DNA from: Nocardioides sp.
Lineage (GTDB): Bacteria > Actinomycetota > Actinomycetes > Propionibacteriales > Nocardioidaceae
Length of the DNA: 52,926 nt
NCBI RefSeq assembly: GCF_025964975.1
Contig: NZ_JAOPXV010000166.1
Span: 1-52,926, forward strand
Direction: 5' to 3'
Numbering within the stretch: position 1 is the first letter of the stretch; every line of letters starts with the position of its first letter. Below are positions 1 to 52,926 of the stretch, in pieces. A model generated the notes under the pieces. It was not told the origin of the DNA. It was given only the letters and a program-made list of their open reading frames with translations, and did no database searches. A program made the position numbers and the translations under genes.

Positions 1-1
1 C

Positions 2-296
2 ATTCCCAACCACGGATTCACCCAGATCGTCACTGCCGTCTGCGGAGCCGGCGAGGTGGTCACCGGCGTCACCTACGGTCGCCTCGGATCGGACATGTCC
101 ATCGGCGGCAGCCAGCCGTTGGACAACGGGAGTGCGCCCACGGGACCCGACGGTTGGCAGGTGGCAGTCTCCCAACACCGGGAACATCTCGAGGGAGATG
201 CGGTTGATCATCTTCTGCGCCACCGTCAGTCCGCAGGGACCCACGGGCGCCACGGGGGCCACCGGCTCGACCGGACCGAGCGGACCGACCGGCTGA
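2..296 (+). pseudogene. Frameshifted 3' end of a collagen-like (Gly-X-Y tail) protein gene, cut by the left edge
   Basis: Reading from base 2 gives a protein-like segment (IPNHGFTQIVTAVCGAGEVV ... PTGPDGWQVAVS) that loses sense after base 170. From base 174, one frame on, the sense resumes as NTGNISREMRLIIFCATV and ends in the Gly-X-Y tail PTGATGATGSTGPSGPTG with TGA at 294-296. Removing one C from the CCC at 171-173 joins the two halves without a gap. Either the gene carries a one-base insertion or this is a sequencing error. The tail resembles collagen-like proteins of actinobacteria; the function is unknown. It ends four bases before the convergent glycosyltransferase gene. The 5' end lies outside the window. 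Confidence 0.6.
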
Positions 297-300
297 CGAT

Positions 301-1386
301 CTACGCCAAGGTCTTCTCGCGGCAGAACGCCACGTTGGCGCGGAGCCGCTCGTCGTCAGGGTGCACGGCGAGGGCGCGCTCGGCGGCGTCCAGCCCTTCG
401 GCGTACGCCCCGGTCCAGTAGCAGCTGACCGCGAGCTCGTCCCAGGCTCGCCAGGAGTACGTCGACTCGTCGACGAAGAGCGCTGAGCGGCCGGGGTGCG
501 GTGTCGACGTGGCCGGTGTCGCGAACAGTCGCGCGACCGCATGCAGCTCTCGCTCCCGGTGGAAGCGGGCCAGCTCGACCAGGGGCTCCGCGCGCGAGGG
601 CAGGGCGGCGTACGCAGTGAGGTAGGCCGCGACCACTTCAGCATCGGGCCGGGCGAGTCGTTCCGAGATGACCGCGGCCTGGAAGCGCGCGTACCACCGC
701 TCCTGGTCCCAGCCGTTGGCGTTGTCGCTGCGCGTCCGGTACGCCGCCAGCGCGCGCTCCAGCTCGCCCGCGTCGCGCCACGACTGCGCGAGGTAGAACT
801 GCGTCCGCGGGTCGTCAGGCGTCCGGGCGAGCGCCCCTTCCAGGAGCGCAGCGTCCTTGCGGTACTTGTCCGGATCCAGCGAGCGTGCGCCCGCACGCTC
901 CTCGTGCACGCTCGGTACGTCGAGGGAGCCGACGTCTGCTCCGGGCAGGGCGAGGTGCTCGTGCACCACGCCCTGCCAGCGCCAGGGTCGGTCCAGCCGG
1001 GTCAGGCGGAGCACGGAGTAGCTCGTGGCGCCGAAGTGGTTGGTGACGTGGTATCCGTCCAGGGTGAGGTCGGGACGCTCGTCGGGGACCGAGGTGAACT
1101 GGTCGTCCGCATCGATCCACAGGGCGTAGCTGTCCGCACTCCGCGCCGGGAAGGCAGCCGCCAGCTCCAAGGACTCCTGGCGGTTGTGACCGAAGTCGAC
1201 CCAGGGTCGTTCGTGCAGCTCGCCGGGCACCCCGTCCAGGACCCGGCGCACCACGTCCTGGGTCCCATCGATCGACCCCGTGTCGACGATGACCCACCAG
1301 TCGACGAACGGGAGCGCGCTGCGCAGGCAGCGCTCGATGATGTGCGCCTCGTCCTTGACGATCATGTAGAGACCGATCTCGCTCAC
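301..1386 (-). CDS. Family 2 glycosyltransferase with C-terminal TPR-like region
   Basis: 361 residues. The N-terminus (IGLYMIVKDEAHIIERCL, then WWVIVDTGSIDGT at about residues 30-42) is the nucleotide-sugar-binding half of a GT-A fold, and the DADD at residues 92-95 is the metal-binding DxD motif. From about residue 185 the protein is alpha-helical with TPR-like repeats (TQFYLAQSWRDAGELERALA; AYAEGLDAAERALAVHPDD). Sugar donor and acceptor cannot be told from sequence. The start is GTG at 1384-1386, which overlaps the upstream TGA (1383-1385) as GTGA, so translation is probably coupled to the ACT-domain gene. The protein probably acts in the cytoplasm on a glycan or glycopeptide precursor. 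Confidence 0.8.
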   Translation of the reverse strand: MSEIGLYMIVKDEAHIIERCLRSALPFVDWWVIVDTGSIDGTQDVVRRVLDGVPGELHERPWVDFGHNRQESLELAAAFPARSADSYALWIDADDQFTSVPDERPDLTLDGYHVTNHFGATSYSVLRLTRLDRPWRWQGVVHEHLALPGADVGSLDVPSVHEERAGARSLDPDKYRKDAALLEGALARTPDDPRTQFYLAQSWRDAGELERALAAYRTRSDNANGWDQERWYARFQAAVISERLARPDAEVVAAYLTAYAALPSRAEPLVELARFHRERELHAVARLFATPATSTPHPGRSALFVDESTYSWRAWDELAVSCYWTGAYAEGLDAAERALAVHPDDERLRANVAFCREKTLA

Positions 1387-2000
1387 GCCTCTGGCACAGC
1401 CTCCGCGCGATGGATCGTGCGCGCCAGCCCGAGCAGGTGCCCCACCCTGGCCAGCTCCGAGTCCAGGAACTCCGGGCCACCCTGGCGACCCAGCACGATG
1501 ACGTCGCCGTCCAGGGGAGCTCCGCAGAGCACCGTGTCCTCGAGGTCGGGCAGGCGCGAGGGGCGGTCGAGCTCGGCCCAGGACACCGCGGCTGGTGCGG
1601 CCTCGGTGCGCCGGACCAGGTGACCGTCCGGGCGCACCCTAGCCGCCCAGTCCACGCGGAAGGTCACGGGCAGCAGGTCCACGACTCGTTCGAGCGCTTC
1701 GCCGGGGTGGAGGGTCAGCTCCTCGACCACCTCGAGATCCAGGAACAGGTTGCCCGCCGCGGCGTACCTGCTGATCCACAACACCTCGACGCCCTCGACG
1801 GCGTTGCACGCCGAGACGATCGAGTCGGGCATCACGCCGGGCCCCATCTCGAGCAGGACGTCATCGACCGCGGCGCCGTTCGGTAGCTTCTCGACAACCT
1901 CGATGGCCGCGATGTCGCCACCCGCCTGGCCGATGGCTCCGGCAACGCGTCCCAGCGATCCGGGGACGTCGGGCAGCGAGAGGCGAAGCAGGAAGGACAT
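1383..2000 (-). CDS. ACT-domain amino-acid-binding protein
   Basis: 205 residues. The first 75 or so form an ACT domain: LLRLSLPDVPGSLGRVAGAI is the beta-strand/Gly-containing turn/helix that binds small ligands, usually amino acids. The rest (about 80-205) has no domain I can name; it may be GAF-like and regulatory (LCGAPLDGDVIVLGRQGG). There is no catalytic domain, so a sensing or allosteric role is inferred. No Shine-Dalgarno sequence precedes the ATG. Instead a TAGCCT box lies six bases upstream on the coding strand (2007-2012), which suggests a leaderless transcript. It lies 65 bp downstream of recD on the same strand and overlaps the glycosyltransferase start. Confidence 0.75.
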   Translation of the reverse strand: MSFLLRLSLPDVPGSLGRVAGAIGQAGGDIAAIEVVEKLPNGAAVDDVLLEMGPGVMPDSIVSACNAVEGVEVLWISRYAAAGNLFLDLEVVEELTLHPGEALERVVDLLPVTFRVDWAARVRPDGHLVRRTEAAPAAVSWAELDRPSRLPDLEDTVLCGAPLDGDVIVLGRQGGPEFLDSELARVGHLLGLARTIHRAEAVPEA

Positions 2001-2006
2001 GCCGAG

Positions 2007-2012
2007 AGGCTA
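2007..2012 (-). promoter_or_regulatory. Candidate -10 box for a leaderless transcript of the ACT-domain gene
   Basis: On the minus strand TAGCCT (TANNNT type) is followed by six bases and then the ATG at 2000. There is no purine-rich ribosome site, so transcription may begin at the start codon. No convincing -35 hexamer is seen. Confidence 0.35.
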
Positions 2013-2065
2013 GCCCGGCGATGTTGCGCCGAGGTTGCCGACGTCGCCGTTGGACGGACGCACGC

Positions 2066-3817
2066 TCAGCCGTCGGCCAGCCGCGCCCGCAGCCCGCTGG
2101 CTCGTTGCGCCTGGCGGCCGATCGCTGCGCGCACCGCTGCTTCGGGTCCGACGATGCGGACCCTGGTCCGCGCCCGGGTGACGGCCGTGTAGAACAGCTC
2201 GCGGGTGAGGAGGCGGGAGTCCTCGTCGGGCAGGAGAACGGTCACGACGTCGGCCTGGCTGCCCTGGCTCTTGTGGATCGTCATCACGTGCATGGTCTCC
2301 ACGTCGCCGAGACGAGACGGGGCCAGGCTCAGCGGACCCTCACCGGTGGCGACGACCACCCTCCGCCCGGCACGAGTGTCGACCACGACGCCCGTGTCGC
2401 CGTTGTAGACGCCGAGGGCGTAGTCGTTGGCGGTGACCAGGACCGGACGGCCGAGGTAGGCGGACTCGTAGAGGGGGTCGCCCGTCTCCTGTGTCAGCCA
2501 CTGCTCCACGCGCCGGTTCCAGTGCCGGACACCGAAGGGGCCGTCGCGGTGGGCACACAGCAGCCGGTGCCGGTCGAGTGCGGCCAGGGCCTTGGCGGCG
2601 TTGCCCGTGGCCGCTGCATCGCGCACGGCCAGTGCCGAGGGCAGTGCGGTCGCGCGGATGGCGGAGGCAGGGTCCTGGTCCCTCACCCACTCGACCGCGC
2701 TGTGGCCGGCGCTCAGCACGGAGATCACCGCGTCCGCATCTCCGACCCGCAGTGCCTCCGCGAGCGCACCGATCTCGGCGCCGTAGCGATGCGCGGTTGT
2801 CAACGCCACGACCGGGCTGTCAGCCCGGCCGTCGAAGCCGTGCACGATGTCGGCCAGCACAGCGCCGGCATCGACCGAGGACAGCTGGGCGGGGTCGCCC
2901 ACGAACACCAACCGGGAGTCCGGTCGGACCGCTTCCAACAGTCGCGCCATCATCGTCAGCGACACCATCGAGGTCTCGTCGACGACCACGACATCGTGCG
3001 GCAGCCTGTTGCCGCGGTGGTGGCGGAACCGGGTCCGGTTGCCCGGACGGGTCCGGAGCAATCGGTGCAACGTCATGGCACTCGTTCCCGCCAGCCGGTC
3101 GCGGTCGCGCTCGCTGAAGCCCTTGGCCGAGTCGCGGACGGCCTGCTCGAGCCGGGCTGCCGCCTTGCCGGTGGGAGCCGCCATCGCGATGCGGAGGTGG
3201 TGCCCCTGGGCCTCGGCCTGCTCGTGCAGGGCCACGAGCAGTCCAGCAACGGCGGTCGTCTTGCCGGTGCCGGGACCGCCGGTGATCACGGTCGTCCACC
3301 GACCAGCCGCGTGGGTGCAGGCCGCGCGCTGCTCGTCGAAGCCGGGGTCGGCGAACACCCGCGCCAGCGAGGCAGCCAGCAGTGAGGGGTCGAAGGGCGG
3401 TGTCGAGGCGGCGCGGGCAGTCAGGTCGTCGAGGACCTGCGTCTCCTGCTCGTGGTAGCGGTCGAGGTAGAGCAGGCCGTGCTCCCAGTGCAGAACGCCG
3501 AGCGCCAGCAGTGGACTGCGCCCGACCGCCGCCGCCCATTCGGCGGGTTCGGGCCACGGCAGATCGACGTCGGTCAGCAGACTGCCGACCTCGGCGAGCT
3601 CGAGGCACACCGACCCGTGGCGCACAGCCCGTGACGTGAGGGCGATGGCGAGCAGCACGTCCGGATCCTGCTCGTTGCCGAGCCGGCCGAGCGCGGTGGC
3701 GATGTGGATGTCAGCGGCCGTAACGACGCCGGCTGTGTTGAACGCCGCCAGCGTCGGCGGTGCAGTCAGGGCGAGGTCGCGGTCGTGCTCGTCCACCGGC
3801 TCGAAGAGCTCACTCAT
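2066..3817 (-). CDS. recD: Exodeoxyribonuclease V alpha subunit, helicase RecD
   Basis: 583 residues. A superfamily 1B DNA helicase, the 5'-3' motor of the RecBCD enzyme that processes double-strand ends. Seen in order: Walker A GGPGTGKTTAV at about residue 170-180, motif II VVDETSMVS, motif III FVGDPAQLSSVDAGAVLADI, and C-terminal motifs MTIHKSQGSQADVV and ELFYTAVTRARTRV. The N-terminal 150 residues match the RecD region that contacts RecB. The ATG at 3815-3817 overlaps the recB stop by eight bases (ATGAGTGA), so RecD synthesis is probably coupled to RecB. A longer in-frame extension to 3997 exists but lies wholly inside recB and has no RecD-like sequence. Confidence 0.95.
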   Translation of the reverse strand: MSELFEPVDEHDRDLALTAPPTLAAFNTAGVVTAADIHIATALGRLGNEQDPDVLLAIALTSRAVRHGSVCLELAEVGSLLTDVDLPWPEPAEWAAAVGRSPLLALGVLHWEHGLLYLDRYHEQETQVLDDLTARAASTPPFDPSLLAASLARVFADPGFDEQRAACTHAAGRWTTVITGGPGTGKTTAVAGLLVALHEQAEAQGHHLRIAMAAPTGKAAARLEQAVRDSAKGFSERDRDRLAGTSAMTLHRLLRTRPGNRTRFRHHRGNRLPHDVVVVDETSMVSLTMMARLLEAVRPDSRLVFVGDPAQLSSVDAGAVLADIVHGFDGRADSPVVALTTAHRYGAEIGALAEALRVGDADAVISVLSAGHSAVEWVRDQDPASAIRATALPSALAVRDAAATGNAAKALAALDRHRLLCAHRDGPFGVRHWNRRVEQWLTQETGDPLYESAYLGRPVLVTANDYALGVYNGDTGVVVDTRAGRRVVVATGEGPLSLAPSRLGDVETMHVMTIHKSQGSQADVVTVLLPDEDSRLLTRELFYTAVTRARTRVRIVGPEAAVRAAIGRQAQRASGLRARLADG

Positions 3818-6800
3818 CGGCAGAGCCCGATCGCACGACCGCGCCGTCGAGCAGCGCCGAGAGAGCCTCGACAAGCGGGACCGGCGGCCGCCACGCGAAG
3901 ACGCCGCACGGGGCATCCGCGACACGGGGAGTGTCCGGTCCGCACATGCCCCGAAGGTAGAGGTAGAGCACGCCGCCCAGGTGGCGCGACGGGTCATAGC
4001 CGGGCAGCCGCCAGCGCAGGAACCGGTGCAGCACGACGGTGTAGAGGAGTGCCTGCAGCGGATAGTCGGAGTGGGCCATCGCCTCGTCGAGCATCGCCGG
4101 CCGGTAGTCGTGCGCTGTCAGCGGAGCATCGAGCGGACCGAGCCAGTTGGTCTTGTAGTCGACGGTCAGGAAGCGGGGCGACCCCTCGACGTCGACGCGC
4201 AGCACCACGTCGATGGAGCCGGTGAGATATCCCAGCAGCGGCTGACCGGCCAGGTCCGGGTCGTGCTCCAGGGTGGACGCATAGGACAGGACCGGGTCGC
4301 CGTCGGGCAGGTGTCGCCGGAGCAGCGGCGCGAGGTCGCCGAGGGTCACGCGGCTCGCGGGGTATGTCGCGTCGTCCCCGCCGGCGAGCGGGAGCTCGAA
4401 GTCCAGCTCGCGCAACCGGTCGGCCAGTCGGAGGCCGAGCAGCGTCTGCTCCCCGGCGAGTGGTCCGAGGGGGCTCGAGCACACAGCCACCAGCGCGTCG
4501 GCCAGGGCATCGTTGTCGAGCTCGACGGGCCACCAGACCTGCTGCTCTCGGATGTGGGTGAGCAGTTCGGCGCGGAAGTCGGGGGCCGCGGGGTCAGCGT
4601 GCTCCAGCACCGCGTGGACGAGCGAGCCGAAGGTCGCACCGACCGGCAGGTCAGCCATCGGCGAGGGAACCGCCGCGGCTGCCAGCTCCTCGTCGGCAGG
4701 TGCCTCGCCGGGCTCGTCGATCCCTTCTCGGCCCACCAGCACGAGGGCGGCATCCTCTTCGGGCCGATCCTCTGGTTCGGACAGTGACTCCACGATGCCC
4801 GCCTCGGGGTTCGCATGGCCGGCCGTCGACGCAGCGGACAGCGACGAGTAGGACGTGCGTCGCCAGGTCGTGTCGACCTCGCGGGTGAAGGTGCGAGCCG
4901 CCAGGACGTCGGAGGAGACCGGCAGGGGAGTCGGATCGGGCGCGACCAGCTCCGCCAGCTCGCTGACCGGCCCGCCGGCGTCTCGCCACGCGCCGAGGAT
5001 CGTGGGCAGACGGTCCTCACTGACGACTGCCTGCTCGTCGGGCACGACGGCGGCGCCGGGACGACGACCGAAGAGCATGCGGTGCAACGGGGAGGCCGGG
5101 GTGTTGAGGTCTGCGGCGGCGTACCAGACGACGACCTGTGACTGGGCGCGGGTGAGCGCGACGTAGAGCAGGCGGAGCGACTCGCCGGCGTCCTCGCGGC
5201 GGTGGCGGGCCACGGCGTCGCGGTGGAACGGGCTGGGACCGCCGACGTCGCGGCATCGGCGACCCGCGTCGTCATGGAACAGCGGGATGTCGGGGTCCTT
5301 GCCGACATATTTGTCCCACAGCGTCGGCAGGTAGACGACGGGATATTGCAGGCCCTTGCTGCCGTGGATGGTGACCAGCTGCACGGCAGCGGCGTCCGAG
5401 TCGAGCCGGCGGGTGCGTTCGGAGGCGACCTCGAGCTTCTCGTCGTCCACCTGCTCGCGCAGCCAACCGAGGACCCCCACGATGCCGAGGCGGTCCTCGA
5501 CGCTGACTCGGTGGAGGGCCTCACCGATGTGACGCAGGTCGGTCAGGGTGCGCTCGCCGCCGGCCCTGCTCAGCACTCGTGCCGTCAGGCCCGCCACCAC
5601 GGTCACCTCGAGCACAGCAGCGACACCGCGGGTCGTGAAGACGTCGGTCAGCGTCCGCACACGGTCGGCCAGCAGGTCGGTCAGCTCGTCGCCGCCGGCG
5701 TCGAGCTCGGCAGCTGAACAGCCGAAGAACGACGTCAGCGCGGCTGCTCGCACCCGGTCCGATCGATGCGGCTGCTCGAGTGCCTCGAGCAGGACCAGCC
5801 ACTCACCGGCAGCGGGTGTGTGGAAGACGGAGCCGCCGGCGTTGACCACTGAAGGGACGCCCACGGACGCCAGCGCCACGTGCACTGCCTCGAGGTCACT
5901 GCGCTTCGCCGCCAGGACGGCGATGTCGCCCGGCACCAACGCGCGACCCTCGAACGTCGCGCCGCTCTGGATGAGCCGCTTGATCTGGTGGGCGGTGTCC
6001 GTGACGGCGTGCTCCCGCCACAGCGCGACCGCCGGCCTCGACCGCGGCCCCTTCCCCAGCTCGGCACGACGGACGACGCGCAGCCGGAAGGGCTCCCCGG
6101 CCCCGACCAGTCGTGAGTGCCGCTCGTGCGCGACGACGGGGTGGACGACGATGCGCGGGTCGCCCAGGGTCGCCCCCTCCAGCACCGCCTGGACGGACTC
6201 GAGCAGCGGCCGGTCCGCGCGCCAGTTGACGCCCAGCGTCTGGGTCGTCCCCGCGATCCTGGCTGCCTCGAGGTAGGTGACGATGTCACCGCCGCGGAAG
6301 GCATAGATGGCCTGCTTGGGATCACCGATCAAGACCATCGTGGCCGACTCCGCGAAGGCCCGCCGGAAGACCTGCCACTGGACGGGGTCGGTGTCCTGGA
6401 ACTCGTCGATGAGCACGAACTTCCAGCGGCGCTGCATGCGCGCCCGAGCCGCGGCGGAAGGCTGTTCGAGGGCGTCCGCGAGCTGGCTCAGCAGGTCGTC
6501 GTAGCTCAGCACCCCGAGCCGCCGCTTGCGCCGCTCGACCTCCTCCAGGACGGCGGTGGCGAACCGGACCCTCATGGCCGCGGCGGAGTCGGGGCCCTCG
6601 GTCAGCACCGCCAGCGGCTCAATCACGGCGCGCGGGTCGCCCACCACGGTGTGGGCCAGCGCGAGTGCCTGGTTGCGGCTCCAGGTCGGCGCCTGCTCGT
6701 GGCCGAACCGTGCGAGGTAGAGGTCGTCGACGACCTCGGTCGTGAGCTGCTCCAGATCCTCCACCAGCGTGGCGCTCGAGTCGGTGTCCCCGGCCACGCC

Positions 6801-7196
6801 CAGGCTGCGCAGCACCAGCTGGCAGAACTGGTGGATGGTCGCGATCGTCGCTGCATCGAAGGAGACCAGGGCTGCAGTGACGCGCTCCAACCGCGCCTCT
6901 ATCGTGGGCGGGTCGCCGTCGAGCAGCCAGTCGTGGAGCCGGTTGGCCGGGTCGCGGTGGGCCGGATCGGCCAGCACACGGACGGCCTCGTCGAGCTGGC
7001 TACGGACACGCTCCCGCAACTCCTGGCTCGCCGCCCGGGTGAAGGTCACGACCAGCATCTCCTCCAGTGCGACCAGCCCCGCGGCCACGTGCTTGGTCAC
7101 CAGGGCAGCGATCGTCCAGGTCTTGCCCGTCCCCGCGCTGGCCTCGAGCAGCGTGACGCCGGGCTCGAGGTCGCGGGCGATGTCGAAGGTCTCCAT
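3810..7196 (-). CDS. recB: Exodeoxyribonuclease V beta subunit, helicase-nuclease RecB
   Basis: 1128 residues. A UvrD-type 3'-5' helicase with a C-terminal RecB-family nuclease. Walker A is ASAGTGKT at residues 19-26. Motif II is DEFQDTDPVQW, followed by VLIGDPKQAIYAFRGGDIV, GSKGLQYPVVYLPTLWDK and LRLLYVALTRAQSQVVVWY. The nuclease carries the DYK motif at residues 1013-1015, needed for metal-dependent cleavage. The length is typical of RecB. The start ATG (7194-7196) shares one base with the recC TGA (TGATG), so the chains are translated in series. Together with recC and recD this forms a heterotrimer that resects double-strand ends for RecA loading and degrades unprotected linear DNA. Confidence 0.95.
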   Translation of the reverse strand: METFDIARDLEPGVTLLEASAGTGKTWTIAALVTKHVAAGLVALEEMLVVTFTRAASQELRERVRSQLDEAVRVLADPAHRDPANRLHDWLLDGDPPTIEARLERVTAALVSFDAATIATIHQFCQLVLRSLGVAGDTDSSATLVEDLEQLTTEVVDDLYLARFGHEQAPTWSRNQALALAHTVVGDPRAVIEPLAVLTEGPDSAAAMRVRFATAVLEEVERRKRRLGVLSYDDLLSQLADALEQPSAAARARMQRRWKFVLIDEFQDTDPVQWQVFRRAFAESATMVLIGDPKQAIYAFRGGDIVTYLEAARIAGTTQTLGVNWRADRPLLESVQAVLEGATLGDPRIVVHPVVAHERHSRLVGAGEPFRLRVVRRAELGKGPRSRPAVALWREHAVTDTAHQIKRLIQSGATFEGRALVPGDIAVLAAKRSDLEAVHVALASVGVPSVVNAGGSVFHTPAAGEWLVLLEALEQPHRSDRVRAAALTSFFGCSAAELDAGGDELTDLLADRVRTLTDVFTTRGVAAVLEVTVVAGLTARVLSRAGGERTLTDLRHIGEALHRVSVEDRLGIVGVLGWLREQVDDEKLEVASERTRRLDSDAAAVQLVTIHGSKGLQYPVVYLPTLWDKYVGKDPDIPLFHDDAGRRCRDVGGPSPFHRDAVARHRREDAGESLRLLYVALTRAQSQVVVWYAAADLNTPASPLHRMLFGRRPGAAVVPDEQAVVSEDRLPTILGAWRDAGGPVSELAELVAPDPTPLPVSSDVLAARTFTREVDTTWRRTSYSSLSAASTAGHANPEAGIVESLSEPEDRPEEDAALVLVGREGIDEPGEAPADEELAAAAVPSPMADLPVGATFGSLVHAVLEHADPAAPDFRAELLTHIREQQVWWPVELDNDALADALVAVCSSPLGPLAGEQTLLGLRLADRLRELDFELPLAGGDDATYPASRVTLGDLAPLLRRHLPDGDPVLSYASTLEHDPDLAGQPLLGYLTGSIDVVLRVDVEGSPRFLTVDYKTNWLGPLDAPLTAHDYRPAMLDEAMAHSDYPLQALLYTVVLHRFLRWRLPGYDPSRHLGGVLYLYLRGMCGPDTPRVADAPCGVFAWRPPVPLVEALSALLDGAVVRSGSADE

Positions 7197-10100
7197 CACA
7201 GCCCCCGGATCTGTTCGGCGCCCGGGGAGTCGGGCGAGCCGATCAGTGGACCCCACAGTCGGGCCGCGTAGTGGCCGAGCCGGTGGGGCGCTGCGCCCGC
7301 TTCGCCCGCGCGCAGGGGTGAGGCCAGCAGCTCGAAGGCGGCGTGCTCGCCGAAGGCACGGACGTGCCATACGTCGGCGTCCTCCTTGGGGAAGCCCGAG
7401 TCGTTGAACCGAGGGGTGACCCACTCGGCTCGCGCCTTCGCGTCGGGGTCGCCGTCGCTGCCCGACTGTGCCCGCCGGAACTCCTCGGCCCAGGCCAACG
7501 ACGTCCTGATCGGCAGGGGCAGTGGCTCGCAGAGCCCCGCTTCGTGGATGGCGACCAGGTCGCGCAGCCAGGCACGCGCGTCGTGCTGGGCCAGTGGCTT
7601 GATCATCGCGACCTGTCCACCGGTGCGGTGCTTGCCGATCGTGTGGGCGGTCCAGTTCTCGTCGGGGCGGCCAGCGGCCAGGGCAAGCGCGTTGATCCAG
7701 GCCGCGAGGCGGTGCTTGGCACCTAGGTTGGAGAAGGACACCCCCACCAGGTTGTTGCCGAAGATGTCGCCGACGGTGCCGCTCACCCGGCGGTCCCCGA
7801 GGTCGATGTCGACGTCCAGGGTGCGCACGGGACCTGTCTGCAGGCTCCGCGCCGCGAGGACGAGCGGCGTCGCCTTCGTCTTGATGGCCTCCAGCACCCC
7901 GTCGCCGAGGGCGCCGGGAGGCAGCTGACCGCTGACCCGGAGTGCCTCGATGACCGCCGCCCCGTCAGCACCACCGAGCACCGCGCTGGCGAGGTGGTCG
8001 CCGATCGCCCACTGCTCCAAGCTGTCGAGGGTGATCGGGATGCCGTCCTTGATCTCGTCGGCGTCGACGGGCTTGGTGATCCGGAGTCGCCGCCGGAGGA
8101 AGCCCTGGACAGGGTGTCGGAAGAAGTCCTGGAGGTCGGCCAGGGCGACGTCGCTGGTCGGGGCGCTGATCGGTGGGAGTACTTCGGGGACCAGCTCTCT
8201 GACCACCGTCCGCTCCCCTCGCGCGGCGGTGGCGCCGGCCAGGGCGGAGCGGTCGAAGGTGAAGGCCTGGGTGCCGCGCAGGCGCCCGGGGACGAGGTTG
8301 GCCTCGTCGAAGGGCTGCAACGGGTGCTGGGTCAGCACGTGCTCGCGCACCGGAGCGGAGGCCGTGCGGTCGAGGGCGTCGAGGAGCTCGCCGAGGGGTA
8401 CGGCGGGTGGTCGCTCGGCCCCGTTGTGCTCGCCGCGTCCGGTGTAGGTGATGACGAGCGTCTCCGTCGTCGCCGCGATGGCGTCGAGCAGGAGCTGGCG
8501 GTCCTCCGAGCGCGGGTCGCGATCGCCGGTGCGTGGGCGGCGAGCCAGCACGTCGTCACCGTCGACCGACGAGTTGCGAGGGAAGACCCCGTCGTCGAGT
8601 CCGACCAGGCAGACCACCCGGTGTGGCACCGAGCGCATGGGCACCATGGTGCAGACCGTCAGGGTGCCCGTGCGGAAGTTGGAGCGCGTCGGCCGGCCGC
8701 GCAGCCGTTGTTGGAGAAGGGCGCGGACGTCGGACTGGCGCAGCACGGTGTCCTGGCCGGCCGCACCGGCGGCGATCCGGGCGAGCTCGCGGTCGAACTG
8801 CGCCACCTGCCAGACGTCTTGCGACGGGGTCACCGTCAGCTGGTGGACTCCTCGGCCCAGCACGCGGGTCCAGTCCAGGACGGTGCGCGCGGCCCCGGCG
8901 CCGACCAGGAAGGTGTGGAGGCGGTCGACGAACTCCGCGAACCGCCCGACCGTCTCGAGGTCGCTGTCACTGACGTCGTCGACCGGGAGCGCGCCGTCCA
9001 CGTGTCGGTGCTCCAGCCCCGACATCGCGGCCCCCAGCAGCAGGCGGCGCACTCCGGACGACCACGTGTTGGCGCCCACGCTGCCCAGCCCGAACGAAGC
9101 GCGGTGGTCTGCGTCGTATCCCCAGCGGATGCCGGACTCCCCGACCCACTGCGCGATCCGCTCGAGCTCGTCGTCGCCGAAGCCGAAGCGCGCGCGTACG
9201 GGTGCCGACGCAGCAAGGTCGAGCACCTGCGTGGCACTCAGGCGACCTCGCACCAGCTCGACGAGCTGCGCCGCCACGGCGAGCAGCGGGTTGGTGGCAC
9301 CGAGAGCGCGGTCTGCCAGCCGGACCCGGAGCCGGTGGGCGGGGTGGCCCGCCCCTTCGCCGGCGATGTCCGCGAGGCCGAACCCGGCGGAGATGAGAGG
9401 GGCGTAGGTCTCGATGTCGGGGCACATCACCAGGATGTCTCGCGGCTCCAGGGTTGGGTCGTCCTGCAGCAGCCCGACCAGCACCTCCCGCAGCACGTCG
9501 ATCTGCCGAGCAGAACCGTGGCAGGCGTGGACCTGCACGGAGGAGTCGCGACCTGTGCGCTGCTGGATGGTCGCTCGGTCGGGCGCGGCGTTGGCCTGCA
9601 GGTCGGACTGGAGCCACCCGAGCAGCGTGTCGGGGTGAGCGGGTGCGGCCCGGGCGTGCTCGCTGTCGATCCCACCCAGCGCGCGCCGGAGCTCGCGCGA
9701 GTCGCGACCCAACGAGCTGAGGAGGGGATGGCCGACGAGGGCGGCAGAGGTGTCGAAGGCGCGAGGCACCGAACCGACGGCTGCGGTGGGCGCCAGCGCC
9801 GTCCACAGGGCGGGCGAGGCCTGGGGCAGCCAGAGGTGGACGTCACGCAGCTCTCCGAGAGCTTTGAGCAGGGAGATCTCGGTCTCCGGCAGTCGCGTGT
9901 GACCGAACAGCGAGAGCCGGGGCGGCAGGTCGAGGTCGGCCCCGCCAGCACGCAGCCGCGCGAGCGTCGCACCATGGCGCACGTCAGGCGGGTCTGGGTC
10001 CATGCGCTCGACCAGGCGCCGCCACAGCTCCGCCTGCCACCGCAGGTCCGGCTCGAGCTCGCCTCCCAGGCCGTCGCTGTCGCGGCCCTCCTGCCAGTCG

Positions 10101-10561
10101 GTGATCAGGCTCGGCCGCTGGGTGGCGTACGAGCTGAACAGCCCCGCCACACGCCTGGCGACGGCGTAGCGCCGGGTGGCCCGATCGTCGTCACCGTCCC
10201 CGCCGCCCAGGTGCGCGGTCAGGTCGGCGAAGCCCGGCTCGCCCATGGACGCGTCGATCACCTGGAGCACCGGCCAGGCGAGACGTTCGGGGTCCCAGGG
10301 GTCGTCGGCGTCCTTGTCGAGCAGCATCGAGACCAGTGAGGAGGGGGTCACGAAGTCGACCCCGGCGCACACGCCGTCCCCGGTCCGCGCACCCACGCCG
10401 AGGCGGTGGGAGAGCCGCTGGGTCAGCCAGCGCTCCACCCCGCGCGCCGGGACGACGACCACCTCACGGGCGAACGGGTCGGGCAGGGGCGTCGACAACA
10501 GCTCCGCGAGCCCGTCGGCGAGCGCGTCGGTCCGCTCGGCGACGTGGACGTGAACTGTCAT
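7196..10561 (-). CDS. recC: Exodeoxyribonuclease V gamma subunit RecC
   Basis: 1121 residues, the usual RecC size. RecC is a catalytically dead helicase/nuclease fold that splits the duplex and recognises Chi. The N-terminus (FAREVVVVPARGVERWLTQR) and the helicase-remnant segments (ILVMCPDIETYAPLI; VVCLVGLDDGVFPRN) are family hallmarks. The C-terminal third matches the RecC nuclease-like domain. I chose the ATG at 10559-10561; an upstream in-frame start (10612) adds only 17 unrelated residues. It is the first gene of the recC-recB-recD operon, preceded by 140 bp that include a strong hairpin. Confidence 0.93.
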   Translation of the reverse strand: MTVHVHVAERTDALADGLAELLSTPLPDPFAREVVVVPARGVERWLTQRLSHRLGVGARTGDGVCAGVDFVTPSSLVSMLLDKDADDPWDPERLAWPVLQVIDASMGEPGFADLTAHLGGGDGDDDRATRRYAVARRVAGLFSSYATQRPSLITDWQEGRDSDGLGGELEPDLRWQAELWRRLVERMDPDPPDVRHGATLARLRAGGADLDLPPRLSLFGHTRLPETEISLLKALGELRDVHLWLPQASPALWTALAPTAAVGSVPRAFDTSAALVGHPLLSSLGRDSRELRRALGGIDSEHARAAPAHPDTLLGWLQSDLQANAAPDRATIQQRTGRDSSVQVHACHGSARQIDVLREVLVGLLQDDPTLEPRDILVMCPDIETYAPLISAGFGLADIAGEGAGHPAHRLRVRLADRALGATNPLLAVAAQLVELVRGRLSATQVLDLAASAPVRARFGFGDDELERIAQWVGESGIRWGYDADHRASFGLGSVGANTWSSGVRRLLLGAAMSGLEHRHVDGALPVDDVSDSDLETVGRFAEFVDRLHTFLVGAGAARTVLDWTRVLGRGVHQLTVTPSQDVWQVAQFDRELARIAAGAAGQDTVLRQSDVRALLQQRLRGRPTRSNFRTGTLTVCTMVPMRSVPHRVVCLVGLDDGVFPRNSSVDGDDVLARRPRTGDRDPRSEDRQLLLDAIAATTETLVITYTGRGEHNGAERPPAVPLGELLDALDRTASAPVREHVLTQHPLQPFDEANLVPGRLRGTQAFTFDRSALAGATAARGERTVVRELVPEVLPPISAPTSDVALADLQDFFRHPVQGFLRRRLRITKPVDADEIKDGIPITLDSLEQWAIGDHLASAVLGGADGAAVIEALRVSGQLPPGALGDGVLEAIKTKATPLVLAARSLQTGPVRTLDVDIDLGDRRVSGTVGDIFGNNLVGVSFSNLGAKHRLAAWINALALAAGRPDENWTAHTIGKHRTGGQVAMIKPLAQHDARAWLRDLVAIHEAGLCEPLPLPIRTSLAWAEEFRRAQSGSDGDPDAKARAEWVTPRFNDSGFPKEDADVWHVRAFGEHAAFELLASPLRAGEAGAAPHRLGHYAARLWGPLIGSPDSPGAEQIRGL

Positions 10562-10639
10562 GGCGGCAGCCTGCCACCTGGCACCGACACTTTCACCAGA
10601 CCCACACGGCACCCACTGTCCGCTGCGGCGACGCGCCAG

Positions 10640-10687
10640 AACGCCAACGAGGCACCGACTGCTCGAGTCGGTGCCTCGGGTGGCGTT
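10640..10687 (-). terminator. Long bipartite hairpin, probable terminator of the CsbD-like gene
   Basis: Bases 10648-10660 and 10666-10678 are a perfect 13-bp inverted repeat around a 5-base loop. After a small bulge the stem continues with AACGCCA (10640-10646) pairing with TGGCGTT (10681-10687). It lies 14 bases past the stop of the CsbD-like gene and upstream of recC. No T-run follows on either strand, as is common in high-GC actinobacteria. It should insulate recC from readthrough. Confidence 0.7.
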
Positions 10688-10701
10688 CGCGATCGCGGAG
10701 G

Positions 10702-10875
10702 TCAGTGCTTGAAAGCGTCCTTGACCTTCTCGCCGGCCTGCTTGACGTCGGACTTGGCCTGGTCACCCTTGCCCTCGGCCTCGAGACTCTCGTCGTCGGT
10801 GGCCTTGCCCGTGCCCTCCTTGATCTTGCCGGCCATGTCCTCGGAGGCGTTCTTGATCTTGTCGTCGAGTCCCAT
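10702..10875 (-). CDS. CsbD-family small stress protein
   Basis: 57 residues, Lys/Glu/Asp-rich and without hydrophobic segments. It starts MGLDDKIKNASEDMAGKIK and then KEGTGKATDDESLEAEGKG, the two CsbD-like repeats, and ends KQAGEKVKDAFKH. CsbD proteins are abundant general-stress proteins of unknown mechanism (SigB-controlled in Bacillus). The start is set by GAAGGGAACCTG immediately before the ATG; a longer in-frame start at 10986 has no family similarity. It is a single gene, followed by the hairpin at 10640-10687 and divergent from the ABC importer operon. Confidence 0.85.
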   Translation of the reverse strand: MGLDDKIKNASEDMAGKIKEGTGKATDDESLEAEGKGDQAKSDVKQAGEKVKDAFKH

Positions 10876-11034
10876 CAGGTTCCCTTCGTCGATGCGCCCC
10901 GACTGGGGCGCCATCCGAACGTGCCACGCCGGGCCCGACTGACCAACACCCCTGCGGGTGGATCGCCCGAGATCACAGTCGGGCAACGGATGTTGCCGGT
11001 CGAGGTGCCGCTGTGACTAGAGTGGCGGCGCGGC

Positions 11035-11077
11035 GTGACGTGGGTCACACCCCCTCGATTGGCCCGTCCCAGACGGG
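11035..11077 (+). promoter_or_regulatory. Inverted repeats in the leader of the peptide-importer operon
   Basis: The 228-bp divergent region between the CsbD-like gene and the binding-protein gene holds GTGAC-N4-GTCAC (11035-11048) and CCCGTC-N3-GACGGG (11063-11077), the second about 27 bases before the ATG. Either could be an operator or a leader hairpin. No clear -35/-10 pair is seen. Confidence 0.3.
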
Positions 11078-11103
11078 TCTCGGACCAGAAGTGAGGTTGC
11101 ACG

Positions 11104-12774
11104 ATGAGAGCCATCCGGAAACTTGCATCGGTCGCCGTGGCAGGCGTGCTTGCCATGACGGTCGCGTCCTGTGCCGAGTCAGACCGCGGCGAGGGCGGCG
11201 AAGGCGGCGGTGAGGGCGAGGAGACCACGTTCACGTTCGGAGCGGCCGGTGCACCCGAGATGTTCGACCCGCTCTACGCCACGGACGGCGAGACCTTCCG
11301 CGTGACGCGCCAGATGTTCGAGGGCCTCCTCGGCATCAAGCCCGGCAGTGCCGAGGTCGTCCCCGAGCTCGCCACGGAGTGGACCTCCAACGAGGAGGGC
11401 ACCGAGTGGACGTTCACGCTCCGCGACGACGTCACCTTCCACGACGGCGAGCCCTTCAACGCCGAGGCCGTCTGCGCCAACTTTGAGCGGATGTTCGACC
11501 AGAACGAGGCGGGTCAGGTCGCGGCCGAATACTGGGGCTACGTCATGGGCGGCTTCGCCAACGCCCCCGAAGACTCCCTCTACCAAGGCTGTGAGGCGAG
11601 CGACGAGTACGAGGCGATGGTCACCATCAGCCGCGCCACCTCCGGCTTCCCGACGATGCTCACCCTCGAGTCGCTCTCGATGCAGTCACCCAAGGCCATG
11701 GAGGAGGGCGACGCCAACGGCATCGCCACCGAGGGCGAAGGCTTCAGCTTCCCCGACTACGCCCAGAACCCCCAGGGCACTGGCCCGTTCAAGTTCGTGG
11801 AGTACGACCAGGCCACCGGGGCGATCGAGCTGGAGACCAACGACGACTACTGGGGTGAGGCGCCCGCTTCCGACAAGCTCGTCTTCCGGGTCATCCCCGA
11901 CGAGAGCACGCGGCGCCAGGAGCTGGAGGCGGGCAGCATCGACGGCTACGACCTGCCCAACCCGGCCGACTGGCCGGGCCTCGAGGAGGGCGGCAACCAG
12001 GTCGAGGTCCGCGACCCGTTCAACATCTTCTACCTCGGTCTCAACCCCGAGGCCAACCCGCAGCTCAAGGACCTCAAGGTGCGTCAGGCGCTCTACTACG
12101 CGCTCGACCGCGACCAGCTGGTCTCCACGCAACTGCCGGAAGGAGCTCAGGTGGCGACGCAGTTCATGCCGTCGACCGTCAGCGGCTACAACAGTGAGCT
12201 GCAGCCCTACGCGTACGACCCCGACAAGGCCAAGCAGCTCCTGAAGGAGGCCGGCGCGGAGGGCATGACCCTGACGTTCGCCTACCCGACCGAGGTCAGC
12301 CGGCCCTACATGCCCGATCCGCAGCAGCTCTACGAAGCCCTGCGCACCAACCTCGAGGCCGTCGGCATCAGGGTGGACGTGAAGACGGCGTCGTGGAACG
12401 GCGGCTACCTCGACAACGTGACGGCCGGGAAGTACGACGCCTACCTGCTCGGCTGGACCGGCGACTACGACGCCGCGTTCAACTTCGTCGGCACGTTCTT
12501 CGGCAACCTCAAGGAGAACGACTTCGGCACCGAGGTCATGCCATGGGGCAAGCAGCTGGCCGACGACCTGCAGGCCGCGGACGCCATCGTCGACGAGGAC
12601 GAGCGGGCAGCCGAGTTCGAGCGGATCAACCAGCAGATCATGGAGGAGTACCTCCCCGGCCTCCCGATCAGCCACTCGCCGCCCGCGCTCGTGGTCGGAG
12701 GGGACGTCGAGGGCGTGATCCCGAGCCCGCTGACGGCTGAGGAGTTCGACACGGTGAGCGTCGGGGGACGCTGA
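11104..12774 (+). CDS. Peptide/nickel-type ABC transporter substrate-binding lipoprotein (SBP family 5)
   Basis: 556 residues. The first 23 residues are a lipoprotein signal (basic MRAIRK, hydrophobic stretch, lipobox VASC with Cys23 as lipidation site), followed by a Gly/Glu linker, so the mature protein is tethered outside the membrane. The family 5 fold is shown by GAPEMFDPLYA, VVPELATEW, WTFTLRDDVTFHDGEPFNAE, GTGPFKFVEY and DLKVRQALYYALDRDQL. Members bind oligopeptides, dipeptides, nickel or opines; the ligand cannot be assigned. It leads a five-gene operon with two permeases and two ATPases. GAGGT before the ATG is the ribosome site. Confidence 0.9.
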   Translation: MRAIRKLASVAVAGVLAMTVASCAESDRGEGGEGGGEGEETTFTFGAAGAPEMFDPLYATDGETFRVTRQMFEGLLGIKPGSAEVVPELATEWTSNEEGTEWTFTLRDDVTFHDGEPFNAEAVCANFERMFDQNEAGQVAAEYWGYVMGGFANAPEDSLYQGCEASDEYEAMVTISRATSGFPTMLTLESLSMQSPKAMEEGDANGIATEGEGFSFPDYAQNPQGTGPFKFVEYDQATGAIELETNDDYWGEAPASDKLVFRVIPDESTRRQELEAGSIDGYDLPNPADWPGLEEGGNQVEVRDPFNIFYLGLNPEANPQLKDLKVRQALYYALDRDQLVSTQLPEGAQVATQFMPSTVSGYNSELQPYAYDPDKAKQLLKEAGAEGMTLTFAYPTEVSRPYMPDPQQLYEALRTNLEAVGIRVDVKTASWNGGYLDNVTAGKYDAYLLGWTGDYDAAFNFVGTFFGNLKENDFGTEVMPWGKQLADDLQAADAIVDEDERAAEFERINQQIMEEYLPGLPISHSPPALVVGGDVEGVIPSPLTAEEFDTVSVGGR

Positions 12775-12792
12775 CGCTGGGCCACGGGACGT

Positions 12793-12821
12793 GGGGAGTC
12801 ACCGCTCGCGGTTGACTCCCC
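12793..12821 (+). terminator. Intra-operon hairpin between binding-protein and permease genes
   Basis: GGGGAGTCA (12793-12801) and TGACTCCCC (12813-12821) pair perfectly, with a further CCG/CGG inside and a CTCG loop. No T-run follows. In this position such hairpins usually act as partial terminators or 3' stabilisers, leaving more binding protein than transporter; that role is inferred. Confidence 0.6.
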
Positions 12822-12869
12822 TCGTCCCCGGCTCGTGTCCTGCCGACCCCAGCCCCAGGGAGCTCCCTC

Positions 12870-13880
12870 ATGGTCCGCTTCATCGTGCGCCGCCTGATGC
12901 AGATGGCGGTCGTGCTCGCCGTACTCTCGATCTTGTTGTTCCTCTGGCTCAAGGCACTCCCCGGCGGCCCCGTCTCGGCCATCCTCGGTGAGCGCGCAAC
13001 GCCCGCTCGTCGCGCCGCCCTGGAGACCGCGCTCGGGCTCGACCAACCCGTCTACGTGCAGTACTCCAGGTTCATCACACGTGCGCTCCAGGGCGACTTC
13101 GGTGCCTCGACCGGTGTGCTACCCGGCGAGGATGCCTTCCAGGTGTTCCTCATCCGGCTCCCGGCAACGGTCGAGCTGTCCTTCTTCGCCATCCTGGTGG
13201 CGATCGCGCTCGGCATTCCGCTGGGCTACTTCGCCGCCAAGCGCCACGGCTCCCCTCTCGACTCGGGTGCCGTGGTCCTCTCCCTGATCGGGGTGGCAGT
13301 GCCGGTGTTCTTCACAGCCTTCCTGCTGAAGTACTTCGTGGCGGTGGAGTGGAACCTCCTCCCGGTCTCGGGCCGGCAGGACCCAGGTCTGGAGGCGACC
13401 CGGGTCACCGGGTTCTTCGTCCTCGATGGGCTGTTGACCCGCGAGTGGGACGCGGCATGGGACGCGATCAAGCACCTCATCCTGCCGACCCTGGCGCTGG
13501 CGACGATCCCGTTCGCGGTGATCTTCCGCATCACGCGCGCGGCGGTGCTCGACACCCTCGACGCCGACTACGTCCGTACGGCGGAGGCGAAGGGACTCAC
13601 CGCCAGCGTCATCCGGCGCCGGCACGTCCTTCGCAACGCCATGCTCCCGGTCGTCACCACGATCGGCCTCCAGGTCGGGGGCCTGCTGGCCGGCGCGATC
13701 CTCACCGAGACCGTCTTCTCGTTCCCCGGCATCGGCGACGCCCTGGCCCAGAGCTACCGCGAGAAGGACTATGCGGTGCTCCAGGTTCTGGTCCTGGCCG
13801 CGGCGGCGATCTTCGTCATCGTCAACCTGCTGGTCGACATCGCCTACGCCGTCATCGACCCCCGGATCAGGACGAGGTGA
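12870..13880 (+). CDS. ABC importer permease, DppB/OppB type
   Basis: 336 residues. An inner-membrane channel subunit with one N-terminal helix (VVLAVLSILLFLWLKALPGG, with the family's PGGP) and the BPD_transp_1 core. The EAA loop is TAEAKGLTASVIRRRHVLRN, which docks on the ATPases; it is followed by LLAGAILTETVFSFPGIGDA, a DppB signature. About six membrane helices are visible. It pairs with the DppC-like permease that overlaps its stop codon. Confidence 0.92.
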   Translation: MVRFIVRRLMQMAVVLAVLSILLFLWLKALPGGPVSAILGERATPARRAALETALGLDQPVYVQYSRFITRALQGDFGASTGVLPGEDAFQVFLIRLPATVELSFFAILVAIALGIPLGYFAAKRHGSPLDSGAVVLSLIGVAVPVFFTAFLLKYFVAVEWNLLPVSGRQDPGLEATRVTGFFVLDGLLTREWDAAWDAIKHLILPTLALATIPFAVIFRITRAAVLDTLDADYVRTAEAKGLTASVIRRRHVLRNAMLPVVTTIGLQVGGLLAGAILTETVFSFPGIGDALAQSYREKDYAVLQVLVLAAAAIFVIVNLLVDIAYAVIDPRIRTR

Positions 13881-14833
13881 GCAGGATGGGTGCCAGCTCG
13901 TACGCCGACCAGCGCAAGAACCGCATCGACGACCTCGCCGCGACGTCGGTCGACGACTCAGCAGGCGTGTCCCTGATCGTCAGCGCGTGGCGTCGACTCC
14001 GCCGCAACCCCGTGTTCCTCCTGGGTCTGACCATCACCGTGCTCTTCGTGCTGCTGGCGGTGGTCTCACCCTGGCTGGCGCCGCACGACCCGACCAGCCC
14101 GTTGCTGCTGGACAAGGTCCGGCCGCAGTCCAACCCCGTGCCGGGCCCCGAGCCCGGCTTCCCTCTAGGCGCCGACGCGCGCGGTCGGGACCTGCTCTCA
14201 CGGCTACTGGTCGGGAGTCGGCAGACGCTGATCGTCGGCGTGCTGGCCACCGTCTTCGGACTCATCGGCGGCCTTGTGCTGGGGACACTGTCCGGCGCCC
14301 TGGGCGGCTGGATCGACTCCGTGGTGATGCGCATCGTCGACGTGATGCTCTCGATCCCGTCGCTGCTGCTGGCGTTCACGATCGCCGCGATGGCACCCCG
14401 GCCGAGCCAGACGACCCTGATCATCGCGATTGCAATCATCCAGGTGCCGATCTTCGCGCGGCTGCTTCGGGGGACGATGCTCGCGCAGCGCAACAGCGAC
14501 CACGTGCTGGCCGCCCGCGCGCTCGGCGTCAAGCCCGCTGCCATCGTCTTCCGGCACATGCTGCCCAACGCCATGGGACCCGTCATCGTGCAGGCGACCC
14601 TGGTCCTGGCCGTCGCGATCATCGACGCGGCTTCGTTGTCCTTCCTGGGCCTGGGCAACCCCGACGAACGCCAACCCGAGTGGGGACAGATGCTCGGAGC
14701 GTCCCAGAGGTTCATCTACGACCACCCGCACCTCGCCTTCTACCCCGCCATCTGCATCATCGTCGTCGCCCTCGGCTTCACGCTCATGGGCGAGGCGTTG
14801 CGTGAGGCCCTCGACCCGAAGTCCCGGAGATGA
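13877..14833 (+). CDS. ABC importer permease, DppC/OppC type
   Basis: 318 residues from GTG at 13877, which overlaps the preceding TGA as GTGA. An ATG three codons on (13886) is an equally possible start. The N-terminal region has the OppC_N segment (WRRLRRNPVFLLGLTITVLF) and HDPTSP. The core includes FPLGADARGRDLLSRLLVGS and the EAA loop HVLAARALGVKPAAIVFRHM. It is an inner-membrane subunit that forms the translocation pathway with the DppB-like protein. About six helices are seen. Confidence 0.9.
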   Translation: MSRMGASSYADQRKNRIDDLAATSVDDSAGVSLIVSAWRRLRRNPVFLLGLTITVLFVLLAVVSPWLAPHDPTSPLLLDKVRPQSNPVPGPEPGFPLGADARGRDLLSRLLVGSRQTLIVGVLATVFGLIGGLVLGTLSGALGGWIDSVVMRIVDVMLSIPSLLLAFTIAAMAPRPSQTTLIIAIAIIQVPIFARLLRGTMLAQRNSDHVLAARALGVKPAAIVFRHMLPNAMGPVIVQATLVLAVAIIDAASLSFLGLGNPDERQPEWGQMLGASQRFIYDHPHLAFYPAICIIVVALGFTLMGEALREALDPKSRR

Positions 14834-14837
14834 CCCG

Positions 14838-15866
14838 ATGAGCGCCACGTTGAGCCTTCGCGACCAACCGACGTCCCGGAGCGGCGCACTGCTGTCGGTC
14901 CGGGACCTGCGGGTGACCTTCACCCGGCACGGCGAGGTGCCGTTCCCTGCCGTCGACGGGCTGTCCTTCGACGTACACCCCGGGCAGACGGTCGGCCTCG
15001 TCGGCGAGTCCGGCTGCGGCAAGTCCGTCACGTCTCTCGCGGTCATGGGTCTGCTCCCGGCGCGCGGCAACCGCGTCGAGGGGGAGGCGCTCTACGAGGA
15101 CGTCGACCTGCTGAGCCTCACCGCCAACCAGATGCGCGACCGGCGGGGACGCGACATCGCGATGATCTTCCAGGACCCCCTGTCCTCGCTGAACCCCGTC
15201 GTGCCCATCGGCGTCCAGGTCACCGAGGTGATGGAGCGCCACCGGGGCATGAGACGCAAGGACGCGATGCCGAAGGCGCGGGAGCTCCTCGAGCGGGTGG
15301 GGATCCCCGACCCGGGGGCGCGGTTGAAGAACTATCCCCACCAGCTCAGTGGCGGCATGCGGCAGCGTGCGCTGATCGCGATGGCGCTCGCGTGCGAGCC
15401 GCGGCTCCTCATCGCGGACGAGCCGACCACCGCGCTCGACGTCACCATCCAGGCGCAGATCCTGGCCCTGCTCAAGGAGCTCGTCGAGGAGACCGGCACC
15501 GCGCTGATCATGATCACCCACGACCTCGGCGTCGTGGCCGGCCTGTGCGACGAGGTCAACGTGCTCTACGCGGGACGTATCGTGGAGCGGGGCGACCGGC
15601 ACCGGCTGTTCGCGCGGCCGCGCCACCCCTACACCCACGGCTTGCTGGCCTCCATCCCCCGATTGGACTCGCCGCGAGGTGAGCGGCTCAACCCGGTGCC
15701 GGGCTCGGTGACGGACAACCTCCCGTGGACCTCCGCCTGCGCCTTCGCGCCGCGGTGCCCGAATGCTCTCGACATCTGCCGGACTGTGACTCCCGCCTGG
15801 GAGATCGAGCCGAGTGGGCGCGGGCTGAGGTGCCACAACCCCGTGGATCAAGGAGACCGGAGATGA
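14838..15866 (+). CDS. ABC importer ATPase, DppD/OppD type
   Basis: 342 residues. A cytoplasmic ATPase with Walker [10 protein letters not shown]-loop [11 protein letters not shown], signature [15 protein letters not shown] and Walker [13 protein letters not shown] followed by the switch His in ITHDLGVV. The C-terminal extension ends with the Cys-containing oligopeptide-transporter motif ([12 protein letters not shown]) typical of OppD/DppD. It starts four bases after the permease stop. Its last codons overlap the next ATPase as ATGA. Confidence 0.93.
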
Positions 15867-17008
15867 GCGACGTCACCGACGCGCCCGACGACGTGCTGGT
15901 CGACGTACGCGGACTGAAGGTGCACTTCGCGATCAAGAGCGGGATCATCTTCGACCGGACCATCGGTCACGTCTATGCCGTCGACGGAGTCGACCTGCAG
16001 ATCCGGCGCGGGGAGACCTATGGCCTCGTGGGCGAGTCCGGTTGCGGGAAGTCGACCCTGGGGCGAGCGATCCTCAAGCTCGAGACCCCGACCGAGGGCA
16101 CCGTCTCCTTCGACGGTGTGGACGTCGCGAGCCTTGAGGGCGAGGAGCTCCGGCGCCAGCGCCAGCACATGCAGATGGTCTTCCAGGACCCGATGTCCAG
16201 CCTCGACCCCCGGCAGTCCGTCGAGTCCCTGCTGGTCGAGGGCATGCGCGCCCATGGGCTCGACCAGGACAAGGCCACCACCCAGGCACGGCTGCGCGAG
16301 CTGCTCGGCTCGGTCGGGCTGCCCTCGGCGGCCCTGTCGAAGTATCCGCACGAGTTCTCGGGTGGACAACGCCAGCGCATCGGCATCGCCCGGGCGCTGT
16401 CGGTGCAGCCGTCCCTGATCGTGGCGGACGAGCCGGTGAGCGCCCTCGACGTCTCGGTCCAGGCGCAGGTGCTCAACCTGCTCGAGGAGCTGCAGGACGA
16501 GCTCGGCCTCACCTACCTCGTCGTGGCGCACGACCTAGCGGTCGTCCGCCACATCAGCGACCGGATCGGGGTGATGTATCTCGGTGGCATCGTGGAGGAG
16601 TCGGAGGCAGGGGAGCTCTACGACGTCCCGCTCCACCCCTACACCCGGGCTCTGATGTCGGCCGTGCCCGTCCCCGACCCGGTGGTCGAGGACAGCCGGG
16701 AGCAGCTTCTGCTGACCGGCGACCTGCCGTCGCCGTCCCACCCGCCGAGCGGGTGCCGGTTCCACACGCGCTGTCCGTGGCGCCAGCCGACCCGCTGTGA
16801 CGACGAGCGCCCGGTCCTCCGAGCTCCGGAGGTCGCCGGGATCACCCCCGGTCACCGCGTCGCGTGCCACTGGGCGGAGGAGATCGCAGAAGGCGAGCTC
16901 CGGCCGCATGCCGTGGCTGCCGAGCTGGTCGAGCCGGGGAGCACCAGCACGGTGGCCGACGACGCCTCACCGTTCGGTCCCGCCTCCGCGATCGAGATCG
17001 GCGGCTGA
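15863..17008 (+). CDS. ABC importer ATPase, DppF/OppF type
   Basis: 381 residues. Walker A is [13 protein letters not shown]-loop MVFQDPMSSLDPRQS, signature FSGGQRQRIGIARAL and Walker B LIVADEPVSALD. The FHTRCPWRQPTRC motif near residue 300 is the OppF-type C-terminal cysteine region. The ATG at 15863 is preceded by AAGGAGACCGG and overlaps the previous stop as ATGA. A low-complexity tail of about 50 residues (Val/Glu/Ser/Ala) extends past the usual family end. It is the last gene of the importer operon and converges on a DUF7218-like gene 15 bp away. Confidence 0.93.
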   Translation: MSDVTDAPDDVLVDVRGLKVHFAIKSGIIFDRTIGHVYAVDGVDLQIRRGETYGLVGESGCGKSTLGRAILKLETPTEGTVSFDGVDVASLEGEELRRQRQHMQMVFQDPMSSLDPRQSVESLLVEGMRAHGLDQDKATTQARLRELLGSVGLPSAALSKYPHEFSGGQRQRIGIARALSVQPSLIVADEPVSALDVSVQAQVLNLLEELQDELGLTYLVVAHDLAVVRHISDRIGVMYLGGIVEESEAGELYDVPLHPYTRALMSAVPVPDPVVEDSREQLLLTGDLPSPSHPPSGCRFHTRCPWRQPTRCDDERPVLRAPEVAGITPGHRVACHWAEEIAEGELRPHAVAAELVEPGSTSTVADDASPFGPASAIEIGG

Positions 17009-17023
17009 GGGCCCACCCGGTGC

Positions 17024-17296
17024 TCAGTGGTTGCGGAGCGCGTCGATGAGGTCCTGCTTGTTCATCGACGACCGGCCCTCGATGCCGATCTCCGCCGCCC
17101 GCTCGCGCAGCTCCTTGACCGTACGGTCGTCGTAGTCACCGGCGCTGCCGCCGCGGCTGCCGACCTTTGACCGGCCCTGTGCGGCAGCAGCGTTCGCGAT
17201 CCGTGCCGCCTTCCCCTTGCTGGCGCCGTCCTCGCGGAGACTCTCGTACATCTCCTTGTCCTTGACCGACGGTCCCGGGTCCTTCTTCTTTCCCAT
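17024..17296 (-). CDS. Small DUF7218-like protein with Rho-N-type SAP/LEM fold
   Basis: 90 residues, basic. The first half (MGKKKDPGPSVKDKEMYESL, then ASKGKAARIANAAAA) matches the small DUF7218 family common in actinobacteria. The C-terminal 40 residues (DDRTVKELRERAAEIGIEG then SSMNKQDLIDALRNH) are a Rho termination-factor N-terminal-like helical motif that often binds nucleic acid. A role in nucleoid or stress biology is inferred only. It lies 24 bp downstream of the luciferase-like gene on the same strand and is probably cotranscribed. Confidence 0.75.
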   Translation of the reverse strand: MGKKKDPGPSVKDKEMYESLREDGASKGKAARIANAAAAQGRSKVGSRGGSAGDYDDRTVKELRERAAEIGIEGRSSMNKQDLIDALRNH

Positions 17297-17320
17297 GTCA
17301 GCTCCTCTCTCCGACGTGTC

Positions 17321-18283
17321 TCAGCTGTTGCTCATCTCGCGCAGCGCGGGCAACACCTCGTCGCCGTACGCCGCGATCATGTCGGCGTAGTGCGGGCCCA
17401 TGTTGGCGACGTACACCTCCTCGAAACCCGCCTCCACCGCCGGGCGCAGCCCCTCGATGTGCGCCTCGATGTCGCTGCCGCAGGGCAGGCTCTCGGCGGT
17501 CATCTCCGGGGTGACGAGCTCGGAGGCCTGCTCGAAGTGGCGCGGGGACGGCAGGACCTGGGCCAGCTCGCCCGGCAGCCCGGCGTTGGCCCACAACCGG
17601 TGGGCGATCTCCACCGCCTCGTCGTGCGTGGGTGCCCAGCAGGCCTTCATCCCGATCTGCGCCGGCTTGCCACCGGAACCCTCCCGGAACCGCTCGAGCA
17701 GGTCGGTGTCGGGGGACGTGGTGATGTAGCCGTCCGCGATCCGGGCCGCGAGGTCGGTCGCCTGGGGTCCGAAGCCGGAGATGTAGATCGGCGGCGGCTC
17801 GTCGGGCAGCGTGTAGATCCGCGCGCCGTCGACGGTGAAGTAGCGACCGTCGTGCCGCACGACCTCGCCGGAGAAGAGCTGGCGGATCACGTCGACTGCC
17901 TCCTCGAGCATGTCGAGGCGACGCGGGGCGCTGGGCCACGCCTCCCCGAGGATGTGCTCGTTGAGTGCCTCGCCCGAGCCGAGCCCCAGGGTGAAGCGGC
18001 CCTCGAGCATCACCGCACTGGTCGCGGCGGCCTGGGCGACGATCGCGGGGTGGATGCGGTAGGTCGGGCAGGTGACGGCCGTGGTGACCGGCAGGTCGGT
18101 CGCCTCGGCGATCGCGCCGATCAGCGACCACACGAAGGGGCTCTGTCCCTGGTTGTCGTTCCAGGGATGGAAGTGGTCACTGATCCACAGCGCCTCGAAG
18201 CCCGCGGCCTCGGCCAGCCTGGCCTGCTCGACGAGCTGGGACGGGGTGTACTCCTCGGTGGACAGGAAATATCCGAATCGCAT
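17321..18283 (-). CDS. Luciferase-like (LLM) F420/FMN-dependent oxidoreductase
   Basis: 320 residues, a TIM-barrel of the bacterial luciferase superfamily. Typical features are the start MRFGYFLSTEEYTPSQLVEQ, GFEALWISDHFHPWND near residues 30-45, RFTLGLGSGEALNEH at about residue 100 and PPPIYISGFGPQATDLAARI. The closest relatives I recall are TIGR03557-type F420-dependent enzymes of the glucose-6-phosphate-dehydrogenase-like group. The substrate is unknown and F420 use is inferred. GGAGGAGG six bases before the ATG at 18283 fixes the start. Confidence 0.85.
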   Translation of the reverse strand: MRFGYFLSTEEYTPSQLVEQARLAEAAGFEALWISDHFHPWNDNQGQSPFVWSLIGAIAEATDLPVTTAVTCPTYRIHPAIVAQAAATSAVMLEGRFTLGLGSGEALNEHILGEAWPSAPRRLDMLEEAVDVIRQLFSGEVVRHDGRYFTVDGARIYTLPDEPPPIYISGFGPQATDLAARIADGYITTSPDTDLLERFREGSGGKPAQIGMKACWAPTHDEAVEIAHRLWANAGLPGELAQVLPSPRHFEQASELVTPEMTAESLPCGSDIEAHIEGLRPAVEAGFEEVYVANMGPHYADMIAAYGDEVLPALREMSNS

Positions 18284-18371
18284 GGGTGCCTCCTCCACGT
18301 CCACCCTGCACCGCGCGGCCTGCCGCCGGCCACCTCCCAACGGAGGAGTCCGGGCCGACCTCGCGCACCAG

Positions 18372-18377
18372 TACGCT
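18372..18377 (+). promoter_or_regulatory. Candidate -10 box for a leaderless GTG gene
   Basis: TACGCT is followed by seven bases and then the GTG at 18385. There is no Shine-Dalgarno sequence directly upstream, which supports transcription starting at or next to the start codon. The same layout is seen at 48332. Confidence 0.4.
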
Positions 18378-18384
18378 CTCGCAG

Positions 18385-18867
18385 GTGAACGAGACGAAGG
18401 ACAGCAGGGACGAGACTCCCGACGAGCGTGCGGACCGCAACTGGGCCGACCTGATGCAGGAGCTCCGGGTCAGCCAGACCGGCGTGCAGCTGCTGGCCGC
18501 CTTCCTCGTGACGTTGCCCTTCCAGTCGCGGTTCACCGAGCTCGACACCTTCCAGCAGCGCTGGTACCTCGGCCTCCTCGCCCTCGCGTTCCTGACCGTC
18601 GGTGTCACGCTCTCCCCGGTGGCGATCCATCGCCATCTCTTCCAGGGAGGATCGAAGCCGGACGTCGTCAGGGCCGCGCACGTGATGACCGGTCTCGCCC
18701 TGGGTCTCATCTCCTTGTTGCTGGCCGGCATCTCCTTCCTGGTCGTCGATGTCGTCCTGAGCCGGGGGGCTGCGGCGGTCGGCGGCGGCCTCGCGTTGCT
18801 CGTCGCGCTGAGCCTGCTGGTCGTGATCCCGCGGGTGGTGGCGCACAAGGCCGGTCAGAGCACGTGA
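18385..18867 (+). CDS. DUF6328-like four-helix membrane protein
   Basis: 160 residues. A charged N-terminus (VNETKDSRDETPDERADRN) and the conserved segment LMQELRVSQTGVQLLAAFL precede four hydrophobic helices. Between helices 2 and 3 lies SPVAIHRHLFQGGSK, a short cytoplasmic or external loop with the family's RHLF motif. The family has no established function. The GTG start is chosen because the conserved region begins soon after and a -10-like box lies seven bases upstream. Divergent from the luciferase-like gene. Confidence 0.75.
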   Translation: MNETKDSRDETPDERADRNWADLMQELRVSQTGVQLLAAFLVTLPFQSRFTELDTFQQRWYLGLLALAFLTVGVTLSPVAIHRHLFQGGSKPDVVRAAHVMTGLALGLISLLLAGISFLVVDVVLSRGAAAVGGGLALLVALSLLVVIPRVVAHKAGQST

Positions 18868-18977
18868 CGCAGGTAGCGCACGGGCCGCCGGTCCCAGCGT
18901 GCTTCCACGACGACGACCCTACGGTCTGCCAGGGGCCAGGACGACTGTGGAACCCGCCCGGACGTGTCCTGGGTCAC
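18855..18977 (-). CDS. Possible 40-residue basic small protein
   Basis: On the minus strand a GTG at 18975-18977 opens a 40-codon frame with Arg-rich C-terminus (WDRRPVRYLRHVL) ending at 18855, tail to tail with the DUF6328-like gene and overlapping it by 13 bp. There is no clear ribosome site. It could be a real small gene or chance, since the open frame extends further upstream as antisense of the carboxylase gene. Confidence 0.25.
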   Translation of the reverse strand: MTQDTSGRVPQSSWPLADRRVVVVEARWDRRPVRYLRHVL

Positions 18978-18986
18978 GTGGGGCAG

Positions 18987-19048
18987 TAGCCTCGCCGACA
19001 ACACAGTCTTGCGACGTCGGTTGCGAGAGCGAGTCGTCGAGTGGAGGG
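18987..19048 (+). promoter_or_regulatory. Leader of the fused carboxylase gene: -10-like box and start-defining ribosome site
   Basis: TAGCCT at 18987-18992 is a possible -10 box. GGAGGG at 19043-19048, seven bases before GTG 19056, is a near-ideal ribosome site and decides that start over an in-frame GTG at 19041. Confidence 0.5.
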
Positions 19049-19055
19049 CAAACGG

Positions 19056-22000
19056 GTGTTCTCGCGGATTGCGATCGTGAACCGCGGCGAGGCCGCGATG
19101 AGGTTGATCCACGGCGTGCGCGAGCTCAATGCCACCGGCGGCGCGCCGATCCGGACGATCGCGCTCTACACCGACGAGGAACGCACCTCCATGTTCGCTC
19201 GTGAGGCGGACGAGACCCATCCCCTCGGACCGGCGGCGGGGCGTCCCTACATCGACCTGGCGGTGCTCGAACAGGCACTTCTGGCCTGCCGCGCGGATGC
19301 GGTCTGGGTGGGCTGGGGCTTCGTCGCAGAAGACCCGGCGTTCGCCGACCTCTGCGCTCGTCTGGGGGTGACCTTCATCGGCCCGAGCGCCGAGGCGATG
19401 CGCCGGCTCGGCGACAAGATCGGCTCGAAGCTGCTCGCCGAGGAGGTGGGCGTCCCCGTCGCCCCGTGGAGCAGAGGTGGCGTGGACACCCTCGAGGCTG
19501 CCCTCGCCTCGGCTGCCGAGATCGGCTATCCGCTGATGCTCAAGGCGACTGCGGGCGGAGGCGGTCGCGGCATCCGCAGGGTTGACTCGCCCGCCGAGCT
19601 CGAGGACGCCTACCAGCGCACGCGCGACGAGGCCGAGCGCGCCTTCGGCAGCGGTGTGGTGTTCCTGGAGCGCCTCGTCACCGGCGCCCGGCACGTGGAG
19701 GTCCAGCTCATCGCCGACAGTCATGGGACGGCCTGGGCCCTCGGCGTACGTGACTGCACCGTCCAGCGTCGCAACCAGAAGGTGATCGAGGAGTCCGCCT
19801 CACCGCTGCTCGACTCCGACCAGACGGACGAGGTCAAGGCCTCGGCCGAACGGCTCGCCCTCGCCGTCGGCTACGTCGGCGCCGGGACCGTGGAGTTCCT
19901 CTACCACCCGGGCGAGCGCACCTTCGCCTTCCTCGAGGTCAACACCAGGCTCCAGGTGGAGCACCCGATCACCGAGCTCACCACCGACGTCGACCTCGTC
20001 AAGGCACAGATCCACGTCGCGGCAGGGGGTCGCCTGGAGGGACCCAAACCGGCTGAGAAGGGGCACGCGATCGAGGCGCGCCTCAACGCCGAGGACCCGG
20101 ACAGGGACTTCGCTCCCTCTCCCGGCCGCATCGCGCTGCTCGAGCTGCCCTCGGGACCCGGCATCCGGGTCGACACCGGGATGGGGGAGGGCGACACGAT
20201 CCCCTCCGACTTCGACTCGATGATCGCCAAGATCATCGCCTATGGCCGCACCCGCGACGAGGCGCTCGCCCGGCTCCGGCGGGCGATGGCTGAGACCACC
20301 GTGGTGATCGAGGGTGGCGCCACCAACAAGAGCTTCATCCTCGACCTGCTCAACCAGTCCGAGGTCATCGACGGCTTGGCCGGCTGGGCCGACACCAGCT
20401 GGATCGACCGGGTCCGCGACGAGGGACGACTCATCGTCCACGAGCACTCCGGGATCGCGCTGGTCGCGGCGGGCATCGAGGCCTACGAGGACGAGGCCCA
20501 GGTCGAGATCACCCGGCTGCTGTCGAGCGCCCGGGGCGGGCGCCCGCAGGTGCAGCACAAGGTCGGTCGGGCGGTCGACTTCAAGCTTCGCGGCACGACC
20601 TACAAGGTCACGGTGCTGCAGATCGGCCGGCAGCGGTTCCGCGTCGGCGTCGAGGCCGGCGGAGCCGAGCACGACGTGGTCGCCGAGGTCGAGCGGCTCG
20701 ACGAGTTCCACACCCGCCTGACCGTCGGCGGCGTGCTCTACCGCTTGGTCACCGCCACCCACGGCCCCGTGCACATGATCGAGGTCAACGGAATCGCCCA
20801 CCGCGTCGCCGGCGACGACGGTGGCGTGCTGCGTTCGCCCGCGCCTGCGTTGGTCGTGGCGTCGCCCGTCGGCACGGGTGACGTCGTCGCGGCGGGTGCG
20901 CCCGTGCTGGTGCTCGAGAGCATGAAGATGGAGACGGTGGTGCGCGCGCCGTTCGCGGCCCGGGTCCGTGAGCTGCTGGTGACCACGGGCAGCCAGGTGG
21001 AGACCGGCGCACCCCTGGTGCGCCTCGAGCCGGTGGACGACGGTGCCGGCGCCGAGCAGGCAGCGCCCGACTCGACGGCCCCTGCACTCGACCTGCCTGC
21101 ACCGGCCGAGGCGATCTCTGCGCAGGAGCGCGCGGCGCGGGCCCGCGAGGACGTCTCCGCGATCCTGATGGGCTACGACGTCGACCCGAGCGACGAGAGC
21201 GACCGCATCCTCCGCTACCTCGCCGCGCGCGACGAGGTCGTCGCCGCCGGCGGCGACGTGGTGAGCGACGAGATCGGGCTCCTGGGGGTCTTCGCCGACC
21301 TCGCCGAGCTGAGTCGCAACCGACCGGTCGGGGAGGACCTCCACACCGAGCTGCGCGTGCATAGCTCAAAGGAGCACTTCCATGCGTTCCTGCAGACCCT
21401 GGACGTGGAGCGCGGCGGGCTGACCGACCAGTTCCGCGAACGGCTGGCGCGGGTGCTCTCCCACTACGGTGTGACCGAGACCGACCGCACCCCGCAGCTG
21501 GAGGAGGCGGTCTTCCGCATCTTCCTCGCGCAACAGCGCTCAGCCCCTGACGTCCTGCTGGCCACCGAGGTGCTGCAGCGCTGGATCACCGAGCCTCCAC
21601 CCACGCAGGACCTCGCCGTGCCTGCACGTAGCCTTCTCGAGCGTCTGGTCAGGACGACCCAGCTGAGGTTCCCGGTCGTCGGGGACCTCGCACGCAGCAC
21701 CCGCTTCCGGTGGTTCGACCAGCCCCTGGTCGATGCCGAGCGGTCCAGCGTGCTGGCGGGAGTCCGCGACGAGGTCGCCGCACTTGCGGCCGACCAGGAT
21801 GCTCAGGACCGCAACCGACGCATGGACGCGCTGGCGGCGATCCCCGAGCAGATCGTCAGATTCCTGGCCGAGCGCCTGGAGCAAGGAGTGCCGGAGCAGG
21901 AGCCGATGCTCGAGGTGCTGGTCAGGCGCCACTACCGCGAGCACGACCTGCGCGGCCTGACGTCGACCACGCGGGCCGACCGCCCCTTCGTGGTCGCCGA

Positions 22001-24584
22001 CTACACGCTCGACGACCGCCCCACCCGGCTGATCTCGACGCTCGGCACGATGGCCGAGCTCACCGCGGCAGACAGTGCGCTGACGAGGGCGGTCGGCGAC
22101 GAGGTGGCGGCGCGCGACTTTGACGCGGACGCCGTGGTCGACCTCTACGTGCACGGGCCGGCGGCCCCCGACGCTCCCGATGTCGCAGCCCAGGAGCTCG
22201 CAGGCATCGTCAACGCTCTGCCGTTCGCCGCCGACGTGCGCCGGATCGCGGTCGCGGTCTGCCCCGGCGGGGGCCGCCCCGTCACCTACTTCACCTATCG
22301 TCCGCTCGCCGATGGCGGTGCCACTGAGGACGACCTCGTTCGCGGGGTGCACCCGATGGTTGGGCGGCGGCTCGACCTCTGGCGGCTGCGCAACTTCGTC
22401 GTGCATCGCATCGATGCCCCCGAGGACGTGCTCCTCTACGAGTGCGTCGCGCGGGAGAACCCCGCCGATCGACGCCTCGTCGCGCTGGCGCAGGTGCGGC
22501 AGCTGGCGGTCGTCCGCGACGAGCAGGGCCGGGTCACGGGCCTGCCGCACGCGGAACGAGCGGTGGAGAACTGTCTGGAAGCGATCCGCCGGGCGCGTAC
22601 GTCGCGTGGTGCCGCCGGCAGCAAGCTCGACTCGAACCACGTGTGGGTCCAGGTGTGGCCGGACGTCGAGGCCGACCCCGAGCAGCTGATCGCCCTGCAG
22701 GGCAAGATCACCCCGTTGACCGACGGCGCGGGGATCGCCGAGGTGGTCGCGCAGGGCCGGGTCGTCGGCTCGGACGGCAGCGTCACGCCGCTCGCCATCA
22801 GGTTCCACGCGCGACCCGGCGCCGGCGTCACGGCGTCCTTGGAGGCGCCACCGACCGAGCCGCTCCAGCCCCTCAACGAGTACGACGGCAACGTCGTCCG
22901 AGCCCGTCGTCGGGGGCTCGTCTATCCCTACGAGCTCGTCGACGTCCTCACCGGCCCCACCGGAGGCTTCGTCGAGCACGACCTGGACGACAACGGCACC
23001 CTCGCGCCCGTCACGCGGCCGCCCGGGCTCAACAAGGCGGGCATCCTGGCTGCGGTCGTGACGACGCCCACCGCCCTCCACCCGGAGGGGGTGACCCGGG
23101 TCGTGCTGTGCGGCGATCCGACCAAGGCGCTCGGCGCGGTGTCGGAGCCCGAGTGCGCACGGATCATCGCTGCCATCGACCTCGCGGAGCGCATGCAGGT
23201 GCCGGTGGAGTGGTTCGCCCTCTCCGCCGGCGCCCGGATCTCGATGGACTCCGGGACCGAGAACATGGACTGGGTCGCGGCCGCGCTCAAGCGGATCATC
23301 GAGTTCACCCAGGCCGGTGGCGAGATCAACGTCGTGGTGGCGGGCATCAACGTGGGGGCGCAGCCCTACTGGAACGCCGAGGCCACGATGCTGATGCACA
23401 CCAAGGGCATCCTGGTGATGACACCGGACAGTGCGATGGTGCTGACCGGCAAGCAGTCACTCGACTTCTCCGGGGGAGTGTCCGCCGAGGACAACTTCGG
23501 CATCGGCGGGTACGACCGCGTCATGGGACCCAACGGGCAGGCGCAGTACTGGGCGCCCGACCTCGCCAGTGCGTTCGACGTGCTCATGGCGCACTACGAC
23601 CACACCTACGTGGTGCCCGGCGAGACCCGGCCGCGCCGGGCCGCGTCCAGCGACCCGACGGATCGCGACATCTCGCCGTACCCCCACGTGTCCGCCGACA
23701 GCGACTTCACGACCGTCGGCGAGATCTTCTCTGCTGAGTCCAATCCCGACCGCAAGAAGGCCTTCGACATCCGCACCGTGATGCGGGCCCTGGCCGACCA
23801 GGACCACGTGAGCCTGGAGCGATGGGCCGGTATGGCCGATGCGGACACCGCCGTCGTGCAGGACGCCCACCTGGGTGGCTACCCCGTGTGCCTGCTCGGG
23901 ATCGAGTCGCGCCCGGTCCCTCGGCGCGGCTTCCCGCCCACGGACGGGCCGGACATCTACACCGCCGGCACGCTGTTCCCGCGCTCGTCGAAGAAGGCGG
24001 CCCGGGCCATCAACTCCGCCAGCGGCAACCGGCCACTCGTCGTGCTGGCCAACCTGTCGGGCTTCGACGGCTCACCTGACTCCATGCGCAACCTGCAGCT
24101 CGAGTACGGCGCCGAGATCGGCCGTGCGATCGTCAACTTCGACGGCCCGATCGTCTTCTGCGTGATCTCGCGCTACCACGGCGGCGCGTTCGTGGTGTTC
24201 TCCAAGGCGTTGAACCCGAACATGACCGTGCTCGCCCTCGAGGGGTCCTACGCGTCCGTCATCGGCGGCGCCCCGGCCGCCGCCGTCGTGTTCGCCGGCG
24301 AGGTCGAGAAGCGGACCTCGGCTGACGCCCGGATCGGCGAGATCGAGCGCCGGATCACCGACGCCGGATCTGACCGCACCCACCTCGTCGTGGAGCTCGC
24401 CGAGCTCAGGGCTGCAGTGCGGTCGGAGAAGATCAGCGAGGTCGCCGCTGAGTTCGACGGCGTGCACGACATCCACCGTGCCGTGGAGGTGGGCTCGGTG
24501 GACGAGGTGATCTCGGTCGCTCGCCTGCGACCGCGCGTCATCGAGGCGATCGAGCAAGGACTCGCGGGGTCCGGGTCTGCCTAG
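19056..24584 (+). CDS. Single-chain biotin-dependent acyl-CoA carboxylase (BC-BCCP-CT fusion)
   Basis: 1842 residues. Order: biotin carboxylase at about 1-450 (ATP-grasp KATAGGGGRGIRRV, EVNTRLQVEHPITE, AEDPDRDFAPSPG); BCCP with biotinyl-lysine in ESMKMET (Lys624); a middle region without clear motifs (about 690-1200); and a carboxyltransferase at about 1250-1840 (SAGARISMDSGTENMDW, ASGNRPLVVLANLSGFDGSP, GGAFVVFSKALNPNM). It carboxylates an acyl-CoA, probably acetyl- or propionyl-CoA, giving precursors for fatty-acid or polyketide synthesis. Most actinobacteria use separate AccA/AccD chains; this resembles the eukaryotic-style one-chain layout. Its TAG overlaps the convergent gene's stop within CTAG. 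Confidence 0.9.
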   Translation: MFSRIAIVNRGEAAMRLIHGVRELNATGGAPIRTIALYTDEERTSMFAREADETHPLGPAAGRPYIDLAVLEQALLACRADAVWVGWGFVAEDPAFADLCARLGVTFIGPSAEAMRRLGDKIGSKLLAEEVGVPVAPWSRGGVDTLEAALASAAEIGYPLMLKATAGGGGRGIRRVDSPAELEDAYQRTRDEAERAFGSGVVFLERLVTGARHVEVQLIADSHGTAWALGVRDCTVQRRNQKVIEESASPLLDSDQTDEVKASAERLALAVGYVGAGTVEFLYHPGERTFAFLEVNTRLQVEHPITELTTDVDLVKAQIHVAAGGRLEGPKPAEKGHAIEARLNAEDPDRDFAPSPGRIALLELPSGPGIRVDTGMGEGDTIPSDFDSMIAKIIAYGRTRDEALARLRRAMAETTVVIEGGATNKSFILDLLNQSEVIDGLAGWADTSWIDRVRDEGRLIVHEHSGIALVAAGIEAYEDEAQVEITRLLSSARGGRPQVQHKVGRAVDFKLRGTTYKVTVLQIGRQRFRVGVEAGGAEHDVVAEVERLDEFHTRLTVGGVLYRLVTATHGPVHMIEVNGIAHRVAGDDGGVLRSPAPALVVASPVGTGDVVAAGAPVLVLESMKMETVVRAPFAARVRELLVTTGSQVETGAPLVRLEPVDDGAGAEQAAPDSTAPALDLPAPAEAISAQERAARAREDVSAILMGYDVDPSDESDRILRYLAARDEVVAAGGDVVSDEIGLLGVFADLAELSRNRPVGEDLHTELRVHSSKEHFHAFLQTLDVERGGLTDQFRERLARVLSHYGVTETDRTPQLEEAVFRIFLAQQRSAPDVLLATEVLQRWITEPPPTQDLAVPARSLLERLVRTTQLRFPVVGDLARSTRFRWFDQPLVDAERSSVLAGVRDEVAALAADQDAQDRNRRMDALAAIPEQIVRFLAERLEQGVPEQEPMLEVLVRRHYREHDLRGLTSTTRADRPFVVADYTLDDRPTRLISTLGTMAELTAADSALTRAVGDEVAARDFDADAVVDLYVHGPAAPDAPDVAAQELAGIVNALPFAADVRRIAVAVCPGGGRPVTYFTYRPLADGGATEDDLVRGVHPMVGRRLDLWRLRNFVVHRIDAPEDVLLYECVARENPADRRLVALAQVRQLAVVRDEQGRVTGLPHAERAVENCLEAIRRARTSRGAAGSKLDSNHVWVQVWPDVEADPEQLIALQGKITPLTDGAGIAEVVAQGRVVGSDGSVTPLAIRFHARPGAGVTASLEAPPTEPLQPLNEYDGNVVRARRRGLVYPYELVDVLTGPTGGFVEHDLDDNGTLAPVTRPPGLNKAGILAAVVTTPTALHPEGVTRVVLCGDPTKALGAVSEPECARIIAAIDLAERMQVPVEWFALSAGARISMDSGTENMDWVAAALKRIIEFTQAGGEINVVVAGINVGAQPYWNAEATMLMHTKGILVMTPDSAMVLTGKQSLDFSGGVSAEDNFGIGGYDRVMGPNGQAQYWAPDLASAFDVLMAHYDHTYVVPGETRPRRAASSDPTDRDISPYPHVSADSDFTTVGEIFSAESNPDRKKAFDIRTVMRALADQDHVSLERWAGMADADTAVVQDAHLGGYPVCLLGIESRPVPRRGFPPTDGPDIYTAGTLFPRSSKKAARAINSASGNRPLVVLANLSGFDGSPDSMRNLQLEYGAEIGRAIVNFDGPIVFCVISRYHGGAFVVFSKALNPNMTVLALEGSYASVIGGAPAAAVVFAGEVEKRTSADARIGEIERRITDAGSDRTHLVVELAELRAAVRSEKISEVAAEFDGVHDIHRAVEVGSVDEVISVARLRPRVIEAIEQGLAGSGSA

Positions 24585-26932
24585 CGACCCAGCAGGCTCA
24601 GCGCGGCATCGGCGATCGATCCGGTGTCGATGCGATGCAGCCGGTAGGCGTCGTCGAGGTCGGAGGACTGCCCGAACTCTGTGACGCCCAGGCAGCGGAT
24701 GCGGTCTCCGCGCGCGCCCGCCAGGAACGCCAGGGTGTGCGGATGGCCGTCCAGCACTGTCACCAGGGGTGCCGGGTGCTGCGTCGGGAACAGCTCGTCG
24801 AGGATGCTGCCGCCCTCACCGATGTCGCGGCGGCCGCGTTGCTGGAAGGAGCGGAAGACGAGGTCCGGGCTGGTCAGGCACACCACGCCGGCGTTCACCC
24901 CGGCGGCGGCGAGCACCTCCGCCGCGGCGATGGTCTCCGGCATGATGGCGCCGACCCCGACCAGGGTGACGTCCTCCTCCGCCCCCCGGTGGCTGATGGG
25001 GATGCGGTAGCCGCCCGCCACAGCCTGCTGTCGCCTGCGCTCGGCCAGGGCAGGCTCGGTCGGGACCTGCGCCAGCGCGGGATCGATCGGTCGGGTGCTG
25101 AGCCGGAAGTACGACGACGTCCCGCCCTCGACTCCGACGCGGTCCATGGCGTGCAGGAAGCACCACTCGAGATCCTGCGCGAAGGCAGGCTCCCAGGCGA
25201 CGCAGCCGGGCTGCTCCAGGCCGATCGAGGGGGTGGTGATCGACTGGTGGGCACCGCCCTCGGGCGCCAGGGTGACACCCGACGGAGTGCCGACGAGGAT
25301 CGACTGACCGCCCGCATAGATCCCGTAGGACCACGGTTCGAGGGCGCGGGAGACGAAGGGGTCGTAGAGCGTGGCGATCGGGATCAGCCGCTCGCCCCAA
25401 CGCGACCAGGTCGCACCGAGCTCACCGAGCAGGGAGACAAGGTTGACCTCGGCGATCCCGAGCTCGATGTGCTGGCCGTTGCTGACCTCGTGCCATCGCA
25501 GCACCCGCTCGGCGTCGTCGTCGAACCAGTCGCGCCGCTCCTCGACCGACCACACGCCGGTCTTGTTGATCCAGCCGCCGAGGTTGGTCGAGGAGGCGAC
25601 GTCCGGACTGCAGGTCACCACGCGCGCACCCACGTCAGGCGCATCGCGCACCAGGTCGGCGAGGAACCGGCCGAAGGTCGCCTGCGTCGAGATCGGCTTG
25701 CGGTGGGGGTGCCCGAGGGACACCGGGACCTGCAGCGCGGTGGAGGGGCCGATCGGATCGCGATGCAGCTCGGCAGCGCGACGCTCGCACAGCCGACCGG
25801 CGTCCGTCCCGGGTTCGAAGAGCTGCCAGGGAGAGGCAGGGTCCATGCCCGACGACTCCGCCAGCGCGTCGATCTGTGCCGGGGTGAGAAGGGCCGAGTG
25901 GTTGTTCGGGTGCCCCTCCGTGGGCAGCCCGCGCCCCTTGACGGTGTAGGCGAACACGATGGACGGGCGCGTCTGGTCGACGTTGCTGAAGGTGTCGACG
26001 AGCAACCCGAGGTCGTGACCGCCCAGGTCGCGCACGGCCGCCGCCAGGTCTGCGGACGGCAGCGAGGACAGGAGCTCGCGCAGGTCATCGCTACCGCCGC
26101 CGGCGAGGATCCGTTCAGCCACCTCGGCCGAGTCGACCCGGAGCATGCGTTGGTACTCCTCGTTGGGCATCTGCTCCAGTCGCTGCCGCAGCTCACTGCC
26201 ACCCGACCGCTCGAAGATCTCCGAGATCAGCCGCCCCCACTTCAGGACGATGACCTGCCAGCCCGCGGCCGCGAACATGCCCTGCAGCCGCTCGATCTGG
26301 ATGTCGGGCACGACGCGATCCAGGGACTGGCGGTTGAGGTCCACGACCCACAGCAGCTCGCCGAGCTTGGCAACCGCCGGGTCGGCGACCGCTTCCCAGA
26401 TCGCGCCTTCGTCGAGCTCGGCATCGCCGAGGAGGCTGACGAACCTCCCCGCTGGCGGGGCGTCGGTGAACTGCGAGGCGACGTAGCGGTGGGACATCGC
26501 CGCCCACAGGGCCGCCGTCGCGCCGATACCCACGGATCCGGTTGAGAAGTCGACCGTGTCGGGGTCCTTGAGCCGTGAGGGATAGGACTGCAGCCCACCC
26601 CTGGCCCGCAGGGTCGGTAGGTAGGACTCGTCGAGGTCGCCGAGCAGGTAGTTGATGGCGTGCAGCACGGGCGAGGCGTGCGGCTTGACCGAGACCCGGT
26701 CGAGGTTGGTCAGCTCCGCGAACCACAGCGCCACCATGATGTCGACCATCGACGCACTCGAAGCCTGGTGGCCACCGGCTTTGACCCCGCTGGTGTTCGG
26801 CCGTCCTGCGTTGGCGGCGTCCACGATCGCGGCGGAGAGCCACAGCACCCGCCGGGCGATCTCGCGGAGCACTTCGGCGTCGTACGACGCTCCTGTGGTC
26901 GTGTCGGACTCCAGGTCGGTCGTGGCGCTCAT
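24581..26932 (-). CDS. Transketolase/AceE-like thiamine-diphosphate enzyme
   Basis: 783 residues. The N-terminal ThDP-binding half has AGGHQASSASMVDIMVALWF and the GD-x29-N motif (GDAELDEGAIW ... DLNRQSLD), close in spirit to AceE (pyruvate dehydrogenase E1). Later come VFAYTVKGRGLPTEGHPNNH, the pyrimidine-domain start QATFGRFLADL, HIELGIAEVNLVSLLGELG and GAHQSITTPSIGLEQPG, then a transketolase C-terminal domain. It is about 100 residues shorter than AceE. Oxo-acid decarboxylation with an acceptor, or transketolase-type C2 transfer, are both possible; no lipoyl E2 gene is nearby. GAAGG precedes the ATG at 26932; an upstream extension to 27067 runs across the intergenic region and is rejected. 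Confidence 0.8.
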   Translation of the reverse strand: MSATTDLESDTTTGASYDAEVLREIARRVLWLSAAIVDAANAGRPNTSGVKAGGHQASSASMVDIMVALWFAELTNLDRVSVKPHASPVLHAINYLLGDLDESYLPTLRARGGLQSYPSRLKDPDTVDFSTGSVGIGATAALWAAMSHRYVASQFTDAPPAGRFVSLLGDAELDEGAIWEAVADPAVAKLGELLWVVDLNRQSLDRVVPDIQIERLQGMFAAAGWQVIVLKWGRLISEIFERSGGSELRQRLEQMPNEEYQRMLRVDSAEVAERILAGGGSDDLRELLSSLPSADLAAAVRDLGGHDLGLLVDTFSNVDQTRPSIVFAYTVKGRGLPTEGHPNNHSALLTPAQIDALAESSGMDPASPWQLFEPGTDAGRLCERRAAELHRDPIGPSTALQVPVSLGHPHRKPISTQATFGRFLADLVRDAPDVGARVVTCSPDVASSTNLGGWINKTGVWSVEERRDWFDDDAERVLRWHEVSNGQHIELGIAEVNLVSLLGELGATWSRWGERLIPIATLYDPFVSRALEPWSYGIYAGGQSILVGTPSGVTLAPEGGAHQSITTPSIGLEQPGCVAWEPAFAQDLEWCFLHAMDRVGVEGGTSSYFRLSTRPIDPALAQVPTEPALAERRRQQAVAGGYRIPISHRGAEEDVTLVGVGAIMPETIAAAEVLAAAGVNAGVVCLTSPDLVFRSFQQRGRRDIGEGGSILDELFPTQHPAPLVTVLDGHPHTLAFLAGARGDRIRCLGVTEFGQSSDLDDAYRLHRIDTGSIADAALSLLGR

Positions 26933-27066
26933 CCGCGGCCTTCGGGATAGGGGATGGGACTCGGGCTCCCGGACTCTATCCGCCGGAGCGGTGCGAGCTT
27001 CGACGTGCTGCGGTGCTGCTATGCCCAAGGTCGGGTGAACGGGCCGCGAGTGGGTACGAGGGTGCA

Positions 27067-29433
27067 ATGACCACTGACGTGACCGACCACTTCGTACGTG
27101 TTCGTGGCGCGCGCGAGCACAACCTCCGCAACGTCGACGTCGACATCCCCCGCGGCGCCATGGTGGCGTTCACCGGGGTCTCCGGCTCGGGGAAGTCTTC
27201 GCTGGCCTTCGGCACGTTGTACGCCGAGGCGCAGCGTCGCTACTTCGAGTCGGTGGCGCCGTACGCCCGCCGGCTGCTGCAGCAGGTCGGTGCTCCGCAC
27301 GTCCAGCAGATCACCGGGCTGCCGCCCGCGGTCGCCCTTCAACAGCGTCGCGGAGCCGCGACCTCCCGCTCCTCGGTCGGCACCATCACCACACTGTCCA
27401 ACCTGTTGCGCATCCTCTACTCGCGCGCCGGCGACTATCCCGTCGGCGCTGCGGGGCTCGCGGCCGAAGCCTTCTCTCCCAACACCGTGGCCGGCGCCTG
27501 CCCGCGCTGTCACGGCCTCGGGGTCGTGCACGACGTCACCGAGGAGCTGCTCGTCCCGGATCCGTCGCTGAGCATCCGCGAGGGCGCGATTGCCGCCTGG
27601 CCCGGGGCCTGGCAGGGCGCCAACCTGCGGAGCATCGTCACCGGTCTTGACATCGACATCGACCGGCCGTGGCGGAGACTGAGGAAGCAGGAGCGCGACT
27701 GGCTGCTGTTCACCGACGAGCAGCCGTCCGTCCTGATCAAGCCCCAGCGTGATCGCGTCGACCACGGCTACTACAGGAAGTTCTGGAGCGCACGCAAGCA
27801 CGTCATGCACGTCCTGTCGGACTCGAAGAGCGACCGGATGCGCGAACGTGCTCTGAGATTCGTCGAGGACGCAGCGTGCCCCGAGTGCCGCGGCAGCGGG
27901 TTGCGGCCCGAGGCTCTCGCAGTGACCTTTGTCGGGAGGTCGATCGCCGAGGTCAACAATCTCCCGTTCGCCGAGCTGGTCACGCTGTTGCGACCCGTCG
28001 CCGACCTCCCCGAGGAGAACAACGAAGTCGCAGTGCGGATCTGCGCCGACCTCGTCGCCCGCGTGGAGGTGCTCCTCGACCTGGGCCTTGGCTACCTGAG
28101 CCTCGGACGGAGCTCGACGACGCTGTCACCCGGTGAGGCGCAACGCTTGAGGATCGCCACCCAGTTGCGGTCGGGGTTGTTCGGGGTCGTCTACGTGCTG
28201 GACGAGCCGTCTGCGGGCCTACATCCGGCTGACGCAGAGCCGCTGCTCGACGTGCTCGACCGCCTCAAGGTGTCGGGCAACTCGCTGTTCGTCGTGGAGC
28301 ACGACCTCGACGTCGTACGCCGGGCGGACTGGGTCGTCGACATCGGCCCGGGCGCCGGCGAGGCCGGTGGTCGGGTTCTCTACAGCGGCCCGGTAGCAGG
28401 CCTCGAGGACGTTGCGGAGTCGGCCACCAGCGCCTACCTCTTCGGTCGCGCCGAGCGACTGGAGCACGACGTGCGCGAACCGCAGGGTTGGCTGCGGCTG
28501 CGCGGGGTGTCCCGGCACAACCTGCGCGACGTGTCTGTCGAAATCCCGCTCTGCGTCCTGACAGCCGTGACCGGGGTGTCCGGCTCCGGGAAGTCGACCC
28601 TGGTCACCCAGGTGCTCGCGGAGGACCCGACCGCCCTCGAGTCGTTCGACCGGTTGGTCCTCGTCGACCAGCGCCCGATCGGGCGCACACCGCGGTCGAA
28701 CCTGGCGACCTACACCGGGATGTTTGACACCGTCCGCAAGCTGTACGCCGCGACCGACGATGCGCGGGCGCGCGGATACGGCGCCGGCCGCTTCTCCTTC
28801 AACGTCGCCGAGGGCCGCTGCGAGACCTGCCAGGGGGAAGGGTTCGTCGCCGTCGAGCTGCTCTTCCTGCCCGGTACCTACGCACCCTGCCCCACCTGCC
28901 ACGGCAAGAGGTACAACGCAGAGACGCTCGAGATCACCTATCGCGACAAGAACGTCGCAGACGTGCTCGACCTGTCGGTCGACCAGGCAGCGGCGTTCCT
29001 CGCGGACGTACCCGCGGCCGTCCGCAGCCTCGAGACGCTACGAGAGGTCGGACTGGGCTACCTGCGGCTGGGACAGCCGGCGACCGAGCTCAGCGGCGGG
29101 GAGGCGCAGCGCATCAAGCTCGCCACCGAGCTCCAGCGAGCGCGCCGTGGCCACGCGTTGTACCTGCTCGACGAGCCGACCTCCGGGCTGCACCCCTCGG
29201 ACACCGCGCTGCTGCTTCGCCAACTGCACCGGCTCGTCGAAGCCGGCAACACCGTGGTCCTGGTCGAGCACGACCTCGATGCGATCGCCGCTGCCGACTG
29301 GGTCATTGATCTCGGCCCGGGGGGCGGCGACGCCGGCGGTCAGGTCGTCGCGACCGGCACTCCGGCCGACGTCGCGAAGGCGGAAGGGAGCGCGACTGCG
29401 CCGTACCTCGCTCGGCGGCTAGATCGACCCTGA
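27067..29433 (+). CDS. UvrA-like twin ABC ATPase (UvrA2/DrrC class)
   Basis: 788 residues. Two ABC modules: Walker A GVSGSGKS at residues 37-44 with LSPGEAQRLRIATQL and Walker B VLDEPSAGLHP; then GVSGSGKSTL with LSGGEAQRIKLATEL and LLDEPTSGLHP. Zinc-finger cysteines are CPRC (145/148) with CPEC (about 271), and CETC with CPTC in the second half. Canonical UvrA is about 950 residues, so this is short and probably lacks the UvrB-binding insertion, as in UvrA2 and the daunorubicin-resistance protein DrrC. A role in removing DNA-bound drugs is inferred. Divergent from the transketolase-like gene across 134 bp. Confidence 0.88.
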   Translation: MTTDVTDHFVRVRGAREHNLRNVDVDIPRGAMVAFTGVSGSGKSSLAFGTLYAEAQRRYFESVAPYARRLLQQVGAPHVQQITGLPPAVALQQRRGAATSRSSVGTITTLSNLLRILYSRAGDYPVGAAGLAAEAFSPNTVAGACPRCHGLGVVHDVTEELLVPDPSLSIREGAIAAWPGAWQGANLRSIVTGLDIDIDRPWRRLRKQERDWLLFTDEQPSVLIKPQRDRVDHGYYRKFWSARKHVMHVLSDSKSDRMRERALRFVEDAACPECRGSGLRPEALAVTFVGRSIAEVNNLPFAELVTLLRPVADLPEENNEVAVRICADLVARVEVLLDLGLGYLSLGRSSTTLSPGEAQRLRIATQLRSGLFGVVYVLDEPSAGLHPADAEPLLDVLDRLKVSGNSLFVVEHDLDVVRRADWVVDIGPGAGEAGGRVLYSGPVAGLEDVAESATSAYLFGRAERLEHDVREPQGWLRLRGVSRHNLRDVSVEIPLCVLTAVTGVSGSGKSTLVTQVLAEDPTALESFDRLVLVDQRPIGRTPRSNLATYTGMFDTVRKLYAATDDARARGYGAGRFSFNVAEGRCETCQGEGFVAVELLFLPGTYAPCPTCHGKRYNAETLEITYRDKNVADVLDLSVDQAAAFLADVPAAVRSLETLREVGLGYLRLGQPATELSGGEAQRIKLATELQRARRGHALYLLDEPTSGLHPSDTALLLRQLHRLVEAGNTVVLVEHDLDAIAAADWVIDLGPGGGDAGGQVVATGTPADVAKAEGSATAPYLARRLDRP

Positions 29434-29516
29434 AGGGGTAAATGCGGCCAGCGCACGCGCGCCTGGTGCTGGGGCGGGGTAGGCCGTCGACATCCACCGA
29501 AGCGGACGGCGTCTGC

Positions 29517-30209
29517 CTATGACGCGAGGGCGAAGTCCACCGCGGCCTCCGCATGGACCCGCATGGAGTCGAGAAGGGGGATCGCGGCGTCCCCGTCGTT
29601 GACCAGCAGCTCGAGCTCGGTGCAGGCCAGCACGACCGCCTCCGCCCCCGCATCGGACAGCCGGTCGATGGCCGCGAGGTAGGTGTCCCGTGACTCCTCC
29701 AGGACGCGGCCCTGCGTGAGCTCGTCGAAGATGATGCGATCGACCTCGGCGCGGTCGTCGGCGTCAGGGACGTGGATGCAGAGTCCCGAACGCTCCAGCC
29801 GTCCGATGTAGAAGTCCTCCTCCATCACCCATCGGGTGCCAAGCAGTCCCAGCTGCGTCCAGCCCTGCCTGCGGGCGTGGTCGGCAACCGCATCGGTGAT
29901 GCGCAGGAGAGGTACGTCGAGGGCGGACTCGACGTCGGCGGCGACCCGGTGCATGAGATTGGCGCAGATCAGGACGACGTCGGCGCCTGCGTCCTGGCAT
30001 CGTCGTCCGGCGTCTGCCAGCAGGCGGCCGGCCGCAGTCCAGTCACCCGCTTCCTGGTGTGCACGGACGACGGAGAAGTCGAGCGACTGCAGGGCGACCA
30101 GTGCTGAGGTGTGCCCGCCTCGTCGTTCCTGGACCAGCTCGTTGATGGTCCGGTAATACTCCGCGGTCGAATACCAGCTGAGTCCGCCGATGAGGCCGAT
30201 GGTCTTCAT
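29517..30209 (-). CDS. Aspartate/glutamate racemase family protein (RacX/YgeA-like)
   Basis: 230 residues. A PLP-independent amino-acid racemase fold: N-terminal MKTIGLIGGLSWYSTAEYYR, first catalytic Cys82 in ICANLMH and second Cys196 in VLACTELELL. The Asn/Met/His context of the first Cys points to the broad-specificity RacX/YgeA branch rather than MurI. It could supply D-amino acids for peptidoglycan editing or metabolism. AAGGTGG before the ATG at 30209 fixes the start; a longer upstream frame runs through non-coding DNA. An 83-bp stretch without visible features separates it from the UvrA-like gene. Confidence 0.88.
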   Translation of the reverse strand: MKTIGLIGGLSWYSTAEYYRTINELVQERRGGHTSALVALQSLDFSVVRAHQEAGDWTAAGRLLADAGRRCQDAGADVVLICANLMHRVAADVESALDVPLLRITDAVADHARRQGWTQLGLLGTRWVMEEDFYIGRLERSGLCIHVPDADDRAEVDRIIFDELTQGRVLEESRDTYLAAIDRLSDAGAEAVVLACTELELLVNDGDAAIPLLDSMRVHAEAAVDFALAS

Positions 30210-30332
30210 GGCACCACCTTGGGCCCGCCGTCGGCTCTTGGGAACACCCCTTCTTCTAGGACTGGCCATCGGGTACGGCGACAGCAGCAAGGTCCCCAGC
30301 TGGACCTGATGAATCGCTGAACGCACCAGCGC

Positions 30333-30363
30333 GGGTCGCCGCTCCACGCTGGGGCGGCGACCC
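30333..30363. terminator. Strong hairpin between the racemase and the pseudogene mosaic
   Basis: Bases 30333-30345 and 30351-30363 pair over 13 bp (one G-T) around an ACGCT loop. It lies in the 292-bp gene-free stretch upstream of the racemase and downstream of the broken genes, so it could end minus-strand transcripts coming from 30.5-31.6 kb. No T-run follows. Confidence 0.5.
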
Positions 30364-30464
30364 CGGTCCTCGTGGCAATCCCCGGGGCGGTGGTGGAGGT
30401 CGTCCTGCTCGAACGACGAAGGCCCCATGCTGATGTACGGGGTTCGGCCAGCTTGATCTCGCTC

Positions 30465-30488
30465 GTGCGCCTGTAGGGATGCGAATCC
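30465..30488 (-). repeat. Short stretch resembling a tRNA 3' end, matching the right-edge tRNA remnant
   Basis: On the minus strand GGATTCGCATCCCTACAGGC has the look of a degenerate T-arm plus acceptor 3' strand. It matches 52776-52799 at 21 of 24 positions. The T-loop is not intact and there is no 5' tRNA half. It borders the gene mosaic and may be a decayed attachment site. Confidence 0.4.
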
Positions 30489-30501
30489 GAGATCCTGTGC
30501 G

Positions 30502-30720
30502 TCAGGGGGCGGTGTAGGCCCAGGTGAACCAGACGCTGTCGATGTCGGCTGCGGTTGTCTCGAACACTGCGAAGAACGCGCGGGTGCGGAGCGCTGGGTC
30601 GCCGTACACATAGCCGCCTGAGAAGGTGGTGGTGCCCAGGGCGCCGGCGTAGAGGCACACCTTGCCCGCCGGGGCAGTCGGGTTCTGGACCGCGCCCGTG
30701 CAGGCCGGGTCGTCGTCGTT
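30502..30720 (-). pseudogene. Fragment: C-terminal domain of a secreted/phage-like protein
   Basis: About 72 codons (DPACTGAVQNPTAPAGKVCL, then RAFFAVFETT and VWFTWAYTAP, stop at 30502). This resembles the compact C-terminal domain of hypothetical secreted or collagen-like actinobacterial proteins (GxVCLY ... WAYTAP). There is no signal peptide or start. The frame is fused directly to a methyltransferase fragment upstream, so it is taken as a displaced 3' end rather than a gene. Confidence 0.5.
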
Positions 30721-30984
30721 TCGCGGGCGCATCGCTGCTCCGGTCGGCTCGGCGTCGGTGCTGGACATGGCGGTGGGCAGGCAGAACAGGACGCTGGAGG
30801 CCAGGAACATCCGTTCCATCGGACCGCCGGGCGCCGCGAACTGCTCCTCGATGGCGGGTTCGGCGATGAGGACGGCGCCACCCGGCTTCAGCAGGGATCG
30901 GATCCCGGCCAGCACCTCGGTCGGACGCGCGGTGTCGTGCAGCGCCTTGAAGACGGTGATGAGGTCGAAGTCCCCCTGGATGGC
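30721..30984 (-). pseudogene. Fragment: C-terminal half of a SAM-dependent methyltransferase
   Basis: About 85 codons (GDFDLITVFKALHDTARPTE, SLLKPGGAVLIAEPAIEEQF, SSVLFCLPTAMSS). These match the post-motif I/II part of class I methyltransferases (ALHDxxRP, LKPGG). The SAM-binding N-terminus and the C-terminal 50 or so residues are missing. At about 30975-30987 the sequence switches frame and family to the TPR-like fragment. Confidence 0.6.
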
Positions 30985-30986
30985 AA

Positions 30987-31636
30987 CGCGAGCAGCACGT
31001 GGATGGGGTCGCCGGCCGACCGGGCCGCACGCTCCATCTCGAGGCTTGCATCGATCCTGCGCTCGACGTCGTCTGGGCCGGCGACAGCGTCGCACCAAGT
31101 CGCGAGGGCCCGAGCCAGGGCTGCGCGGTCACCCACGCGCCGGGCCATGGCCACCGCCTCCTCAGCCATCTCGCGGCGACGTGTCGTGTCGGCAGTGAAC
31201 GACAGGGCCACCGAGAGCCGAGCGAGCACCCACGACCGCAACGAGGTGTCGCCCTCCGGAAGGAGGTCCAACGCCTCCTCGAGCAGCCGCTGCTGACGGG
31301 CGTCGAAGAGGGAGACCTCGAAGCCCGTGAGGCCCGCGCCGTAGCCCAGGGCCGCCCGAGCGAATGCGGTGGCGTCGCCGGGCCCACGCGCCAGCGTGGT
31401 GGCCTCGAGGAACGCCTCACGGGCAGCGGCCTCGTCGCCGTACCCTCCCAGCGCCTCACCGAGGGGGATCAGGAGGTCTGGAGTTGGCGTCACCCACGCC
31501 CGGGCGAGGTGCAGCTGCTCAGCTGCTCCGTGCCATGCGTTCTCGGACATCGCTCGCTCCGCCGCGAGCAGCCGGTACGGGACCGCCGCGGGTGCTCTCC
31601 GGCGGCCGCGAGGTGCTCGGCGACCGCGGGGGGGCC
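30987..31636 (-). pseudogene. Fragment: TPR-like part of a large LuxR/AfsR-type regulator
   Basis: About 200 codons of helical repeat (EQLHLARAWVTPTPDLLIPL, EEALDLLPEGDTSLRSWVLA, RRREMAEEAVAMARRVGDRA), typical of the region after the ATPase in large regulators. Upstream of the apparent ATG (31550) the same family continues (YRLLAAERAM), and after a frame change near 31605 AVAEHLAAAGEH is readable. Coding sense is lost next to the G-run near 31627. ATPase, HTH and the natural C-terminus are absent. Confidence 0.6.
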
Positions 31637-31658
31637 TAGCCGCCCCGGACCCGCCGAC

Positions 31659-32072
31659 CTAGCGCCCGGCCGCAATAGCGATGCACAGCACGGTGAGTGC
31701 GGCGGTGAACGCACTCGCGCCGAAGCGCTCCACCGGGTGCTTGCCGGACAGGTTCCCAGCGGTGTTGAGGGTGAACAGCCCGGCCAGGACCCAGACCGAA
31801 GCGGTGAGGACAAGGTCGGGCACTGGTCCCTGGCCGATGACTGAGCCCGCGGCAAGCATCAGCCAGGCGATGGCGAGAAGAACGAGCGCCGTCACCGCGC
31901 TGCTCAGCCGGTAACGGGTCGGCAGGCGTCCGTCTCCCTCCACGAATCTCCCGCCGTAGGCAGCCGCACCCCACGGAGCGCCAGCTGCCAGCGCGGTCTG
32001 GAACGCGACGACCACCGCGATCAGAAAAACGGAGGCCACTGAGGCAAGCCGGATGAACTCGGAGCTGGACAT
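31659..32072 (-). CDS. Small four-helix membrane protein, function unknown
   Basis: 137 residues with four hydrophobic helices: LASVASVFLIAVVVAFQTAL, SSAVTALVLLAIAWLMLAAG, LVLTASVWVLAGLFTLNTAG and SAFTAALTVLCIAIAAGR. The loops carry APWGAAAYGGRFVEG and GNLSGKHPVERFG. I do not recognise the family beyond resemblance to uncharacterised actinobacterial membrane proteins. The ribosome site is weak. It lies just upstream of the broken regulator on the same strand. Confidence 0.65.
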   Translation of the reverse strand: MSSSEFIRLASVASVFLIAVVVAFQTALAAGAPWGAAAYGGRFVEGDGRLPTRYRLSSAVTALVLLAIAWLMLAAGSVIGQGPVPDLVLTASVWVLAGLFTLNTAGNLSGKHPVERFGASAFTAALTVLCIAIAAGR

Positions 32073-32159
32073 CGGTACGTCTTTTCTCGCGGGTCAACCG
32101 TGTCGCCAAGATCATGATGAGCGACTGCACGAGTCTGAGCGCTGGGGTGGACTCCCGTA

Positions 32160-32178
32160 CGCGCGCAGGGGTCGCGCG
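32160..32178. terminator. GC-rich hairpin after the small membrane protein gene at 32200
   Basis: CGCGCG (32160-32165) and CGCGCG (32173-32178) can form a 6-bp stem with a 7-base loop, 22 bases past the stop at 32200. It could terminate the flavoprotein/small-protein transcript. Confidence 0.35.
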
Positions 32179-32199
32179 GGGTTGTCATGAACCTACGCC

Positions 32200-32490
32200 C
32201 TAGAACGTGCCATGCGCGGCACTGGCGCGATCAACCGCCACGCGGGCCAGGAGGCGCCCGCGAAGTCGGTGAAGTTGCGGCATCAGCCCGTAGATCACGA
32301 TGGGCACGGCGATGGTGGCCAGCACGAAGGTGCGGACGACCGGGCCGAGGGTGCTCAGCCAATCACCGAGCGCAAGGTTGAGCACTGTCAGCGTGGGGAA
32401 GACGGCCAGCCAGATCATCAGCGCCAGTTGGTGCTTCGACGGGGGTCCGGCGGCACGCACGGGAGCGCTGGTCTGGTTCGGGATGATCAT
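32200..32490 (-). CDS. Small membrane protein resembling the hydrophobic tail of ABM-domain proteins
   Basis: 96 residues: a soluble N-terminus of about 25, then two membrane helices (ALMIWLAVFPTLTVLNLALG; VVRTFVLATIAVPIVIYGLM) and a basic tail (PQLHRLRGRLLARVAVDRAS). The WLAVFP ... YGLMPQL pattern is like the membrane tail of antibiotic-biosynthesis-monooxygenase proteins, here without the ABM domain. AAGGAG precedes the ATG, which overlaps the flavoprotein stop as ATGA, so the two are coupled. A membrane partner of the flavoprotein is inferred. Confidence 0.7.
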   Translation of the reverse strand: MIIPNQTSAPVRAAGPPSKHQLALMIWLAVFPTLTVLNLALGDWLSTLGPVVRTFVLATIAVPIVIYGLMPQLHRLRGRLLARVAVDRASAAHGTF

Positions 32491-33461
32491 GATGACTCCT
32501 TGGATGTGATGTTCGAGGTGAGTGCAGGTCGGAATCCGTGGTCGAGCTCGCGCACGGCATTGCGCACGTCGTCGTCGACGAGGTCGGCGTTGAGGGCGAG
32601 GGCTGCGGCGGAACCGGCACCGGCGGCAGTGATGACTTGCGCACGCGGATCCACAACGTTGCCAGCGGCCCAGACGCCGCGGACGCTGGTGCGGCCGGTG
32701 GCATCGGTGGTGACCCATCCGTCGTCATCGACGTCGCAACCGAGTTCGATGAGCAGAGCGGTGTTGGGGATGAAGCGGGGCGGTACGAACAACGCGTCGC
32801 GGGGTACGACGCGGCCATCGTCCAGGCGCACGCCGCGCAGCTGGTCGGCGCCGTCGATGACGAGGCCGTCGACCGTGCCTTCGACGACTCCGATGGCGCG
32901 GGCGACCAGCTGAGTACGCTCGACCGCGCTCAGCGTCCCGGGCGGGGTGAAGTAGACAAGGTCGTGGGTCCACTGCCGCACGATCTGCGCGTAGCGCACG
33001 GCGCCCGGAGTGCCGCCGATGACGCCGAGCTGCCGGTCCCGAACCTCGTAGCCGTGGCAGTACGGGCAGTGCAGCACGTCGCGCGCCCACCGATCGCGGA
33101 GTCCGGGAATGTCCGGTAGCTCGTCACGCAGTCCGGTCGTGACCAGGAGCCGGCGAGCGGAGACTCGTTGCCCGTCGTCCAGGAGCAGCCAGAACGCATC
33201 GCTGCCGTTGGGCACCAGGTCGTTGACGGTGCCCGTGATGACTTCGCCGCCGTACTCCTTGATCTCGATCCTGCCTGCGACGAGCAGCTCCCTCGGCGGC
33301 ATTCCGTCACGTGAGAGGTAGCCATGCATGTGTGCAGCTGGGCCGTTCCGCGGCTCGCCGGAGTCGATCACGAGAACCCTCCGCCTGGCACGCGCAAGAA
33401 CCAGTGCCGCTGAGAGTCCAGCGGCGCCCCCTCCGATGATCACTACCTCGTATCTGTTCAT
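32487..33461 (-). CDS. Thioredoxin-reductase-like FAD/NAD(P) oxidoreductase
   Basis: 324 residues. FAD-binding Rossmann motif GGGAAGLSAA at residues 10-19, the redox-active CPYC at 132-135 (LHCPYCHGYEV), an NAD(P)-binding site IGGTPGAVRYAQ and a C-terminal FAD motif VRGVWAAGNVVDP. This matches the thioredoxin-reductase-like group found beside XRE regulators rather than housekeeping TrxB; there is no thioredoxin gene nearby. The ATG at 33461 is at the canonical N-terminus; the frame extends upstream only as antisense of the regulator. Divergently transcribed from the cupin-XRE gene across 76 bp. Confidence 0.88.
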   Translation of the reverse strand: MNRYEVVIIGGGAAGLSAALVLARARRRVLVIDSGEPRNGPAAHMHGYLSRDGMPPRELLVAGRIEIKEYGGEVITGTVNDLVPNGSDAFWLLLDDGQRVSARRLLVTTGLRDELPDIPGLRDRWARDVLHCPYCHGYEVRDRQLGVIGGTPGAVRYAQIVRQWTHDLVYFTPPGTLSAVERTQLVARAIGVVEGTVDGLVIDGADQLRGVRLDDGRVVPRDALFVPPRFIPNTALLIELGCDVDDDGWVTTDATGRTSVRGVWAAGNVVDPRAQVITAAGAGSAAALALNADLVDDDVRNAVRELDHGFRPALTSNITSKESS

Positions 33462-33537
33462 GCCTCCAGAGTCCTGCGCGAGGAGCCGATCACCTACGAA
33501 CGTTGCTGTTTTGGGGAATTGGGAGTCAGATGAGCCC
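33462..33537. promoter_or_regulatory. Divergent promoter/operator region between flavoprotein and XRE-cupin regulator
   Basis: Seventy-six bases, locally AT-richer (CTACGAACGTTGCTGTTTTG), separate the two divergent starts. AACGTT (33499-33504) is a small palindrome. The regulator probably binds here, but no operator can be defined. Confidence 0.4.
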
Positions 33538-34128
33538 GTGAAGGACGCATCCGCGGCGATGGAACAAGTGCTCGCCGAGGTTGGACCAAGACTGCGCCGA
33601 GTTCGGTTGCAGCGAGGGATGACCCTCACCGGCGTCGGGGACACCACGGGTATCTCGAAGAGCACGCTGTCGAGACTGGAGAACGGACAGCGGCGTCCGA
33701 CGTTGGAACTTCTTCTTGCGTTGTCGCAGGCATACCGGGTTCCGCTGGACACTCTTGTCGCTGCCCCCGAGGTCGGGGATTCTCGCCTCCGTCTGAAGGC
33801 AGGTGTCGTCAAGGGTAGGACCGTGATCCCGTTGACCAGGCACCCCAGCGGCACCCAGGCGTGGAAGATCGTCATCCCGACGAGCAAGGTTGTCCCCGAG
33901 CCGCGGGCGCATGAAGGCTACGAGTGGATCTACGTCCTGTCCGGCCGCATGCGGGTGGTTCTGGGCGATCGGGACTGGGTGCTCGGCCCGGGTGAGGTGG
34001 CCACCTTCGACACTCAGGTGCCTCACTGGTTCGGTAGCACTGGCGACGAGCCCGCGGAGATCTTGAGCATCTTCGGAAGGCCGGGCGAGCGCATGAGCCT
34101 GCGAACCGGGCCACCGATCGGGGGTTGA
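33538..34128 (+). CDS. XRE-family transcriptional regulator with C-terminal cupin
   Basis: 196 residues from GTG 33538. The helix-turn-helix (RLRRVRLQRGMTLTGVGDTT then GISKSTLSRLENGQRRPTLE) is at about residues 18-60. A cupin barrel follows (AHEGYEWIYVLSGRMRVVLG, GPGEVATFDTQVPHWFG), which usually senses a small ligand. The start is uncertain: GGGAG lies about 13 bases before the GTG, and an ATG seven codons on is possible. It probably controls the divergent flavoprotein and itself. Confidence 0.85.
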   Translation: MKDASAAMEQVLAEVGPRLRRVRLQRGMTLTGVGDTTGISKSTLSRLENGQRRPTLELLLALSQAYRVPLDTLVAAPEVGDSRLRLKAGVVKGRTVIPLTRHPSGTQAWKIVIPTSKVVPEPRAHEGYEWIYVLSGRMRVVLGDRDWVLGPGEVATFDTQVPHWFGSTGDEPAEILSIFGRPGERMSLRTGPPIGG

Positions 34129-34207
34129 ACACCTCGCGCCGTGCGGCTTGCCCCATCCCGGACCAACCAGTTGCGGAGGCAGAGTGGGCTGCGGAGGTGG
34201 GCTGACG

Positions 34208-34579
34208 ATGACTGTCGTACGAGTGCTGCTGGTCGACGACCAAGCACCCTTCCTGCGAGCGATGAAGGCGGTCGTCGACGAAACCGAGGGATTCGAGGTC
34301 GTCGGGGAGGCATCGTCCGGGGAGGAGTCTGTCGTGGCCGCGGCTGAGCTGCTCCCGGATGTCGTGCTGATGGATGTGAACCTGCCCGGCATAGACGGGC
34401 TCGAGACCACGCGCCTGCTGCGGGACCGTCCCTCGCCGCCGGTGGTGCTGTTGCTCTCGACGTACGACGAGGACGCCGGTGCGCACTTCGTCGCCGAGTG
34501 CGGGGCAGCGGCCTACGTGACGAAGTCGGCGTTCGGTCCCGACCAGCTCCGAGACGTGTGGAGCGGTGCGTCCACCTAG
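34208..34579 (+). CDS. Receiver-only response regulator
   Basis: 123 residues and a complete receiver: acidic pair DDQ at 10-12, phospho-acceptor Asp56 in VVLMDVNLPG, switch residue in LLSTYDED and Lys in YVTKSAF. It stops right after the last receiver helix, with no HTH. It is therefore a CheY/SpoF-like single-domain protein or a truncated NarL-type regulator. Its TAG shares CTAG with the stop of the convergent degenerate kinase gene. The ATG at 34208 follows GAGGTGGGCTGACG. Confidence 0.8.
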   Translation: MTVVRVLLVDDQAPFLRAMKAVVDETEGFEVVGEASSGEESVVAAAELLPDVVLMDVNLPGIDGLETTRLLRDRPSPPVVLLLSTYDEDAGAHFVAECGAAAYVTKSAFGPDQLRDVWSGAST

Positions 34580-36639
34580 GCCACTGGGTCTCGAAGCAGC
34601 GCGAGCGGTCGGTTCGCGGGTCCGCGGACCTCCACCAGCGTGCGCCCCTCGTGGACGGTGCTGGAGACCGACCCTCCAGCTGCTTCGATCCGGTCGCGCA
34701 TGTGGCGCAGCGACAGCGGCTCAGACTCGGTGCCGCTGACGCTCAGGTGCAGCCGGCCGGCGTGCACAGCCAGCACGACAGCGATGGGGTGCTCGAAGGA
34801 ACGGGTCGCCTCGGTGACACAGAAGTAGGCAGCAGCCTCCACGCGTGGGTCGAAGCGCACGGCTGCCGCCGAGTCCTCGATCGTCAGCCGCCCGGCGAGG
34901 CCGGGCCGCGCGAGCAGGGACCCGAGCGCCATGGGGAGTCCGGAGCGCGTCAGCTGCGCAGGGAACACCCCGCGGGTGATCTCGCGCAGCGACTTCACGG
35001 CCAGGTTCGTCGATATCAGCAGCGCCTCGAGCTGCCCGGCGACCACGCCGCTCGGGCGTGAGTCGTGCGAGAGAGCACGGAGCTGGTCCGGCAGCGGCGC
35101 AAGGTGAGGGATCACCTGTCGGGCGATGGCCCGCTCGACGCGGCTTCGTTCGGCGTCCCCAGCGCTGATCAGCCGTGCTCGGGACTCCTCCAGCTCGCGG
35201 GTGTGGCAAGCGAGCTTCTCCACCTGTGCGGACAGCTCCGTGGCCAGCTGGGCGTTGCTCAGTGCGATCCCTGCCTGGGCTGCGAGGTCGGCGAGCAACT
35301 GCTTGTCCCGCCGGCGGAGCGGGCGTCCGGCGCCCATCTCCACGGTGATGGTGCCCAATCTCTCGCCGTGCTCGGCCACGGGCATCGAGAACTCCGTGGT
35401 GCCACGTTGGTCGACTCGTTCGGGCGGCCAGGCCGTCTCGCGGCCAGGACCGTCTTGCACCCGGACGGAGACGACGGCTCCTCTGGCATTCAGCGCCCGA
35501 GCGGCAGCTTCCGCGACCGCAGGCAGGAGGGCGGCGGGGTCGGGCCTGTCCCCGAGCTGGCGGCTGAAGTCTGCCAGGGCTTCGTATGGCGCAGCAGCGG
35601 CACCGAATGCGACCCGGTCAGCCAGTCGAACAACCCGGCGGCGCATGGGCTGGAATGCGATCGCCACGAGTGCCGTCGCAACGAGGGACGGCCAGAAGCC
35701 ACCGGCTTCCTGCCCGGCGGCGGAACCGATCACCACAACGAGGAACACGTAGCCGATGGCGGCCAGTCCGGTCGCTGTGGCAACCATCAGTGCGCGATTG
35801 ACGATGAGGTCGATCTGCAACAACCGGTGGCGCAGCACCGCGACGGCAACGCACAGCGGGACCGCCAGCTGCGCGAGCCGCAGGGGCAACCCTGCGAGCC
35901 AGGTGACTTCCTCGCCCTGGATGCGCGGGAGCACCAGGATGATCACGACGCTGACGGCGAGGAAGACTGCCGACGATGCAATCCACAACAACTGGCGCCG
36001 CTCGTCGTCGCGGGCCTTGAGCAGCCGCAGCACCAGGGACACCGCCGAGGCGAGGAGACCGGCGGCAATGAGCAGGTATCCGATCGTGAGCAGGACGGTG
36101 GACAGCGAGACTCCGTCGTACTGCTCGGAGTAGACGAAGTCCCCCGGGGACGTGGCAAAGTTCCCCAGGGTGCGCAGTCCAAGACCCACCAGGGTGACCC
36201 ACACCGCCCAGCGCCAGCGGGATGAAGGGAGGTGGCCCGTGGGAGAGATCAGGAAGATCATGACCAGTGCGGTGAAGGCCGGCCAACCGATGAAGGGTGA
36301 CGCCCAGGCGACCACGTGGGCCCAGTACGGCGACCCCGGTCCATCACCCTCGAGGACCCAGACCGTGTAGGCGTCAGCGGCCAGGGTCACCGAGAGAAGG
36401 CTCGCGACGCACAACAACCAGCCCAGCATGTGCCGCGGATGGCGCGAGACGATCAGAGCCCCCATCAGGGCGCATCCCAGACCGGCCGAGGGCGCCAGTG
36501 GCCAGCCGTGGTGGGCCCACGTCGCTTCGCTGAGCAGCGAACTGTGAGCGGCGGTGAACCAGGTGTCCAGCGCGGCGGCCAACGTCGCCACACCGACGAG
36601 TGACCAAGCGACGGTCGCGCGCACCTCAGACCGCCACAC
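34576..36639 (-). CDS. Sensor histidine kinase-like protein with degenerate catalytic core (pseudokinase)
   Basis: 687 residues. The N-terminus has about eight to nine membrane helices (residues 8-325); then come a GAF-like domain (about 345-470) and a HisKA_3-like segment. Its DAERSRVERAIARQVIPHL aligns with DTERSRLERDLHDGAQQHL of the neighbouring kinase, so the phospho-acceptor His is Ala506 and the next Asp is Arg507. The ATPase lobe reads FCVTEATRSFEHP where active enzymes have EAxxNxxKH, and the DNGxG box is replaced by SGTESE. ATP hydrolysis and autophosphorylation look lost while the fold is kept. The start is GTG at 36639, or GTG at 36624 just past the upstream kinase stop. Confidence 0.85.
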   Translation of the reverse strand: MWRSEVRATVAWSLVGVATLAAALDTWFTAAHSSLLSEATWAHHGWPLAPSAGLGCALMGALIVSRHPRHMLGWLLCVASLLSVTLAADAYTVWVLEGDGPGSPYWAHVVAWASPFIGWPAFTALVMIFLISPTGHLPSSRWRWAVWVTLVGLGLRTLGNFATSPGDFVYSEQYDGVSLSTVLLTIGYLLIAAGLLASAVSLVLRLLKARDDERRQLLWIASSAVFLAVSVVIILVLPRIQGEEVTWLAGLPLRLAQLAVPLCVAVAVLRHRLLQIDLIVNRALMVATATGLAAIGYVFLVVVIGSAAGQEAGGFWPSLVATALVAIAFQPMRRRVVRLADRVAFGAAAAPYEALADFSRQLGDRPDPAALLPAVAEAAARALNARGAVVSVRVQDGPGRETAWPPERVDQRGTTEFSMPVAEHGERLGTITVEMGAGRPLRRRDKQLLADLAAQAGIALSNAQLATELSAQVEKLACHTRELEESRARLISAGDAERSRVERAIARQVIPHLAPLPDQLRALSHDSRPSGVVAGQLEALLISTNLAVKSLREITRGVFPAQLTRSGLPMALGSLLARPGLAGRLTIEDSAAAVRFDPRVEAAAYFCVTEATRSFEHPIAVVLAVHAGRLHLSVSGTESEPLSLRHMRDRIEAAGGSVSSTVHEGRTLVEVRGPANRPLALLRDPVA

Positions 36640-37993
36640 TGATGGGCCGCGAACCCGGGGCGACGGTGTCGCTCGCGTCGGACCGGGGCACCACGGTTGT
36701 CACGGTCGTACCGCCGCCGTACGACGAGGAGACCTCGACCGCTCCGCCGATCGCGTCCATCCGGTCTCGCATGTTCGCCAATCCAGCCCCGGTTGCGACG
36801 GTCGCGTCGCGTGGGTTGAAACCGATGCCGTTGTCGGTGACCGTGAGCCGCCAACGGTTCTGGTTCTCGTCCAGCCTGACCGACACACTCGTGGCGTTCG
36901 AGTGCTTGGTGGCGTTCTGGACCGCCTCCATGCAACTGAAGTAGAGAGCGGCCTCAACCGCTGCTGGGAGCCGCCCTAGCTCGTGGCCCTCGATCCTCAC
37001 AGACATGGCGCTGCCGACGATTCCCGCGCGCAGCGCCGACCCGAGTCCCTCGTCGGCGAGCTGCCTCGGGTAGATGCCGCGCGACAGGGTCGACAGCGTC
37101 TCGATGGCCATCAGTGCTGCGTCCGCCTGCTCGGTGAGGATGACGGCCGCGCGACGTGGTGAGCGCTCGACGATGGTGTGCGCCAGTCGGAGGTTGACCG
37201 TCAGGGCGACCAAGTGCTGCTGGGCCCCGTCATGCAGGTCTCGCTCGAGGCGGCTCCTCTCGGTGTCCTGGGTCTCGATGAGCCGCTCGCGCGAGGCCGA
37301 GATCTCCGCCGAACGGACCAAGAGTTCCTCGCGGCGGTCATCGAGCTCGGCGCGTAGTGCGACTCGTTTGAGCACCAGGCCGGCTTGGGCTGCCAGTCCG
37401 GCGAAGAGCCGCTCCTCGATCCGAGTGAGCGCGAGGCCCGGACGCTCCTGAAGTCGAAGCACGCCCAGAAGCTGGCGGCCCTGCCGAACCGGGAGCGTTC
37501 TCGAACCGGTCGGAGTCACCACGGCGTTCTCGTGACCAAAGGACGGAGGAGTGCGATCGACGTCGACATCCGGTGGCCAGCTGGCAGCCAGGGTCGCCCG
37601 GCCGGAGACGTTCAGCCACACCTGGGTCCACTCGGCCCCCGTGCCTTGGGCCAGCAGCATCGCCATCCGCTCCGGCAGCCCGTGGCTCGAGTCGGCGCCC
37701 GTGACTTCATCCGCGAAGTGGCTCAGCACGTCGTAAGGTCTCACGCCGCCCGGACTCCACCGGGCGGTGAGGCGCTCGAGCTCGGTCTGCACCCGCTGGA
37801 ACGCCAACGCCACGACGGTGGTCGCCAACACGGACAACAGCACGCTGGGGGACCCGGTGTGGCCGATGAGTGTCCCGCCTCCGACGACGACGACGACGTA
37901 GACCGACCCCACGAAGGCGGCGAGCCCGAGGAAGACGGCGGACGTGCTCAAACCTCCTGGGGGCAGCTGGCGGAGCGAGCGCCGTGGCGTCAT
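36626..37993 (-). CDS. NarL/DesK-type sensor histidine kinase
   Basis: 455 residues. Two membrane helices at about 18-65 (TSAVFLGLAAFVGSVYVVVV; LLSVLATTVVALAFQ), a GAF-like domain (about 100-215), a coiled linker, then HisKA_3 with His254 in ERDLHDGAQQHLV. The ATPase has the N-box SCMEAVQNATKHSNA, the D-box VTDNGIGFNP and GLANMRDRMDAIGG. It should phosphorylate the LuxR-type response regulator encoded 94 bp upstream in the same direction. Its end overlaps the degenerate kinase by 14 bp if the 36639 start is used. Compared with its neighbour it has a much reduced sensor. Confidence 0.9.
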   Translation of the reverse strand: MTPRRSLRQLPPGGLSTSAVFLGLAAFVGSVYVVVVVGGGTLIGHTGSPSVLLSVLATTVVALAFQRVQTELERLTARWSPGGVRPYDVLSHFADEVTGADSSHGLPERMAMLLAQGTGAEWTQVWLNVSGRATLAASWPPDVDVDRTPPSFGHENAVVTPTGSRTLPVRQGRQLLGVLRLQERPGLALTRIEERLFAGLAAQAGLVLKRVALRAELDDRREELLVRSAEISASRERLIETQDTERSRLERDLHDGAQQHLVALTVNLRLAHTIVERSPRRAAVILTEQADAALMAIETLSTLSRGIYPRQLADEGLGSALRAGIVGSAMSVRIEGHELGRLPAAVEAALYFSCMEAVQNATKHSNATSVSVRLDENQNRWRLTVTDNGIGFNPRDATVATGAGLANMRDRMDAIGGAVEVSSSYGGGTTVTTVVPRSDASDTVAPGSRPISVAV

Positions 37994-38087
37994 GGCTCAG
38001 TGTGCGCCTCCACGAGCGATGTGGGGGAGGGGCTCTGCCGCACCCGGAAGGTGGGGCTGGCCGTACCCGGCGGCATCGCCACTCGAC

Positions 38088-38756
38088 TCAGCGACGCGGG
38101 CCGCTGGCCTCGAGGTAGGTCAGCACGGCCATGACCCGCCTGCTCACCTCGTGCTCGTCGGCCAGCCCGAGCTTGTGGAAGACCGATCCGATGTGTTTTT
38201 CCACAGCGCGGTCACTGAGAAAGAGGGTCTTGGCGATGGTGGAGTTGTTGCGACCCGTTGCCATCTCGTGCAGGACAGCGCGCTCGCGGTCGGTCAGTCC
38301 GAGCAGGGGCGCTTCTGCTCCTCGACGGGCGAGCAACGCCTCGACGACGGCGGGGTCGAGAACCGACCCGCCGCGGGCCACTTCATGTAGGGCACGGGCT
38401 AGTTCGTCAAGGTCGCTGACCCGCTCCTTGAGCAGGTAGCCCACCCCAGCGGCTCCGCCGGCCAGGAGCGCGAAGGCGTAGTCCTCCTCGACGTACTGCG
38501 ACAGCACGACCACCCCGACACCGGGGTGCTCGAGGCGGATGCGGCGGGCCGCCTCGATGCCCTCGTTGGTATGGGTGGGTGGCATACGGATGTCAGTGAG
38601 GACCACGTCCGGTCGGTTCTCTGCGACCGACGCCATGAGCGAGTCCAGGTCGGCTGCCGTGCCGACGACCTCGATGCCTTCGCCCTCGGCGAGGAGCGCC
38701 GAGACCCCCTCACGAGCAAGGAAGTTGTCGTCCGCGAAGACGACCCTGAGGGGCAT
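38088..38756 (-). CDS. LuxR/NarL-family response regulator
   Basis: 222 residues. Receiver with DD at 9-10, Asp55 in VVLTDIRMPP and Lys in GYLLKERV. The C-terminal helix-turn-helix is LTDRERAVLHEMATGRNN then AKTLFLSDRAVEKHIGSVF. It is probably phosphorylated by the histidine kinase downstream. It is divergent from the MMPL-ABC operon across 178 bp, which makes that operon the obvious target. Confidence 0.92.
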   Translation of the reverse strand: MPLRVVFADDNFLAREGVSALLAEGEGIEVVGTAADLDSLMASVAENRPDVVLTDIRMPPTHTNEGIEAARRIRLEHPGVGVVVLSQYVEEDYAFALLAGGAAGVGYLLKERVSDLDELARALHEVARGGSVLDPAVVEALLARRGAEAPLLGLTDRERAVLHEMATGRNNSTIAKTLFLSDRAVEKHIGSVFHKLGLADEHEVSRRVMAVLTYLEASGPRR

Positions 38757-38780
38757 GCCTTGGACTGTAGCGATCCCCCG

Positions 38781-38815
38781 GACCGGGTGGGGCCAGCACT
38801 CATGACCGGTGGGGC
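38781..38815 (+). repeat. Direct repeats in the divergent promoter region of the response regulator and MMPL genes
   Basis: GACCGGGTGGGGC (38781-38793) and GACCGGTGGGGC (38804-38815) differ by one base and start 23 bp apart, about two helical turns. Their place between a LuxR-type regulator and a transporter operon fits tandem regulator sites; this is inferred. Confidence 0.4.
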
Positions 38816-38934
38816 TCGGTCCCGCTGTTGTGCGCCGTGCCCCATCCTCGCGAGCGGCGCCGATTCGTAGGTTCGACGTGCACTCTCAGACGTGCCCACC
38901 CTGGGCTGTCTGGCCCGTCGATGAGGAGTCCGAC

Positions 38935-41142
38935 ATGTTGGTACAGCTAGCTGACTGGTGCTTTCGACAGCGCCGTCTGGTCATCGTCGCGTGGGTCGCC
39001 GCGCTGGCGGGGGCCTTCGTCCTTGCTGGATCGATCGGCGGGGGGGCAAGGCAGGACTACTTCCAACCCGGATCCGAGTCACAGGCCGCCTCGGAGACTC
39101 TCCAGGCGAAGTTCCCGCGGCGGGCCGGCGACACCGTTGAGGTGGTGCTGCGATCCGAAAGCGGCTTCAGCTCCGCTGCCGTCCGCGAGAAGTCCGAGGA
39201 GATCTTCGAGGGCGTCGCCACCGACTCCCACGTCGTGGGTGTGGCAAGCCCGTTCAGCGACGGTGGCGCGCGCCAGATCTCGGCCGACGGCAAGACTGCC
39301 TACGCCGTCGTCGCCCTCGACCAGACCGTGGACGACTACACCGCAGCTGGGGCCAAGGCTCTGATCGACCCGATTCTCGCGGCTGGCGACGACACCTTGC
39401 GGGTCGAGGCAGGGGGCCCGGTCGCGGCGCTGTCCCAGACAGCACCTGTGGGCGGCGGTGAGGTCGTCGGCTTCGTCGCCGCGGCCCTGATCCTGCTGTT
39501 CACCTTCGGATCGGCGGTCGCGATGGGCCTGCCACTCCTCACGGCTGTCTTCGGCCTCGGCATGTCCGTCGCGCTGGGAGGCCTCTTGCGCCGAGTGCTG
39601 GACGTCCCCGACTGGGCGACCATGACGGCGGCGATGGTCGGCATCGGTGTCGGCATCGACTACGCACTGCTCATCGTCACCCGCTACCGCAGCGGCCTGG
39701 CGGAGGGACGGGACCCGCGTGGCGCGACCACGACGGCGATCGCAACCGCCGGCCGGGCAGTCGTCTTCGCCGGCATCACCGTCGTCATCGCAATGATGGG
39801 GATCCTCCTGGTCGGTCAACCCGCGCTGACGGGCTTCGCGTTCACTTCGTCGCTCTTCGTGCTGGTCACCATGGGCGCCTCGCTGACGCTGCTCCCAGCA
39901 CTGCTGGGGTTCGCCGGACGGAACATCGAGCGTTTGCACGTGCCGTTCGTGGGCAAGAGGCAGCGTGCGTACGACACGACGCGGTGGTACCGGTGGAGCC
40001 GGTTCATCCAGCGTCGGCCAGGGATCGCCGCGGTCGGAGGCCTCGCCGTCCTGCTCGCGTTGGCCGCTCCCCTGCTGGGCATCCGCCTCGGCACCCCGGA
40101 CGCACAGAACGAGCCTCCTGCGTACACGTCTCGCCAGGCCTATGAGCTGTTGGCGGACGGCTTCGGCCCAGGGTTCTCTGCGCCGTTGGTGCTGGCCGTC
40201 CACGGCGCCTCCGGCGCAGACCTGCTCACCTCAAGCGATGATGTGGGCAGGGAACTCGCCCTCGTGGAGGGCGTCGCCCAGGTCTCCGCTGCGGTCATCA
40301 ACGACGCCGGCGACACAGCGGTCCTGACCGTGGTGCCCAGCACGTCGCCACAGGACGCCGCCACTGGGGAGCTGGTCGATCTCCTGCGTGACACCGTCAT
40401 CCCGGATGCGACTGCGGGCACGGGTCTTGAGATCGCCGTCGGAGGGATGGTTGCCTCCAACCTGGACACCGATCGAGGGGTCGTCGCACGTCTGCCACTG
40501 TTCTTCGGCGGCATCCTGCTGGTGTCGTTCCTGCTCCTCATGATGGTGTTTCGCTCCGTCGCAGTGCCACTCAAAGCCGTCGTCATGAACCTGCTCGCGA
40601 GCGCGGCTGCGTTCGGTGTCCTGACGCTCGCAACAAACGGTGGACCGCTCGGCGACCTGGTCGGCATTCCGGAAGCCACACCCGTCCCGATCCTGCTGCC
40701 CGTAGGGATCTTCGCGATCCTGTTCGGTCTCTCGATGGACTACGAGGTGTTCCTCCTGTCGCGGATCAAGGAGGAGTACGACAGGACCGGCGACAACGCT
40801 CGGGCGGTCGCGGACGGTCTGGCCAAGTCCGCCCGGGTCATCACAGCCGGCGCTGCAGTGATGATCACCGTGTTTCTCTCCTTCATCCTGGGCCAGCTGG
40901 TCTTCGCCAAGATGTTCGGCATCGGCCTGGCCGCCGCCGTGTTCCTCGACGCGACCCTGGTTCGCCTGGTGCTCGTCCCAGCCACGATGGAGCTGTTGGG
41001 CGATCGCAACTGGTGGCTGCCGGGCTGGTTGGACCGCCTGCTGCCGCAAATTCACGCCGAGGGCCGCGAACCGGGTGACGACGACGGCACCGTCCCGCAG
41101 CCGTTCGTCCCCGCGCACCCCGTGCGCGCTGGCCTCCGATGA
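38935..41142 (+). CDS. MMPL-family RND transporter
   Basis: 735 residues. Two symmetric halves, each with a helix, an external loop domain and five to six helices. Signature segments are GIGVGIDYALLIVTRYRSG in the first half and FGLSMDYEVFLLSRIKEEY in the second; the central Asp-Tyr pairs carry protons. MMPL pumps export lipids or drugs across the actinobacterial membrane using the proton gradient. GAGGAG precedes the ATG. It is first in a chain of genes that overlap by ATGA, so it is probably co-translated with the ABC exporter. Confidence 0.92.
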   Translation: MLVQLADWCFRQRRLVIVAWVAALAGAFVLAGSIGGGARQDYFQPGSESQAASETLQAKFPRRAGDTVEVVLRSESGFSSAAVREKSEEIFEGVATDSHVVGVASPFSDGGARQISADGKTAYAVVALDQTVDDYTAAGAKALIDPILAAGDDTLRVEAGGPVAALSQTAPVGGGEVVGFVAAALILLFTFGSAVAMGLPLLTAVFGLGMSVALGGLLRRVLDVPDWATMTAAMVGIGVGIDYALLIVTRYRSGLAEGRDPRGATTTAIATAGRAVVFAGITVVIAMMGILLVGQPALTGFAFTSSLFVLVTMGASLTLLPALLGFAGRNIERLHVPFVGKRQRAYDTTRWYRWSRFIQRRPGIAAVGGLAVLLALAAPLLGIRLGTPDAQNEPPAYTSRQAYELLADGFGPGFSAPLVLAVHGASGADLLTSSDDVGRELALVEGVAQVSAAVINDAGDTAVLTVVPSTSPQDAATGELVDLLRDTVIPDATAGTGLEIAVGGMVASNLDTDRGVVARLPLFFGGILLVSFLLLMMVFRSVAVPLKAVVMNLLASAAAFGVLTLATNGGPLGDLVGIPEATPVPILLPVGIFAILFGLSMDYEVFLLSRIKEEYDRTGDNARAVADGLAKSARVITAGAAVMITVFLSFILGQLVFAKMFGIGLAAAVFLDATLVRLVLVPATMELLGDRNWWLPGWLDRLLPQIHAEGREPGDDDGTVPQPFVPAHPVRAGLR

Positions 41143-42035
41143 TCACCGTCGAAGGCGTGACGAGGAAGTACGGAAGCTTCACTGCCGTGGACGATGTCAC
41201 CTTCACCGCGCACGTTGGTCGGGTGACCGGATTCCTCGGGCCCAACGGGGCCGGCAAGTCGACCACGATGCGGATCATGGTCGGCCTCACGCGAGCCACG
41301 GCGGGCACCATCACGATCTCCGGGCGGCACTACGTCGACCTGCCCAACCCAGGGCTCGACGTCGGCGTACTGCTGGACGCCTCTGCCCAGCACGCGGGCC
41401 GGACCGGTCGCGAGATCCTCACCATTGCCCAGCAGTACATGGGGCTCCCGCGCAGTCGCGTGGACGAGATGCTGGACGTCGTCAGCCTCACACCCTCGGA
41501 GGCGTCCCGTCGGGTGGGCAACTACTCGCTGGGCATGCGTCAGCGACTGGGGATCGCCACCGCCCTGATCGGTGATCCGTCGGTGCTGATCCTCGACGAG
41601 CCGGCGAACGGCCTGGACCCGGCGGGCATCCGCTGGATGCGCGACCTGCTGCGGAGCTACGCCGACCGTGGCGGGACCGTCCTGTTGTCCTCGCACCTGC
41701 TCCATGAGATCGAGGTCATCGCCGACGACATCGTGATGATCGGCAACGGCAAGATCGTCTCGCAGGGCACCAAGACCGAGCTGCTGCACGCTGCCGGCAC
41801 AGTCGTACGAGCGGCCGACCTCCCCCGTCTCGACCGTGCGCTCGGCCAGCTTGCGATCGCGACCACCAGGTCCCAGGCCGGGGCCCTGCTCACCGATGTG
41901 GACCCGGTCCTGGTCGGCAAGGTGGCCCTCGAGGCCGGGGTCGCCCTCAGCGAGCTGCGCACCGCCGATGCCGGGCTCGAGGACATGTTCCTCGCGCTCA
42001 CCGCCACCTCCCCACGAGAAGGAACAACGACATGA
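41139..42035 (+). CDS. ABC exporter ATP-binding protein
   Basis: 298 residues. Walker A GPNGAGKST at about residue 34, Q-loop region VGVLLDASAQHAGRTGRE, signature YSLGMRQRLGIA, Walker B VLILDEPANGLDP and H-loop LLSSHLLHEIE. The C-terminal 80 residues form the regulatory tail common in DrrA/BcrA-type exporters. The ATG overlaps the MMPL stop (ATGA) and the gene's own stop overlaps the permease start (ATGA). Confidence 0.93.
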   Translation: MITVEGVTRKYGSFTAVDDVTFTAHVGRVTGFLGPNGAGKSTTMRIMVGLTRATAGTITISGRHYVDLPNPGLDVGVLLDASAQHAGRTGREILTIAQQYMGLPRSRVDEMLDVVSLTPSEASRRVGNYSLGMRQRLGIATALIGDPSVLILDEPANGLDPAGIRWMRDLLRSYADRGGTVLLSSHLLHEIEVIADDIVMIGNGKIVSQGTKTELLHAAGTVVRAADLPRLDRALGQLAIATTRSQAGALLTDVDPVLVGKVALEAGVALSELRTADAGLEDMFLALTATSPREGTTT

Positions 42036-42835
42036 GCGCCGTCACGGCATCGAGTCCCCAGCGTCTCTACCCGGTACGCCGCCGCGTGCCGCTGACACGA
42101 GTGACGAAGGTCGAGCTGCGCAAGATGTTCAACACGCGCTCGGGCTTCTGGCTGATGGCCAGCATCGTCATCTCCGCCGTTCTGGCCACGGGCGGTGTGA
42201 TCCTCTGGGCGCCGGACGACCAGCTCACCTACTCGACGTTCGCGACGGCGATCCGCTTCCCCGTGGTCATCATCCTGCCGCTGATCGCGATCCTCGCGGT
42301 CACCAGCGAATGGAGCCAACGCGCCGGGCTCACCACGTTCACCCTGATCCCTCACCGCAGCCGGATCATCACCGCCAAGGCGATCTCATCGGTGCTCATA
42401 GCGTTTGCGGCGACGGTGTTGGCGTTCGCCGTCGGTGCGCTCGGCAACCTCCTGAGTGCCGGCGTCACAGGGACCACGCCGGTGTGGAACGTCACCCTGA
42501 CCCAGTGCCTCTACTACCTGCTCGGCATGCTCCTCAGTCTGCTGACCGGATTCATGCTCGGGGTGCTCCTGCGCTCCTCCACCGGAGCGATCGTTGCCTA
42601 TTTCGTCCTGACCTTCGTGCTGCCCATCGTCTTCGGACTCCTCGGCGACAACCAGCTGTGGTTCCACGACCTGCAGCCCTGGATCGACATCCAGTTCGCT
42701 CAGGGCGGCCTGTTCGTCTTCGAGCGAGCCCTGACCGCCGAGCAGTGGGCCCACATCGCCGTCACAGGTGTCACCTGGCTGCTGCTTCCCATGGCGATCG
42801 GGCTCGGATTCGCGACGCGTGCCGAGGTCAAGTAG
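42032..42835 (+). CDS. ABC-2 type exporter permease
   Basis: 267 residues with six predicted helices: FWLMASIVISAVLATGGVIL, AIRFPVVIILPLIAILAVTS, VLIAFAATVLAFAVGALGNL, YYLLGMLLSLLTGFMLGVLL, AIVAYFVLTFVLPIVFGLLG and HIAVTGVTWLLLPMAIGLGF. It forms the membrane part of the exporter with the upstream ATPase. The segment LTTFTLIPHRSRIITAKAI between helices 2 and 3 is usual for this family. The cargo is unknown; proximity to MMPL and a two-component system suggests drug or envelope-stress defence. Confidence 0.88.
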   Translation: MSAVTASSPQRLYPVRRRVPLTRVTKVELRKMFNTRSGFWLMASIVISAVLATGGVILWAPDDQLTYSTFATAIRFPVVIILPLIAILAVTSEWSQRAGLTTFTLIPHRSRIITAKAISSVLIAFAATVLAFAVGALGNLLSAGVTGTTPVWNVTLTQCLYYLLGMLLSLLTGFMLGVLLRSSTGAIVAYFVLTFVLPIVFGLLGDNQLWFHDLQPWIDIQFAQGGLFVFERALTAEQWAHIAVTGVTWLLLPMAIGLGFATRAEVK

Positions 42836-42894
42836 CCGTCCGTCCGAACCCGCCGTACCCCACAACCAGCCGTGCCACACACCAAGGAGAAGTC

Positions 42895-43374
42895 ATGAGA
42901 ACCATCAGTGTCGTCACCGACATCGCTGCCCCGGCGGAGGCAGTCTGGGCACACATCGCTGCCACGTCCGACTACCCAGACTGGAACCCGTTCATCACAG
43001 CGCTTCGGGGGGACCTCGTCGTCGGCGGTCGCCTGGAAATTCGCATCGCTCCGCCCGGTGGTCGCGCCATGACGTTCCGACCGGTCGTCACGGCCGTGGT
43101 CGAAGGAGCCCGGCTCGAGTGGCTAGGCCGACTGGGGCTGCCTGGCGTGGTCGACGGGCGGCACTCGTTCCAGCTCGAGCCCAAGGGGGACGGCGGCACC
43201 CGCCTCACGCAAGCCGAGGACTTCAGCGGGGTCTTGGTTCCCCTCATGCCGTCGGTGCTGAAGCGGACACGTGTGGGCTTCGAGCAGCTGAACGAGGCGC
43301 TGCGCGTTCGCGCGGAGCAATACACCTCCCCCAGACGCGATCGTTCATGGGAATCAGATGGTCATGGTCTCTGA
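42895..43374 (+). CDS. SRPBCC-family protein
   Basis: 159 residues, a START/Bet v1-type helix-grip fold that binds hydrophobic ligands: TDIAAPAEAVWAHIAATSDY, PDWNPFITALRGDL, then VDGRHSFQLEP and GGTRLTQAEDFSGVLVP. Members range from polyketide cyclases to lipid carriers; no catalytic residues can be assigned. AAGGAG lies just before the ATG. It follows the permease by 59 bp and overlaps the next gene by 17 bp, so it is probably part of the same transcript. Confidence 0.85.
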   Translation: MRTISVVTDIAAPAEAVWAHIAATSDYPDWNPFITALRGDLVVGGRLEIRIAPPGGRAMTFRPVVTAVVEGARLEWLGRLGLPGVVDGRHSFQLEPKGDGGTRLTQAEDFSGVLVPLMPSVLKRTRVGFEQLNEALRVRAEQYTSPRRDRSWESDGHGL

Positions 43375-44380
43375 ACGCCTCCTCCCGGCGCGCGCCTCGA
43401 TGCAAGCAGTCGTGCAGGACAGGTATGGCGATGCCAGCACATTGCGTCACGAACGTGTCCCGCGCCCGCGGGCCGGCACGGGCGAGGTGCTCGTTCGCGT
43501 GAGCGCAGCGGGTCTGGACCGCGGCACCTGGCACCTGATGACGGGCAAGCCGTACCTGATGCGGGTGGTCGGCATGGGCCTGCGCGGACCCAAGGACAGG
43601 GTGCCGGGGCGTGACCTTGCTGGCACGGTCGAGGCGGTCGGGCCAGCCGTGACCAGGTTCGCCGTGGGCGACGAGGTGTACGGCATCGGTCGGGGCTCGT
43701 TCGCCGAGTACGCCGTGGCCCGCGAGGACAAGCTCGCTCACAAGCCGGTGGGGCTCTCCTTCCAGGACGCCGCGGTCGTGCCGATCTCTGCCGGCACGGC
43801 CCTGCAGGCCCTCATCGACCACGGTCGCCTCGAACCCGGCCAGACGGTGCTCGTCATCGGGGCTTCCGGCGGGGTCGGGAGCTATGCCGTCCAGCTCGCC
43901 AACGCCCTCAGCGCGGAGGTCACGGGGGTGGCGAGCGCCTCGAAGCTCGACCTCGTGCGCTCCCTCGGCGCCCACCACGTCCTCGACTACTCGCGCGACG
44001 ACTGGGCCGACGGTAGCCGCCACTACGACCTTGTCCTGGACATCGCCGGCAATCCGAAGCTGTCCCGGCTGCGGCGGGCACTGGTGCCGACGGGAACAGC
44101 GGTGCTCGTCGGAGGGGAGAACGGGGGCAATCTCACCGGCGGGATGAATCGGTCGCTCGGAGCCTTGCTGCTGTCGCCGTTCGTGAGTCAGCGCTTCGCG
44201 TGGTTCGTCTCGCAGGAGACGGCCAGCGACCTCGAACGCCTCGCCGAGTTCATCGAGGCGGGGACCGTGACGCCGAGGGTCGAGCGAGTCTTCACCCTGG
44301 ATCACGTCCCGGAAGCCGTGCGCCACCTGGACGGCGGCAACGTCCGGGGGAAGGTGGCGGTCGCGGTCCGCGCTACCTGA
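43358..44380 (+). CDS. Quinone oxidoreductase/zinc-type alcohol dehydrogenase-like (MDR) protein
   Basis: 340 residues. An N-terminal GroES-like domain (AGTGEVLVRVSAAGLDRGTW, PGRDLAGTVEAVGPAVTRF) and an NAD(P)-binding Rossmann domain with VLVIGASGGVGSYAVQLA at about residue 166. No zinc-binding cysteines are present, as in quinone oxidoreductases. It probably reduces a quinone or reactive carbonyl with NADPH. The ATG at 43358 overlaps the SRPBCC gene; a later Met (43400) matches the family N-terminus and is an alternative start. Its 3' end overlaps the convergent MFS gene by 8 bp. Confidence 0.88.
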   Translation: MVMVSERLLPARASMQAVVQDRYGDASTLRHERVPRPRAGTGEVLVRVSAAGLDRGTWHLMTGKPYLMRVVGMGLRGPKDRVPGRDLAGTVEAVGPAVTRFAVGDEVYGIGRGSFAEYAVAREDKLAHKPVGLSFQDAAVVPISAGTALQALIDHGRLEPGQTVLVIGASGGVGSYAVQLANALSAEVTGVASASKLDLVRSLGAHHVLDYSRDDWADGSRHYDLVLDIAGNPKLSRLRRALVPTGTAVLVGGENGGNLTGGMNRSLGALLLSPFVSQRFAWFVSQETASDLERLAEFIEAGTVTPRVERVFTLDHVPEAVRHLDGGNVRGKVAVAVRAT

Positions 44381-45872
44381 CCGCTGCGGGGGTATCCAGC
44401 GGCCCCGGCGATCCCTGGCTCGCGATGGTGCATCCCAGTGCCGCGGTGACCAGGGAGACCAGTGCGGCGGCCGTGAAAGCAGCAGTGAAGCCGGAGGGCC
44501 TGAGGACGACCGTGCTCGGCCCGCTCGCCGCCATACCGATCGCGATGAAGGTGGCTGTGCCGAGCGCGGCACCAACCTGGCTTGCCGAGCCCGCCATCCC
44601 GGAGGCGAGTCCGGTGTGCGTATCCGGCACCGCAGCAGCGATGACCATCGTGGTCGGAGTGAAGCTGAGCGCCACGCCGGTGGCCAGGAGGAGCAGCCCG
44701 GGGAGAACGGCGACCAGGTATCCGGCGTGACGGGGCGCGTACGCCAGCCATATGTGTCCCGCGGCCAGGACCACGAGCCCGACAACGAGCGTCCGCTGCG
44801 GTCCCAAGAATCTGACGACCCTCGCGAGCAGTACGAGGGAGACGGCGACCCCGGCCAGAGAAGTCGGAAGCATGGCGAGGCCTGCCTCCCGGGGTGCCAG
44901 GTGGAGGGCTTGCTGCAGGTAGAGGGCGACCAGCACGAAGGAGGAGGCGCGTGCCGCGCCGCCCAGGAGCGCCAGCGTCACACCGGTGGACAGGATCCGG
45001 GACGCGAAGAGATCGAGCGGCACCAGCGGCTCGGCAACGCGACGCTCGATGAAGATGAAGGCGGCGGTGAGGACCACGAAACAGGGGAAGCCAGCCACGA
45101 CCTCTGGCGACGTCCAGTCGTCGGCCGCGGCACCGAAGCAAGCATGGACGAGGGCGATGACGGCACCAGTGACGGTCGCGGCCCCGGCCCAGTCGAAGCG
45201 GTGCCGGACAACGGTTCCGGGCTCATCGAGGACTCGGCGGGCCAGGAGGACCGAGGCGAAAGACACAGGCACTGTCACGAGGAAGACCGAGGACCAGCCG
45301 AACGCGCCAGTGAGCGTCCCTCCGACGAAGACGCCGGTAGCTCCGCCGGCACCCGACGCAGCCCCCCAGATGCTCATTGCCTTGGCGCGGGCTTGTCCCT
45401 GGAAGGTCAACAGCAGCAACGACATCGCCGCGGGGCTGAGTGCCGCAGCACCGGCACCTTGGATGATTCGCCCTGCCAGGAGCATCCACTCGTTGCCGGC
45501 GGCCGCCGCCAGTAGCGTGCCGACGGTGAACAGGAACGAGCCGGCCATGAACATGCGACGCCGTCCGAACAGGTCCGCGGCACGACCCGACAGCAGCAGC
45601 AGCCCGCCGAAGGCGAGGACGTAGGTGTTGACGACCCAGGTCAGGGCGGCTGGGCTGAGCCCGAGGTCGCTCTGGATGGACGGAAGGGCGACGTTGACGA
45701 TGGAGGTGTCGAGCATGACGACGAACTGCGCTGACACCAGCAGGGCGAAGGCGATACGGGGGCGTTGATGGCGGAGGACGCCGACGCGAGAGCGCGCATC
45801 CCCGGCAGCCCGGAACGGTGCGGGCTCTGACCGACGCAGTGGCCTGGCGGGAGGTGCTTCGGTGGTGGTCAT
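44373..45872 (-). CDS. DHA2-type MFS drug/proton antiporter
   Basis: 499 residues with about 14 membrane helices. Motif C-like and motif A features are visible: LDTSIVNVALPSIQSDLGL in helix 1, SGRAADLFGRRRMF in loop 2-3 and GAGAAALSPAAMSLLL. This is the EmrB/QacA family, which expels lipophilic drugs using protons. I chose the ATG at 45872; twelve further codons upstream lack a ribosome site. It lies 156 bp downstream of a second DHA2 transporter on the same strand. Confidence 0.88.
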   Translation of the reverse strand: MTTTEAPPARPLRRSEPAPFRAAGDARSRVGVLRHQRPRIAFALLVSAQFVVMLDTSIVNVALPSIQSDLGLSPAALTWVVNTYVLAFGGLLLLSGRAADLFGRRRMFMAGSFLFTVGTLLAAAAGNEWMLLAGRIIQGAGAAALSPAAMSLLLLTFQGQARAKAMSIWGAASGAGGATGVFVGGTLTGAFGWSSVFLVTVPVSFASVLLARRVLDEPGTVVRHRFDWAGAATVTGAVIALVHACFGAAADDWTSPEVVAGFPCFVVLTAAFIFIERRVAEPLVPLDLFASRILSTGVTLALLGGAARASSFVLVALYLQQALHLAPREAGLAMLPTSLAGVAVSLVLLARVVRFLGPQRTLVVGLVVLAAGHIWLAYAPRHAGYLVAVLPGLLLLATGVALSFTPTTMVIAAAVPDTHTGLASGMAGSASQVGAALGTATFIAIGMAASGPSTVVLRPSGFTAAFTAAALVSLVTAALGCTIASQGSPGPLDTPAAVR

Positions 45873-45970
45873 TGTGAGCCTGCTTCCGGTGGTGGGGTTG
45901 TCTGCCACGGTGCCGTTCGAAGGGCTTTGCTCGCGCCGGCCGGATGGCCGGGTTCTTGGGGTGCACGAGC

Positions 45971-45993
45971 AGCGCCCCTCCGGGAGGGGCGCT
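45971..45993 (-). terminator. Hairpin between the two MFS genes
   Basis: AGCGCCCCTC (45971-45980) and GAGGGGCGCT (45984-45993) form a perfect 10-bp stem with a 3-base loop, 36 bases past the stop of the upstream MFS gene. No T-run is present. It probably ends or attenuates that transcript. Confidence 0.6.
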
Positions 45994-46028
45994 GTTCGGC
46001 CGTCTCGGTCGAGCGGTCAGCGGTGAGG

Positions 46029-47483
46029 TCAGTGCATGTGCAGGGAGCCGCCGCCGCCCCTGGTCGCCGGCATGCGGAGAGCGGCGAAGACCGCGAACGC
46101 CACGGACAGGACAGCGGCGCCCACGAAGCCGCGGCTGAACGCGTCCGCAGCTCCGGTCGCGGTCGTGAGCGGACCGGCCGAGGTGGCGATGGCCGAGAGG
46201 ACGGCGATGCCGAGGGCGGCGCCGACCTCGTGGCCGGTCATCATGAAGCCCGATGCCATGCCGGCGTGCTCGTCGGGAATCCCGCCCATGGCGGAGGTCG
46301 AGACCGCCACGAAGACGATGCCGGCGCCGAGCCCGACGATGAGGAGGCCGGGAAGCAGGTTGAGGAGGAAGGTGGCGTCGCTGGGTGCCTGTGACAGCAG
46401 CAGCGATCCAGCGCTCGCGATGCCAAGACCGGTGGCTGCCACGACTCGCGCCGAAGCGTGAGCACTGACGTGGGCGGCGAGGTGGGTGCCGACGACCAGC
46501 GCCGCCGCCAGCGGAAGGAAGCCGAGCCCGGCTCTCAGTGCGGAAAAGCCCAGGACGGTCTGGAAGAAGATCGACCCCAGGAACACTGCGCCGACGAGCA
46601 CGCCGGTCACTCCAAGCATGACAACGGTCCCGGACACCAGTGGTCTGATCGACCAGGTGTGAGGGCGGACCAGCGGCTGGGCTGAGCGTCGCTCCACGAG
46701 GACGAAAGCGGTCAGCAGTGCGGCGGCGACCGCCAGCCCAAGCAGCGTCCTGGGCGAGGTCCAGCCGTGGGACTCGGTGCCCGAGATCGCGAACATCAGC
46801 GCGCCGAGGCCGCTGACGGCGCTGACGGCTCCCAGGACGTCGAACTGTGCAAACGTGCTGGGTGTGGTGGCCTCTCGCGGGAGGACGTGCGCCGCGACGA
46901 TAAGGGCGGCGACTCCGATCGGGACGTTGACCCAGAAGATGGCCTGCCATCCGGCCCACGTGGTCAAGGCCCCTCCAGCAATCACCCCGGCGGCGATTCC
47001 GAGGCCCCCGATGGCACCCCACAACGCCAGGCCCTTGGCGCGCTGGGCCCCTTGGTAGGTCGTCATGATGAGCGAGAGTGCGGCGGGTGTCATGAGGGCC
47101 GCGCCGACGCCCTGGGCGCCACGACCCGCGATCAGCTCGTTCGCGTTCGACGCGAAGCCACTGAGGAGCGAGGCGCCGGTGAAGATCAGCATGCCGGTCA
47201 TGAAGACCCGGCGCCGCGAGAGGAGGTCCGAGATCCGCCCTCCCAGCAACAGGCCGCCGCCTGACATCAAGAGGTAGGCGGTCACCATCCACTGGAGGTC
47301 CGAGCTCTGCAGGTGCAGGGACTGGCCGATCGTGGGCAGTGCTGTGTTCACGACCGAGATGTCGAGCACGACGAGGACCTGGGCGATCAGCGCGAGCGAG
47401 AGCACAGTCCAGGGCTGGCGCGGCTCGGGCTCAGTCGTCTCATGCAGGGAGGTGTTGCGGCGGGGTGCTGAATGGGCGGACAT
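46029..47483 (-). CDS. DHA2-type MFS drug/proton antiporter (second copy)
   Basis: 484 residues with about 14 helices: LDISVVNTALPTIGQSLHL, GGRISDLLSRRRVFMTGML, GAQGVGAALMTPAALSLIM and GMASGFMMTGHEVGAALGIA. It is a paralogue of the next MFS gene in family and layout but clearly diverged in sequence, so it is not a recent tandem duplicate. It ends with a Gly/His tail (RGGGGSLHMH). AAGGAGTCACC before the ATG fixes the start. Exporter substrate unknown; lipophilic drugs or cations are typical. Confidence 0.9.
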   Translation of the reverse strand: MSAHSAPRRNTSLHETTEPEPRQPWTVLSLALIAQVLVVLDISVVNTALPTIGQSLHLQSSDLQWMVTAYLLMSGGGLLLGGRISDLLSRRRVFMTGMLIFTGASLLSGFASNANELIAGRGAQGVGAALMTPAALSLIMTTYQGAQRAKGLALWGAIGGLGIAAGVIAGGALTTWAGWQAIFWVNVPIGVAALIVAAHVLPREATTPSTFAQFDVLGAVSAVSGLGALMFAISGTESHGWTSPRTLLGLAVAAALLTAFVLVERRSAQPLVRPHTWSIRPLVSGTVVMLGVTGVLVGAVFLGSIFFQTVLGFSALRAGLGFLPLAAALVVGTHLAAHVSAHASARVVAATGLGIASAGSLLLSQAPSDATFLLNLLPGLLIVGLGAGIVFVAVSTSAMGGIPDEHAGMASGFMMTGHEVGAALGIAVLSAIATSAGPLTTATGAADAFSRGFVGAAVLSVAFAVFAALRMPATRGGGGSLHMH

Positions 47484-47581
47484 GGTGACTCCTTCGTGAC
47501 CGGGCTTCGGGCCCGCAGCCGGCCCCGGAGGTCTGCCCGGGCACTCCCTACATTCGTGCGGCGCGGCGGCGATCGCCCCAG

Positions 47582-48232
47582 TCAGATGGCCGGGGTTGTC
47601 GACACTTCGTCGTGCTGGAGGCCGCGACGGACCTCGTGGGCGCGCTCCGCTCCGGCGAGACGTGACACCAGGTGCAGTGCCAAGTCGATGCCGGAGCTGG
47701 TTCCCGCACTCGTCACGAGGTCACCGTCGTCGACAAGTCGAGCGTCCACCTCGGTGATGACGGTGGGGTCGATCTCGGAGAGCGAGTTCAGCAGGGCCCA
47801 GTGCGTGGTGGCGCGCCTGCCGGTGAGCAGGCCGGCGGCCGCGTACACAAGGCTGCCGCTCGACACCGACGTCATCAGCGAGCCTGCTGCGCGCTGCTGT
47901 CGGATCCACTCCAGGTGGTCCTCGTCGCTCCCCAGCTTCGTCGTGCCCGTGCCGCCAGGATGGATCAGGACGTCCCAGTTGGGTGCATCCTGCCGTGAGT
48001 GTCGCGGTTCGAGCCGCAGTCCTCGGGCGCCCACAACGGGGGCCCCTTCGGTCGAGAAGCACGCGATGCTCCAGTCGTCCTCGGGGTGCTCCTGCGTCCA
48101 GGACGCCAGCACCTCCCAGGGACCGACCACCTCGAGCTCACCGACTCCGTCGAAGAGGAACAACCCGATGTGACGCTGCTGAGGGTTCTCGCGCGCGGAC
48201 GGGTCGGCAGAAGAGGGTGTCGAGCGCTGCAT
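47582..48232 (-). CDS. DJ-1/PfpI-like protein lacking the nucleophile-elbow Cys
   Basis: 216 residues, GATase1-like fold as in DJ-1, isonitrile hydratase and GlxA-type proteins: HIGLFLFDGVGELEVVGPWE, DVLIHPGGTGTTKLGSD, AAAGLLTGRRATTHW and AGTSSGIDLALHLV. The nucleophile elbow reads TSVSSGS at 121-127; active relatives usually have VCTGS, so Cys is replaced by Ser124. No AraC-type HTH follows, so it is not a GlxA regulator. AGGAGCACC precedes the ATG at 48232. It lies upstream of the MFS pair on the same strand, 98 bp before the first, and is divergent from the LAL regulator. Confidence 0.82.
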   Translation of the reverse strand: MQRSTPSSADPSARENPQQRHIGLFLFDGVGELEVVGPWEVLASWTQEHPEDDWSIACFSTEGAPVVGARGLRLEPRHSRQDAPNWDVLIHPGGTGTTKLGSDEDHLEWIRQQRAAGSLMTSVSSGSLVYAAAGLLTGRRATTHWALLNSLSEIDPTVITEVDARLVDDGDLVTSAGTSSGIDLALHLVSRLAGAERAHEVRRGLQHDEVSTTPAI

Positions 48233-48288
48233 GGTGCTCCTGGTGTGGGGGTGATCGGCCAGCCTCGTCGCCTCGGGCCGCGCTCGCC

Positions 48289-48337
48289 CCGGCCAATGGG
48301 CCGGTTTCAGCCGCCGGCGCATCATCGCGAGTACGGT
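48289..48337 (+). promoter_or_regulatory. Inverted repeat and -10-like box before the LAL regulator
   Basis: CCGGCC-AATG-GGCCGG (48289-48304) is a perfect inverted repeat in the 111-bp divergent region. TACGGT at 48332-48337 lies six bases before the GTG at 48344 with no ribosome site between, fitting a leaderless transcript. The repeat may be an operator. Confidence 0.4.
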
Positions 48338-48343
48338 CGCTGG

Positions 48344-51064
48344 GTGATTGTCGGCCGCGAGCCCGAACTGGCCCGGCTCAGAGCACTCGTCGCACAGGCC
48401 CGACACGGGTCGTCGGCAAGCGTCGTGGTCCGCGGCGAGCCAGGTGTGGGGAAGTCAGCCCTGCTCGACGTCCTGATGGCGGAGACCCACGGGGCCACGG
48501 TGTTGGCGACCCAGGGCCTGGAAGTCGAGGCGCCCATGGCGTTCGCGGCGCTTCATCGGGTGCTACGACCGCTGTTGCGTTGGGGCGACAACCTTCCTGC
48601 CCCTCAGGCGCGCGCACTCCGTGTCGCGTTCGGCGAGGAGGACGGGCTGGGGGTGGAGCCGTTCATGGTGGGCGTTGCGACGCTGTCGATACTGACCGCC
48701 GCGGCCGAGGAGAGCCTGGTCCTGTGCGTCGTCGACGACGCCCACTGGCTCGACCCCGCGTCGGCGGACGCGCTGCTGTTCTGTGCCCGTCGTCTTGGCG
48801 CTGACCGCGCCGTGATGGTGTTCGCGACCAGGGACGACACCGATGGACGCTTCAACCCGCAGGGCATCCCCGAGCTGGTCCTGACCGGGCTGGACCCGGA
48901 CGCGGCGCGAACGCTGCTCGGACAGCGCTCGGACGTCGCCCCCACGGCGGATGTCGCCGAACGACTCATCATCGAGACGCGAGGCAACCCCCTGGGCCTT
49001 CTGGAACTGCCGAGTGAGTTGTCGGCGGACCAGTTGCGCGGGTCGTCGGCGCTCCCGACCGAGCTCCACCTCACCGCCCGGGTCGAGCGGGTCTTCCTCG
49101 AGCGGAGCCTTCGACTTCCCGCCTCCGTGCAGTCCGTGCTGCTGCTCGCGTCCGCCGACGATACCGGCGACGTCACCGTCCTGAGGGGAGCGTCGGGAAC
49201 CCTCGGCGTCGACGATGAGGCGTTCGAGGCGGCGCTCGGCTCCGAGCTGCTCAGTGTCGATGGCGGGAGCGTGACCGTGCGACACCCGCTCGTGCGCTCG
49301 GCCATCTACCAGGCCGCCTCGAACGGGCGGAGGAGGCGCTCGCACCGTGCCTTGGCGGAGACCCTCGCCGGGATCGGCGATCCCGACCGGGAGGCGTGGC
49401 ACCGTGCGCTGGCCGCTGCCGGCCCTGACCCGGAGGTGGTTGCCGCCCTCGAGCTGGCCGGCGCTCGCGCGCTGCGACGAGGTGCCTACGTCTCGGCGTT
49501 GGCAGCCTACGAGCGGGCGGCAGCGCTGTCGGCCGACGCCACCCAGCGTGCCACTCTGACCTTCGCGGCAGCTCGCGCCGCCTGGGCATGTGGACACGCC
49601 GCTCGTTCCCAGCTCCTGCTCGCGGCGGCCGCGGCAGCCGCCACCGAGCCGATCCTGGTGTGCGACATCGCACGCCTTCACGGACACATCGAGGTCAACA
49701 TCGGATCGGCCGCCGATGCGCACCGCATGTTCGTCAGGGCAGCGCACGACGTACACCACCTGGACCCGGCACGGGCCCTCGAGCTCGCGGCCGCCGCCGC
49801 GATCATGCGGACCTTCGGTGCCGACAGCGGCGCCAGGTTGGCTGCCCAGGAGGTCGTCGCCTCTCCCACCGCAGGGGACCAGCCGCGAACGCTGTGCCTC
49901 AAGCGGCTGCTCACCGCCATGACGGAGACCGCAGAAGGGAACTGGTCGGCGGCCGTGGAGGCGCTCGACCTCGCCCTGGCAGTGGGTGCGGACGTCGACG
50001 ACCGAGAGGTCTTCTGGAACCTGGGCAACGCCGCAGTCCAGCTCGGGGACGACGAGGGGCAACAGCGCTTCTACGCCTACGCCCTGTCGCGTGCCCGAGA
50101 GGCCGGGGCCGCCACCGCCGTTGTCTACGTGCTGCACAGGTCGTGCTTCGGCGAGTTCCTCGCCGGAAGTCACGTGGCCGTGCGTAGCAACGCCGAGGAG
50201 GCCATCGCCCTGGCGACGAGCATCGGCCAGACCAGCATGACCGCGCTCCCGATCGCGTGGCTCGCGCTGCTCGCCGCTACCCAGGGCCGGGACGAATACG
50301 ACATTCTGCTGGCGCGCCTCGAGGACGTGGAGGCCCGACATCCGTTGGGCATCATGAGCGATCCGGTGCACGACCTCGGCCGCTGGGCGCGGGCGATCCA
50401 CGCCGCCGGCGCCGGCGACGGCTTCGGAGCGCTGCACCACTTCAGCCTGATCCGGCTCCCGGTGCTCGCACGCATGGCAACCACGGAACACATCGACGCC
50501 GCAGTCCGCGCCGGGCGGCCTGAGCTCGCTCAGGCGTGCATCGACGGACTCGAGCCATTCGCCGACGCCACACGCCGCCCGTGGGCACTCGCGACGCTCG
50601 CCTACGGCCGCGCCATGGTGGCCGAACAGGGCGACGCGGAGGCGCTGTTCCAGGACGCGTTGTCGCAGCATGCACGCGCGCGCCGACCGCTCGACGAGGC
50701 TCGCACTCACCTTGGGTACGGCGAGTGGTTGCGACGCAGCCAGAGGCGACTCGACGCGCGCCAACACCTGCGGCAGGCCTTGGAGACGTTCCAGGACTTG
50801 CACGCCGAGCCCCTTGCCACGCGCGCGAACCAGGAGCTGCGCGCCTCCGGCGAAACAGCGCGCCGTCGGGATCCGTCCACCACGGTCAAGCTCACCCCAA
50901 CAGAGCTCAAGATCGCCCAGCTGGTCACGTCCGGTTTGTCGAACAAGGACGTTGCCACGCAGTGCTGGATCTCCCCACGCACGGTCGCCTTCCACCTGCG
51001 CAACGTTTTCAGCAAGGCCGGCGTCACCTCACGCGGCGAACTCGCTCAGGTCGACCTCGCCTGA
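48344..51064 (+). CDS. LAL-type LuxR-family transcriptional regulator
   Basis: 906 residues. Walker A GEPGVGKS at 31-38, Walker B LVLCVVDDAHWLDPASAD at about 125, an ATPase winged region, then a long TPR-like helical region (about 360-820) and a C-terminal LuxR helix-turn-helix (LTPTELKIAQLVTSGLSN, ISPRTVAFHLRNVF). LAL regulators sense a ligand through the ATPase/TPR part and activate pathway genes. The GTG start lies two residues before the conserved VGREPEL. Divergent from the DJ-1-like gene; targets may include the MFS genes or the hydrolase downstream. Confidence 0.9.
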   Translation: MIVGREPELARLRALVAQARHGSSASVVVRGEPGVGKSALLDVLMAETHGATVLATQGLEVEAPMAFAALHRVLRPLLRWGDNLPAPQARALRVAFGEEDGLGVEPFMVGVATLSILTAAAEESLVLCVVDDAHWLDPASADALLFCARRLGADRAVMVFATRDDTDGRFNPQGIPELVLTGLDPDAARTLLGQRSDVAPTADVAERLIIETRGNPLGLLELPSELSADQLRGSSALPTELHLTARVERVFLERSLRLPASVQSVLLLASADDTGDVTVLRGASGTLGVDDEAFEAALGSELLSVDGGSVTVRHPLVRSAIYQAASNGRRRRSHRALAETLAGIGDPDREAWHRALAAAGPDPEVVAALELAGARALRRGAYVSALAAYERAAALSADATQRATLTFAAARAAWACGHAARSQLLLAAAAAAATEPILVCDIARLHGHIEVNIGSAADAHRMFVRAAHDVHHLDPARALELAAAAAIMRTFGADSGARLAAQEVVASPTAGDQPRTLCLKRLLTAMTETAEGNWSAAVEALDLALAVGADVDDREVFWNLGNAAVQLGDDEGQQRFYAYALSRAREAGAATAVVYVLHRSCFGEFLAGSHVAVRSNAEEAIALATSIGQTSMTALPIAWLALLAATQGRDEYDILLARLEDVEARHPLGIMSDPVHDLGRWARAIHAAGAGDGFGALHHFSLIRLPVLARMATTEHIDAAVRAGRPELAQACIDGLEPFADATRRPWALATLAYGRAMVAEQGDAEALFQDALSQHARARRPLDEARTHLGYGEWLRRSQRRLDARQHLRQALETFQDLHAEPLATRANQELRASGETARRRDPSTTVKLTPTELKIAQLVTSGLSNKDVATQCWISPRTVAFHLRNVFSKAGVTSRGELAQVDLA

Positions 51065-51166
51065 TCCGTAGCGGCATCCCGGCCATCTGACCGTGGCGAG
51101 CAATCGCCACGGCGGCCACGCTCGTGAGCAGGGCACCACTCCATACTGCGAGAGAGCGAGACCGCC

Positions 51167-52537
51167 ATGACCGTCCATGTCGAACCAACCCGAGCCCTGG
51201 GCCCGCACCCACTGAGAACCCACCCGCGAACCAGCATCGGTCGCGTCGTCGTCGGCTCGATCGCTGCCGGGATCGTCACCGCACTCGTCCTCACTCTCGC
51301 GGTCTTCCCGGGTGCGACCGAGAGCGTCGTCACCGGTTCCATCCTTGTGGCGTTCGGCACCGGTTGGGGCCTGATCGCCGGCCTGTCGGCTCGGATGACG
51401 GCGCAACCGCAGCGATGGGCCGCCGGTCCGGCCGTCGCGATGACCGTGATCGGTGTCGCCCTGCTCGTGCTCTCACCGCAGGATGCCATTCTCACCTGGG
51501 TCAGCTGGGCGTGGCCACCGGCTCTCCTCTCCCTGACCGGCTGGATGTTCGTGCAGATGCGCCGCACCCTTCGCGGCCGGGGCCGTTGGATGCTCACCGC
51601 GGTCCTGCTCGTCCTGGTCGCCACCAGCTTCGGTGCCGTCACCCAGGACGTCGCCACCCGCAATGTCCGGGCCGACTACCCCCCTCCGGGCATTGTCTAC
51701 TCGGTGGGCCGCCACGCCCTCCACCTCGACTGCCATGGGACCGGCAGTCCCACGGTCGTGCTGTTCAACGGCCTGGGCGAGATCTCAGCCACGTGGGCGA
51801 GGGTCATCGACGACATGACCGGGACGACACGCGTCTGTGCCTACGACCGGGCTGGCCAAGGCTGGAGCGACGACGCCGCCCCTCAAGGCGGGTTGGCTGC
51901 CTCCGCTGACCTGCATCGGCTGTTGGCCGCCGCGGACGAGGACGGTCCCTTCGTCCTGGTCGGCCACTCGACGGGAGGCGCGTACGCCATGGTCTACGCC
52001 TCGCAGTACCCCGAGCTGACCGCTGGCATGGTGCTGCTGGACAGTGCCAGCCCGCGCCAGTTCGACGAGCTGCCTGCCTACCCGGCGCAATACGCCGCCA
52101 TGCGAAGAGGCCTCGCGATCCTGCCGACCCTTGCCCGCGTGGGTCTCGGTCCCGTGCTCGCCTCTGCCTCACATCTTCCGGCCCAGGCGGCAGAGCGGGT
52201 CGATGCGATGACCTCTACCGTCCGGGCGTTCCGCAACGGCCGCGACGAGATCACGATGGCTCCCGACGTCTTCCAGCAGGCCCAGGCCCTGACAACGCTA
52301 GGAAGCCGTCCGCTCTTCGTGCTGTCGACGTCGGAGAGCCTGGATGGGACGAAGGGATGGCGTGTGGCTCAAAACCGGCTCGCAACGTTGTCCACCAACC
52401 AGGCCCTCCGGGACGTCCAGGCCACGCATGCCGGCGTAGTCGATGACGAACACGGTGCCGCCGAGTCCGTCCGAGCCATCACCGCAGTGGTCGATGCCGT
52501 TCGCAGCGGAGCGCAGGTGACCACCGCTGCTCGGTAG
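51167..52537 (+). CDS. Membrane-anchored alpha/beta hydrolase
   Basis: 456 residues. Four hydrophobic helices occupy residues 27-155 (VVVGSIAAGIVTALVLTLAV; VAMTVIGVALLVLS; LLSLTGWMFVQMR; WMLTAVLLVLVATSF). Then comes an alpha/beta-hydrolase domain with oxyanion region LFNGLGEISATWARV, nucleophile elbow VGHSTGGAYA (Ser268) and catalytic-type His421 in ATHAGVVDDEHG. The acid residue is not certain. The hydrolase half lies on the far side of the last helix. Substrate unknown; lipid, ester or lactone are possible. A CATACT box at 51142-51147 may be its -10. It is 102 bp downstream of the LAL regulator on the same strand. Confidence 0.82.
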   Translation: MTVHVEPTRALGPHPLRTHPRTSIGRVVVGSIAAGIVTALVLTLAVFPGATESVVTGSILVAFGTGWGLIAGLSARMTAQPQRWAAGPAVAMTVIGVALLVLSPQDAILTWVSWAWPPALLSLTGWMFVQMRRTLRGRGRWMLTAVLLVLVATSFGAVTQDVATRNVRADYPPPGIVYSVGRHALHLDCHGTGSPTVVLFNGLGEISATWARVIDDMTGTTRVCAYDRAGQGWSDDAAPQGGLAASADLHRLLAAADEDGPFVLVGHSTGGAYAMVYASQYPELTAGMVLLDSASPRQFDELPAYPAQYAAMRRGLAILPTLARVGLGPVLASASHLPAQAAERVDAMTSTVRAFRNGRDEITMAPDVFQQAQALTTLGSRPLFVLSTSESLDGTKGWRVAQNRLATLSTNQALRDVQATHAGVVDDEHGAAESVRAITAVVDAVRSGAQVTTAAR

Positions 52538-52616
52538 CTCCTCGGCAGGGACCGGTGGCGCAGCCCAGCCCCCGCCCTACCAGCCTCAACTGAAGTAGAC
52601 CCCGAGTGGACGACAA

Positions 52617-52649
52617 AAGCCGCAGGTCAGCGGGGGTGACCTGCGGCTT
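52617..52649 (+). terminator. Hairpin terminator after the alpha/beta hydrolase gene
   Basis: A perfect 13-bp inverted repeat (52617-52629 with 52637-52649) around a GCGGGGG loop, followed by CTTCG. It is placed 80 bases past the stop at 52537 and should end the LAL/hydrolase transcript. Confidence 0.75.
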
Positions 52650-52736
52650 CTTCGTTCGGTGCACATGGGCCGTTCGTTGGCGCTCGCGGCTTGCCCCACT
52701 CGCCCCGCACAAGTCGGATCGAACCCGCGAACGACA

Positions 52737-52765
52737 AAGCCCCCGTGTTGTGTGCACGGGGGCTT
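52737..52765 (-). terminator. Hairpin downstream of the tRNA remnant
   Basis: AAGCCCCCGTG (52737-52747) and CACGGGGGCTT (52755-52765) pair perfectly around TTGTGTG. On the minus strand it follows the tRNA 3'-end remnant by nine bases and ends in CTTTG, as tRNA terminators do. It also works as a plus-strand stop. Confidence 0.65.
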
Positions 52766-52774
52766 CGTCCGATC

Positions 52775-52818
52775 TGTGTGCCTGTAGGGATCCGAACCCC
52801 AAACCTTCTGATCCGTAG
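52775..52818 (-). repeat. 3' part of a tRNA-Arg-like gene (anticodon loop to acceptor), probable attachment-site remnant
   Basis: On the minus strand the sequence starts with a CTACGGA anticodon loop (anticodon ACG, Arg) and the 3' strand of the anticodon stem TCAGA. It continues through a T-arm (GGGGTTCGGATCCC) and an acceptor 3' strand CAGGCAC plus ACA. The 5' half that should precede it is absent; unrelated sequence lies at 52819-52926. The T-loop has G where A58 is expected, so it is not a working tRNA. Such 3' halves are left by integrases that target tRNA genes. From 52819 to the edge no gene is certain. Confidence 0.55.
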
Positions 52819-52926
52819 GTGGACGCAACTTCAGTGACGTCCAGCAGAGTGGTGTACGGGTCACCGGTAAGGGTGTCGCTGTAGAAGCAGTGACGGCCAC
52901 CGCGTGATCCTTCGAGTGATCTCCTA
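52819..52926 (-). other. Possible truncated reading frame entering from the right edge
   Basis: One minus-strand frame is open from the right edge and protein-like (RGGRHCFYSDTLTGDPYTTL then LDVTEVAS). It runs into the tRNA remnant without a stop and reads on as nonsense to 52479, as expected if a gene was cut at an integration site. I do not recognise the protein. Confidence 0.25.

Follow-up and report, generated by a model that had tools for sequence, protein, structure and literature searches.

Conserved pairing of an intact histidine kinase with a predicted membrane pseudokinase beside variable exporter genes in Nocardioides and relatives

The window, a 52,926-nucleotide stretch of DNA from Nocardioides sp. 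(NCBI RefSeq assembly GCF_025964975.1, contig NZ_JAOPXV010000166.1), carries at 34208-42835 two kinase-like membrane proteins, a lone receiver and a response regulator next to exporter genes, and raises the question of how a kinase with a reduced sensor and a large sensor with a degenerate kinase might serve one signalling pathway. All genes of this stretch are present and in frame, and are listed below.

34208-34579, plus strand: REC, a lone single-domain receiver, convergent with PSK (Response_reg 78 bits, no other domain matched)
34576-36639, minus strand: PSK, a membrane pseudokinase of 687 aa (weak GAF matches; residue losses)
36626-37993, minus strand: HK, an active HisKA_3 kinase of 455 aa (HisKA_3 and HATPase_c above curated cut-offs)
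38088-38756, minus strand: RR, a LuxR/NarL-type response regulator (Response_reg and GerE)
38757-38934, no strand: RR/MMPL divergent intergenic region with candidate RR sites (sequence, conservation and PWM tests)
38935-41142, plus strand: MMPL family exporter (PF03176 255.6 bits against a curated cut-off of 20.5)
41139-42035, plus strand: ABC exporter ATPase, DrrA/lantibiotic-protection-like (PF00005 87 bits; best NCBIfam matches below cut-offs)
42032-42835, plus strand: ABC-2-like permease (ABC2_membrane_4 23 bits, below the curated cut-off)

Gene calls and domain matches confirmed the proposal of a sequence-only reading of this DNA that a lone receiver, a pseudokinase, a kinase and a LuxR-type regulator lie side by side, and both ATGA overlaps by which it had joined the genes of a divergent MMPL-ATPase-permease operon were found in the sequence (41139-41142 and 42032-42035). 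The HK and PSK genes of the window overlap by 14 bases. A canonical two-gene two-component system consists of one sensor kinase and one regulator; four conserved signalling genes are present here, and the gene set at 34208-42835 is more than a chance assembly, as its conservation across cassettes shows.

The comparison covered 37 cassettes, comprising the window, 31 loci and 5 further genomes. Loci L193 and L254, which belong to other classes, and L107, a second contig of the L106 genome, were kept outside the 37 and the likewise distant L142 (33 % identity) inside; L145-L148 were dropped for weak matches, and L029, L086-L092, L094, L096-L102, L104 and L105, being contigs of loci already counted, were counted once. 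The signalling half (REC, PSK, HK and RR) is a conserved unit: HK abuts PSK in all 35 scorable cassettes, REC is the convergent neighbour of PSK in 35 of 36, and 32 of 37 contain an RR orthologue. Separation of the two sensor genes in relatives, which had been named beforehand as evidence against a joint system, was not seen, and the earlier pairing of kinase with pseudokinase gains strong comparative support; REC, which that reading underrated, is as constant as HK. The PSK start codon lies -14 to +1 bases from the HK stop in 30/30 loci when the nearest start codon is taken, a choice that biases towards small gaps, and the PSK-HK distance correlation of 0.92 over 29 loci is expected from co-inheritance alone.

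In the model of PSK (pLDDT 84), a sensor of about eight TM helices is joined to a two-TM hairpin, a GAF domain, DHp and a CA-like domain in which the ATP-lid glycines are missing; the model of HK (pLDDT 84) has only a two-TM hairpin in the membrane, with GAF, DHp and CA. The phospho-acceptor His and the second G of G1 are retained in none of the 37 PSKs and the N-box Asn and the D of G1 in one each, so that PSK falls outside the definition of a HisKA_3 kinase by its phospho-acceptor His and ATP-site boxes. The window PSK matched neither HisKA_3 nor HATPase_c at E<=0.1; none of 32 PSKs matched either domain, and HisKA_7TM was matched weakly in 7 of the 32. All 37 PSKs are predicted to be catalytically dead, and despite the lost catalytic boxes PSK is, as judged from dN/dS values of 0.12-0.42 in all four domains (12 closest pairs), under purifying selection. 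A fold search still found similarity to DesK-type DHp-CA, and its DHp/CA matches included, among those listed, none explaining the membrane sensor; for solved structures, the single-sequence search with PSK returned none and the profile search six GAF stretches. The stretch S486-V509 before the lost His is retained, with R489, R498, E502 and V509 in 32/32 PSKs, and is followed by a break in helix 1 (P511 in 20/32, P517 in 25/32); proline is absent from HK residues 236-275 in 30/30 HKs.

HisKA_3 and HATPase_c were matched by 30/30 HKs, which places them among the DesK/NarX-type HisKA_3 histidine kinases; the catalytic residues are retained in 35/35 HKs, with the N-box His in 34/35, and the closest solved structures are DesK and VraS. 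HK is a homologue of PSK, with 30 % identity across 383 columns (E 4e-28), and is without exactly the membrane sensor that PSK carries. A hidden HK sensor upstream was rejected because the stop-to-stop frame spans just 456 aa. In every pair scored the roles are complementary, HK being intact and PSK dead, and since HK has kept catalysis and PSK has lost its boxes under selection, sensing and catalysis look to be divided between two co-translated proteins.

On balance, these features probably describe a receptor kinase built of two subunits and acting with two receivers, in which the PSK sensor controls HK, and HK acts through RR on exporter genes. PSK would contribute the large membrane sensor, with its putative ligand, and is expected to bind no ATP and to stay unphosphorylated; catalysis would come from HK, which has only the last two TM helices. 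Pairing of the co-produced proteins would most likely involve the elements common to both (GAF, coiled coil and the upper part of the DHp helices), and the PSK sensor would set the kinase/phosphatase balance of HK. HK would phosphorylate RR, which may turn on the adjoining exporter genes through repeated intergenic sites, and probably REC too, which could then act as a sink or provide feedback by competing with RR. The residues for phosphorylation are intact in both receivers (DD, D56, S84/T85 and K106 conserved in a 20-row alignment of REC; D10, D55, S86 and K110 invariant in an 18-row alignment of RR).

The direction of control could also be reversed. PSK might be a brake that holds HK in dead mixed dimers until a signal frees HK for active homodimers, following the logic of RetS on GacS, a reading that we regard as unlikely, while giving it some weight. 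Since a mixed dimer would have a single CA and a single His, both on HK, it would work only with cis autophosphorylation, and inhibition by heterodimerisation of the RetS type is known in Pseudomonas, where, in the portion of PMC12189002 available, one kinase is likewise controlled by heterodimerisation, as the PSK-HK dimer would be. According to the same portion of PMC12189002, RetS and GacS are hybrid kinases and RetS retains enzymatic effects of its own on GacS, whereas PSK has lost every catalytic box. The tight coupling of the HK and PSK genes fits a fixed complex, as in the two-subunit receptor kinase, at least equally well.

Few systems are known in which a histidine kinase has a pseudokinase partner, and among those compared here DivL is the best studied; DivL and CckA are HisKA-type proteins encoded apart in the genome, whereas the cassette is one compact locus with a HisKA_3-type kinase reduced to having no sensor. 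DivL acts in the DivK-DivL-CckA-CtrA circuit of Caulobacter, binding DivK~P through a receiver-docking surface and, as stated in the available text, having neither kinase nor phosphatase activity (PMC4211667). The cassette likewise has a pseudokinase, a lone receiver, an active kinase and a regulator, with REC adjoining PSK in 35/36 cassettes as above, and PSK might by analogy read phosphorylated REC and relay this to HK, in the manner of DivL, which relays DivK~P to CckA. We consider such a relay improbable. Within PSK helix 1, conserved prolines interrupt the half that would do the docking, and the helix break with these prolines speaks against DivL-type docking of REC~P; no ChpT-like phosphotransfer gene is among the cassette genes named. 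REC also caps loci with intact kinases alone, where the pseudokinase is absent, so that its presence is uninformative about the pseudokinase, and it has no adjoining family kinase in 13/37 REC-anchored loci.

Bacitracin-type detoxification modules place a short two-TM intramembrane-sensing kinase beside an FtsX-type ABC exporter. By analogy, HK, with two TM helices joined by a very short loop and often divergent from an FtsX-type ABC (19/37), could be such a sensor on its own, with PSK a scaffold or acting elsewhere. The strict HK-PSK pairing with complementary losses makes this quite improbable, and the HK hairpin corresponds to the last segment of PSK's larger membrane portion and would therefore not be a special sensor of HK. 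That PSK is a decaying pseudogene, as loss of the catalytic boxes in 37/37 might suggest, is very improbable: the reading frames stay open across genera, and in close pairs no domain reaches a dN/dS of 0.45.

Two further comparisons concern actinobacteria. In Corynebacterium glutamicum, as far as the accessible part of PMC9491836 goes, native ChrS and HrrS heterodimerise in a two-hybrid assay, a truncated ChrS variant gave no interaction in that assay, and the ChrS pseudokinase variant arose by a laboratory-evolution frameshift in one of two full systems. Both cases would involve an actinobacterial pseudokinase acting through a partner kinase with ABC exporter output (HrtBA for ChrS/HrrS), whereas the PSK losses are ancient, fixed and within one locus. 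AbrC1/C2/C3 of Streptomyces coelicolor also combines two kinases with one regulator; its kinases are 57 % identical, and the available part of PMC3098853 mentions neither a pseudokinase nor a lone receiver. The compact locus is kept in culturable Nocardioides and Kribbella, which would make the proposed control of a live catalytic subunit by a dead sensor directly testable, and the cassette would let cis phosphorylation in such dimers and the role of the second, lone receiver be tested.

The exporter is not a fixed part of the cassette. MMPL is in the locus in 9/37 cassettes (at least 69 % identity in 7, about 40 % in 2) and is followed by the DrrA-like ATPase in 4/37 (the window, L115, L117 and L141), with the ABC-2-like permease also in L115 (81 %) and partly in L117. 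MMPL plus ABC, which the sequence-only reading had taken as the output, was rejected as a defining part and does not generalise: a MacB/FtsX-type ABC, absent from the window, occurs in 19/37 cassettes (in one as ATPase alone), often divergent from HK, and 7/37 have none of the exporter types looked for, sequence being ample in 3 of these.

Within 38757-38934, TGGGGC blocks start 22 bp from each other (38788 and 38810), and GCCCCATC, located at 38839-38846, is invariant in 7/7 window-type loci. A PWM built from 7 RR/MMPL regions (type A) matched 12/14 HK/ABC regions against 18/72 other gaps, in loci that are related to each other and G+C-rich, and was weaker at width 12 (14/14 against 38/72). 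The reverse PWM, trained on type-B HK/ABC regions and applied to type A, gave no excess at the stricter threshold. The element consensus was drafted with both region sets in view, and weight was placed on the matrix from type A alone, which is suggestive of a DNA element common to the promoters of both exporter types. If so, exporter control in soil actinobacteria would be tied to a sensor family without known ligand.

In other classes of the phylum a REC-type receiver caps tandem kinase arrays, and in L193 and L254 catalysis has been lost beside an intact short kinase. PSK and HK as mutual closest relatives were rejected, the tree separating them: PSK groups with histidine-less array members, a placement of moderate support (92 by SH-aLRT, a quick method without bootstrap, with composition and one long branch flagged), and HK with active kinases, as do L160 and L178, two of six histidine-deviant array members. 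Because each falls with different kinases, the PSK-HK split looks older than the cassette. Literature searches found nothing on tandem kinases in Thermoleophilia, unrelated work alone on single-domain receivers in actinobacterial clusters and, in the text available, passing mentions of Rv0600c/TcrA. A plausible origin, which we advance tentatively as somewhat short of probable, would be a naturally split receptor kinase: from ancestral receiver-capped tandem membrane kinases, one copy may have shed its sensor while another gave up all catalysis, so that the two now form an obligate sensor/catalytic heterodimer. This heterodimer would work with a single regulator and a single lone receiver, and would be coupled through the same regulator DNA element to MMPL, MacB/FtsX-type ABC and perhaps DrrA-like ABC exporters. 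Some array members of the other classes have lost the His yet retain the ATP site and may represent intermediate stages.

The window is one contig of a genome of 3.66 Mb that comprises 238 contigs. The signalling and exporter genes occupy positions 34208 to 42835 of the window in the following order:
first gene, plus strand: REC, a lone single-domain receiver
second gene, minus strand: PSK, a membrane pseudokinase of 687 residues
third gene, minus strand: HK, an active HisKA_3 kinase of 455 residues
fourth gene, minus strand: RR, a LuxR/NarL-type response regulator
fifth to seventh genes, plus strand: MMPL, ABC ATPase (DrrA-like) and ABC permease

Both HisKA_3 and HATPase_c were matched in HK by domain search, which gave weak GAF matches and no match to HisKA_3 or HATPase_c in PSK. 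The two proteins are 30 % identical over 383 columns spanning the last transmembrane helix to the CA domain. An open frame just 5' of REC (33328-34128, plus strand) resembles, by eye, a helix-turn-helix plus cupin regulator.

PSK orthologues are sharply delimited, being found at E < 1e-100 in 19/391 genomes of the order sample, where the next best match was at E 1.4e-46, and in 3/394 genomes of the class sample (own genome included in both counts). A genome scan with the PSK alignment returned 35 loci, of which 31 (L114-L144) were accepted, hosted by Nocardioides, Kribbella, Aeromicrobium, Marmoricola and metagenome-assembled genomes labelled Modestobacter, Frankiales and others; together with the window and L085, L093, L095, L103 and L106 these gave 37 cassettes. 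HK adjoins PSK in all 35 scorable cassettes (L118 and L138 end at a contig edge), and REC lies convergent and next to PSK in 35 of 36, missing in L085, while L106 ends at a contig edge. An RR orthologue is present in 32/37 cassettes; those without one are the contig-cut L118, L129 and L138, L121 (a 9.4-kb contig) and L142, where none occurs within 18 kb. RR lies upstream of HK in cassettes of the window type, with an RR/MMPL divergent region, and elsewhere on the far side, past REC, or further away (L133, L137, L140). The cassette arrangement is real and conserved. L106 apparently carries two consecutive pseudokinases behind one HK (13342-15420 and 15438-16067), the second leaving the contig, and L107:2-1114, from the same genome, opens within a PSK and closes in REC.

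The catalytic His, Asp, Gln, Asn and Lys, and the Asp and glycines of both G boxes, are intact in 35/35 HKs, and the N-box His in 34/35; the receiver residues are intact in REC and RR. The phospho-His is present in 0/37 PSKs and the second catalytic-motif residue, Asp, in 2/37. The PSK N-box retains Asn in 1/37, Lys in 0/37 and His in 0/37, the Glu preceding it being kept in 34/37; G1 retains Asp in 1/37 and its glycines in 1/37 and 0/37, and G2 its glycines in 12/37 and 1/37. The PSK gene is not in decay, with dN/dS values of 0.12-0.42 across all four domains in the 12 closest pairs. The PSK frame has a start codon (nearest start chosen) -14 to +1 bases from the HK stop in 30/30 loci.

AlphaFold2 models were built for HK from 30 sequences (mean pLDDT 83.7) and for PSK from 32 (mean pLDDT 84.1). 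The HK model has two transmembrane helices, GAF, DHp and CA; the PSK model has about eight transmembrane helices, an HK-like hairpin, GAF, DHp and a CA-like domain whose ATP-lid position holds no more than a short turn, and Pfam HisKA_7TM is weakly matched in 7/32 PSKs. The PSK DHp is read here as having probably kept its pairing half and lost its receiver-docking half, because R489, R498, E502 and V509, ahead of the lost His, are invariant (32/32) and the modelled helix 1 is interrupted directly past that site, where prolines follow (P511 in 20/32, P517 in 25/32); HK residues 236-275 contain no proline in any of 30 HKs.

The sequence-only reading proposed that PSK and HK form a mixed dimer in which the large sensor gates the kinase, and this core idea has strong comparative support (HK beside PSK 35/35; HKs intact 35/35; PSK His 0/37). 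From gene content, conservation, residues, selection and coupling, all of them observed, we infer that PSK most likely gates HK within the mixed dimer, either as an activating sensor subunit or as a brake, that HK would serve both RR and REC, and that RR would drive the exporter.

DivK-DivL-CckA is nearest in logic to the cassette (PMC4211667), and in an actinobacterium a ChrS pseudokinase obtained by laboratory evolution exerts its effect on an ABC exporter by way of HrrS (PMC9491836). RetS-GacS (PMC12189002), reviewed single-domain receivers (PMC12471899), a Caulobacter hybrid kinase without His (PMC11481889) and AbrC1/C2/C3 (PMC3098853) each have a single feature in common with it. No description of the cassette was found in open-licence full-text literature, judged by titles and abstract beginnings.

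MMPL plus ABC exporters as the proposed output would apply to a minority of cassettes only (MMPL in 9/37). MMPL of at least 69 % identity accompanies 7/37 cassettes including the window, and of about 40 % identity 2/37, both Aeromicrobium. A DrrA-like ATPase follows MMPL in the window, L115, L117 and L141, and the ABC permease of window type occurs in the window, L115 and partly L117. In 19/37 cassettes HK is divergent from an ABC ATPase and a permease of FtsX/MacB type, a domain call based on L132; the count includes L129, which shows the ATPase only, at a contig end. A DrrA-like ATPase is found in the loci of two cassettes (L142, L144). No exporter of these types was seen in 7/37, comprising the short contigs L118, L121, L126 and L138, and L085, L093 and L119, where none lies within 16 to 17.5 kb. 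In L119 a DUF4386 membrane protein (5876-6643) occupies the exporter position, divergent from RR. L115 (Nocardioides astragali) carries a tandem REC pair and, after it, a dehydrogenase of zinc type and then another DrrA-like ABC pair (11034-14763). A zinc-binding dehydrogenase also lies 3' of the exporter genes of the window (43358-44380), and its relatives in L115 (43 %) and L119 (64 %) stand close to the cassette.

A candidate regulatory element, GCCCCATC with repeated GTGCTGGCCCC-like blocks, is common to seven RR/MMPL intergenic regions, that of the window containing two blocks 22 bp apart:
38788 (start), TGGGGC block
38810 (start), TGGGGC block

A matrix trained on the seven regions was applied to the HK/ABC divergent regions of the other cassette type, and found sites in 12/14 of these versus 18/72 other gaps within those loci at width 14 and threshold 7, and in 14/14 versus 38/72 at width 12. 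At threshold 8, with both strands and overlapping hits counted, it made 32 matches, as against 3.7 +/- 3.1 for dinucleotide-shuffled sequence. The reverse test, an HK/ABC-trained matrix on RR/MMPL regions, was negative at the stricter threshold. Given the relatedness and high G+C content of the loci, the evidence for a shared element is suggestive; different exporters may be served through it by a single regulator family.

Relatives of the PSK profile occur at E <= 1e-40 in 95/396 genomes of the phylum sample. In other classes, three to eight homologous membrane kinases, each of full length, stand in tandem arrays (L179:1-15263, L181, L183, L190, L197), L179 having eight kinase cores, the first clipped by the contig start; in several genomes such arrays are capped by the same REC. 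Array members at L179:4828-6969, L180:3709-6114 and L184:7772-10216 have Arg for the phospho-His and Glu for the following Asp, with N and G boxes intact, and by their residues are ATP-competent and acceptor-less. The REC profile was found at 38 places in 36/376 genomes, convergent and directly beside a family kinase at 24 of 37 places outside the window; since intact kinases alone are often in view at these loci, REC is a companion of the whole kinase family rather than of the pseudokinase. In a tree of 79 rows with catalytic columns removed, 20 PSKs cluster with four histidine-deviant array members (SH-aLRT 92), and HKs, active kinases and two other deviant members lie on the other side (SH-aLRT 98). 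The tree suggests, with moderate support, that roles were divided among the members of an old array, which afterwards shrank to one gene for catalysis and one for sensing. In L142, L193 and L254, from other classes, the partner of a short intact HK is long and degenerate, and in L193 and L254 it retains His and lacks Asn. A Cu/Zn superoxide dismutase gene lies divergent beside the HK of L193 (4193-4846).
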